Source of the DNA: Batillaria attramentaria
Lineage: Eukaryota; Mollusca; Gastropoda; Batillariidae
Assembly (NCBI GenBank): GCA_018292915.2
Contig: JACVVK020000146.1
Span: forward strand, 627,501 to 691,500
DNA: 64,000 nt
Direction: 5' to 3'
Shown here: positions 1-64,000 of the stretch, one piece after another
Position numbering within the stretch: position 1 is the stretch's first letter
Layout: every line of letters begins with the position of its first letter
The notes under the pieces: model-generated
Database searches by the model: none
The model's input: the letters and a program-made list of their open reading frames with translations, nothing else
Told to the model about the DNA's origin: nothing
Translations under genes and position numbers: made by a program

Positions 1-233
1 TGCGTGTTATCAACAAGCGGTCGTGTTTGTGACAAGCGTAAGCCTAGTTCCAGTTCTCTACTAAGACGGAGGCTTCGAAACGGAAAAGCTGACTTCTCAA
101 AGCCTATGGACAAAGCGAGGTAAAGCACCTCAGTCAGTGATGTCGCGTGAAGCATTTGGATTGCCGATGTCAGCTTTCAAATCAAAGACTTGAAATGCAG
201 GTAGGGACGTGGTATAAATAATTTTCCCAATTC

Positions 234-365
234 GGTGCCCCCGATTACGTAAAATACACCACACTCGTTTGTTGATTTCGACCGTAAAACTGCTCGTTAA
301 AACTCGCAGTTTTACGGTCGAAATCAACAAACTCGTGTGGTGTATTTTCCGTAATCGGGGGCACC
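234..365. repeat. Near-perfect 60-bp inverted repeat (foldback)
   Basis: The arms 234-293 and 306-365 are reverse complements over 60 bases with about three mismatches, around a 12-base spacer (294-305). The outer ends read GGTGCCCCCGATTACG and its complement. There is no coding content. It looks like a foldback or MITE-type insertion, but no flanking target duplication was recognised. Confidence 0.85.
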
Positions 366-823
366 TCATTGTGAAAACTCTATGTATGTCACTTTTTGTC
401 ACTTTATGCCAGCATGACTTTGTTCGTTTTGTAAAGTCAGTATATATATATATATGTAGCAGAGTGAATGCTTTTGTGTGTGTGTGTATGTGTGTGTGCG
501 TGCGCGCGCGCGCGCACGCACGTGCGAGTGTATACATAATGTTTGTACAATGTTGTCGTTTTTTTTACGTCGTGTCGTGACGTAATTTTTTGATTGAACG
601 TTTTGTTATTGTCAGACATTGATTTCTGCAGTGTCCTTTGTCGAACTGATGAGGGTCGGTGTTTTTTGGTTTTGTTTTCACGTCTTCATCTCTTCAGTTA
701 CTTCTTCACGTTTCATCTGTATATAATCATCAAAAAAAATAAACACATAAAGACATCTCAGTGAGTCGTGTCTACCAACCCCGACCTGGAGTAGGGTGGT
801 GTCATCAACAACATCAAGCCCTT

Positions 824-889
<66 letters not shown>
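366..889. repeat. Low-complexity stretch with TG/CG and TA microsatellites
   Basis: No gene is seen here. A TG tract passes into alternating CG at about 475-525, and a long (TA)n tract occupies about 827-889 directly beside the ribozyme-bearing array. The second array near 44762 is also bordered by a (TA)n tract, at 44709-44761. Confidence 0.8.
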
Positions 890-891
<2 letters not shown>

Positions 892-1195
892 GAACACAGG
901 CGTCGATAAAGCCGAAAACACGCGCTCAGTCAGGTCAATTTGAAAGCAGGGGAAGTAAGTAAAGCTGGGAGCGCTCCCTAGATCTAGGAGATGTGCGCTT
1001 TGTATGCCATTGCACAAGTCCGCCTTGCCCTATATTGGCTACAAACCGCAGTGGAGGGGCGGGGGGAATCTACCATCCTACCGCTAAAACGTCTAACAGA
1101 TCTAAGGGTATCTCACCATTCATAGGGCCTCCATTCCCCTCCCACCGGGAGGAAAATGGTCGGTACAACCAAGGCCATATGAATTGGTGATTTTA

Positions 1196-1253
1196 GCCGC
1201 TCACGGCCATGGTTTCGGGTCAATGGGACCCTCATCAGGTGAGCATGCGGCGA
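1196..1253 (-). ncRNA. Type I hammerhead ribozyme motif 1 (cleavage triplet mutated)
   Basis: On the minus strand the core CTGATGA, a 5-bp stem II (GGGTC/GACCC) and GAAAC are intact, and stem I strands GCTCAC and GTGAGC pair. The expected GTC cleavage triplet reads GCC, which breaks the A15.1-U16.1 pair, so this copy is probably inactive. Confidence 0.75.
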
Positions 1254-1802
1254 TACCCCAGAATAATCTGGTGCGTCTCCAGTACTAGCAGACGTCGCTA
1301 CCCTAAAGTTCTGCAAAAGGTTTCAGCAGAAAAAGACTAAATAATTTAGGTGGGAGGGGAATGGGGGCCCTATGAATGATGAGATACCCTTAGATCTGTT
1401 AGACGCTTCCGCGGTGGGATGGTAGATCCCCCCCCCCCCGCCCCTCCACTGTGGCTTGTAGCCAATATTATATGGGGCAAGGAGGACTTGTCCAATGGCA
1501 TATAAAGCACACATCTCCTAGATCTAGGGAGCGCTCTCAGCTTTACTTACTTTCCCTGCTTTCAAATTGACCTGATTGAGCGCATGTGTTCGGCTTTAAC
1601 GACGCCTGTGTTCCTATTCTATATTAAATGTAAATGCACGACATGACACCTAGGCAGTTGCTCCTTCTAAATTATTTAGTCTTTTTCCGTCGAAACCTCT
1701 TGCAGAGCTTTAGGGTAGCGACGTCTGCTAGTACTGGAGACGCACCAGATTATTCAGGGGCAGCCTTTTAGTGCTAGTCGGACGCTGCATCCCTCGTGGT
1801 TA

Positions 1803-1860
1803 TCGCCGCATGCTCACCTGATGAGGGTCCCATTGACCCGAAACCATGGTCGTGAGCGGC
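1803..1860 (+). ncRNA. Type I hammerhead ribozyme motif 2 (core intact, inverted unit)
   Basis: On the plus strand the order is GCTCAC (stem I), CTGATGA, stem II GGGTC-CCATT-GACCC, GAAA, a very short stem III in CCATGG, cleavage triplet GTC, then GTGAGC closing stem I with six perfect pairs. Every conserved core base of the hammerhead is present. The palindromic CCATGG could let two RNAs form a dimeric ribozyme, as proposed for animal hammerheads with minimal stem III. Confidence 0.88.
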
Positions 1861-2213
1861 TGAAATCACCAACTGCTATGGCCTACCGTTGTACCGACCA
1901 TTTTCCTCCAGGCGGAATGGGGGCCGTAAAGCCGAAAACATGCGCTCAATCAGGTCAATTTGAAAGTAGGAGCAGTAAGTAAAGCTGAGAGCGCTCCCTA
2001 AATCTAGGAGATGTGATCTTTGTGTGCCATTGCACAAGTCCGCCTTGCCCTATATTGGCTACAAGCCACAGTGGGTGGGTGGGGGATCTACCATCCTACC
2101 GCTGAAACGTCTAACAGATCTAAGGGTATCTCACCATTCATAGGGCCCCCATTCCCCTCCCACCGGGAGAAAAATGGTCGGTACAACCTAGGCCATAGGA
2201 ACTGGTGATTTTA

Positions 2214-2271
2214 GCCGCTTACGACCATGGTTTCGGGTCAATGGGACCCTCATCAGGTGAGCATGCGGCGA
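2214..2271 (-). ncRNA. Type I hammerhead ribozyme motif 3 (one stem I mismatch)
   Basis: Core and GTC triplet are intact on the minus strand. Stem I has GTAAGC against GCTCAC, giving one A-C mismatch. Confidence 0.83.
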
Positions 2272-2470
2272 TACCCACGAGGGATACAGCGTCCAACCAG
2301 CATTAAAAGGCTGCCCTAAATTGACCTGACCGGAGGGGAATGGGGGCCCTATGAATGGTGAGATCCCCTTAGATCTGTTAGACGTTTCAGCGGTAGGATG
2401 GTAGATTCCCCCCCGCCCCCCACTGCGGCTTGTAGCCAATATAGGGCAAGGCGGACTTGTCCAACAACAA

Positions 2471-3040
2471 CAACTACAACAAAAAGAAAAAACAAACAAA
2501 CTAACAACAACAACAAAAATGATAATAATAAAAAACTTTGGCGCTAAATATCATAAATTTGTGACTACTGGTTTTCTTTGTTTAAGTCGTGCAAATTTCA
2601 AAGTCAGAGTAAACCCCATACAATTTTTTTTTGGGGGGTCAAAAATAGAAGTTGTTAAAATCGTTCCTCTGCACCTTTAACAGTTTTCGCGTCTCATTAT
2701 GATTGTTCCATTCCTCTAATTACTTCGATTCCGGCCGAAAAAAAGACCTTTGCAGCTGACAGCTCTACCGTCAAAGCGCTTATCAGAGCTGTTAGGCCCT
2801 TTTACCAAATGATGGTAGAGCTCTGCACCAGATAGGTGACATTGCATACGATATACTGTTGGCCTCACTGTTTGGGGAAAATGGTTGGCGCCATCTTGAA
2901 GCCGATCCAAACAAGACCATTGTCCAGCGCATTCTGAGTCCATGTTTTCGCAAACTTTGTCAGCAAATTGGTGATGTCACGCCATTGTTCAGACCTGGAC
3001 CTGTAAGTGTTTGAATGGGTCAGGCCTTATAACCAGGTAA
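2471..3040. other. Non-coding segment, intron of receptor D1
   Basis: No exon was recognised. The sequence is closely repeated at about 46563-47125 in the other copy, where it lies between exons of receptor 2, so here it should be intronic. Confidence 0.6.
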
Positions 3041-3045
3041 GACAA

Positions 3046-3145
3046 GGGTGGGTGGGTGTTTGGGGGGTTTAACGTCCTTTTCCACCACATAGAGTGATAT
3101 CAAAGACCAGGCAACGATGAAAAAGCCAGAACAAATATTTCGAAT
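3046..3145 (-). mobile_element. SINE tail fragment (tRNA-derived SINE family)
   Basis: The block with GTTTAACGTCCTTTTCCACC and GTGATATCAAAG is the 3' body of the SINE found many times in the window; the tRNA-like head is missing. The twin locus near 47140 lacks it, so it arrived or was lost after the duplication. Confidence 0.8.
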
Positions 3146-3371
3146 ATTATTGAAAAAAAAAAAAAAAGGCATTGTAAATCGACGGTTCCCCATCAGAACG
3201 TAATCTCTCTCTCTCTCTTCTATACGACCATCACGTCATATTCCTTTAGCAGAGATGATTGTGAGACCTGAGCAAATGAAATGTTTTGCCCACCACATTA
3301 CGCGCTTCTATGCATGCGATTCTACTGAGTCAAAACTTTGCTTCTCAATTTTTTTTTTCAAGATAATGTAC

Positions 3372-5277
3372 ATCCCTCCAGTAAGCCCTCCTCCCATCCC
3401 GGTTTCCCAGGAAACCAGCGATGAACTTCTCCCAGTTCATCCGACTCAGGTGTCGGATGGTTCATCTGCAGTCCCTGCCAAAGAGCTACTACATGATTCT
3501 TGAAGCATACTGTTTAGCTGCACTGAAAATACTCTTAAAGACCAGCGAAACCGTTGGTTTGAGTAAAAACGACAAAACACAAACCTAAAACGTTGAGTGG
3601 TGGTATTTGTGAGCACTCTTGTCCCAAATGACTGAACATATAAAACAGTTAAATCTCAAACTGATCTGATTTGAACCCCGACTTTTGTACCCGCTAAAGC
3701 TGGAAATTTGAGCGCCGCGTTCCAAACACCAGTTAGCGGCCTCTCTCCAAGTGCTGCTCCACCGAGAGTAATCCGGAAGAATGAGAAAGTGACAACCACC
3801 CCCGGCTTCAAGAAAACCAGGACCACACTGACGGCTACTGTAAGGGCACGCGGCTTCGTCCTCATTGTCCACACACTGAGCCACCAGGTCACAGGGGAAG
3901 TGGTGCCGGAAGTCGGCCCAGTAAGGCACGGAACAGTTCCACTGGCCGCCCGGCAGCTGCAGTGGCACTGATGTGTGGTTGTGGAAAGAGAAACTAAGGT
4001 TGAAGCCCGGATGGGGCTTGATGTCAAAAGCCGCGATGAAGTGCCAGTATAGAACCGGAGTCACGTGCACTGCAGTAGAAGGCGGTACCATTCCACAAGC
4101 CGCCCAGATCCTGTGCTGAGCGGTGCTGCCTCCTTTATAGAACTCCAGACCATTATGACGACATTTAGAACTGTTCAGAGGTAAAGGATAACGCTCGTGG
4201 AAGAGGAAATAGGTGAAGCTGGTCATCACCGAGAGTTCCTCAGGCACGATGAGTCGAATCCAGGTGTCGGCGGCACGCGAGAGCTGTTCATGACAGCAAT
4301 GAGGGCTTTGGGCGTAACCTGGGAATCATCATCATCGTCAGCATCATCAAATGCTACAAGAGTTTCGTATATATATATATATATGGCAAATTCCGAAAAT
4401 GGACGCCCGACACCTCAGTAACAATCATATTGACTTAGGTCAACATGTTACACTCCAACCTCTCCAGGCAATACCTCAATCAATTCTTAACAAGAAATAC
4501 AATTAAGAGCATTTGAGTGCATAACATAATTCTGAAACACCTGCACTACGTACCTCTGACTGGAGAAGTGAACTTTATAACTCCTTGTTCACGCCATTGT
4601 GCTGTGAAGTTGAAAGCTAGAAAGTGTGCATCATCTATGTAACCCTCTTTAACTGTCAGTACCACAGTCATGGTGTTGGACAAACTGTACAGCGATAGAG
4701 GACCACAACCTGTGTAATACTTCAAAACTCGTCCCGAAACGGTGTCACGCATTTCCCAGAAGTTGCCAGCCCAAGAACAGCTCGGTTTCTCTTCCATGAC
4801 CCGCAAGAAGATGAGGTGCCCCGGATCGACAGTCAGGACAATGGGGCAGACATTTATCGGGACACGGTGTTCGGCTAGTTCAGGGCGGAAGTCGAAGGAG
4901 ACGACACCTGCATTAGCTGTGACTCTAACCTCACTCTTCTTGGTGATGCAGTCGGTAATGGCCTTTGTAGTCAGATCCAGACGGACAAAACTACCGGTTC
5001 GTTCAGGGACCACGTCAGAGGAACTGTTGTCGCATGCTGACGTACTGGTGCCCTTTTGTACAAAGGACGTACTGTGCTCACCGTTGCTTGCTGGGGACAC
5101 GGTGATTGTGTACGTCCCAGACTGAACATTGTTCTGTGTCACTGAGGTTTCTTCACTGTCACCAGTCACGCGTGACTGTGTGGAGATTACGGAGGCAAAA
5201 CACGCCATGGTGATGATGGCAAGCATTGCCGCTTGATTGGTCAGGTACCCTGCAAGTCTCGACGTCTCTTGCTTCAT
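3372..5277 (-). CDS. Receptor D1, 5' part: CUB/C-type lectin GRL101-like receptor (3' exons outside window)
   Basis: This is the N-terminal half of a receptor like gene 2 (40695-49278), nearly identical to it. Exon 1 (5277-4554, ends phase 1) starts at MKQETS, has a hydrophobic signal peptide (AAMLAIITMACFASV) and a CUB-like beta-sandwich region. Exon 2 (4318-3691, phase 1 in, phase 2 out) carries a whole CUB domain starting GYAQSPHCC, an LDLa-like module (CDLVAQCVDNEDEAAC) and the start of a C-type lectin domain (CGPGFLEAGGGC). A likely exon 3 starts at 3444 (NWEKFIAG, AYWRD); its 3' limit near 3372 is unresolved. The protein would be secreted to the surface with its ectodomain outside. The lectin end, LDLa/LRR part and seven helices should lie left of position 1, but the twin relation stops near 890, so this is not visible. 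Confidence 0.85.
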
Positions 5278-5337
5278 GTCAACAACAACAACAACAACAA
5301 CGACAACGATAATAATAATAATAATAAAAAATTGCAT
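5278..5337 (-). repeat. AAT/AAC trinucleotide repeat in the 5' leader of receptor D1
   Basis: Read on the minus strand, (ATT)n then (GTT)n sit directly before the ATG at 5277 and stay in frame with an upstream ATG at 5337, which would add a run of Ile and Val residues. The matching tract before receptor 2 (49281-49341) has a different length. Confidence 0.75.
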
Positions 5338-5514
5338 TTATAGGGCGTATTTCTGAAAATAAAACTCAAGGCGCCGATCACTCACCGACACTCACTCGCA
5401 ATTTACGATGGACAGACATACACTGGTGAAACTGACTACTACACAGGAAATTCCTGAAAGGCTTTGCAAAACAATTTGAAAACTGCTCTTAAAAACAGAC
5501 AGTGTGGGCACATT

Positions 5515-5650
5515 TCACAGATTTGCAGGCAGAGAATTGCAATAGGTTGGAGCGACAAAACTGAAAGAGCGCTCGCCAAAAGATTTCAAGTTGCACTTAG
5601 GAATTTCGAGAAGCCTCCTCTCGGACGACGACCGGAGGATTCGCGACGGT
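5515..5650 (-). pseudogene. Relic of LINE reverse transcriptase C-terminus
   Basis: The minus-strand translation PSRILRSSSERRLLEIP followed by GERSFSFVAP and NSLPANL matches the C-terminal pattern of the LINEs at 34085 and 35761 (PSRNLRSSSDTRLLRIP, GQRAFSYIGP, NGLPSHIR). Only this short tail remains. It is duplicated at 49528-49663. Confidence 0.75.
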
Positions 5651-7434
5651 TGATAGGCGACAAGTGTAATAACAATGGTAATAATCACGGGGCGTAATAC
5701 AACTTGAAAGAACACGGCGTCTGATAATAACCTGCCAAGGACGCAAGCGCTATGCAAAGCCCCGTATTCCCCAGCCTGCAAAGCGATGACACCGACATTC
5801 GGGTCCCAAAACAGACGGGCACTATCCGAGCGGGCATTGTGGGCGCTTGGTGGGACTTTTCAACCGGATGCATCAAGAACACTGTCTTTGCCGTAAATTG
5901 ACATAAATACTAAGACGTGAACAAAGTAACAAAAGAAAAAAGAGAAAACTGGAAGGCAAAACACTACGGCGCAGCTGTGACCGAACGAACGGATCAGTAC
6001 AGTGTTTGACCCGTGAGGGAACAAGTTTGTATAACTCATGCCTGCACAGCTACTCCTGCCTCAGGTTGACAAGAGCACCCGACCTTTTATCACAGTCTGT
6101 CAAACATTCAGCAGTAAATACTCAGAGATCACAGGTCCATACATTCTACATAAACCCTACTCAAGATTGACGAAATTCCAATATATCAGAGTTGGAAAAA
6201 AGCCCCCCCCAAAAAAAACAAAACAAAAACAAAACAAAACAAAACAAAAAACAACAAAAACCCCAAACAACAACAACAACAACAACAAACCGTGGTTGGG
6301 ACTCCTGGAGAGGGGTTGGGGTGGGGTGGGGTGTCAGGTTAAGAACTGCCTCTTTCAAACAATGAAGACCGTTCCCGGGGTTGCCTTGCCAGACTTTGTC
6401 TCGATATACTGACAAAATATGTATCACGATACACAAGTTCTGGAAGGCAGCGTAGGGATAAAGAATCATCTGTTTCATTATCTCCAGGGCAGATACACGG
6501 TACTAATGAACACTAATGCGGGTTTACATTGCAAGCTCTGTTGTACACAGATATATCATCAGTATCACCAGTCCCGTTAACTGCTGTTAAAGGGCAAAAT
6601 ACAGTAAGTCCACGAAGAGAAGTGTGGATGTACAGTGTTTTTCCACTACATAGCATCAGTCAGGCGAAGTGTTTGTCTAACTGATGTAATAATTATCATC
6701 CTAGCAAACCAGACGATCACGTTGCAGATTAAGGCTCAGGTTTGCTGCTGGACCCGAAGCTTTAGTTTTTCAGGGCTGAGTCAGAAAGGCAAATACCAAA
6801 GCACAGGAAAACACAAGCCGAACAATACAAAAAACAATTACAACTGGAAAAAGAAGGCCATCTGGACTGACTGACACAGTACAATGTACACGCACATCAA
6901 CACAGCTCCGTGAAGAATCATAACAGGACATTGCATCACTTGATAAGCCTGAAGGCCATGAGAAAGAAACACAAATCTTTATCATTTATAAACGTTTGTT
7001 TCTCAAAATATATTTTCGGTTGTTTTGTTGGTGATATTGCTGTTTGGTGTCACGTGCATACAGCTGAACGCCAAATCTGGACGCAAGCACAGCCGAACAG
7101 TCTAAAAAGAGAGCAAATTAAAAAGCAGAAATTTGATTCTATTCCAAATTGGTCTATTCCACAAACTCCTAAACGGTTTGGAGTATGAAACATTGTACCC
7201 ATATACTACAAGGAACAGGAAGGTTTTGTTTTTAAACAATGCATGATGGTTTTAGCCACTCACAAACTTGACTGTTACCATAATTTCCTAAGTGTAAGTA
7301 TATCTGCCAATGTAAAATCTGAGCCACTATGCAAACGTTAAAGGTGACCATACAGTCTGAACATATAGAGGCTAAAGCCAATTTCAAGTCCTTCATCCTT
7401 TGGTCACACTGTCCGTTCAAATTCTCGTTTTTCT
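5651..7434. other. Intergenic stretch between receptor D1 and receptor A
   Basis: No convincing exon. It holds an A/C-rich tract ((AAAAC)n and (AAC)n, about 6205-6290), where copy B has the large P3 insertion. From about 6300 to 7434 it matches 54015-55163 closely. The 3' untranslated region of receptor A must start at 7434 and run left; no clear AATAAA was singled out. Confidence 0.6.
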
Positions 7435-9525
7435 TCAGTCCTGCTGTGGTTTTGGTGTCTTTGGTGCATCGCGTCGTGCCAAGAGAACTTTACGCATTCG
7501 CTCTTCAAACTTCCGACGTCTGCGTTCCTGCATCATGCTGAGGATGTAGAGGAAAGGATCGAGAGCTGAGTTGAGCGGCAAAATTATGATTGTCATGGCG
7601 ACTCTGATTTGGCTGGACATGGGAGCTGAACCACTGGCGTGTCTTAGTCCCATGAAACCAGCAACAAGCCAACAAAGCGAGTTGGTCAGTACAAGGTTTG
7701 ATAACCCATGGGCAAAGGAACGATTCTGACAATGTTGAGACTTATCAAATATATATACCTGTGGGACCCGGCTAAAGACGCGAATGAGAATTTCGCATAC
7801 TACCATCACCAGAGACAGTACAACGTTTAAGACAATGATCACCCCAAACCAGTTGCCAGAGCCAGAAAATTCTGATGTGCTTACAAGCAAGGGGAGACAA
7901 ATACTGGTCTGGGCATAAAACTGCCAGTGTGAAGTCATGGGTAAAAGAGGAATGGACGCCAGCGTGATGCCCGCTGCCCAAACAAAGAAGCAAGATACTT
8001 TTGAGGACAACTTTCCAAACTGAAAGCGCTGGGGAAGCCTTAAAACAAACAGGCGGTCGATAGAAATGACACAGACGAAGAAGGACGACACTTCAATGGA
8101 CAAGAGTGACAGAAAGCCTGCTATCTTGCAGGCAGCACCATTTCTCCATTTTGTATCGTGTAAGAAGTATTCCCCTTCGTACACACGGTCCGCCACGACT
8201 ATTACTGTTACAGACAAACCCATAATGAAGTCGGACACAAAAAGATGTGTGCTAAATAAGTTCAAGCCAGTATGTGTTCTTGATCTGCCGATAACCACGC
8301 TGTAAAGAAAATTAGCAAAGTTTCCGGTCATTGAAAGTGCAGCCAGAAAGGCGAGAAAAATGCGATACGTGTCAGAGTGCATCAGATTGTCACAAGACGA
8401 GATCTCGTCAGGCGGAGCATGACAGTTCCGCAGGTTGAAACCCTCGGGCAGTGTGGCCGGACAGCACAGCTTGTAGTTGTCAGCGTACACAGTGTCTAGA
8501 TATCGGAGGTCCTGAAATGCACCAGGTGGGAACACGTTCATGGGACATCCACGCAGATCTAGCACCTGCAGCTGATTGAGGGACTGAAACCCTTCCTCGG
8601 AAACAATATCCAACTCTGTTCCTGAGAGGTTTAACAACTGCAGGTTGGGGAAGGTGCTAAAAATGCTGACATTAAGTTTCTGTATGTTAACACGAGAGAC
8701 GTCCAATGTCTGAAGCTGCTTGGCGACGTACTGTGTAGGTGTATTATGCTGAAACAGACCGATGAGTGGGTTGCCAGTTAAAGACAAAGTCATCAGGTTC
8801 TGCGAGAGACTGAGGTCAGTAGATGTGATGGTCGTTATGTAGTTGTCACTGACATCCAAGCTGCGGAGATTCGGGAGTTGAAGATTATCCAAACTCACGA
8901 GGCCGCACTGAGCCAGACTGAGGTAGATCAACATGTCGTTTGTCTTCACATCCGTTGGAGTCATACTAGTACCACGGGCGTCCAAGTAGCGAAGATGTGG
9001 ATAGGAGTGTGCTGGGAAAGAGGTAGTACAGAAAAAGGCCAGACCATAACACACACAGTTTGTGGGACATGAAGCGTTACACAGCAGCTCGTCATCGTTC
9101 TGCGGACACTGGAACACACCGTCACAAATGTTACTGGCGTGAACACAGATACGTGAAGCACGACAGCGGTAGAAACCTGGACACGTGTAACTGTCACATT
9201 CTGCCTCGTCCTCTTTACCGGGACAGTCGTACACGCCGTTGCAACGCACGTACACCGGCAGGCAGTAACCGTCACCTGTACACTGGAAGTGGGTTTCTGG
9301 ACACATGACTCTTGGTGGTAACACTGGCCAGTCAGCATCTGTAGGCACTATGTACCGGACTTCTTCAAAAGCTTTAAACAGCACCACTGCTGGCGGAAAT
9401 GGAGTATGGAAACGACGATTATTGTTAAAACCTACCTCTTCGTCAGACTTACAGTCAATTTTATCTTCGTCTGATCCATCCACACAGTGGTCCTGTCCAT
9501 CACACCACTGGCCTTTCACCAGGCA
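7435..9525 (-). CDS. Receptor A exon 6: LDLa modules, leucine-rich repeats and seven-helix domain
   Basis: The exon opens after TTTTCTGTTAG with CLVKGQWCDGQDHC, which completes an LDLa module begun in exon 5. Two further LDLa modules follow (CPETHFQC to DEAEC; CPGFYRC to DDELLC). Next come an LRR N-cap (CPTNCVCYGLAFFC), about seven leucine-rich repeats and a cysteine-rich hinge (YKLCCPATLPEGFNLRNC). Seven hydrophobic segments follow. TM3 ends SIDRLFVLRLP in place of the DRY motif, TM6 has LCWLVAGF, and TM7 has LNSALDPFLYI, where Asp replaces the Asn of NPxxY. A basic tail (QERRRRKFEERMRK) ends at the stop 7435-7437. Receptor 2 has the normal NPFLY. Confidence 0.95.
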   Translation of the reverse strand, partial: CLVKGQWCDGQDHCVDGSDEDKIDCKSDEEVGFNNNRRFHTPFPPAVVLFKAFEEVRYIVPTDADWPVLPPRVMCPETHFQCTGDGYCLPVYVRCNGVYDCPGKEDEAECDSYTCPGFYRCRASRICVHASNICDGVFQCPQNDDELLCNASCPTNCVCYGLAFFCTTSFPAHSYPHLRYLDARGTSMTPTDVKTNDMLIYLSLAQCGLVSLDNLQLPNLRSLDVSDNYITTITSTDLSLSQNLMTLSLTGNPLIGLFQHNTPTQYVAKQLQTLDVSRVNIQKLNVSIFSTFPNLQLLNLSGTELDIVSEEGFQSLNQLQVLDLRGCPMNVFPPGAFQDLRYLDTVYADNYKLCCPATLPEGFNLRNCHAPPDEISSCDNLMHSDTYRIFLAFLAALSMTGNFANFLYSVVIGRSRTHTGLNLFSTHLFVSDFIMGLSVTVIVVADRVYEGEYFLHDTKWRNGAACKIAGFLSLLSIEVSSFFVCVISIDRLFVLRLPQRFQFGKLSSKVSCFFVWAAGITLASIPLLPMTSHWQFYAQTSICLPLLVSTSEFSGSGNWFGVIIVLNVVLSLVMVVCEILIRVFSRVPQVYIFDKSQHCQNRSFAHGLSNLVLTNSLCWLVAGFMGLRHASGSAPMSSQIRVAMTIIILPLNSALDPFLYILSMMQERRRRKFEERMRKVLLARRDAPKTPKPQQD

Positions 9526-9958
9526 CTAACAGAAAAAGACAAGTAACATTAATGAAAACAGCGTAACCATCTTCTTCCTATTGTCACCATTCCAACAAAG
9601 TATATCGTGGAACTAAGTCCGCAAAGGAGGCAGTCAACATCACTACATTTCAGAAGAGTGACAAGGGACTAATTTCCTCATATTTAACAAACCATTTGCA
9701 TGATCCCTCAAAACCATTCCCTAGGCGCTGTAAGCACTCGGGATGGAGCTATATTACCACCAGACAGTCCTGAATGATTACCAAAATCTCTCTTTCTCTC
9801 TCTCTCCAGCCCGTCCCAGTACTCTCCCATCAGCCAAATCAACTCCTTCGCTTGCTTCCTCTAGGACGGTCTCTTCAAGTTTTAACAAGATTAAAGCTTA
9901 TACACAGATCTATGGAATGTACCCCTGATATGAGCAGCATTGGCTCAAATAGACTGCA

Positions 9959-10028
<70 letters not shown>

Positions 10029-10634
10029 TGAGTTAAAATGTGTAACTTGTTTCTACATTTTTGTCCTATATTCCTGTAGCTTATAGATTTTTTCCTTTGC
10101 TCATATTCTCGTAGTTTAGCAACGGGAAGTTCGAATATGGTATTCATGCCAAAACTTCTACCGTTGGAAAATAAAGATTATTGTCATTGTCTCTCTCTTT
10201 CTCTCTCTGGCGCGGGGACAGCTTTCGATTTGCAAACGGTGTCATATTGAACAAGGAGGAACGGCCCCGTCCTACAAAGTTGTTTCTCCAAACTTCATAT
10301 TATTTTGTCTGTTTTGTTGTTATTGTTGCCGGTTCTACCCTCTCCAAGTTCTACCAACGACACTAGATCCTCTACGACCTCGACCGGTTAGCCACGTGAC
10401 TGGGGGTGGGGCCGGGTGGGGGAAGAAGGGGGAGAGAGAGAGAGAGGCGGAGATAGAGGGTGGGTGGATGGGTGTTTAGGAGTTTAACGTCCTTTTCCAC
10501 CACAAAAGGGTGATATCAAGGACGGGGCAACGAGAAGAAGGCCAGCACAAATATTTGGCCCCAGCGGCCGGAATTCGAACTCTCGGCCCAAGCATTGAAA
10601 GTCCAACGCTCTACCATTCGGCCACCCTGGCTCC

Positions 10635-10690
<56 letters not shown>

Positions 10691-11639
10691 CATTTTCGTG
10701 AACTAAACATTTGCCGTCAGCCTCAGGTAGGTCGTCATACAGAGAGAGAGAGAGATGACGTCAATTCCGTGAACTAAACTTTTGACGTCAGCCTCTAGCA
10801 CTGAGATCGTCTGAGGATGCTTGTTCATGTCTTGTGATTTCCCTGTTCGCTTTGTGACTTCTCCGACTGAATTATTTTTCACATGAAATCTGGAAGATCT
10901 AGAGGGCTGATGAAATGTCGGAAGCAGTGACAATACTTGCAGATTTTGTCTCTGAACCAAACATTTGACGTCAGCCTCAAGCTGCTCGTCTGTCAGGTGA
11001 TACTTCTTCATATCTTGTGATTTCCTTGTTGTTTCTGTGACTTCCGTGACTGAATTAATTTTGATATAAAATCTGGAAGATCTAGAGAGCTGATGAAACG
11101 TGGACTTAAGTGCCTCGGGTTGTACTTACGAAATTGCAAAATTGGAACTTTTTTGACCAGCGCTTCTCGCAGAAACGTGAAAAAATGTGTTTATCTAAAA
11201 GCTCTGTTATTCTTAATACTAAAGCTATAATAGTGCAGTAGTTCATGTCATATGTGCAGTTGGCATAAGTGACAAAAATACCGGAATGATGAGTAATTTG
11301 AAAGAGTCTTTTCATAGATATTTGGCCTTATATGCAAACAACCCCTACCTCGGAAATATTTTTTTTACACAAAACCAGTCAGAGCTACAGAGCTGTAGCA
11401 CGAATCAAGGCAGTGTGATTGGGTGAACTTCCAAAGTCTAGCAAATGAAGGAATTTGAACAACTTTTTTGAAAAAATTCGTAACATGACCGATTTTTTAA
11501 AATTGGCGATAACTCTTCTGAAAATGCGGCAGGCTAAAAATCGTGAAAGGTAGCTCTGGAGAAGGTGAATTCCCATTTTATCTCAAAGTAAAAAGGCCTC
11601 CAACGAGGTGGTTTAGGAGATAGTCATCATTACATCCGT

Positions 11640-11703
<64 letters not shown>

Positions 11704-12821
11704 CTCCCGCCAAAAAAAACGCAGCAGCATAGTGTGCACGTAAGGTGTCTATGACGCAGATTTCGTTACGTCACTGTGTGCGTGAAAGTAAGTATTGTGT
11801 GGAGAAACGTCACAGTCTTGTATTGTATCACTGAAACTTGCTGCTGCGCGTAGCAAAATCTGCCCCGTCTCATAAAGTTGTTTCTCTATAGAGAAACAAC
11901 TTAAAAATGACCTTTTAAAAGGTTCTTAGGCCCTTTCTCCACAGGACACTAGACGTAGAGAAAATGGTAGACACTAATTGGAAAGCACCGATATTCGCTT
12001 TCTTTTATTCGCAGCAAAGACGACATTAAACCCTGTTCACTACTCCCATTGCATATAATACATACGAAGACAGACATGTCAACATTCAAGCAAAGAAGTT
12101 ACTATGCATTACCTGGCCATTCCTACAGACGTAAATGCTATCACATTCTCTGTGAACGCAAAAACTTTCGTCACTGTCGTCTTGGCAGTCAGACCGGAAG
12201 TCACACACTAAAGTAAATGGCACGAGTTCCAGAGAGCCAGCACACCGGAAGGATGGCGGCAGTGGTTTCAATGGCGCAAGACAAGAGTCATGTGACCCGG
12301 ATTCACGAGACCAGCACGAGGTTCGCGCGTCACAGGCTAGGAAGCTATGAGTACTATGATTGGCAGGACATCGAATGTAAGATTCCAAAGTTTCGTCGAT
12401 GGGACGGGCTGGAGTTGGGAAATGTACACCAGAAACAGAGTCCACACTGTCGGATACATTTTGTTCACACAGAATGCCGGTGGAAGGTTTTCGCTCGCCG
12501 CAATTCGACCCTCCACGAAGTGACTCCAAGTTAAGCAGGTAGTCACTCTGTGACCTGATGGAAAACCAGATCGGGTCAGATGTTTATTGTTTATCCTTTT
12601 ATAAGCACCAAAACAAACAAGAAAAAGCAAGTCTATGCTGAGAATGGAAAGCACGAGGTGGATTCAGTTGTAGTGATTAGATTCATTGATTCGGAACAGC
12701 GGTTTGATTACATCAGAATGCCGCTAAAAATAGAACCGATGAATCTGACTGTGATACGCGGAACTACTTTCGAAGTAGTAATAATTTCGAATAAGACGGG
12801 CACGCTAACTTTGCCGAGTCC

Positions 12822-12918
<97 letters not shown>

Positions 12919-13016
12919 AATGAAATGAAATGAAACTTTATTTTCCAAGGTTAAAAAAAATATAGGTACAACGACCTGTCTTCTATCTTGTCCTTGCTAA
13001 ACTAGGAAAACTACAA

Positions 13017-13065
<49 letters not shown>

Positions 13066-13076
13066 AATGAAATGAA

Positions 13077-13154
<78 letters not shown>

Positions 13155-16100
13155 CTTTGACTGGCTCCCTGCTCATCAGGGGTCTCTATCCAGGCCAGCA
13201 AATTAAAAAAAAAAAGTGAGGTACGTTTGTTGGTGCCGTATCGTGGATACGCGCTTCCAGCTGGAGAAGCGATCCGAATTTTTCGAAAGGCTTTAAACAA
13301 ACAAACAAACAAACAAACAAACAAACAAACAAACAAACAAACAAACAAACAACCCCTAACGTGCTGATCAGCGTGAAGCAGTTTGAACTGAGGCCCTTTT
13401 CCTGTTCGTCCACTTCATGGCTGCCCTTCTCACTGCCTCTCTCCATTCGCTGCAACAGTCCACCTCTGTCGATGAAAGTGTGGTATCCCACGAGTCCACT
13501 TTCCCATGTGTCTAGTCCGTGATAGCGGTACCTGCAACCACACAGCTGTTCACTCCCATACAACCCGATGAATATTGAAAACTGGAAACTTGTAGGGCAC
13601 GACATGAAAGAGGACTATTTGACTGTGGCAACATGTATGAAAAAGTGTGTATAAAGTACACACGCTGCAAGTATTTAAAGGTGGTGTGTTTAGTGAAAAT
13701 GCCCTTTACACGAAATGGATGAAGGACGTTGCTAATGCCTCTATGGCTCTCAACAGCTACCCTATCTCGACACAACACAAATCAAAGCAAGTGTTTCACA
13801 AAAAGATATTAAACTGGTTTGGCCACGTGATCGCGGGGGGGGGGGAGCTACATCAGTACACGTCAATTTAGCTTACACTCTGGGCAGAGCCAGAGACGCG
13901 GAGCGTAGTCCGAGAAAGATCTCTTTCACGCTCAGTGCCACCAACGTCTGGTTGAGAGCTGGCAGGAAGTCTCGCCATTTCTCGTACGTGTCCAGACTGG
14001 ACAGTCGCTCGCCGCGAGCACGACAAACGTCAGATGCTTCCAGCCACGAGATTTCCGAAGCACCCGGCTTGAGCAGCACGTGACAGCTACCGCCTACTGC
14101 AATATACCCAGGACCGCATTTTGTGCTAGTGTAAGGACACAAAGCTTCGTCCTCGCTCCGCGCGCACTGAGACGCTAAGTCACAAGGGAAGTGCTGCTGG
14201 AAGTCGGCCCAGTGAGGCACGGAACAATTCCACCGACCGTCTGGCAGCTGCCCGGGCAAGGCCGAATCGTTGTGGAAGGAAAACATGAACTTGAAACCTC
14301 CGTTGTAGGCGAAAGGAATGTTGTGGTTTGCGTAGTTCACCAGCAGTGCGTCTGCCTTAAGGACTTCAGGTTGGGGTCGAGAGGTTCCACACACCTTCCA
14401 GACCTGAGAATTCGGAGTGCGAATCATTCAAACAGCGGAAAAAACCCAAAAAGTTTCAGAACACGCCTAGAGGACAATAGACAAGACACATTCAAAGGCC
14501 TTAAGTTTAAACATACATCCTGCAGGTTTAATATGTTCACTGACCGTTTTAGGCTTATAACCATGACAAGAACATGATACCATTTGGAAGAGTGCAAAAT
14601 ATGAACCACTTGGGGGCTGTCGTTGGTAACATATGAGCCAAAACGTGAGCCAAAACATGCGCCTGCCGCCTACTTCACATTCAAGTGAAGTGACGCGTTT
14701 GTATGAAACAGACTGTAGCTACGGTCAAGTCGTCTCAGTGCAAGTCGCACGTGGTCGCTAGCTACATTACAAATCCACAAACCTCTAAAATACACTTTGG
14801 GAGGACCACTGAGTCAATAATGGCAGCGTCTGTGCAAGACACGTTTTTGACACGGTGATAATTGCTCATCCTGCCAGATGTCGCTTTAAGACTTGCAGGC
14901 TCACCGTGAGCTGTCTCGGTGCTGTCTAGCATCAAACCACTAAGACACATGTCCAGTCAGGCGTGCGTTCAGCTGATTGAAGCCAACACGCAGTAGCCGG
15001 TGACAGTGTGATGACCACATTCGACTTTGTAGCTGGGGTTTCCGCGTTTGCACGGCCAGTTTAAACGTCAGTGTGTTGTATTCGGAGCTCTACTAATCTC
15101 TGAGAGCGCACAGGCGCAGTCACTGGCGCAACTGTTCCAAAACAACAGTCTTGTCCATGAAAGTGTGTCAGTTCGTTATTTAGGGCATAACGCCGCGCAA
15201 GCAACAAAGACTATTTCGCGGATAATCAAGGTCCCTCTTCGCCAGACTAAAATAAAAAGGAGTGAGTGACTGAGCTTTAAGGGCTTAAAGCCGCGCAAGC
15301 CACAAAGATTAATTCGCGTAAAATAAAAAGGAAGAGAATAAAACAAGGTGTAAATAATATATATAAAAATCTATCCGGTTTAAACAATAAACACGTTTCG
15401 ACTTCTTTGTACATGGAACATAGAGAGATCGAGGATAGTCCGTATTACTTGAGGTGTCTACATTTTACAGAACAGATTTGACTCTTTCAAGAAGCTAAAG
15501 CTGCTGTCAGGGGGAACATCCCGGAACAACACCTTCAAAGAATCTGCGCGGTAATGTTTTACGCGAATCTCGGCAAGATCCACGCACGAGATTCTCTATA
15601 TGTAACCTATTAATCATTGCAGTGGCACCTACAATTTTTTCCCCCAACTCTTTTTGCCAGCACCAGCGGTGTTCCTCCCAGGTTATGGGTGGAATCCACG
15701 GAGGGCTCGAAAGCTGGGGCAATTTTTATTACACATGATGATGGAGATGAGGATGATGGTAAGATGATGCTATGGAGGTCCGTGTGGTTTGAGACTGCGG
15801 GACAGGGCCGCATTCACGCTTCCTGTCACAAATATCCCGGCGTTAACCAGGCCCAGGAACTACGGCACCTGCGGTGCCGGCCGTATAATCACCCACATCA
15901 TAAAACGTGTCATACCAAGGGAATCACCTCCAAAGTCGCACCCGTGAAGTGGGTGAGTCTCGACTGTGTGGCAACAGCCTCCCCATTGGGCCCATCGGGC
16001 ACCGGTTCTGGGTAAGATCCGACCTACATCTACAATTTTCAGTTGCCACCGCTGTCTCCATGTACAGATTGAGATAGGTCGCGCTGTTCTTGCATATAGT

Positions 16101-19039
16101 TGTTTTTTCAACTTTTAAGGGCCTTTTCACCTGAGCATTCGAGATTAAATTTGTCGCACCAATTGTTCGCTACTCCTTTTAGGCCTTTTGGTCAATTGTT
16201 CCCCTAACATTCTGGCGGTCTTTTTTGCATGAATTCGAAAACCAACATACAAAATGAGGCCTGGAGGGGCGAGGGGTTGTGGACTAAAGAGGAGAGAGAT
16301 GTTAGTGGTGTTTTGAAGGTTAGGTTTACATCGTTTGCATCTTTTGTCCACTGCTAAGTTGATTTCAAAGATTAGGGCACTGGTGGTAAAGGACCTGCAC
16401 ACTTTTGGTCCCTTCGGGATTCGAACCCGCGTACCTCCGATTTCGAGTCAAAGGCTTAACCGGTTGAGCCACCCGACACCCCGGCCGAAGGGGAGCCAGG
16501 AGGCACCAGCGAGGCACAACAGTTTTTTTTGTTTTTTTTTGGAAGACCATGTTTTGAATATGTGCTTGTTCGCATCGCCTAATCCTGTCTGCGTCACTGG
16601 TGTCGTCACAGTTCTTTTACTGCGTCAGTGCGTCAAAACCCATTCGCCGTATCACGTCGCCGTCTGTGCGTGATTATCATGAGTATGCCATTGTGTTGAT
16701 CGCTTTATTGCGTCTGTGAGTGATTCGCTCTACTGCGGGTGCGAGTGATCGCTCTGTTTCGTGTGTGAGTGATCGCTTTATTTCGTGTGAGAGTGATCGC
16801 TTTATTTTGTCTGTGAGTGATCGTTTTATTGTGTCTGTGAGTGATCTTTTTCTTGCATGTGTGAGTGATCGCTTTATTTTGTGTGTGAGTGATCGCTTTA
16901 TCTTGTGTGTGAGTGATCACTTCATTGCGCCTGTGAATGATCGCTCTAAATATTGCGTGTGTGAGTGATCGCTTTATTGCGTGTGTGAGGATCGCTTTAT
17001 TGCGCGTGTGAGTGATCCCTCTATTGCGTATGAGAGTGATCGTTTCATTGCGTCTGTGAGTGATTGCTTCATTGCGTCTGCGCGTGATCGCATCGCTGTG
17101 GACGGTTAGCATGGGTCTGCCTCCCAATATTTCTTTTTCAATTCTTTAAATGTCTTACCTCACTAGCGATGGAGTGTGTTTCAGTTTTTACCTCCACGTA
17201 ACTCCTATGACTCCAGCACTGCGCCCTGACAGACAGACGAGCAAAAACATGGACGTGAAGAAAGTGAAAGCTGATCATCGCTGACTGACCCATGGGCACG
17301 CCGATTCGGGCAGAGTAGTCACCGACGGGGAAGGTCCGAGTCAGGTCGCAACAGCCGGGAGTCTGAACATATCCTGGACACAAGGGTCAGTAAGTAAGAC
17401 CTAGCCGAGTAATAAGTTTGCCTCGGTAGAACCCTTCTCAAAAGTCTGCAATCTCAACAAAAGCCACAAACAGCGTTTTTTGTTTTTTTTTTAAATTTTT
17501 AAAAAATTAAAAATAAAAACTAACCAACTGTGCAAAATGCACAGCTTTTGAGTTTTCTGTGTCCCTGAAACCCATATAAAATCCAAGGGCAGCCTAACTT
17601 CACAGCTCACTTTGCGTTTTGAAAATGAGCGAGAACGATCGCAGTGGCTAGTCCTCGTGCAGCACCCAACACCCGCTCACTGTTTCGCTCACTAACCAAA
17701 AGCACCATCAAGTCACCGCAAACTGACTCTCTGGTTTTATAAGGGTCTCCGAAGCGCTGAAAACTCTGCAACTGTGACAGGGCTGCCTGCATTAAGCCTG
17801 CTCTTGGGCACTGCGGAGCACCACAGTGCTGTCCACAGTTGTGGCACAGTTGTGATTTTGGGTGTTTCCGCCGCTGTGGCGTCATCACAGCAACCTGGAT
17901 TTCTAATAGCCACAACTGTGACTGTGGTTTCCACAACAGATTCTGATCGGCTGTGCTACGTCACTCGGCGCACAAACATGGCAGACAGTGCTTCTTCAAT
18001 CGATTTGTCACCGAGCACAGCTGTGTTCAGTTTTGTAGTTAGTAGACACACCGAGCGCAACGACTGAGACTCACTATGCTTATCCTCTGCACTGACCCGA
18101 AATCGGCTAGCCGAGGGTGGGTGGGGAGGGGTTTCGGTTTTTAACGTCCTTTTCCACCACATACGGGTGATATCAAACACGGGGCAACGATGAAAAAGCC
18201 AGCACAAATATTTGGCCCCAGCCGGGATACAAACTCACGATCCGAGCATCAGAAGTCCAAAGCTCTACCATTCGACCACCCCGGCTCCCCTCGGCTAGCC
18301 GAGACCTGCGCCGAGACAAGTGATATTTAAGAAGGACAAAACAAAAATACTCGGTGACATGGAAAATGGACAGTTCTGGAGAACTTTGTGGTCAATGTGG
18401 TATTTCACAGTGCACAGAAGCGGTGAGTTCTGTCGCATTCACCAGCACAGCACATTTTCAGCCTGTTTCAGAGATTATTGCCTGCATGATTTTTCTGCCT
18501 TGCCGCAACAAGCACGCATGTTTGTTTTTTTTTTTGGTGGCAGAGCCAAAGTTGCCACGAAAAATGCATGCATATTTCAGTTCTGTGTATGCACGGGCAG
18601 CATCGGCTGTCCATATCAGGTCAGTGCAGAGGGTAAGCGTAGTGAAACCCGATGGTACGGATTGGATTAACCCTGGCTGATTCCGGAAACGGGATTCGGG
18701 AGAGACTGGACAGTTCGCAACCCAGGCAGACACTGGTTTCTAGATCTTCCGTCCCGCACACAAACCGAGTCGGACAACGAGGGCCTGCGGCCAAATTTCA
18801 GTCATGAGTTTTCGTCCCTTTTGTTTTGGGGAGTTGTCTGCCTGTCGGTCACAACACTGACTGTGCCTTAGTTGGAAGAGGAAAGGACTGATGAAGGTTT
18901 TGAATTGACAGGAATAGTTGAATGAACGATGGAAAGACAGTTATCGTATGTAGCGAAGGACAGGACTGAAGTTTTTATTCGCTTTCATTCCTGTCCGTGT
19001 GTGGCAGAAAGCTACGGATTCTCTCTCTCTCTCTCTCTG

Positions 19040-19100
<61 letters not shown>

Positions 19101-20345
19101 GTTGGACTGTCAGTAGAGGTGAGTTACACTCCAAAGGGGGAGACAAGTAGGTGCTTCTTCTTTGTTGCCCCGTGTTTGCCGTAACGAATAATGCTACACT
19201 GCCAAACAACCAACCACACAGACACGAGCTAAATGCGGGTTTCCATGCAGGCATTGATGGACAATACCTTTTGTGAACGATGAGTAACGGACTTCTAAGT
19301 CTGGACGCTCTGAGGCCGGGACTGCGGAAAAACGCAGCAGGAGTGACTGGCCAAACACGTTATGCGCTTTAGAACAACTCGACTGTGACGGACATGAGGG
19401 ATCTCTCTTAGAGAGGACGATGGTAAGAAAATTGGTGATGCTGTAAATGGGCCTGATCTGGCAGTCCTTTCCAACGGCCATCTTTAACTGACTTCCATGA
19501 GAGCCTTCCAAAACCTCCAGTTTATGAGAATAGTAAGCACTAGTGCCATTTGCCCAGTCACAGGGTAGTGGCTGATCAACCGCCTGCAGCAGAACGACGG
19601 ACGCTGAACTGACCTTCACTGCTATAACACACGCGTCGTCTACGGAAGGCCTGCGCTTGAAAGTGTCGTCACTGAAGTTTACAGCGTGAGAGTTCAGCAC
19701 TATAACCCCTTCGTCGGCATCGATCTCGATTTTGCGGCGTTCCCCAGCACAAACGGCGATGTCTTTAGTGGAGAGGTTGAAAACTGCGGGATTATTCTTT
19801 ACACTGGAAGGTATGCCCGGCGTAGAAAAACTCGAACCTGGCGTTTCTGTACTGAAAGAGTCAGAGTCGTGGGCGTTGTGATAGTGTGACATTTCGGCAG
19901 CCAACACTGACGACTTCGAAACAAACACCACTGTGACAGGTGACTTCGACGTCTGCATTGAATCATTCGGAACACCATATGATACAATCAACTCAGCAGA
20001 CTCATTCAGTGCTGCGGACTTGGGACGATGACTGTCGTGAGCGTCAAACGAAGTAGTTAACGTTTCATTTTGAGTGAACACAAGCGCTTCTTGGAAAAAT
20101 CCACTCTGAAGTCCAGCTACCACATTCAAAGTATCAGTCTTGGTCAAAGGTGGTGATGCTGTTTGAAACAAATCTTCCTGGTGGTTAGTGGACACACCGA
20201 GATTGTTATTAGTTCGCTTGACTTCTGTGACAGTGTAGGAAACGTTTTGCTGTGCAACGTTTGTCACGTTTGCTGGTTCCCAGCCAGAAATAACGTTCAC
20301 GGCCACGAGAAAGAGAGCCACTGTGTCACGACCCGTGAGCGCCAT
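7435..20345 (-). CDS. Receptor A: CUB-CUB-LDLa-C-type lectin-LDLa-LRR-7TM receptor (GRL101-like)
   Basis: A multi-exon gene for a surface G-protein-coupled receptor of roughly 1,460 residues. Exons, 5' to 3': 20345-19268, 17373-17192, 14403-13877, 13531 to about 13460, about 12554 to 12113, and 9525-7435. Phases fit at four of five joints: exon 1 ends phase 1 and exon 2 starts with two bases, 2/3 join at phase 0, 3/4 at phase 2, and 5/6 at phase 0. The exon 4/5 joint inside the lectin domain is not settled. The order signal peptide, CUB-like, CUB, LDLa-like, C-type lectin, LDLa modules, LRRs, seven helices resembles Lymnaea GRL101 and the relaxin-type LGRs (LDLa plus LRR plus 7TM) at the C-terminal end. 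The CUB and lectin domains in front are additional. Ligand and G protein are unknown. Receptor B is its duplicate. Confidence 0.88.
9526..10249. other. Receptor A intron 5, 3' portion, with a GT microsatellite
   Basis: Intronic. A (GT)n tract fills about 9962-10027; the copy in receptor B (57694-57730) is much shorter. A TC-rich stretch follows at about 10190-10208. No exon is seen. Confidence 0.75.
10250..11902. mobile_element. Hairpin-ended element P1 (Helitron/Helentron-like, non-autonomous)
   Basis: It begins AACAAGGAGGAACGG, has AAGTTGTTTCTCC about 30 bases in, and ends in a perfect hairpin at 11875-11902 (stem AAGTTGTTTCTC / GAGAAACAACTT, loop TATA). Inside are two to three copies of a roughly 200-base repeat (each with TTTGACGTCAGCCTC and TCTGGAAGATCTAGAG), a SINE, a GA tract and a (CA)n tract at 11640-11699. 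Receptor B has the empty site at 57957/57958 with no target duplication. No transposase is encoded. A 5' subterminal motif matching a 3' hairpin, a microsatellite core and no duplication are features of HINE/'pearl'-type elements. Confidence 0.8.
10458..10637 (-). mobile_element. tRNA-derived SINE, full length
   Basis: Read on the minus strand, the head GGGGAGCCAGGGTGGCCGAA with GGTAGAGCGTTGGAC contains a box A-like sequence, and GAGTTCGAATTCCGGC is box B-like. The body has AATATTTGTGCTGGC and GGTGGAAAAGGACGTTAAAC and ends in CACCC repeats. It lies inside element P1. Confidence 0.85.
11903..12112. other. Receptor A intron 5, 5' portion
   Basis: Short intronic stretch next to the donor GTAATG at 12112; it matches 57958-58167 in receptor B. 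Confidence 0.7.
12113..12554 (-). CDS. Receptor A exon 5: end of C-type lectin domain and LDLa modules
   Basis: The 3' end is clear: CRNGQ followed by donor GTAATG, phase 0. The reading frame carries SNCGERKPSTGILCE, which fits the last cysteines of a C-type lectin domain. A cysteine-rich spacer (CPANHSTHSFLACD) follows, then an LDLa module (FTLVCDFRSDCQDDSDESFC) and the first half of the next (ECDSIYVCRNGQ). The 5' limit is uncertain: acceptors giving starts at 12554 or 12547 keep the frame open, and others are possible. Confidence 0.8.
12645..13352. repeat. Receptor A intron 4 low-complexity block
   Basis: It holds a block of about 210 bases (12645-12850) that recurs at 40205-40420 and 58700-58905. 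Then follow (GT)n(GA)n to 12915, GAAAT repeats, (GA)n at 13020-13062, (TA)n(GA)n at 13080-13153 and (AAAC)n at 13292-13352. Receptor B lacks about 200 bases of it, near 59147. Confidence 0.8.
13460..13531 (-). CDS. Receptor A exon 4: part of C-type lectin domain
   Basis: Acceptor GTGGTTGCAG precedes G-TAC-CGC, so the codon is completed from exon 3 (phase 2). The frame reads YRYHGLDTWESGLVGYHTF, matching YLGLGQWMDGSIAYY in receptor 2, the W-x-D-G part of the lectin fold. The donor is not settled; GGCA/GTGAGA (about 13455) and AGAG/GTGGAC are candidates. Confidence 0.7.
13877..14403 (-). CDS. Receptor A exon 3: CUB end, LDLa-like module, start of C-type lectin domain
   Basis: After acceptor TTCTCAG the frame gives VWKVCGTSRP and GGFKFMFSFHN, the C-terminal half of a CUB domain. 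An LDLa-like module follows (WNCSVPHW, CDLASQCARSEDEALC), then the lectin start (KCGPGYIAVGGSCHVLL, WLEASDVCRARGERLSSL, EIFLGLRSASLALP). The donor is AGAGT/GTAAGC, phase 2. Confidence 0.9.
14428..15182. other. Receptor A intron 2, 3' portion
   Basis: No exon or known repeat was recognised. The same sequence lies at about 60280-61035 in receptor B with few changes. Confidence 0.6.
15183..15600 (-). pseudogene. 3' end of a LINE (ORF2 C-terminus and 3' UTR)
   Basis: On the minus strand the frame [19 protein letters not shown], then PDSSFSFLKESNLFCKM and a stop, has the form of the extreme C-terminus of non-LTR retrotransposon polyproteins. An AT-rich 3' UTR follows, ending in TTAAGCCC. Related copies are at 61036-61450 (-) and 22999-23405 (+). 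Confidence 0.7.
16405..16490 (-). repeat. tRNA-like sequence, probably a SINE head
   Basis: On the minus strand TGGCTCAACCGGTTAAG is box A-like and GCGGGTTCGAATCCCG is box B-like, with CTCGAAA in the anticodon-loop position. There is no long variable arm and no clean acceptor stem, so a working tRNA is unlikely. It is duplicated at 62278-62363. Confidence 0.55.
16698..17098. repeat. Degenerate minisatellite, unit about 25 bp
   Basis: About 15 imperfect repeats of a GTGAGTGATCGCTTTATT-type unit with GCGTGT or TTGTGT ends lie in receptor A intron 2. It is open as protein in both directions only because of its repetition. The twin is at 62570-62975, with small indels. Confidence 0.9.
17192..17373 (-). 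CDS. Receptor A exon 2: N-terminal half of CUB domain
   Basis: Acceptor TTGTGTCCAG and donor GTTACGTGGAG/GTAAAA bound an exon starting with two bases that complete a Gly codon left by exon 1. It reads GYVQTPGCCDLTRTFPVGDY and ends CWSHRSYVE, phase 0, and joins exon 3 as SYVE-VWKVCG. Confidence 0.88.
17374..19267. other. Receptor A intron 1
   Basis: It contains a short imperfect inverted repeat of CCACAGTTGTG / CACAACTGTG type (about 17833-17930), a full SINE at 18112-18290 and a (CT)n(CA)n tract at 19021-19097. No exon was recognised. Confidence 0.65.
18112..18290 (-). mobile_element. tRNA-derived SINE, full length
   Basis: Same family as 10458-10637; the box A region reads GGTGGTCGAATGGTAGAGC on the minus strand and box B is degraded (GAGTTTGTATCCCGGC). 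Confidence 0.8.
19268..20345 (-). CDS. Receptor A exon 1: signal peptide, Ser/Thr-rich stretch and CUB-like domain
   Basis: ATG at 20345. MALTGRDTVALFLVAVNVI has the form of a signal peptide. A Ser/Thr-rich, sequon-rich stretch of about 170 residues follows, then a CUB-like domain with FNLSTKDIAVCAGERRKIEI, PCDWANG and ITNFLTIVLS, ending RYSSFTKG at donor GTATTG (phase 1). This part is much longer than in receptor 2, whose exon 1 has about 241 codons. Confidence 0.88.
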
Positions 20346-22118
<1,773 letters not shown>

Positions 22119-22408
22119 TTCAAAATCGGCCTACACACCATGGTGTCAAAGCAGCGAGACAAGAAGAGGGCCAGAGAGAGTCTATTACGTGCACATCCCT
22201 GTACACTACAAGCCGGATGAAAACACTGATTACATGTCATCAGTATCAGGTGCAAGGTGCGCTGTCACCATGATAATTACACTACAGCATTTCGAGCTCA
22301 TCGGCTGATCACATGCGGGCTGATGAGGACAAAACACCTAGGTAGGTACACTGTAGGACTTTAGTTATTTGTTTGTTAACTCTCTCTGTCTCTCTCTCTC
22401 TCTGTCTC

Positions 22409-22439
<31 letters not shown>

Positions 22440-24785
22440 TTCTCTCTCACACTCACACCACATAGGATATTTCATACCGAAATCTGTGCGAGTGTCTTTG
22501 AAAGGTATGCAACTTGCAATAGTGCTTAATGTGACCAAGCTTGAGTATGAGCTCACCTTAGACAATTACCAGACTTGCACTACCTCGTATCTGATATACT
22601 GCAAGCAAGTTTCGGTTTGAGCTGTGATAGTACTTTGCACTGTGGGTTAAGCGTATTTCAAGGAAGCTGTTATCGATGCGAATGTGATTTTCGAATTTAC
22701 TGGGAAAATTAACTCATTGTCATTCTCGTTGGGTCAAAAGCTGTACTTTAGTGATCAATAAAAAGAGGATCGAGGTTCTGCTAGGGAGGCGGCCGGATGA
22801 GTGGAGACAATTAAGCGAAATCACAGCTAGCTACACAAGAAGCCGAGGCAAGACGAAGTGACGAGTATAGGCGGTAAGATGAAGCTGATGATGATGCTGA
22901 TGATGATGAGTTGGTGGATGGGTGTTTGAGGAGATCATTGTTAGTCGGCTCCACATTGCACACCCCTAACATTACACATTCACATCTCTTAAAAGGGGAT
23001 GATGCCCCGTTGGTGCGTACCACGTCATGAGCCGTTTACAGTCGCACATTTCTCAATCTCGTACGTGGATCTTGCCGAGATTCGCGTAAAACATTACTGC
23101 GCAGATTCTTTGAGCGTGTTGTTCCGGGATGTTCCCCCTGACAGCATCTATAGCTTCTTGAAAGAGTCAGATTTGTTCTATAAAATTTAGACAGCTCAAG
23201 TAATACGGACTATCCTCGACCTCTATATGTTCGATGTACAAAGACGTGAAACGTGTTTATTATTTAAACTGGATAGATTTTTTTATATGTATTTACACCT
23301 TGTTTTATTGTCTTCCTTTTTATTTTAGTCTGGCGAAGAAGGACCTTTATTAGCCGCGAAATAGTCTTTGTTGTTTGCGCGACGTTAAGCCCTAACTAAC
23401 TAACTCTTTGAGAGTTATAACATCTTTTTCCATCACATATGGGTGATAACATAGACGGGGCAACGAGTAAAAGACCAGCACAAATATTCAGCCCCAGTCA
23501 GGAATCGATTTCACAGCCCGAGCATTGAGAGTCCAAAGCTCTACTGCTTGATGATGACGATGACGAAATTGGTGATGATGATGATGGTGATGAGTGGATA
23601 CTGCGCACGGCAATCCTGAGTGCTCACGCCGCTTAGGGAAAGGTTTTGAGAGAATGAGACGAAAATGCGATCAGAAGAAATGAGATATCACATTTGGGTG
23701 TACGGTTCGATATAGCGATACCGAGCTTGCTCCCACAGTCCAGTCCTGTTGAGAGACAGTTCATAACTGCGTGTATTGTTTTGTTTGCACTGATATCATG
23801 CAAATATATTTCGTCTATATTTGCCACAAGAATGAAAAAATCAAAATGTGTAGTTATTCTCAGTACTTATGCTGAGAAGAAAAAAACTTTTTCCGCGCTT
23901 TTGTAGTAAATTTCATTTCATTAGATGTCATCGAAAGAAAAAGTGTATGCAAATTATCTTGACATTTTGAATAACTGCCTTCTTCAAGGTAGAAGATGCT
24001 CACGTCGTGAGTTCGAATCCCGGCTGGGGGCCACATATTTATGCTGGCCTTTTTCTCGTTGCCCCGTCTTTGATATCACCCATACGCGGTGGAAAAGGAC
24101 GTTAAACTCCCAAACACCCACCCATCCACCCATTCATTTTGTGTTCCTGGACAAGAGAGCAGAGCCTAGTCCCTCTGAGCAAAACATCGACATGCTAAGT
24201 AACTCTATTTTTTCTTTACGAATCGGTTGATGGACAAGAGAATTCACTGCGTCTAAGAATTTATTTTCCAACAATTTTCCCTTCACATTGTTTACTTTGA
24301 TTTATGTGTATATGTACAACCTTACATAAATGTTATTTGATAAACTAATCGATCTTATTCTTTGTACGTCCAAAAAACAAACAAACGGTTTAAGATTAAA
24401 ACTTATATACGCTAACCACCTTTTGTGTTTCCTCCATTAACAGAAAACTGAATCCTCTCACAGCAAAGTTTCAATTATGTGATTGAAGCTTGACGGTTAT
24501 TAGTTTCTTCCGGACGTTGTAACCCAGTGCAATTGTAATCCCAGAACTTGGAATGCGCCTGGTGGGCGGAGGGAACCCTGCAGAGGGGAGGGTGAAGGTG
24601 TATCACGATGGCGCTTGGGGAACCGTCTGTGACGACAACTTTGACGTTATGGACGCCAGGGTTGTCTGCCGATCTCTGTGTCTGGAGAGGTAAGACGTGG
24701 TGTTTGTACACGCATCGTACTGGGGGAGGAACCCACCGAGCTGTCAACGATGGGAAATAGTCCTTTACAGTTGTGTTTTCCTGTA

Positions 24786-24818
<33 letters not shown>

Positions 24819-25690
24819 GAGAGAGAGAGTTTTCTCAGTACATTACAACTGCTGATCATTTACACCATTGTTTGGAAATGTTCAGCCAAGAAGGGGTAAA
24901 TGTGAATCTTCCTTGAAGTCGAATTGTAGCTAAAGATCACTTTGTTGTGATAAACTTGTGTTTATGTAACTTTGCAGTGACGAGATACCGGAAGTGTATC
25001 CAGAGGCACATTTCGGCCAAGGCACAGGCCCGACGGTTTGGCTTGATGACGTCATGTGCATAGGCTCAGAGGTCGAACTGGTAGAGCGTTGGATTTTCAG
25101 TGATCGGGTCGTGAGTTCGAATCCCGGCTGGGGCCCAATATTTGTGCTGGCCTTTTTCTCGTTGCCCCGTCTTTGATATCACTGGTGGAGCAGGACCTTA
25201 AACTCCCAAACCATCACCACCTCTAGTAATTTGAGATCTGCCATCGCAAGTTTGCTATAAGGGAATTTTTACTGAGCATATCATAAGTTTATCTTGTTAA
25301 TGCTCAAAATTGTTTCCTTGGATCTCCACCACACGCAATGAAATACATCTATGTGCACAGCTGAGCCCGAAAAATTCATCTCAAACTTGTGGTAGCCTGC
25401 GTACAACTGCTGCCTAAACCTCCTGAGTCTCTCGCACCGCTATATCATTGTTACTAACTCGGCATTGACACATTCCACATCGTCTGTCATTCTTGTCCCA
25501 TGCTGCAGGGTTCATGAACGAGGGTTTCAGCGTGGAGCAAGACGACAAGGGTCTGTACGAATCTCCTGAAGTCAGATCAGCCAACGGTATCCCCAAGGCC
25601 AAGTCTGAGGCGGTGACCACTGGAGAGGAACAAAAGTCAGCCAGCCGTGTCCCTAATACCAGCGGAGAGGAACAGAGCTCACGACTATGA
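22119..25690 (+). CDS. Last two exons of a receptor-like gene with a tyrosine-rich tail
   Basis: Exon 22119-22249 follows a good acceptor (TTTCTGACTTTGTCTTAG), reads in one open frame including [18 protein letters not shown] and NTDYMSSVS, and leaves with phase 1 (TCAG/GTGCAAG). Exon 25509-25690 follows CCCATGCTGCAG, starts with two bases that complete the codon, reads [20 protein letters not shown] onward and stops at 25688-25690. The hydrophilic sequence with YYV, DYMSS and LYESP resembles a cytoplasmic tail with phosphotyrosine sites. No transmembrane exon was found upstream, so the gene is incomplete, rearranged or starts further away. An SRCR fragment lies in the intron. Confidence 0.55.
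22380..22447. repeat. (CT)n / (CTGT)n microsatellite
   Basis: TC-rich simple repeat in the intron of the plus-strand receptor-tail gene. Confidence 0.9.
22999..23405 (+). pseudogene. 3' end of a LINE (ORF2 C-terminus, 3' UTR, CTAA tail)
   Basis: The frame [18 protein letters not shown], then [20 protein letters not shown] and a stop is the same LINE end as at 15183-15600. The 3' UTR ends GACGTTAAGCCCTAACTAAC, a short tandem tail typical of target-primed insertion. Confidence 0.75.
23407..23550 (-). mobile_element. tRNA-derived SINE, diverged
   Basis: Recognisable by GTGATAACATAGACGGGGC and GCACAAATATTCAGCCCC on the plus strand; head and tail are mutated. Confidence 0.7.
23985..24132 (+). 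mobile_element. tRNA-derived SINE
   Basis: Box B-like GAGTTCGAATCCCGGC, then TTATGCTGGCC, GTTGCCCCGTCTTTGATATC and the tail CCCAAACACCCACCCATCC. The box A part is eroded. Confidence 0.8.
24545..25066 (+). pseudogene. SRCR domain fragment, two exons, truncated by a SINE
   Basis: Exon 24545-24689 (acceptor AATCCCAG, donor GAGAG/GTAAGA, phase 2) reads [20 protein letters not shown], then [20 protein letters not shown]: the first half of a scavenger-receptor cysteine-rich domain. Exon 2 starts at 24978 (TTTGCAG/T) and continues [19 protein letters not shown], also typical of SRCR. At about 25066 the sequence turns into a SINE and the last SRCR cysteines are missing. The incoming phase 1 matches the surrounding receptor-tail intron, so this may be a decayed module of that gene. 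Confidence 0.8.
24787..24829. repeat. (GA)n microsatellite
   Basis: Simple GA repeat inside the intron between the two SRCR exons. Confidence 0.9.
25067..25222 (+). mobile_element. tRNA-derived SINE inserted in SRCR exon
   Basis: Starts near GGTCGAACTGGTAGAGCGTT, has box B GAGTTCGAATCCCGGC and body AATATTTGTGCTGGCC, and ends CTTAAACTCCCAAACC. It interrupts the SRCR reading frame. Confidence 0.85.
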
Positions 25691-27545
25691 AGACTTAATT
25701 TCCTGATCAGCGTGCAGCAGCTCGCGTTGTGGTTGGCAGAGACTTAATTTTGTCACGCGTAATTGTATCTAAGAGAAATCCCACCAGTCTGCCGTCATAT
25801 AACCAAAACGTTTTACCAAATGACAGCAGTGTTCTTTGTTTTCTGATTCCGTAGAGGTAGAGGTAGAGATAGTTAGCACCGCGAGAATCTGTTCAGTACT
25901 GGTTGTTTCTCACTCACGGTGAAAAAACAACACCAACGAACAACACCAACGAACAAACAAACAAACAAGGGTGGGTGGGTGTTTGGGGGTTTAACGTCCT
26001 TTTCCAACAAACAAACAAACAAACAAACAAACAAACAAACAAACAAACAAACAAACAAACCAGGAGTAGATTTGTGGTTGAGTGTTGGAAGGCTGCTATA
26101 TCACCTGATGGGATTTTATGTGTTCCATGTAATCATAAGCCTATTATTATTATTGTTATTATTAATACCAAATCCGCATAAACTGGATGTGAGATACACA
26201 TATTGTATGGGCCACGAGCAATCCTTAACTTGCATTCACATACGACACCAGTCAGTCAACATGCAAATACAGATGTGTTAAAATTTCAGTTCAGGAGAAT
26301 CGATTTTATTACAAATGATATTACACTTTTCAAGATTTTTGTTACTGAAGCAAATATGCATTATCCAGGAAGGATAGTGGCTTTCTTGTGTGTCTGGCGT
26401 GTGTAATCAGACACTATCGTATTGTCTGTGCTTTTTTCCATTGTAGTACTGTAATTGCATTGCGCTTTTCCCACAATACCCCCCAAAATATGTATCAGGA
26501 ATTTTTGATGTTATGTCTTTTCACTTAGTACCGTACGTGTCCTGTGTTATGTACAAGCAAATGTATCGCGCAGTGCATGCAGCAGTCACTTTATAGTTTT
26601 CATGTGCTCACTGAACTTTTTTCGTGTGAATTGTGTACTTTTTTTTTTCCTTTTTGTTTTTTTTAACTTTTTTTCATCTCCAGGAATAAACGGACGCAGC
26701 GTGTGAGTAGTTTTTGTTCACGTTAGCAATTTTTTTTAATCGACAGCTGTCAGCAGTTTCATGCTTGAAGACACATGGAAGTTATTTTTCCACTGCTATG
26801 TCACCGAATGGTAGAGCGTTGGACTTTCAATGCTCGGGTCGTGAGTTCGAATACCGGTTGATGAGGCCAAATATTTGTGCTGGCCCCTCTCTGGTTGCCC
26901 CGTCTTTAAGGACACTGAACTCACAAACACCCAACCACTCACCTCTCACTTAGACAACTTCCGCCGTTTAGGAAATCCACACACTACCACCCAGTCACGT
27001 ATGGTGGAAACGGTATTCACGAGAATGCTAGATAGGAATTCATTCACATGATTTCTCAATCGTGAAAATGATGCGACATCAAAGCTTAAAAAAAAACCCC
27101 ACATTACCATACGACAGGTAAAGCTGACGGAAATTGACGCGACTACGGACCTGAATTACAAAGACGCGAATGTTAAATTTCGATACGACTAACCCACTTC
27201 AGGTGCAGACAAGCGGATTACATTTCTTTCATCTGCCTTTTCCGGAAAGTAGGTCAGCTTGGATGAAGCGACGGGGAAGTCCCTACACTATACCTTTGTC
27301 AGGCACCTAATAACCGCTCCCTAGTGATGTTATACAGCTGTTACACCCAATCGGGGAATAGCTACGATACGTTATCAGTACCACTCACGCGTTCGAGAAT
27401 TTTGTTCATTCATTTTGTCCTGATAACGATGACAAAGCCACATCATACTCATATAATTGATGATAATTTGTCGACCGTTAAAAAAAGACACAAAGAGAAA
27501 ACTTGTTAGACAGACAGACTAAACGACACACATGCCGACACATAG

Positions 27546-27609
<64 letters not shown>

Positions 27610-28068
27610 ACGTACATACATGCAATCTGTCAGACAGACAGACAGAAAGACAGAGTATGGCGCAGAAAAAAACGTGAAAGAAGAAAGAGAGTCACAAAGA
27701 GACCAAGAGATGGATACATAAAAAAATGTCCACAATAAATTTCAAATCTCTTGATGCAAACGGAATATCATATACTTAATAACGGATCTTCCATAGCCAT
27801 TAAAATGGAATTTACACGCAGACAATATGTCTTACATGTCCACTCAGACAATATGTCTTACACACGTGGAACAGGCAACTTTGCCTGGTGTTTTCTTGAC
27901 AAAACAAATGTAAAAGGATCAACTGCTGACAACAGTCAGTCGGATTACATGCAGCAACGTGTAGGTGGAAACAAAAGTCCAACGGCATAGTCATAAACAA
28001 CAAAAAGAAACAACGAACGGGAGAAAAAGACAAAGAGGAAAGTTTCGTTAGAACTCACTTTGAAAGGA

Positions 28069-28099
<31 letters not shown>

Positions 28100-28137
28100 G
28101 GTGGGTGGGTGCTTGGGGGTTTAACGTCCTTTTCCAC

Positions 28138-28177
<40 letters not shown>

Positions 28178-28469
28178 GTTACATTGAGATTGCAGTATAG
28201 GATGGGTGCAACAAACACAGATTATCAGTATTGTTAGCAGTCCAACACACAAGGAACACAGGGCACGATGCGCTGTAGCGGTTTGCAGTCCGCGGTGAAC
28301 CTGAATTTTGATCAGGGCCGTAGAAGTCACATGGGGTCGCCGGCACCATCCCCATAAGTTTACAGAGCTCTTAAATCAGAGTTTGGGAAGACCACTGACC
28401 TATTAGTGGAGGCGTCCGTGTGAAACTGTGAATTGCCCCCCCCCCTCCCTTGAAGTAGGCTTTCTCTAA
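25691..28469. other. Gene-poor region with microsatellites and SINE pieces
   Basis: No exon was recognised. It contains a SINE tail at 25970-26008 running into (AAAC)n to about 26060, a SINE at 26803-26943, (CA)n at 27545-27607, and (GA)n at 28076-28172 interrupted by another SINE tail at 28098-28140. The 3' UTR of the plus-strand receptor tail should occupy the first part. Confidence 0.6.
26803..26943 (+). mobile_element. tRNA-derived SINE, diverged
   Basis: GAATGGTAGAGCGTTGGAC, GAGTTCGAATACCGGTT and AATATTTGTGCTGGCCC are recognisable; the 3' body is shortened. Confidence 0.8.
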
Positions 28470-28849
28470 CACTCTACACGATTTTAGACACATCTGCTCC
28501 AACCCGTACTCTTCGTTCCTCATCGCAGTCTCGCTTGTCCATCCCTTGGTTTCTTGACATCACCACCAAGAAGCGTTTTGCAGCTCGCTTCTTCAAGTGC
28601 TTTGCCCCTGCTCTGTGAAACGCTCTGCCGCCTTACTTGAAATCCAGCACCTCCACCGAGTCTTTCAGGAGCCACCTGAAGACCCATATTTTCTCAGAGT
28701 TTTTATGCAAACTCCCCCTCCCAACTTTTTCCTCTTGAACTTAAAACTAATTCCTCCCCCCTCCCCCACCCCCACCCCTGCGCTACGAGCATGCTGTGCA
28801 TGAAGTGTTTTTCAGCACGTTATAAGACATAATCATCATCATCATCATT
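28470..28849 (+). pseudogene. Relic of LINE reverse transcriptase C-terminus with (ATC)n tail
   Basis: The plus-strand translation has TLRSSSQSRLSIPWF and, after an in-frame stop, NALPPYLKSS and ESFRSHLKTHIFSEF, the usual LINE C-terminal pattern. A 3' UTR and an ATC-repeat tail at 28832-28848 follow. It ends against the stop codon of the minus-strand secreted-protein gene. Confidence 0.7.
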
Positions 28850-30489
28850 TTAAGCAAAAACAGTCGCCATCTTGTTGAGCTCGTCAGCAGCACGCGCCAG
28901 TATAGAGAGGTTGTGAATGTTTTGCACGCTGCAATTCGATTCACACTGGGTGGCGTTGGGGAGAGGACTCGGCTGACTGAGCTCGGGAATCTGAAACGGA
29001 CAGACACAGAAATTCATTCAAGTGCTGGAGCTCGTACTTAGCACGGTTAGGCAAATTAGTGCATGAACTTGTTTTTGAGAGTGGGGCCCGGGGGGGGGGG
29101 GGGGAGGAAGGGAGGGGGACTCACAGTTTAAAACAACCCACCTCCCAACAAACATACAGGCCCTCCTACTCCCTTAAACAAACAAACAAACAAACAAACA
29201 AACAAAGGATTAATGGTGGGTGGGTGTCTGGGAGATTAACGTCCTTTTCCACCACGTATGGGTGATATCAAAGACGGTGCAATGAGAAAAATGCAAGCAC
29301 ACATATTTGGACCCAGCCGGGAATCGAAATCACGACCTGAGCATTGAAAATCCAACGCTCTAACATTCTATTCGGCTATCCCGGCTTCCCAAAGAAGAAA
29401 GGATCAAACGGAGAGATAGAGAGAAAGAAAGAAAAAAAGAAAGAAAGAGAGAAACGACTTCACTCAGCAAGAGAGCACCATTTCGTAAATTTACCCAAAA
29501 AGTTGACATAGTTCTGCAGAGAAAATTGTTTTTAGGTCAACGGTCTTCAAGACCTTCAAGACTACACACTTTTCTGAACGTACCATTTCGCGGATATTCA
29601 TGGTCACAGACTCCAGGCCTTTGGTACAAGCCGTCACATTTGGACACAGTCCGGGTCGCAGCTGGCACTCGTTCTGATTGGCCAGACTGTCCTTGAACTG
29701 GCCAATCATGTGCAGGTATTTGAAAGAGACTTCGAACGTCTCTGTTAGCTTGTCCTGGATGAAAATAAACGCGTGTCAGAGGGAAACACAACAGGAAATT
29801 TGGTATACTACTATTTATTCTTGTACAACAACAACAACAACAACAGCTTCTGCTACTTATGCAACAACAACAACAACAACAATAATAATAATTCCCCTGA
29901 CCTCACCACCCCACTCCTCGCCGCACCCCCCAAAACAAATAAACAAACAAACAAACAAAAAACCCCCAAAACAACAACAAAAACCCCAACAAAACAAACA
30001 AACAAACAACAACAACAACAACAATAAAAAACAAGAACAAAAAACAAAAAACCAACCATCCAAGCAGCAACACCAATAACAAAACCCAACAACAACAACA
30101 ACAACAACAAGGAGGAACGGCCCCGTCCTACAAAGTTGTTTCTCCAAACTTCATTTTATTTTGTCTTTGTTCAAATGTTGTTATTGTTGCCGGTTCTCCC
30201 CTCTCCAAGTTCTACCAATGACACTAGATCCTCTACGACCTCGACCGATTAGCCACGTGACTGGGGGTGGGGCCGGGTGGGGGAAGAAGGGAGGGAGAGA
30301 GAGAGAGGCAGAGAGAGAAAGGGTGGGTGTTTAGGAGTTTAACGTCCTTTTCCCCCACATAAGGGTGATATCAAAGACGGGGCAACGAGAAAAAGGCCAG
30401 CACAAATATTTGGCCCCAGCGGCCAGGATTCGAACTCTCGGCCCAAGCATTGAAAGTCCAACGCTCTACCATTCGGCCACCCTGGCTCC

Positions 30490-30543
<54 letters not shown>

Positions 30544-31492
30544 GTCAGTTCCGTGATCTAAACATTTGACGTCAGCCTCAGGCAGGTCGTCATACAGAGA
30601 GAGAGAGATGACGTCAATTCCGTGAACTAAACTTTCGACGTCAGCCTCTAGCACTGAGATCGTCTGAGGATGCTTGTTCATGTCTTGTGATTTCCCTGTT
30701 GGCTTTGTGACTTCTCCGACTGAATTATTTTTCACATGAAATCTGGAAGATCTAGAGAGCTGATGAAATGTCGGAAGCAGTGGCGATACTTGCAGATTTT
30801 GTCTGTGGACCAAAGATTTGACGTCAGCCTCACGCTGCTCGTCTGACAGATGATACTTCTACATATCTTGTGATTTCCTTGTTGCTTTTGTGACTTCCGT
30901 GACTGAATTAATTTTGACATAAAATCTGGAAGATCTAGAGAGCTGATGAAACGTGGACTTAAGTGCCTTGGTTTGTACTTACGAAATTGCAGTATTGGAA
31001 CTTTTTTGACCGGCGCTTCTCGCAGAAACGTGAAAAATGTATTTATCTAAAAGCTCTGCTATTCTTAATACTAAAGCTATAATAGTGCAGCAGTTCATGT
31101 CATATGTGCAGTTGGTACAAGTGACAAAAATACCGGAATGATGAGTAATTTGAAGGAGTCTTTTCACAGATATTTGGCCTTATATGCAAACCACCCCTAC
31201 CTCGGAAATATTTTTCTTACACAAAACCTGTCAGAGCTACATAGCTGTGCTACGAAAACAGGCAGTATAATTGGATGATCTTCCCAATTTCAGAAAATGA
31301 AGCCATTTGAACATTTTTTTCGAAAAAATTCGTAACATGACCGATTTTTAAAAATCGGCGATAACTCTTTTGAAAATGCAGTAGGCTAAAAATCGTGAAA
31401 AATAGGTCTGGAGAAGGTGAATTCCCATTTTATCTCAAAGTAAAAAGGCCTCCAACGAGGTGGTTTAGGAGATAGCCATCATTACATCCGTC

Positions 31493-31525
<33 letters not shown>

Positions 31526-33404
31526 TTCGCGCCAAAAAGAACGCAGCAGCAAAGTGTGCACGTAAGGTGTCTATGACGCAGATTTCGTTACGTCACTGTG
31601 TGCGTGAAAGTAAGTATTGTGTGGAGAAACGTCACAGTCTTGTTTTGTATCACTGAAACTTGCTGCTGCGCGTAGCAAAATCTGCCCCGTCTCATAAAGT
31701 TGTTTCTCTATAGAGAAACAACTTAAAAACACCCAATAACAAAGAAACAAACAAAAACAAAAACCAACTCCCCAACCCCGAAATTACCAACCAACCAACC
31801 AACCAACCAACCAACCAACCAACATAGAACCACTCAAAACAAACTAAATAATGCAAAACAAACGAAAAAAACAAACAAACAACAACATCAACAACCAAAA
31901 CACACAACCCCAACCAAAACAGTTCAATTCAAACGAAACGAAAAAGAGAAATGTTTGCTTTGTATTTGCTTCTTGATTTGTTTCATTTTGTTAGACTGCT
32001 GCTGTAGTTTGTGTATTTGATTTATGTCTGTCTTGTAAAGATCTCTGTCTTGTAAACATGTCTGTAAATATGGAGAAAGCGAATGCGGCCTACCTTTGTG
32101 ATGCTGGCTTGTGTGAGAGAGAAAGCTGGCCATTGTGTGTTGGCCATGGCATTCCCCTTCACAAATTCACACACCGCACTCTCGCCACCCGACATCTCAG
32201 GGCACTATGAGCAGCGTGAATGAAAATAAGGGAAAAAAAAGTTCTTTCAAAGCGCCCCTTAAAAAAAAAGAAGAAGACTTGCTGTGCTAAACGGAACAAA
32301 AAGAACAAACCAACAGAAGCTAACAACAACAGCCAGTCGTAAAACGAAAAAGGGAAGTCTTCAAACGCGAAATAATCTGGAACAGTAATGATAATATGGG
32401 CATTCAATTAAGGCACGCTACCCCCCCCCCCCCCCACCTCACACCTCCCCGCATGAGCTCAGGACGCCTTACAATCAGCACACACTCATTCACCCAGACA
32501 CACACGCAACATGCTTCCACACATACATTTAACTACAAACACAATGTGCAGCATCATACGTGGCCTCCAATGCACCCGTTTTCCACACACACACACACAC
32601 ACACACACACCATAGTGACAAGGGTTTCTTCTATATGGTGTCGCCAAACAGTTCTACAATTCTGCTTCTGCATAGAATAACCCTAAAAAGGCGATATTTC
32701 GAAAGTATTCATGCGTCAAATCAGACAACGTTTAATTTAAAACTCACGAAATGGTTGAAAGTGTAGTTTGTCTCCTTCTTGGAGCGTTGTATGAGAGTGC
32801 CAAGTGTTTCGAGAGCTTCTGCCGAGAAGGTTGATTGGCCAACTGTTGTGGACGGCGCCACAGGGCTGCTGCTGCACAGTTTGGTGAAAACTGCGGCTGC
32901 AAACCAAAACCAGAACACATGGAACGAAAACTGACCTCACCTACAGGTGAAATAACATGTGATATCAGTTACCAAATACTGGTCATCCGTTGGCTGAAGC
33001 CTGACACGTTCACTCCGAAAATGCAATTATTTACTGGTTACAGATTTGATTAGGACCAATAATCTCATTTGAAAATTACCGTAACTAAGACGGCGAAAAC
33101 TTTCTGGGGAAAGCGTTTGAATAGTTTTAAGTATGTTCTTCCTATGTGTAAGCGGTAACCTGCTTTACGATACAAGAAAACAAATAAAAACACGTGGTCA
33201 GTCTTGTGTTCGTATTTGTGTAAATATCATTACAATCGCAATTTTATCTTGGTAAAATTGTACTGTTTTCAACGCTTGAACTCCGAATATTACAGAAAAC
33301 AAAGTTCTGTTTTTTTCTTAACTCTTTACATCGTCCCAAAGCATATTTGTCGATAATAACGTACCAAGTATCGCAACTGCCAGCTTTAAATGAAAGCCAA
33401 ACAT
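28850..33404 (-). CDS. Five-exon gene for a secreted, probably helical cytokine-like protein (about 203 aa)
   Basis: Exons: 33404-33365, 32896-32748, 32204-32094, 29754-29584 and 28990-28850. All four introns have GT...AG ends (GTACGT, GTGAGT, GTAGGC, GTACGT donors). Phases are 1, 0, 0, 0. The protein starts MFGFHLKLAVAILAAVFT (signal peptide); its start codon lies about 60 bases downstream of the expected start site of a TATAAAAG box. The mature part has about eight cysteines, five N-glycosylation sequons (NYT, NVT, NAT, NCS, NLS) and amphipathic stretches (AEALETLGTLIQRSKKE; DKLTETFEVSFKYLHMIGQF; NIHNLSILARAADELNKM). Five exons, an intron after about 13 codons of the signal peptide and phases 1-0-0-0 are the layout of IL-6/G-CSF/growth-hormone-type four-helix genes. 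No sequence family was recognised, so cytokine identity is inference. The third acceptor (GCTCATAG) is the weakest junction. Confidence 0.7.
29214..29392 (-). mobile_element. tRNA-derived SINE, in intron 4 of the secreted-protein gene
   Basis: On the plus strand GTGGGTGGGTGTCTGGGAG, then AACGTCCTTTTCCACCACG and AATCGAAATCACGACC mark the reversed SINE body and box B. (AAAC)n precedes it and a GA-rich tract follows. Confidence 0.82.
29826..30107. repeat. CAA/AAAC-rich low-complexity tract
   Basis: (CAA)n, (AAT)n and (AAAC)n repeats in intron 3 of the secreted-protein gene, ending in (CAA)n directly at the left end of element P2. Long reading frames across it are artefacts of the repeat. Confidence 0.9.
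30108..31724. mobile_element. Hairpin-ended element P2 (same family as P1)
   Basis: Left end AAGGAGGAACGGCCCCGTCC after (CAA)n, subterminal AAGTTGTTTCTCC, and right hairpin at 31697-31724 identical to that of P1, followed by AAAAAC. It contains a SINE (30320-30494), GA tracts, the same roughly 200-base internal repeats and a short (CA)n tract (31494-31520). It lies in intron 3 of the secreted-protein gene. Confidence 0.8.
30320..30494 (-). mobile_element. tRNA-derived SINE inside P2
   Basis: Same position within the element as the SINE of P1 (10458-10637) and P3 (50486-50660), so it was part of the element before it spread. Confidence 0.85.
31725..32093. other. Intron 3 of the secreted-protein gene, CCAA-repeat part
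   Basis: (CCAA)n at about 31784-31822 and A/C-rich sequence; no exon other than the donor at 32093. Confidence 0.7.
33365..33404 (-). CDS. Exon 1 of the secreted-protein gene (signal peptide start)
   Basis: ATG at 33404-33402, 13 codons (MFGFHLKLAVAIL) and one base before donor GTACGT. With the CC that opens exon 2 it forms an Ala codon. Confidence 0.68.
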
Positions 33405-33488
33405 GCTGATTATCATCTGAGAGTCCGACAAGAATTATCCTGTATCCAAATCAGAGATAAAATGTGGTTTGAGAATTCTATCAAACCG

Positions 33489-33496
33489 CTTTTATA
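33489..33496 (-). promoter_or_regulatory. TATA box of the secreted-protein gene
   Basis: TATAAAAG on the minus strand, 85 bases upstream of the start codon, predicts a transcription start near 33465 and a leader of about 60 bases. A GGGTATCCCC sequence at 33587-33596 is one base off the NF-kappaB consensus; that is only suggestive. Confidence 0.6.
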
Positions 33497-33840
33497 GACA
33501 TGGTAAGAAAATTTTGGACAGTAAAAATATTTCAAAATGACGAAATGATTAACGGAAAAAACGGCCATTTGGTAAACTGACCCTAAGGGTATCCCCGATG
33601 TTTTCAGTACAGCTCATCTCCTCGGAATATGGACCGCGTTGTCTGAAACTGTCGCCATCTCTCTTGAGGCTGGCCGCTGAAGTTCAGTCCGAAACGGTGA
33701 TTGCATTCTGACTATTGGACGATACTCATCCGCTCGAAACTTCTGACTGCCTTCTCATGTATGCAAGGGGGTGAAGAGATATGGTGGGTAGTTTGTCCGG
33801 TGCTACTAGAGACTTAGGTTCAAAAGATTCGAAAACTTCA

Positions 33841-35210
33841 AAATAATAACAATAATAATAATAATAATGAGGATTTGTCTGGCGCCCAACCTCTTGCTGG
33901 AGCTCTGGGCGCCTCACAATAGTAGGGTGGAGATACAGTACATACATATATATATGAAATATGTCACATTACATACAGTTACACATGATATACACGTCAC
34001 ATACACGTTACATACACACAGCTATGATACACCCTGACACGACAACCTAAAATGACAATGATGATAGCTTTGATGATAAAGAAGTTAGTTTGTGTAATAT
34101 TGCCGGAAGAAATAAGACTTTAAAGCGACTTTAAAAGAGTCCGTTGACTCTGCATGGCGAACATGGGCAGGCAGGCTGTTCCAAATGACTAGACCGTGGT
34201 AGAGCAATGCTCGCTGACCTAGTGTTTTCGATTTAACCTGTGGAATGCGTAGGATGCGGGTGTCAGCGGAGGATCTGAGTTGTCTGGAGGGTGTGTACAG
34301 CTGCAGCAGAGAGGAAAGATATGAAGGGCAGGAGGCAGTGATGCAGTTATAGCATATAGTGGCCACTTTATACTGAATTCTTGCTCTGAGGAGGGGTGTG
34401 ACCTGCTCGGATCTCCTCACTCTAAACACAAGCTTTGCCGCAGAGTTTTGGACTTTTTGTAGCTTGTCTAGCAGATATTTCGGACATCCAGCACACAAAG
34501 AGTTGCAGTACAGACATCCAACTCTTGACATCTGAAATGCACCTCAGAAGGCACTGGATGGCATCCGGAAGAAGTTGAAAAGTAGTGTGTTTATACAACT
34601 GAGAATCGTCAGCTAAAGCATGGCGAGATACAGAATGTTTATCAATCAGAGCGGACAATGGTTGGGTGTACATTATAAACAAAACTGGTCCTAACACGGA
34701 GCCCTGAGGGACGCCGAAGCGCAGGGGACTGGAGGTAGAGTGTTGACTGTTCACTAAGACAGTCTGAGAACGCTGGCGTAAATATGATTCAAACCAGGAA
34801 AGGGTTGTGCCAGTGATGCCAAAGACTTTCTCAAGTCTATGTATCAAAATATCATGATCTATTGTGTCGAAAGCCGCCGATAGATCGAGCAGGGCTAGAA
34901 CTGAGATTTTTCCGTCATCCAGAGCCATCAGAAGGTCATTGACAATCTTAAGGAGTGCTGTCTCACAGCTGTGACCAGGTCTGTACGCAGACTGACAAAC
35001 ACTAAGTAGGTTGTTTGAACACACATGCTCAGCAAGCTGAGACAGTACAAGTTTCTCAACGATCTTAGACAGAAATGGGAGGTTTGAAACCGGCCTGTAG
35101 TTTTTCAAGTTGTTCGGGTCTAGAGAGGGCTTTTTCAGAAGGGGTTTGACAATAGCTGTCTTGTACACTGATGGAAAAGAACCGGATCTGAGTGAGTCAT
35201 GGCTTAACAT
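33841..35210 (-). mobile_element. LINE fragment A, reverse transcriptase with internal deletion
   Basis: The frame 35210 to about 34530 has NYRPVSNLPFLSKIVEKLV, LLDLSAAFDTIDHDIL, GVPQGSVLGPVLF and ALADDSQLY, the reverse transcriptase core of CR1/L2-like non-LTR elements. It breaks after SWMS and resumes in another frame near 34520 at the CNSLCAGCP region, continuing to FKVALKSYFF and a stop at 34085. About 110 residues are therefore missing. The 3' UTR contains GGCGCC pairs and ends in (ATT)n at 33841-33870 (minus strand). It is 5'-truncated and dead. Confidence 0.88.
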
Positions 35211-35589
35211 TTAGAGCAGCCGTAGTCACTACATAGATTCGAAAGTACTGACCACGACTGCTCGAAAGGTGAAGCTGTGTTTTTGAAATGTGAGCATGCA
35301 AACGGCATAACATTGTAGTAATGTCAGTGAAGTCTTTCTCTGCTTGACAAACAGTCCCTTCTCCCACAATAACAACGCCAACTCCAAAGGGTATTAAATT
35401 CTATTCAAATTTGCAATTGGTAAAATAACTGTTTACAGGATTTCGGTAAGTCGGTGTAAAAGTAAGCGGTGGTTTATCAACCCTTAAACGACCGAAAACG
35501 TCACTATCATGTAAACACGTGTGTACGCTCATATTTCACACGTGCCTGAAAGCAATTGTGGCGGAAACGTTCGAACCGAGGTATTTAAT

Positions 35590-37017
35590 AATAATAATAA
35601 TAATAAAGGGTATTTGTGGCGCCCCATCTCGCAAGAGCTCAGGGCGCGTACATAAACATAACATAAAAACAGCGTATATAACTTACAACACACAACACAC
35701 ACACACACACTGATTTTTTTTTTTTTGCAGGTGGCATGCAGAGATGGAGGGGGGGGGGTTCTACTGCATGGAGAAAAGATGTGTTTTAAGTTGAGATTTA
35801 AAGACTGCTAACGACTGAGCATGGCGGATGTGAGAGGGGAGGCCGTTCCAAACTACAGGACCAATGTATGAAAACGCACGCTGGCCCTGAAACTTTTTCC
35901 GGCGGATAGGAATACGGAGAAGACGGGTGTCAGAGGAAGAACGGAGGTTGCGGGATGGTGTGTAGAGCTGAATGAGAGCGGACAGATAGGGGGGAGCAGA
36001 ACCTGAGATAATGTTGTAGCAGAGAGTGGCAAGTTTATAATGAATTCTGTTTTGGATGGACAGCCAGTGCAGATCAGATAGGAGAGGAGAGACATGTTGG
36101 CGCTTTGGTGTTTTGAAGATAAGACGGGCGGCACAGTTCATTACTTTTTGAATTTTGTCTAACTGATTTTGAGGAAGACCGGCAAGGAGCGAGTTACAAT
36201 AATCTAGGCGAGAGAGAACGAGTGAAGTCACTAAGGTCTTTGTAGAGTCAGTGGTCAGGTACTTCCTAATGGACGAAATGCGCCGAAGCTCAAAGTAGCA
36301 ACACTGACAGACCTTATTCACCTGTTCTCTCATCGACAGAGTGCTGTCAAAAATGACCCCTAAATTCCTTGCAGATTGAGAAAAATGAATGTCAGTCTGT
36401 CCAATCTTAAAAGAAGAGGGCAGATCTGAACATTTTGAAAAAACCAAAAGAGCCTCCGTCTTATCCTCATTCAATTGCAGTTTGTTATGGAGAGTCCACT
36501 CTTTAACAGCAAGTGTACATGACTGCATTTTGGACAGGAGAGAGTCGACTTCAGCGCGTGCAGAAGAACCGTACAGCTCGGTGTCGTCAGCAAACATGTG
36601 GTGGGAAATCTGGAAAGTACTCATAATATCAGAGAGGGGCTGCGTATACAACAAAAACAGAATAGGGCCTAGCACCGAGCCCTGGGGAACACCGTACAGC
36701 AGAGGAGTTGATTTTGATTCGTGTCCAAGTACAGAGACCACCTGCTCCCTGCCTCGGATGTACGACTCAAATAAGCAAAGAGCAACACCACGGATACCAA
36801 ATACACGCTCCAAACGACCCAAAAGGACATCATGGTCTATCGTGTCGAAAGCGGCACTTAGATCCAGGAGCGTCAGAATGGAGATCTGGTCCGAGTCGCC
36901 AGCCGTCAACAAGTCATCAAAGACGAAGCAGAGCAGTCTCTGTACTGTGGTGGGGTCGATATGCGGATTGAAAAACCTGCCATAGATTTCCCCGCCATCT
37001 TGATTATACCTCGTCAT
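35590..37017 (-). mobile_element. LINE fragment B, reverse transcriptase C-terminal two thirds
   Basis: One open frame from about 36980 to 35761 shows LLDLSAAFDTIDHDVLLGRL, GVPQGSVLGPILF, MFADDTELYGSS, LNKLQLNEDKTEALL-type and SRLDYCNSLLAGLP motifs, then PPYLSALIQLYTPSRNLRSS and KSQLKTHLFSMQ. The first residues (DGGEIYGRFF) do not fit the family, so the 5' junction is near 36950. The 3' UTR has GGGGCGCCACAAATACCC followed by (ATT)n at 35588-35608. Without an intact 5' half it cannot move by itself. Confidence 0.9.
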
Positions 37018-37515
37018 TTAACTGATACACACAGGATCTGATTTCGCCTGCCAAAAAGGGGAATTCCAGATGTCTAATTATGCAGACTGATTCATAATTC
37101 ATGACGAGGGGGCGGGAAGATACTCTCATCTTGCTCAATTTACATTTTGACGTCTTCATCTTCACGTCACGCCTTCGCGTGTGGTGGGGGTTCTTTCAAG
37201 GTGGAGATTAATTTAGTCATGTGCGTCTTGCCACGTCGACGGCCACGGTAAACGTTTCGATCCTGCTAGTTGATTGGCTGTGTTTTATAATGACGTTGAG
37301 TCCTCAGTCGCTCAGACGTGCATCAGCTTCCTAGTTCACGGTTTGAAAATCTGTTCGAAATAACTGCCAAGTACACCACTGTCTGTGAGCTTGGTTTCAC
37401 AGTCATGTAATAATAATAATGTAGAGGGTGTATAACGTATGCATAATATGTAAAGTCTCACGTTGAGACTGCACAAGTCACTGGTCGATCTGGTCAAGTT
37501 GCTGGGACTTTAAAG
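37018..37515. other. Unassigned stretch upstream of LINE B
   Basis: No exon or repeat family was recognised apart from a short (TAA)n at about 37409-37421. Confidence 0.5.
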
Positions 37516-37687
37516 TCTCAATGCGTTTGGGAGTTTAACGTCCACTTTTCACCACGTACGGGTGATATCAAAGACGGGGCAACGAGAAAAAGGCCAGCAC
37601 AAATATTTGGCACCATCCGGGATTCGGACTCACCACCTGAGCACTGAAAGTCCACCGCTCTACCATTCGGCTATCCAGGCTCCCCAA
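37516..37687 (-). mobile_element. tRNA-derived SINE
   Basis: Reversed body AACGTCCACTTTTCACCACG, CACAAATATTTGGCACC and box B complement GGATTCGGACTCAC; head ends CAGGCTCCCC. Confidence 0.82.
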
Positions 37688-37917
37688 GCCGGAAGAAAGG
37701 ATAAAAAAGAAAGGATAAAAAAGAAAAATAGAGAGAGTAAGAGAGAGAAAGAAAGAAAAAAGGAAGAGAGAGAGAGAGAAACAACTTGACTCAGCAAGAG
37801 AGCACTATTTCGTAGTGTTAGAAAAATAATGGTGTCATAGTTCTGCATAGAAAAAAAATGTTTTTTTTTTTTTAGGCCAACGGTCCAAGACCACTAAGCG
37901 TAGAGGTTTACAACGTA
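37688..37917 (-). repeat. Copy of intron 4 start of the secreted-protein gene
   Basis: SINE, GA/AAAG-rich tract, GACTCAGCAAGAGAGCAC, CATAGTTCTGCA and AGGCCAACGGTC follow each other as in 29393-29583. At the place of the exon 4 donor the minus strand again reads GTACGTT (37913-37919 region). The coding part beyond it shows no clear similarity. This suggests an old duplicate of the gene whose exon has decayed or changed. Confidence 0.5.
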
Positions 37918-38321
37918 CTGAGCAGACGACATTGTTTGATTGAGGACTGAAGACCATCTAGACAGACTGGTGGCTATTTTATAGCAACTTTGTCGATCGG
38001 CGTGCAGTGCAGGTATGGAAGCATTAGGCCGAAGAAATGTATATTTTTCTATTATTTGAAGCAGCAAATGATCGCAATGGCCCAAAAGGAACATCAGTTT
38101 ATTTGGCAAACAGCCACTGAGCTTTGGAAGCGGCTGTTTGTCCCCTCAGAACTCGTCACGAACATAGAGACTTTAAGGTCAAGCACACAGGTTCACTGCA
38201 AACTGTTCTCCTTGACCGAGCATTTCGACATGTCCGTGCCACGAGGAAAAGGCGTTAATTTGCTGGTCCATCAGTCACTCGCCCTAATTACCCATAAGCT
38301 ACTCGGGGAGATGGGACAGGA

Positions 38322-38510
38322 GAGCTGGTACAGCGTTGGACTTTCAATGCTCGGGTAGTGAGTTCGAATCCCGGGTGGAGTCAAGTGACTTCGAATCCCG
38401 GCTGGAGTCAAATATTTGTGCTGGCTTTATTCTCGTTGCGCCTTCTCTGATACATGATACCACCTTATGTGGTAAAAAGGACGCTAAACCCTAGACAGCC
38501 AAACCAACAT
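38322..38510 (+). mobile_element. tRNA-derived SINE with internal duplication of box B region
   Basis: TACAGCGTTGGACTTTCAAT, GAGTTCGAATCCCGGGTGG, then a second GACTTCGAATCCCGGCTGG, then AATATTTGTGCTGGC and a GGTAAAAAGGACGCTAAACC end. Confidence 0.8.
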
Positions 38511-39275
38511 TTACTCAGGTCTACCCCTCTCAGGCGGTAGTCCTTAATGACAGAGTCATCCGACTCACGGCTGACAAGTTTCGCACCTTCACGCCTGCCC
38601 TTCCTTAACCCTAGCCGACCCCTAGCACATAATCGTAAGGGATTGTCCGGCCAAATTCAAACGCTGACGTTTGATCGTGTAAACGGTTTCGGTTCATGAG
38701 GGACATCCCCGCAATTTTCCTTTTTTTTCTTTTTCTTTGACGGGAATGTGTGCCTCCGTCGCACCAGATGCCGTAACCTGACTTGTTGAAAGAGTGCATC
38801 TTGAGGATGCTCATCTGCGGCGGCGTTGGTTATAAGATGGTATTACTTCTACCTCTCTCCGGTTTATGGTGGGCAATCACGGTAGGGATTTTTTTCCCCG
38901 CGACGTTTTCGGAAAAATCGGAAGTAACACCGACCGATTCATTCCGCATCGTCTACAGACCAAAAGAAAGGAGATTATTTCAAATGTACAGTATGGCTGA
39001 AGTGAGACACTGACGAATTTGACAACATCTCGTCTGCTCTTGTAACCTTTGTTGCAGCGCCATCTAGACTCGATCTTGTGGTAAATGGACGTCTTTAGTA
39101 AGGGAACTATACTCTGAACTGGAAATATCCAATAGGGAGTAATGTTTATTTGGACAGCTTTACTCTTTGATCTGAAGCCAGCTGCTGAAAAAATCGTTAC
39201 CAAAGAAATAATATTATTCAGTGGAGGCTCGTGGCCCATGCCTGAAGGGGGGAGCAGTGCACGCACAGGACCGCA

Positions 39276-39353
<78 letters not shown>

Positions 39354-39416
39354 ACACACACACACAAAGCAGCACATCTCTTTCACAAGGCAGAGAATAT
39401 GTAGAACATTGATACC

Positions 39417-39470
<54 letters not shown>

Positions 39471-39735
39471 AGTTTTTCCCATTCTCCTTAAAGAAAGCGA
39501 AAGGTTTTTTTAAAAACCCCAAGCGCTTAACATACTCTTGCACAAAATGATGGTGTAACTCGGAACTGAAATCGATTTCAGGAGTAATTCCCTGAGTGAC
39601 TGTACACTACCAGTACAACGACAATACGGAAGCCCACGCAAACAAACAAATAGACACGACAACAACAACAGCAGCAGCAGCAACAACAAAAACACACCAA
39701 CAACAAAACAAGAACAACAACAAACACACAAACCA

Positions 39736-39768
<33 letters not shown>

Positions 39769-39827
39769 AACCCTCCAAATCCCCCCCCCCCCAGAAAACC
39801 CAAACAAAAACCAAAGAAAAACCAAAC

Positions 39828-39861
<34 letters not shown>

Positions 39862-40694
39862 ACAAACTAAAACACCCCCCCCAAAAAAAACAAACAAACA
39901 AAAAAAAAAACACAAAAAAAAAACCTCACTAAAACCCACACAATGTGTTGACGTAAGACCACTCTCCACGAATGTATGACCATTTCCCGGCGCAGTCGCC
40001 ACTACCGCGCCACAAAAAGACGCTGTTTCATTATGTGGCAGTGCAGTAAAAAGTCTATACGTAGGGTGAGTAGCAACTTTCCTGTCATCACCAGGATTCT
40101 TTTGTAATTTGTACAGGATGTACCAGTGACACGCTGTGCCAGCGGGAACCCCAGTTTCTTTGTCTGTATCTCTGTCTCTGTGCGCTCAAAAGCGGATATT
40201 ATTCGGCTGACTGCAAAGCACGAGGTAAATTCAGCTACAGTAATTAGATTCATTGATTCGGAACTGCGGTGTGATTACAAAAGAACGCCGCTAACAATAG
40301 AACCGAAGAATCTGACTGTGTGATATGCAGAACTGCTTTTGCAGTAGTTGTTATTTAAAGTAAGACGGACACACTAACTTTGCGGGGTCCTTGTGTGTGT
40401 GTGTGTGTGTGTGTGTGTTTCAAAATGGTAGAGGAAAGTTGGCGAAAATTCTCTTTATCGAGCAAAGACAGATTAGCACAGTGACTGCGAATCTCTTCTG
40501 AACATGGTCTACACCGTCATCTATACCTCCCAAAACAAAACCGTCTAGTGTTAGGATATGCACATAAGCTCAAGATTACAGTCCCCCTTAGCCTGCACCG
40601 TACACACATTTCTCAGTCTGAGCTGCCAAAACACGCAAAATCAGCCCAAGTACGAAAGAGGTTGAAAGAAGATTTGAGAATTTCACTAAACAAC
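38511..40694. other. Intergenic region 3' of receptor 2
   Basis: Contains (CA)n with a CG stretch at 39279-39365, (GA)n at 39420-39468, long CAA-rich DNA at 39658-39935, and at 40205-40420 a roughly 210-base block related to receptor A intron 4 and ending in (GT)n. No exon is convincing. Confidence 0.6.
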
Positions 40695-42514
40695 CTATTT
40701 CACAGTGTTTAGTTCTGCCAAGATTCGTTTCTGCAGACGCTCTTCCTTCGCTTGTCGTCGGCGTTCCAAGATCATATTGACCGTGTAGAGGAAAGGGTTC
40801 AAAGCGGAGTTGAGTGGCAACACTAGGATTGCCATGGCAACGTTCATCTCACCGGGGATGGGAGCGCCGCTGGAGGCTCTAATGCCGAGCACACCGATGG
40901 GGAACCAGCAAAGGAAGTCCGACACGGCCACGGTAATCAGTCGGCGGGCGATGGTCAGGTCCTTGCTTTTCTGGCTCGTGTCCTTGACCGAGATCTGGTT
41001 GACCCGGACGGACAGGAAGATGGACACTTGACCGAGGGCGATGAACAGGAAGAGGACGAAGTTCAGAACAACCATGACGCCAAAAGAGTAGCCGTGACCT
41101 GCAAAGTCTGCTTCGCTGACGGGCAGTGGGATGCAGATGCCGGTCTGACTATAGAACTGCCATTTTGACGTCATCGGCAACACAGGGACCGCAGCCAGTA
41201 TGAGCCCTACGGTCCACGCAAGCGCACATGCAACAAACGATGATTTTCGTCTGAAGTGCAAAGCGCTGAATGGAAACCGAATAGACAGGAAGCGATCTAA
41301 AGTTATGAGGCAGATGATAAAAGCCGACACCTGGTTTGAGAGCAGCGACATGAACCCACTAGCCGTGCAAGCTTTGCTTTCTCTCCACGCTGTATCGTAC
41401 CACATGTAGGAGCCAAGATACAACCGGTCCGCCACGCCTATCACCGCCAGGTATACGCCCATTAGGAAGTCCGAAACACACAGGTTCGTCACAAGCACGC
41501 TGAAGCCTCTGTTACCGGTCGATTGCTTGATAAACATGCGGTACAAGAAGCTTCCAGCGTTGCCGATCAAAGCGAGGCCAGCGAAGACGGAGAGAAATAT
41601 CCGGTAAATGTCGGCGCGTAGCAAATTGTCACAGGAAGAGATCTTGTCCGACGGAGCGTGACAGTTCCGCAGGTTGAAACCCTCAGGCAGCGCGACCGGG
41701 CAGCACAGCTTGTAGTTGTCAGAGTATACAGTGTCTAAATATTGAAGACCTTCAAACACATTGGGAGAGAATTTGTACACGGGACATCCACGCAGATCCA
41801 GGACACGCAGCTGCGTGAAGGCCCCAAAACCATATTCAGGGACAACACCCAGACGCGTTTCCGACAGATTCAAAGTCTGTAGGTTTGGGAATGTCTTGAA
41901 AATGCCGTAGTTTAATTCACGTATGTACACACGAAAGAGGTCAAGTGCCCACATCTTGGTGGCGACGTAGTCGGTACCTGCATGGCGCTCAAACAGAGAT
42001 GTCAAAGGATTTCCAGCAAGAGATAACTTCTGCAAGTTGTGCGAGAGACTGAGGTCAGTGGAAGTGATGGTCGTTATGTAGTTATCACTGACATCCAAGA
42101 TGCGGAGATTCGGGAGTTGAAGACCAGCCAAGCTCGTGAGTCCGCACTGAGCCAGATTGAGGTGAATCAACATATTGTTTGTCTCCACGTCCGTAAGAGT
42201 CATGCTGGTGCCACGGGCGTCCAGGAAGCGAAGATCTGGAAATGCGTGCGCGGTAAATGCTTCAGTGCAAAGGAAGGCTAAACCGTAACACACACAGCTG
42301 GGGGGACAGATAGCGTTACACAGAAACTCGTCATCGTTCTGCGGACACTGGAACACACCGTCACAAATGTTACTGGCGTGAACACAAATACGGGAAGCAC
42401 GACAGCGGTAGAAACCTGGACACGTGTAACTGTCACATTCTGCCTCGTCCTCTTTGTCCGGACAGTCGTAGATTCCGTTACAACGCACGTACACCGGCAG
42501 GCAGTAACCGTCCC
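40695..42514 (-). CDS. Receptor 2 last exon: LDLa, leucine-rich repeats, seven-helix domain
   Basis: After acceptor CGCCTGCAG the exon reads GDGYCLPVYVRCNGIYDC, then CPGFYRCRASRICVHASNIC, an LRR N-cap (CPPSCVCYGLAFLC), about seven LRRs and the hinge YKLCCPVALPEGFNLRNC. In the seven-helix part TM3 ends ITLDRFLSIRFP (DRF for DRY), TM6 has CWFPIGVLGIR and TM7 has LNSALNPFLYTV with the standard NPxxY. The tail ends ERLQKRILAELNTVK. Confidence 0.95.
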
Positions 42515-44706
42515 CTGCAGGCGTAAGAACACAAATTGACTGTGGGGGTCATATGCAGTGTTTATTTGAAGAACCCTGTTTAGCAAGTGTGCTAGTTTGC
42601 AGTGATTTTTGTTGTCACGAAGAAGCGCGATTTTCGTGATTTTTGTATTTTGCAAGGCAAAGCACGTGCCAGGGGGCCGCAAGAAGAGGCAAGCTGCCAG
42701 TGAAGCTGGGACTTTTCGCGCAGATGTCGGGGACAAGTGACATTAGTAGAGTTGAGTGAATTGGCTTTCTGGCTTAAACAGAAAGTAGACTTGCATTACT
42801 CCAGTTAGGCCAGAGCAGAAAGGCGACATTTTTTTTTTTATATAACTAATGTTCTGTGCTTGCCCTTGAATGGTCTGCGCATGGTAGTTTTTATTTCTAG
42901 ATTGAAGCATTTTTAGGGGTGACTGTGACGCCTGAGGCTAATCGGGAATATAAATTGGCATTGGAGGCACCGTGCATTTGTGTTCTTTTACCTGCACACT
43001 GGAAGTGGGTTTCTGGACACCTGGCGGATCCTGTCAGTGGCTCAATGGTGATTCGTCCTCGTCCGTGCATGTACACAACGGCAGGGGAAGGAATACTGTT
43101 CTTCCAGTAACTCGCTCGCCGACCGCAGTCTATTTCGTCAGTCCTGTCTATGCAGTGATCCATGCCGTCACACCACTGATCCAGTCTCACACACTGAAAG
43201 AAAAGTAATAATAATAATAATAATAATGGCGCTTTATCCCAGATATTTGGCTCAAAGCGCCACGATCTAAACCCAACACGCACGCTCACGTGAATCACAT
43301 GCATTCTCTCAAATACGGGAAATGAACACATTACAATCACGTGGTGCGAAGCGCCAGTTCAGCAATTTAAGTTTCGGAATTTTTAGAATTGCATTTATTT
43401 CTGAATTTTGTGGGATGAACATTTCCAAAGCAGAGGGGGAGGAAGCCGGAGTACCCGGAGAGAACCCCCGACGGTCGGCCCGAATGAACGGTGCCACATA
43501 CGAGTCTGTTATATAAAAAGTAGAACGTGTTAGTGGAAAATATGGCAAGAGGAATCCTGGTCACAACGTCCCATGGTGAAAGTTTGGACAACTCGTGGGC
43601 AAAAGAAAGAGGAAAGCCTGTGAAGCTGATCCGAAAATGTGTGAAATTTTACCACCGGCCCAAAGACCGTAGATATCTACGGTCTTTGACCGGCCCTTTA
43701 GGATTTACATCTCGGACGACAGAAAACACCACTACCAATACTACCATACCCATCATCATCTACAAAAAGCAGTACCTGTTTATTACGACACTGACGCTGC
43801 AGAGTCGTGCATTTTGGGTACACACAAAACTGTTCGTCATCACTGCAGTCAGACCGGAAGTCACAAACTAGCGTGTACTGCACGTACTCCACGCCACTGG
43901 AGCACATCATGGAAGGCGGAAGTGGCGTCAGTGGCGCGAGACAAGAGCCAGTCGACCGGGATCCACGTGACCAGCATTCACTCCGCACGTCACAGGCCAG
44001 GAAGTTATGTGTGGTATAATTGGCTGGGCACAGCACGTGACGGATGCTGGACACGAAGAAGCCAGGGTTGGCAAGTGTGATACGCTGGACGTGCGACTTA
44101 CTGACCTTAGACACGTCCTCACACAACACCGAACGGAGAACACGTCTGTGGCAGGAACGAACGTTGAGATAAGCAGTTCTTATGCGTAATGCACCGCAAG
44201 AGGGATTGTTTGCGTAGTATACCTTACGCTTTTGCAGGTAGTAGGCAATAGATCCGTCCATCCACTGGCCAAGACCGAGGTACCTCAGACACACCAAAAC
44301 ACTTGGATTACACATACAATCACTCTAAGAGGGAGCGTCCTTAATTTTTGAAACCTGATCAGACTAATGCCGCCACACTAAATCAAACGACCGTAACGGA
44401 TGTCTAGCCCTCCTCCTGATTAATTTTGGTGCTTATAATACATAATGGATACATGAGTGTATGTACCCATAATTTTTTTTTCTTCTTTTTGTTTGTTTGT
44501 TTTTGTCTCCTTATTTGTCTTTTCAAAACAAGTTTTGCTTCGTCTTTTTTTTGTTTTTTTTTTCTTCAGGTTTTTGTTTTTGTGTTTTGTTTCTTTATTT
44601 TTTTTGTACATCCACATGTGTAGCTATAGATGGATTCAATGTACTAAAATAACTGTGTACGTATGTAAGTCCCTATGCATGAATGTATGTATGTATGTCA
44701 CAGAGT

Positions 44707-44763
<57 letters not shown>

Positions 44764-47700
44764 GAAGTAAGTAAAGCTGAGAGCGCTCCCTAGATCTAGG
44801 AGATGTGTGCTTTGTATGCCAGTGGACAAGTCCGCCTTGCCCTATATTGGCTACAAGCCACATTGGAGGGGGGGGGGGACCTACCATCCTACCGCTGAAA
44901 CGTCTAACAGATCTAAGGGTATCTCACCATTCATAGGGCCCCCATTCCCCTCCCACCGGGAGGAAAATGGTCGGTACAACCAAGACCATACGACCATTAG
45001 CTGCTCACGACCATGGTTTCGGGTCAATGGGACCCTCATCAGGTGAGCATGCGGCGATACCCACGAGGGCTGCAGCGTCCAACCAGCACTAAAAGGCTGC
45101 CCCAGAATAATCTGGTGCGTCTCCAGTACTAGCCGACGTCGCTACCCTAAAGCTCTGCAAGAGGTTTCAGCGGCAAAAGACTAAATAATTTAGAAGGAGC
45201 AACTGCCTAGGTGTAATGTCATGTAATTTCATTTAATATAGAATAGGAACAAAGGCGTCGCTAAAGCCGAAAACATGCGCTCAATCAGGTCAGTTTGAAA
45301 GTAGGGGAAGTAAGTAAAGCTGAGAGCGCTCCCTAGATTTTGATCACCAACTGCTATGGCCTACCTAGATTTTTAGATCACCAACTGCTATGGCCTACCG
45401 TTGTACCGACCATTTTCCTCCAGGCGGAAGGGGAATGGGGGCCGTAAAGCCGAAAACATGCGCTCAATCAGGTCAATTTGAAAGTAGGAGCAGTAAGTAA
45501 AGCTGAGAGCGCTCCCTAAATCTAGGAGATGTGATCTTTGTGTGCCATTGCACAAGTCAGCCTTGCCCTATATTGGCTACAAGCCACAGTGGGTGGGTGG
45601 GGGATCTACCATCCTACCGCTGAAACGTCTAACAGATCTAAGGGTATCTCACCATTCATAGGGCCCCCATTCCCCTCCCACCGGGAGGAAAATGGTCGGT
45701 ACAACCTAGGCCATAGGAACTGGTGATTTTAGCCGCTTACGACCATGGTTTCGGGTCAATGGGACCCTCATCAGGTGAGCATGCGGCGATACCCACGAGA
45801 GATACAGCGTCCAACCAGCACTAAAAGACTGCCCCAGAATAATCTGGTGCGTCTCCAGTACTAGCAGACGTCGCTACAATAAAGCTCGAGCTATGCAAGA
45901 GATTTCAGCCGAAAAAGACTAAATAATTTAGAAGGAGCAACTGCCTGGGTGTAATGTCGTGTATTTACATTTAATAATTATATAGAACAGGAACAAAGGC
46001 GTCGCTAAAGGCGAAAACATGCGCTCAGTCAGGTCAATTTGAAAGAAGGGGAAATAAGTAAAGCCGAGAGCGCTCCCTAAATCTAGGAGATGCGTGCTTT
46101 GTATGCCGTTGGACAAGTCCGCCATGCCCTATATTGGCTACAAACCGCAGTGGAGGGGCGGGGGGGGGGGGGAGGGGGAAATCTACCATCCTACCGCTGA
46201 AACGTCTATCAGATCTAAGGGTATCTCACCATTCATAGGGCCCTCATTTCCCTCCCACCAGGAGGAAAATGGTCGGTACAACCAGGGCCATAAGAATTGG
46301 TGATTTTAGCCGCTCGCGACCATGGTTTCGGGTCAATGGGACCCTCATCAGGTGAGCATGCGGCGATACCCACGAGGGATACACCGTCCAACCAACATTA
46401 AAAGGCTGCCCTAAATTGACCTGACCGGAGGGGAATGGGGGCCCTATGAATGGTGAGATCCCCTTAGATCTGTTAGACGTTTCAGCGGTAGGATGGTAGA
46501 TTCCCCCCCGCCCCCCACTGCGGCTTGTAGCCAATATAGGGCAAGGCGGACTTGTCCAACAACAACAACTACAACAAAAAGAAAAAACAAACAAACTAAC
46601 AACAACAACAAAAATGATAATAATAAAAAACTTTGGCGCTAAATATCATAAATTTGTGACTACTGGTTTTCTTTGTTTAAGTCGTGCAAATTTCAAAGTC
46701 AGAGTAAACCCCATACAATTTTTTGGGGGGTCAAAAATAGAAGTTGTTAAAATCGTTCCTCTGCACCTTTAACAGTTTTCGCGTCTCATTATGATTGTTC
46801 CATTCCTCTAATTACTTCGATTCCGGCCGAAAAAAAGACCTTTGCAGCTGACAGCTCTACCGTCAAAGCGCTTATCGGAACCGTTAGGCCCTTTTACCAA
46901 ATGATGGTAGAGCTCTGCACCAGATAGGTGACATTGCACGATATACTGTTGACCTCACTGTTTGGGGAAAATGGTTGGCGCCATCTTGAAGCCGATCCAA
47001 ACAAGACCATTGTCCAGCGCATTCTGAGTCCATGTTTTCGCAAACTTTGTCAGCAAATTGGTGATGTCACGCCATTGTTCAGACCTGGACCTGTAAGTGT
47101 TTGAATGGGTCAGGCCTTATGCCCAGGTAAGAACCTATAGACACAATATCGAAATACTATTATTAAAAAAAAAAGGCATTGTAAATCGACGGTTCCCCAC
47201 CAGAACGTAATCTCTCTCTCTCTCTCTTCTATACGACCATCACGCCATTCCTTTAGCAGAGATGATTGTGAGACCTGAGCAAATGAAGTGTTTTGCCCAC
47301 CACATTACGCGCTTCTATGCATGCGATTCTACTGAGTCAAAACTTTGCTTCTCAATTTTTTTTTCAAGATAATGTACATCCCTCCAGTAAGCCCTCCTCC
47401 CATCCCGGTTTCCCAGGAAACCAGCGATGAACTTCTCCCAGTTCATCCGACTCAGGTGTCGGATGGTTCATCTGCAGTCCCTGCCAAAGAGCTACTACAT
47501 GATTCTTGAAGCATACTGTTTAGTTGCACTGAAAATACTCTTAAAAGACCAGAGAAACCGTTGGTTTGAGTAAAAACGACAAAACACAAACCTAAAACGT
47601 TGAGTGGTGGTATTTGTGAGCACTCTTGTCCCAAATGACTGAACATATAAAACAGTTAAATCTCAAACTGATCTGATTTGAACCCCGACTTTTGTACCCG

Positions 47701-49278
47701 CTAAAGCTGGAAATTTGAGCGCCGCGTTCCAAACACCAGTTAGCGGCCTCTCTCCAAGTGCTGCTCCACCGAGAGTAATCCGGAAGAATGAGAAAGTGAC
47801 AACCACCCCCGGCTTCAAGAAAACCAGGACCACACTGACGGCTACTGTAAGGGCACGCGGCTTCGTCCTCATTGTCCACACACTGAGCCACCAGGTCACA
47901 GGGGAAGTGGTGCCGGAAGTCGTCCCAGTAAGGCACGGAACAGTTCCACTGACCACCCGGCAGCTGCAGTGGCACTGACGTGTGGTTGTGGAAAGAGAAA
48001 CTAAGGTTGAAGCCCGGATGGGGCTTGATGTCAAAAGCCGCGATGAAGTGCCAGTATAGAACCGGAGTCACGTGCACTGCAGTAGAAGGCGGTACCATTC
48101 CACAAGCCGCCCAGATCCTGTGCTGAGCGTTGCTGCCTCCTTTATAGAACTCCAGACCATTATGACGACATTTAGAACTGTTCAGAGGTAAAGGATAACG
48201 CTCGTGGAAGAGGAAATAGGTGAAGCTGGTCATCACCGAGAGTTCCTCAGGCACGATGAGTCGAATCCAGGTGTCGGCGGCACGCGAGAGCTGTTCATGA
48301 CAGCAATGAGGGCTTTGGACGTAACCTGGGAATCATCATCATCGTCAGCATCATCAAATGCTATAAGAGTTTCGTAGATATATATGGCAAATTCCGAAAA
48401 TGGACGCCCGACACCTCAGTTACAATCATATTGACTTAGGTCAACATGTTACACTCCAACCTCTTCAGGCAATACCTCAATCAATTCTTAACAAGAAATA
48501 CAATTAAGAGCATTTGAGTGCATAACATAATTCTGAAACACCTGCACTACGTACCTCTGACTGGAGAAGTGAACTTTATAACTCCTTGTTCACGCCTTTG
48601 TGCTGTGAAGTTGAACGCTAGAAAGTGTGCATCATCTATGAAACCCTCTTTAACTGTCAGTACTACAGTCATGGTGTTGGACAAACTGTACAGCGATAGA
48701 GGACCACAACCTGTGTAATACTTCAAAACTCGTCCCGAAACGGTGTCACGCATTTCCCAGAAGTTGCCAGCCCAAGAACAGCTCGGTTTCTCCTCCATGA
48801 CCCGCAAGAAGATGAGGTGCCCCGGATCGACAGTCAGGACAATGGGGCAGACATTTATCGGGACACGGTGTTCGGCTAGTTCAGGGCGGAAGTCGAAGGA
48901 GACGACACCTGCATTAGCTGTGAGTCTAACCTCACTCTTCTTGGTGATGCAGTCAGTAATGGCCTTTGTAGTCAGATCCAGACGGACAAAACTACCGGTT
49001 CGTTCAGGGACCACGTCAGAGGAACTGTTGTCGCATGCTGACGTACTGGTGCCCTTATGTACAAAGGACGTAATGTGCTCACCGTTGCTTGCTGGGGACA
49101 CGGTGCTTGTGTATGTCCCAGACTGAACATTGTTCTGTGTCACTGAGGTTTCTTCACTGTCACCAGTCACGCGTGACTGTGTGGAGATTACGGAGACAAA
49201 ACACGCCATGGTGATGATGGCAAGCATTGCCGCTTGATTGGTCAGGTACCCTGCAAGTCTCGACGTCTCTTGCTTCAT
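40695..49278 (-). CDS. Receptor 2: CUB-CUB-LDLa-C-type lectin-LDLa-LRR-7TM receptor (GRL101-like)
   Basis: A complete span of roughly 1,300 residues. Exons: 49278-48555 (signal peptide, CUB-like; phase 1 out), 48325-47698 (CUB, LDLa-like, lectin start; phase 2 out), a probable exon from 47451 (NWEKFIAGFLGNRDGRRAYW; 3' limit near 47379 unresolved), 44283-43776 (lectin end, cysteine-rich spacer, LDLa; phase 0 out), 43193-42992 (LDLa; phase 1 out) and 42514-40695 (LDLa, LRRs, seven helices). It is the paralogue of receptors A and B. It differs in having an unsplit CUB domain, an unsplit lectin end and an extra intron inside an LDLa module. The long intron 47370-44284 contains ribozyme array 2. 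Confidence 0.85.
42992..43193 (-). CDS. Receptor 2 exon with LDLa module
   Basis: Acceptor ACTTTTCTTTCAG-type, then CVRLDQWCDGMDHCIDRTDE, a linker of about 30 residues, then CPETHFQCAG at donor GTAAAA (phase 1). It joins the last exon to give QCAGDGYCLP, matching QCTGDGYCLP, which is uninterrupted in receptor A. Confidence 0.9.
43204..43265. repeat. (AAT)n microsatellite with GCGC-flanked tail
   Basis: TAATAATAA repeats, then GGCGCTTTATCCC and AAAGCGCC. Similar AAT-plus-GGCGCC structures end the LINEs at 33841 and 35590, so this may be another LINE or SINE 3' end. Confidence 0.6.
43776..44283 (-). CDS. Receptor 2 exon: C-type lectin end, cysteine-rich spacer, LDLa
   Basis: Starts G-TAC-CTC after GTGTCTGAG, reads YLGLGQWMDGSIAYYLQKRK, SCGALRIRTAY and RSVLCE (lectin end), CPANYTTHNFLACDVRSECW, then LDLa YTLVCDFRSDCSDDEQFC and CRNKQ at donor GTACTG (phase 0). 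In receptor A the same stretch is split into two exons. Confidence 0.88.
44709..44761. repeat. (TA)n microsatellite beside array 2
   Basis: Pure TA repeat adjoining the ribozyme array, as at 827-889 beside array 1. Confidence 0.95.
45000..45057 (-). ncRNA. Type I hammerhead ribozyme motif 4 (core intact)
   Basis: CTGATGA, stem II, GAAAC, CCATGG and GTC are intact and the six stem I pairs GCTCAC/GTGAGC are perfect; only the outer stem base differs. Confidence 0.87.
45732..45789 (-). ncRNA. Type I hammerhead ribozyme motif 5 (one stem I mismatch)
   Basis: Core and cleavage triplet intact; stem I GTAAGC against GCTCAC, the same variant as motif 3. Confidence 0.83.
46309..46366 (-). ncRNA. Type I hammerhead ribozyme motif 6 (one stem I mismatch)
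   Basis: Core and GTC triplet intact; stem I GCGAGC against GCTCAC has one C-A mismatch. Confidence 0.83.
47698..48325 (-). CDS. Receptor 2 exon 2: CUB, LDLa-like module, C-type lectin start
   Basis: Acceptor ATTCCCAG, then GYAQSPHCC onward (CUB, ending GFNLSFSFHNH), WNCSVPYWDDFRHHFPCDL with CVDNEDEAAC (LDLa-like), then CGPGFLEAGGGCHFLIL, REAANWCLERGAQISSF and donor AGCGG/GTACAA (phase 2). Nearly identical to 3691-4318. Confidence 0.9.
48555..49278 (-). CDS. Receptor 2 exon 1: signal peptide and CUB-like domain
   Basis: Start chosen at MKQETS (49278) because the in-frame extension upstream is a trinucleotide repeat. Signal peptide AAMLAIITMACFVSV. The CUB-like region has KAITDCITKKSEVRLTA, CPIVLTVDPGHLIFLRVMEE, CSWAGNFWEMRD and NTMTVVLTVKEG, and ends FTSPVRG at donor GTACGT (phase 1). 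Confidence 0.85.
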
Positions 49279-49311
49279 GTCAACAACAACAACAACGACA
49301 ACGACAACGAC

Positions 49312-49344
<33 letters not shown>

Positions 49345-49527
49345 TTGCATTTGTAGGGCGCATTTCTGAAAATAAAACTCAAGGCGCCGATCACTCACCG
49401 ACACTCACTCGCAATTTACGATGGACAGACATACACTGGTGAAACTGACTACTACACAGGAAATTCCTGGAAGGCTTTGCAAAACAATTTGAAAACTGCT
49501 CTTAAAAACAGACAGTGTGGGCACATT

Positions 49528-49663
49528 TCACAGATTTGCAGGCAGAGAATTGCAATAGGTTGGAGCGACAAAACTGAAAGAGCGCTCGCCAAAAGATTTC
49601 AAGTTGCACTCAGGAATTTTGAGAAGCCTCCTCTCGGACGACGACCGGAGGATTCGCGACGGT
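49528..49663 (-). pseudogene. Relic of LINE reverse transcriptase C-terminus (twin of 5515-5650)
   Basis: PSRILRSSSERRLLKIP, then GERSFSFVAP and NSLPANL; same relic as in the left copy with a few substitutions. Confidence 0.75.
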
Positions 49664-50463
49664 TGATGGGTGACAAGTGTAATAACAATGGTAATAATCA
49701 CGGGGCGTAATACAACTTGAAAGAACACGGCGTCTGATAATAACCTGCCAAGGACGCAAGCGCTATGCAAAGCCCCGTATTCCCCAGCCTGCAAACCGAT
49801 GACACCTACATTCGGGTCCCAAAACAGACGGGCACTATCCGAGCGGGCATTGTGGGCGCTTGGTGGGATTTTTCAACCGGATGCATCAAGAACACTGTCT
49901 TTGCCGTAAATTGACATAAATACTAAGACGTGAACAAAGTAACAAAAGAAAAAAGAGAAAACTGGAAGGCAAAACACTACGGCGCAGCTGTGGCCGAACG
50001 AACGGATCAGTACAGTGTTTGACCCGTGAGGGAACAAGTTTGTATAACTCATGCCTGCACAGCTACTCCTGCCTCAGGTTGACAAGAGCACCCGACCTTT
50101 TATCACAGTCTGTCATACATTCAGCAGTAAATACTCAGCGATCACAGGTCCATACATTCTACATAAACCCTACACAGGATTGACGAAATTCCAATATATC
50201 AGAGTTGGAAAAAAGCCCCCCCCCAAAAAAAAAAACAAAAAACAAAAAACAAACAAACAACAAAAACCCCAAACAACAACAACAACAACAAACAAGGAGG
50301 AACGGCCCCGTCCTACAAAGTTGTTTCTCCGAATTTCATTTTATTTTGTCTGTTTTGTTGTTATTGTTGCCGGTTCTCCCCTCTCCATGTTCTACCAATG
50401 ACACTAGATCCTCTACGACCTCGACCGATTAGTCACGTGACTGGGGGTGGGGCCGGGTGGGGG

Positions 50464-50485
<22 letters not shown>

Positions 50486-50494
<9 letters not shown>

Positions 50495-50660
50495 TGGGTG
50501 TTTAGGAGTTTAACGTCCTTTTCCACCACGTAAGGGTGATATCAAAGACGGGGCAACGAGAGAAAGGCCAGCACAAATATTTGGCCCAAGCCGGGATTCG
50601 AACTCTCGACCCGAGCATTGAAAGTCCAACGCTCTACCATTCGGCTACCCTGGCTCCCCA
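50486..50660 (-). mobile_element. tRNA-derived SINE inside P3
   Basis: Best preserved head in the family: box A-like GGTAGCCGAATGGTAGAGC and box B-like GAGTTCGAATCCCGGC on the minus strand. Confidence 0.87.
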
Positions 50661-51267
50661 GAGAGAGAGAGAGAGAGAGACGTCAGTTCCGTGAACTAAA
50701 CATTTGACGTCAGCCTCAGGCAGGTCGTCATACACGGACGGAGAGATGACGTCAGTTCCGCGAACTAAACATTTTGACGTCAGCCTCTAGCACTGCGATC
50801 GTCTGAGGAAGCTTGTTTATGTCTTGTGATTTCCCTGTTGGCTTTGTGGCTTCCCCGATTGAATTATTTTTCACATGAAATCTGGAAGATCTAGAGGGCT
50901 GGCGAAATGTCGGAGGCAGTGAAGAATACTTGCTTATTTTGTCTGGGAACTAAGCGTTTGACGTCAGCTTCACACTGGTGGTATGACAGATGATGCTTGT
51001 GCATGTCTTGTAATTTCCCTGTTGCTTTTGTGACTTCCCTGGCTGAATTAATTTTTACATAAAATCTGGAAGATCTAGAGGGCTGGTGAAACATGGACTA
51101 GAATACCTTGTATTGTACTTATGAAATCGAAAATTTGGAACTCTTTTGACCGGTGCTTTTCGCAGAAACTTGAAAAAGTTATGTTTATCTAAAAGTTCAG
51201 TTATTCTAAATGCTAAAGCTATAATAGTGCAGTAGTTCCTGTCATATGTGCAGTTGTCACACTAGAC

Positions 51268-51350
51268 AACAAGATGGCCACCAGCCCAATATGTTGTTTC
51301 CATTTGATCACCTGCTATCGTCACGGTCGTTCTTTTGTAATGCCATGTAT

Positions 51351-51444
<94 letters not shown>

Positions 51445-53349
51445 GAAACAACTGACCGGGCTGTCACACCAATCTTGTTTTTGGAAGAGAGACGTCAAGT
51501 TGTATTCTTTGAAATCTATGACGTTTTTCCTCACTGGGATGACGCATAATACATTTGGCGTAATAACTTTGATACAGTTCTTGGAATGAAAGCAGACCCA
51601 TGAAAATTGAAGTGTTGCTGCTGCGTGCGCAGTGTAAAGATCGAATTAATACCGACCCAATATGTTTAACAGACAAGTCTGCGCGGCGAACGTTTTCTAA
51701 CTATGTGTTATGTCAGACATACACACGCGCGCGCGCGCGCGCACACACTCACACGCACGCGCACACGCACACACACACACAGACTCGCGCGAGCCGCGTT
51801 TGTGCTCCATTGAGACCTATGTGGTGTTCTCTCACTCTACTATGCTATTGAGTGAGAGTCAGTGGGAAAAACAAAGCACACTACATCAATGAAACTCCCG
51901 CTTTCCCCGTCTACACATAGAGAACGTCCATGTGGCGACACATCCCCAAGAAATGCCAGTATCACGTCAATCAAACTGACATGACGTCGGAAAAATGACG
52001 CTGATACTGCCTTTTGCGTCAGTGCGCGCGTGCCTTTTCTGCGATGGATCTGACCTGTTCAGTACGTAAGCAGCCCTGCACAGCGTTCTGGGTTCTTCTT
52101 CTTTCATGAATTTGTTCTCCGTGCATATTCTGTTCATAAAGTATTGGAGTTGTATTCTTTTATATCCCGGGTCTTCTCTGCGATTGCACGAAGATGGCGA
52201 CATAGTAGAAGTAAAATACACCACGTCTCCAAACAGAGGAATTCGGAAAGAAAGTGGCGAGACACCCCCAAGAAAAAACAGCATCACGTCAATCAAACAT
52301 GACGCACTTACTTTACGTCAGTGAGCGTGCGTCTCTTCTTCGATGTTTGTGAGGCTTGTGGCTTGTAGAGGAAATGTGCTGTGAGTACAAATTTTCGAGT
52401 CAACTGACGATAACGGCTGCAGTGAATTTTTCTAATTTTTTTGTATATTTTTTATGGCACCCCAGGCTCATTATCTATGTATAGTAGGAGCGATTTTGAG
52501 ATCTAAAGTGTGTTCACCAGCACTTTCATCAGGTACGGCTTACGCCAAAAGTATAAAAGCGACAACCTCTAAAATTCACTTAGTTGAGAGTCCGCGTATT
52601 CATGCTATCTATGTCCAAAAAATGGAGTGGTTTAGGTAAATATTACGCCTTTAAAAGCCAGAAAGCCACTTTTTCTGAAAAGGGCGATAACTCGCAAATC
52701 ATGTGTGCAATCGTACCTGGATCGGGCCTTCTATTCAACAATCTTGATTCATTTAGAAACCCCAAATTTGAAATCGATCGGTTCAGTATTTTGGGAGAAA
52801 TAGGCATCTGAACTGGGTTCACATGCAATGTCAACTCAGGCTCGGTTTACATGAAAACTATAAGAGCGACCATTTTCTAGTAGTGATTCTGTTCAGAGTC
52901 CGTATTCAAGCTATCCATTGCCAAACAATTGAGTGATTTAAATAAATATTACGCCTGTGAACGAAAGACAACCAACTTGTCTCAAAAGGGCGATAACTCC
53001 CAAATCACTTAAGCAATCATCACACGCTTGGTTCCTCTAATGTAGCATTTTGATATATTTGGATACCCCAAATTTTATACCATTCGGTTAAGTATTTTCG
53101 AAGAAACGGGCCCGGACACAATTCACACACACAGACGGCACTCACTGAGGAGGAGAAGCGCGTTCGGTGCACCATACATGTCAGCATCGATGACGCATGT
53201 TTTCTTACGTCATTGTCAGAGTTACACTTGCAAAATCGTCTCTGCGGGAGATCGGCAGTGACGTGCGTTTGTACCACAGATGCTTGCCTATGAACGTGGA
53301 AATTTTAGCTCGTCCTATGATGTTGTTTCCATTACTATGGAAACAACAT
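51268..53349. mobile_element. Hairpin-ended element Q, nested in P3
   Basis: It begins AACAAGATGGCCACC, has ATGTTGTTTCCAT about 22 bases in, and ends in a perfect hairpin at 53320-53349 (stem ATGTTGTTTCCAT / ATGGAAACAACAT, loop TACT), followed by AAAAACG. P1 has the uninterrupted site (AGTGAC/AAAAATACC near 11275). It contains (CA)n(CT)n at 51352-51440, a CG/CA tract at 51719-51782 and two pairs of diverged internal repeats (GTCAGTGCGC/GTCAGTGAGC region; AGGGCGATAACTC region). No protein is recognised. Its design is that of P1 with different sequence. Confidence 0.75.
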
Positions 53350-53910
53350 AAAAACGCCGGGATGATAAGTAATTTGCAGTAGTCTTTTCATAGATATTTG
53401 ATCTTATGTGCAAACCACCCCTACCTCGAAAATATTTTTTTTACACAAAACCAGTCAGAGCTACAGTGCTGTAGCACGAATACAGGCAGTGTGATTGGGC
53501 GAACTTCCAAAGTCTAGAAAATAAAGGAATTTGAACAACTTTTTCGAAAAAATTCGTAACACGACCGATTTTTTAAAATCGGCGATAACTCTTCTGAAAA
53601 TGCGGCAGGCTAAAAATCGTGAAAGGTAGGTCTGGAGAAGGTGATTTCCCATTTTATCTCAAAGTAAAAAGGCCTCCATCGAGGTGGTTTAGGAGATAGC
53701 CATTATTACATCTGTCCACACACACACACACACACAGACACACGTCTCACAACTCCCGCCAAAAAGAACGCAGCAGCATAGTGTGCACGTCAAGTGTCTA
53801 TGACGCAGGTTTCGTTACGTCACTATGTGCGTGAAAGTATTATTGTGTGGAGAAACGTCACAGTCTTGTTTTGTATCACTGAAACAACTGCGCGCAGCAA
53901 AATCTGCCCC

Positions 53911-53936
53911 GTTGGAAAAAAGCCCCCCCCCCCAAA

Positions 53937-53967
<31 letters not shown>

Positions 53968-53982
53968 CAAAACAAAAACCCC

Positions 53983-54015
<33 letters not shown>

Positions 54016-55163
54016 AAACCGTGTTTGGGACTCCTGGAGAGGGGTTGGGGTGGGGTGGAGTGTCAGGTTAAGAACTGCCTCTTTCAAACAATGAAGACCG
54101 TTTCCGGGGTTGCCTTGCCAGACTTTGTCTCGATATACTGACAAAATATGTATCACGATACACAAGTTCTGGAAGGCAGCGTAGGGATAAAGAATCATCT
54201 GTTTCATTATCTCCAGGGCAGATACACGGTACTAATGAACACTAATGCGGGTTTACATTGCAAGCTCTGTTGTACACAGATATATCATCAGTATCACCGT
54301 TGCCGTTAACTGCTGTTAAAGGGCAAAATACAGTAAGTCCACGAAGAGAAGTGTGGATGTACAGTGTTTTTCCACTACATAGCATTAATTCGGCGAAGTG
54401 TTTGTCTAACTGATGTAATAATTATCATCCTAGCAAACCAGACGATCACGTTGCAGATTAACGCTCAGGTTTGCTGCTGGACCCGAAGCTTTAGTTTTTC
54501 AGGGCTGAGTCAGAAAGGCAAATACCAAAGCACAGGGAAACACAAGCCGAACAATACAAAAAACAATTACAACTGGAAAAAGAAGGCCATCTGGACTGAC
54601 TGACACAGTACAATGTACACGCACATCAACACAGCTCCGTGAAGAATCATAACAGGACATTGCATCACTTGATAAGCCTGAAGGCCATGAGAAAGAAACA
54701 CAAATCTTTATCATTTATAAACGTTTGTTTCTCAAAAAATATTTTCGGTTGTTTTGTTGGTGATATTGCTGTTTGGTGTCACGTGCATACAGCTGAACGC
54801 CAAATCTGGACGCAAGCACAGCCGAACAGTCTAAAAAGAGAGCAAATTAAAAAGCAGAAATTAGTTTCTATTACAAATTGGTCTATTCCACAAATTCCAA
54901 AACGGTTTGGAGTATGAAACATTGTACCCATATACTACAAGGAACAGGAAGGTTTTGTTTTTAAACAATGCATGATGGTTTTAGCCACTCCCAAACTTGA
55001 CTGTTACCATAATTTCCTAAGTGTAAGTATATCTGCCAATGTAAAATCTGAGCCACTATGCAAACGTTAAAGGTGACCATACAGTCTGAACATATAGAGG
55101 CTAAAGCCAATTTCAAGTCCTTCATCTTTTGGTCACACTGTCCGTTCAAATTCTCGTTTTTCT
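53911..55163. other. Intergenic stretch 3' of receptor B
   Basis: (AAAAC)n and (AAC)n at about 53935-54016, then sequence matching 6290-7434. It holds the 3' UTR of receptor B; no other gene. Confidence 0.6.
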
Positions 55164-63246
<8,083 letters not shown>

Positions 63247-64000
63247 CTGGACACAAGGGTCAGTAAGTAAGACCTAGCCGAGTAATAAGTTTGCCTCGGT
63301 AGAACCCTTCTCAAAAGTCTGCAATCTCAACAAAAAACCACAAACAGCGTTTTTTGTTTTTTAAAATTTTTTTTTAAAATAAAAAATAAAAACTAACCAA
63401 CTGTGCAAAATGCACAGCTTTTGAGTTTTCTGTGTCCCTGAAACCCATATAAAAACCAAGGGCAGCCTGATTTCACAGCTCACTTTGCGTTTTGAAAATG
63501 AGCGAGAACGACCGCAGTGGCTAGTCCTCGTGCAGCACCCAACACCCGCTCACTGTTTCGCTCACTGACCAAAAGCACAATCAAGTAACCGCAAACTGAC
63601 TCTCTGGTTTTATAAGGGTCTCCGAAGCGCTGTCTCCTGAAGTCTCTGCAACTGTGACAGGGCTGCCTGCATTAAGCCTGCTCTTGGGCACTGCGGAGCA
63701 CCACAGTGCTGTCCACAGTTGTGGCACAGTTGTGATTTTGGGTGTTTCCGCCGCTGTGGCGTCATCACAGCAACCTGGATTTCTAATAGCCACAACTGTG
63801 ACTGTGGTTTCCACAACAGATTCTGATCGGCTGTGCTACGTCACTCGGCGCACAAACATGGCGGACAGTGCTTCTTCAATCGATTTGTCACCGAGCACAG
63901 CTGTGTTCAGTTTTGTAGTTAGTAGACACACCGAGCGCAACGACTGAGACTCACTATGCTTATCCTCTGCACTGACCCGAAATCGGCTAGCCGAGGGTGG

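What the first reader, a model, noticed from the sequence alone, without database searches (positions are those of the whole stretch)
940..2470. Repeat arrays carrying six type I hammerhead ribozymes inside a receptor gene cluster
Each full unit of the arrays at 0.94-2.47 kb and 44.76-46.56 kb contains CTGATGA, a 5-bp stem II, GAAAC, a minimal stem III in CCATGG and a cleavage triplet, closed by 6-bp stem I strands GCTCAC and GTGAGC. Five of six keep the whole core and the GTC triplet. Hammerheads in tandem repeats of a few hundred bases are known from animal retrozymes, which circulate as small circular RNAs. The unit here is longer (about 575-730 bases) and includes inverted copies.
Basis: partly seen in the sequence, partly recalled or inferred. 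Interest (0 to 1): 0.88.

Follow-up and report, generated by a model that had tools for sequence, protein, structure and literature searches.

The report
Ribozyme repeats inserted both ways round
Two introns in what is likely a snail genome hold old copies of a roughly 555-base repeat carrying a predicted self-cutting RNA, found hundreds of times in that genome; newer copies often sit back to back inside TATATA runs with a different fixed end on each side, a pattern that suggests a Penelope-type copying enzyme, probably reading small RNA circles, writes the repeat into both strands of one break.

Summary
The six hammerhead cores exist. Two are intact (1812-1857 +, 45003-45048 -), three have a stem I mismatch, one lost its triplet. 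None reaches Rfam's gathering score, probably because stem III is only the palindrome CCATGG; two copies together are predicted to fold as a double hammerhead. The arrays lie in an intron of GRL101-like receptor genes and were duplicated with them, so that setting looks incidental. The 715-Mb host assembly holds the perfect 46-nt ribozyme 698 times, in units of about 555 bp. Younger two-armed insertions are joined 5' to 5' with 3' ends outward in (TA)n; of 24 with both ends classed, 22 were read with one arm ending at unit position 518-519 (A) and the other at 587 (B), one had B at 589, one B end was not reached; none was A/A or B/B. Units differ 0.15% within an arm, 1.47% between loci. A Penelope-like element in the same genome shows the same target, two 3' ends and 5'-5' joins. 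Best reading: a retrozyme-like passenger of Penelope-type reverse transcription, probably from circular RNA, primed on both strands. Cleavage, circles and mobilisation are untested.

The parts
890..2464 (.). Array 1: degraded units in orientations - + - and a partial +; left end next to (TA)n, near end B
44762..46559 (.). Array 2: three - units, a short inverted piece and a partial + piece; left end next to (TA)n at unit position 516 (end A)
1199..1244 (-). c1 hammerhead: stem I 6/6, triplet GCC instead of GTC
1812..1857 (+). c2 hammerhead, intact; Hammerhead_1 24.7 bits (cut-off 34)
2217..2262 (-). c3 hammerhead: GTC kept, stem I 5/6
45003..45048 (-). c4 hammerhead, intact
45735..45780 (-). 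c5 hammerhead: GTC kept, stem I 5/6 (duplicate of c3)
46312..46357 (-). c6 hammerhead: GTC kept, stem I 5/6
827..889 (.). (TA)n run at the left end of array 1
44709..44761 (.). (TA)n run at the left end of array 2
46961..47080 (-). Small lectin-like exon of a GRL101-like receptor gene, upstream of the intron with array 2 (weak match, E 1.6, placed by position and motif); copy at 2871-2990
43698..44324 (-). Open frame with the next receptor exon (protein matches up to about 44315), on the other side of array 2
1865..18120 (.). Segment repeated at 45377-64000 with gaps; its left edge lies inside the arrays

Best explanation
The two arrays are old copies of a non-coding tandem repeat of about 555 bp, present with a perfect 46-nt type I hammerhead motif 698 times in the host genome, that is likely copied, probably from a small circular RNA, by a Penelope-type reverse transcriptase predicted to prime on both strands of a break in (TA)n DNA. 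Shown: the ribozyme family and its period, the (TA)n sites, the two-armed 5'-5' architecture, the A/B end rule, the near-identity of units within an arm, and a Penelope-like element in the same genome with the same kind of sites, ends and joins. Inferred: (1) tandem transcripts cut themselves, best as dimers because stem III is the palindrome CCATGG; (2) monomers are ligated into circles; (3) a Penelope-like enzyme opens (TA)n and each strand primes cDNA, one from site A and one from site B, 68 nt further on; (4) each cDNA runs round the circle up to several times, giving arms of near-identical units that stop at variable places; (5) repair joins the two cDNA ends, giving the inverted arrays.
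For: 698 exact copies, reversed control 0. Opposite-strand neighbours 10 divergent, 1 convergent among 100 listed places; strand switches 23 divergent, 2 convergent in 40 clusters. Eighteen two-armed clusters: nine A/B, nine B/A, none A/A or B/B; fetched ends: A at 519 in 18 of 18, B at 587 in 16 of 18, (TA)n at 34 of 36 ends against 326 of 10,800 random positions. Six further loci read in full agree (L048, L053, L097, L099, L100, L103). Units: 0.15% difference within an arm, 0.36% between arms, 1.47% between loci; 0 of 2000 permutations. Dimer cofold of c2 is a double hammerhead. Penelope-like element: GIY-YIG, 1018-aa frame, hammerhead-like motif in 19 of 30 fetched, partly overlapping loci, two 3' ends at (TA)n, 5'-5' joined copies at C177 and C566. 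Precedent: PAc extends both strands, cuts AT-rich DNA and starts at two adjacent sites (PMC11167929, section 3).
Against: No RNA data. Only 6 of 30 Penelope-like ORF loci have a ribozyme unit detected in their flanks, and no sequence shared by the unit's A-B stretch and that element was found beyond inserted pieces, so the partnership rests on shared insertion form. Pfam gives no reverse transcriptase domain for the 1018-aa protein, and its hammerhead-like motif alone does not fold as a hammerhead; a canonical scan found none in that element. PAc showed no strand difference in start site and did not need hammerhead cleavage. Some two-armed loci have another kind of end: L058, L060, L098, L101, L102, L105 and clusters on C16 (the L105 locus), C322, C650, C601. 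One B end was not reached and one lay at 589. Many loci are one-armed. The clusters are the best 40 of 1444 candidates. CCATGG is only one of 18 of 256 tetranucleotide settings that give the dimer fold. In the window no array has two intact ribozymes on one strand.
Confidence: 0.6

Rival explanations
1. The same Penelope-type, two-strand insertion, but the template is a linear multimeric transcript of a genomic array, not a circle; the ribozyme is carried along.
For: PAc inserts unprocessed RNA and its hammerhead is not needed in vitro (PMC11167929); Penelope-like elements stand in tandem.
Against: Units are almost identical within an arm and locus but differ between loci, so each insertion would need a different, internally uniform source array.
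Confidence: 0.25
2. Ordinary satellite: units spread and were made uniform by DNA-level recombination, conversion or rolling-circle DNA, with inversions by repair.
For: Tandem units and locus-specific uniformity are also satellite traits; rearranged arrays in the window.
Against: Two fixed outer ends, always mixed A with B in classed two-armed loci, and (TA)n at 34 of 36 ends are not expected from recombination within arrays.
Confidence: 0.08
3. A DNA transposon or foldback element with a TA target.
For: TA target; inverted arms; in L047 and L053 the flanks of the (TA)n look inverted too.
Against: Arms differ in length, join at variable 5' points, and end at two different places, A and B, so there is no terminal inverted repeat; (TA)n, not a TA pair, adjoins.
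Confidence: 0.03
4. Intronic ribozymes that act on the receptor transcripts.
For: Arrays are in an intron and 5 of 6 ribozymes are sense to the gene. The catalytic strand is invariant: 0 of 45 columns vary against 55 of 291 elsewhere. Precedent: SmPoMuc genes of Schistosoma mansoni carry an intronic hammerhead (PMC2576457, passages).
Against: Four of five sense copies have a damaged triplet or stem I; the repeat is dispersed; a third paralogous intron keeps only a remnant without an intact ribozyme (L104); BLAST shows no unit in the window outside the two arrays, so gene B's introns there have none.
Confidence: 0.04

Closest known systems
Metazoan non-LTR retrozymes (Cervera and de la Pena 2020, PMC7229834; parts 1-3 of 6 and passages read)
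   Same: Non-coding tandem repeats with a type I hammerhead in animal genomes; weak stem III as in newt and axolotl; genome also has Penelope-like elements
   Different: Unit about 555 bp instead of 150-450; two-armed 5'-5' insertions with mixed A/B ends in (TA)n; circular RNA not shown here
Penelope-like elements, especially PAc of Anolis (PMC11167929; section 3 read)
   Same: AT-rich target, hammerhead, tandem arrays, two alternative 3' ends that define a tail, extension of both strands
   Different: The unit encodes no protein; tail 68 nt instead of 30-40; the two start sites fall on opposite arms, whereas PAc showed no strand difference
Minimal hammerheads of Penelope-like elements that cleave as dimers (Luense et al. 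2017; title seen in a reference list; paper not held)
   Same: Minimal stem III and predicted dimer action
   Different: Here stem II is 5 bp and stem I 6 bp; the motif sits in a non-coding tandem unit
Intronic hammerheads of SmPoMuc genes, Schistosoma mansoni (PMC2576457; passages)
   Same: Hammerhead repeat in introns of a duplicating surface-protein gene family
   Different: There in all genes sequenced by the authors; here a dispersed repeat that lies in some paralogous introns

Membership tests
Hammerhead ribozyme, type I | Conserved core CUGAUGA..GAAA..UH with stems I and II | tested here: met
   c2 and c4 complete; c1, c3, c5, c6 each with one defect
Hammerhead ribozyme, type I | Rfam Hammerhead_1 gathering score | tested here: not met
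   24.7 of 34 bits for c2; none at gathering in the window
Hammerhead ribozyme, type I | Self-cleavage | not testable with these tools
   needs RNA
Metazoan non-LTR retrozyme | Tandem repeats with type I hammerhead, no protein coding | tested here: met
   698 exact copies, period 550-558 bp; in L047 the longest open frames in the units are 74-78 aa
Metazoan non-LTR retrozyme | Unit of 150-450 bp (paper) | tested here: not met
   550-558 bp
Metazoan non-LTR retrozyme | GC below 50% | tested here: inconclusive
   window copies 48-53%; monomers 49.4-49.5%
Metazoan non-LTR retrozyme | Abundant circular RNA | not testable with these tools
   no RNA data; identity of units is indirect
Penelope-like element (the 555-bp unit itself) | ORF with reverse transcriptase and GIY-YIG | tested here: not met
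   no such ORF in the units of L047; the unit is at most a passenger
Penelope-like element (the 1018-aa element of this genome) | GIY-YIG endonuclease domain | tested here: met
   PF01541, E 3.7e-07, above cut-off
Penelope-like element (the 1018-aa element of this genome) | Reverse transcriptase domain | tested here: inconclusive
   no Pfam match; an FRDDG-like stretch seen by eye
Penelope-like element (the 1018-aa element of this genome) | Tandem copies, hammerhead-like motif, two alternative 3' ends (tail) at AT-rich DNA | tested here: met
   tandem frames on C177 and C566; motif; ends 55-59 or 131-141 nt past it

The most novel reading that the evidence does not exclude
A Penelope-type enzyme takes ribozyme-made RNA circles as templates and writes them into both strands of one (TA)n break at once, with a dedicated start site for each strand, so that a complete insertion is a two-armed inverted array with one A end and one B end. 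This would name the missing engine of animal retrozymes and a double-ended form of target-primed reverse transcription.
Probability: 0.45. Interest if true: 0.88.

Novelty: new variant of a known kind. Interest (0 to 1): 0.74.

Why it matters
Animal retrozymes give abundant small circular RNAs, but in the papers I read the enzyme that spreads them is not identified; only their co-occurrence with Penelope-like elements is noted. A fixed, two-ended insertion signature shared by a ribozyme repeat and a Penelope-like element in one genome makes that link testable from genome sequence alone, and it predicts that such an enzyme starts at a different RNA site on each DNA strand. It also accounts for the inverted ribozyme arrays.

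Tried and rejected
Exact core and a looser core pattern in viral contigs: 0 hits each. The looser pattern in prokaryote contigs: 38 hits, none with stem II of at least 3 bp and stem I of at least 4 bp together, so probably chance. ARAGORN: no tRNA in the window; in one unit no pol III B-box match and one loose A-box match. The reverse-transcriptase frames at 34.4-37.0 kb match RVT_1 and were not found tied to the arrays. Regulation of the receptors by the ribozymes: kept as a minor rival. Non-allelic recombination between arrays as the driver of receptor duplication: the left edge of the repeated segment lies in the arrays and the left flanks of the two arrays do not match apart from (TA)n, but part of a fetched flank reads N, so this stays open. 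Another copy of the sequence to the right of the arrays, in L064, starts at the array's right edge and has no array; I could not tell an empty site from a later loss. Whole-unit circular folds are more stable than shuffles (z -2.5 and -7.85), but the second value is helped by an inverted piece. Two central papers (PMC4209133, PMC5785218) are not held. On whether the A/B plan is in print: searches (listings, abstracts' beginnings) showed no paper that describes it; inverted and truncated Penelope copies as such are known to me from memory only.

Full report
What was claimed and what is there. The window holds six copies of a type I hammerhead core in two arrays. Places and states: c2 and c4 are intact; c3, c5 and c6 have one mismatch in stem I; c1 has lost the triplet. 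A strict structural scan finds c2 and c4 and nothing in 200 shuffled windows. Rfam finds no hammerhead at its own cut-off; the one slice tested alone scores 24.7 of 34 bits. The likely cause is stem III, which is one or two base pairs in the palindrome CCATGG. Hammerheads with such weak stems III are reported to act as dimers in newt and axolotl (PMC7229834; PMC6155905, passages). Folding agrees: the monomer's minimum for c2 is not a hammerhead (-21.3 against -16.4 kcal/mol for an active fold without stem III), while two copies of c2 give the double hammerhead as minimum, -48.2. 18 of 256 tetranucleotides at that place do the same, so the palindrome alone is weak evidence.

Conservation. Among columns covered by at least five window copies, 0 of 45 vary in the catalytic strand, 4 of 11 in the cleaved strand and 55 of 291 elsewhere (Fisher p 0.0003 for the first against the rest, 0.23 for the second). 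The longest invariant run, 49 columns, is reached by 52 of 20,000 shuffles. The six copies are not independent: c3 and c5 are duplicates.

Where the arrays lie. Receptor proteins of the window match GRL101-like proteins of snails, best named matches from Batillaria at 52-54% identity, with LDLa, LRR and 7TM domains. Exons found with relatives place array 2 in an intron between a small lectin-like exon (46961-47080, weak match) and the exon at about 43.7-44.3 kb; array 1 lies downstream of the copy of that small exon. Genes and five of six ribozymes are on the minus strand. A segment from 1865 rightwards recurs from 45377 to the end of the window, at 97-100% in the stretch next to the arrays. 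A third copy on the contig has a remnant of the array between matching flanks, without an intact ribozyme. So the array is old and was inherited with the receptor duplications. A cluster of GRL101-like genes is associated with schistosome resistance in Biomphalaria (PMC12297450, passages), but nothing here shows that the ribozymes take part.

The family in the genome. The window is part of a 715-Mb assembly. The perfect 46-nt ribozyme occurs 340 + 358 = 698 times, the reversed pattern never. Among the 100 listed places, 27 of 30 same-strand neighbours are 550-558 bp apart, and 10 of 11 opposite-strand neighbours point away from each other. A window unit is about 87-94% like the genomic units compared (longer pieces), while a young unit is mostly 94-100% like others.

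The insertion plan. In fetched loci the 3' end of an array, in ribozyme sense, mostly stops at one of two unit positions, 519 (A) or 587 (B), and (TA)n follows. Two-armed loci are joined at their 5' ends, at variable positions. A DNA search (40 of 1444 candidates scored) gave 214 matches, of which I used the 150 listed; they form 40 clusters. Eighteen are two-armed with both ends classed: nine A-left/B-right, nine B-left/A-right, none A/A or B/B; four more two-armed clusters have one end of another kind; the other eighteen are one-armed or otherwise arranged. I fetched both outer ends of the eighteen: A at 519 in 18 of 18; B at 587 in 16 of 18, one at 589, one not reached (C82); (TA)n adjoins 34 of 36 ends, against 326 of 10,800 random positions in fetched loci. 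Six more loci read in full obey the rule: L048, L053, L097, L099, L100 (A at 518) and L103; L054 is a near-duplicate of L053 and is not counted. Together 22 loci were read as A/B, one has B at 589 and one B end is unread. Two-armed loci that do not fit or could not be classed: L058, L060, L098, L101, L102 and L105, and the clusters on C16 (the L105 locus), C322, C650 and C601. The window arrays themselves keep only their left ends: array 1 near B, array 2 at 516; their right ends are truncated.

Template. Over a common 281-nt stretch, 46 units from 13 loci differ by 0.15% between same-strand units of a locus (43 pairs, 28 identical), 0.36% between opposite arms (48 pairs) and 1.47% between loci (944 pairs); 41 of 45 units have their nearest relative, ties included, in the same locus, and 0 of 2000 label permutations give so low a within-locus value. 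The simplest reading is that an insertion is read from one short template, several times round: a circle made by the ribozyme. A uniform linear multimer is not excluded.

The likely enzyme. L047 carries, between two arrays, the C-terminal 541 aa of a protein with a GIY-YIG domain; the full open frame elsewhere is 1018 aa. Pfam shows no reverse transcriptase domain, so that part rests on analogy. The genome has 87 scored matches to it. The element has a hammerhead-like motif past its ORF in 19 of 30 fetched, partly overlapping loci; a canonical scan does not accept it. Its 3' ends fall 55-59 nt (L067, L068, L069, L078, L081, L095) or 131-141 nt (L071, L073, L074, L079, L080, L085) past that motif, flush with (TA)n of at least four pairs; L072 and L077 end near the first place at shorter TA runs, and others run on into a neighbouring copy. 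At C177 two minus copies, the outer one ending at the first place, are joined 5'-5' to a plus copy ending at the second; at C566 the arrangement is the reverse (pieced together). Thus the protein-coding element and the ribozyme repeat share target, two-ended tail and architecture, though only 6 of 30 ORF loci have a unit in their flanks. The Anolis element PAc was shown in vitro to cut AT-rich DNA, to extend both strands, and to start at two adjacent internal sites that explain the Penelope tail (PMC11167929, section 3). Two of its results do not fit simply: no strand difference in start site, and no need for hammerhead cleavage.

Verdict. The receptor setting looks incidental. The new content is the two-armed A/B plan and its link to Penelope-type copying, which I rate likely but unproven.

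Noticed in passing
213-386: Near-perfect palindrome with 86-nt arms and a 2-nt spacer beside array 1; as DNA it folds at -72 kcal/mol, z -18.7.
   Followed up: partly
about 408-460: Sequence ending in TTTGTAAAGTCAG(TA)n that looks like the second 3' end of the Penelope-like element seen, next to array 1 (read).
   Followed up: no
16697-17091 and 62565-62964: Minisatellite of a 24-bp unit TGATCGCTTTATTGCGTGTGTGAG in both copies of the duplicated segment.
   Followed up: no
34422-37017 (-): Two frames matching RVT_1, remains of a retrotransposon that Pfam recognises, unlike the Penelope-like ORF.
   Followed up: partly
G000 contigs C2, C4, C5, C6: six rows: A second recurring CTGATGA..GAAAC..GTC sequence with a GCCGG..CCGGC stem, possibly another hammerhead family.
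   Followed up: no
L050 2793-3077: Three solo pieces of unit positions about 525-587, the A-to-B stretch, each next to (TA)n: tails without a body.
   Followed up: no
window copies c1-c6: Four of five sense copies in the intron have a damaged triplet or stem I, while the single antisense copy is intact; few independent events, so only a hint of selection against cutting.
   Followed up: partly
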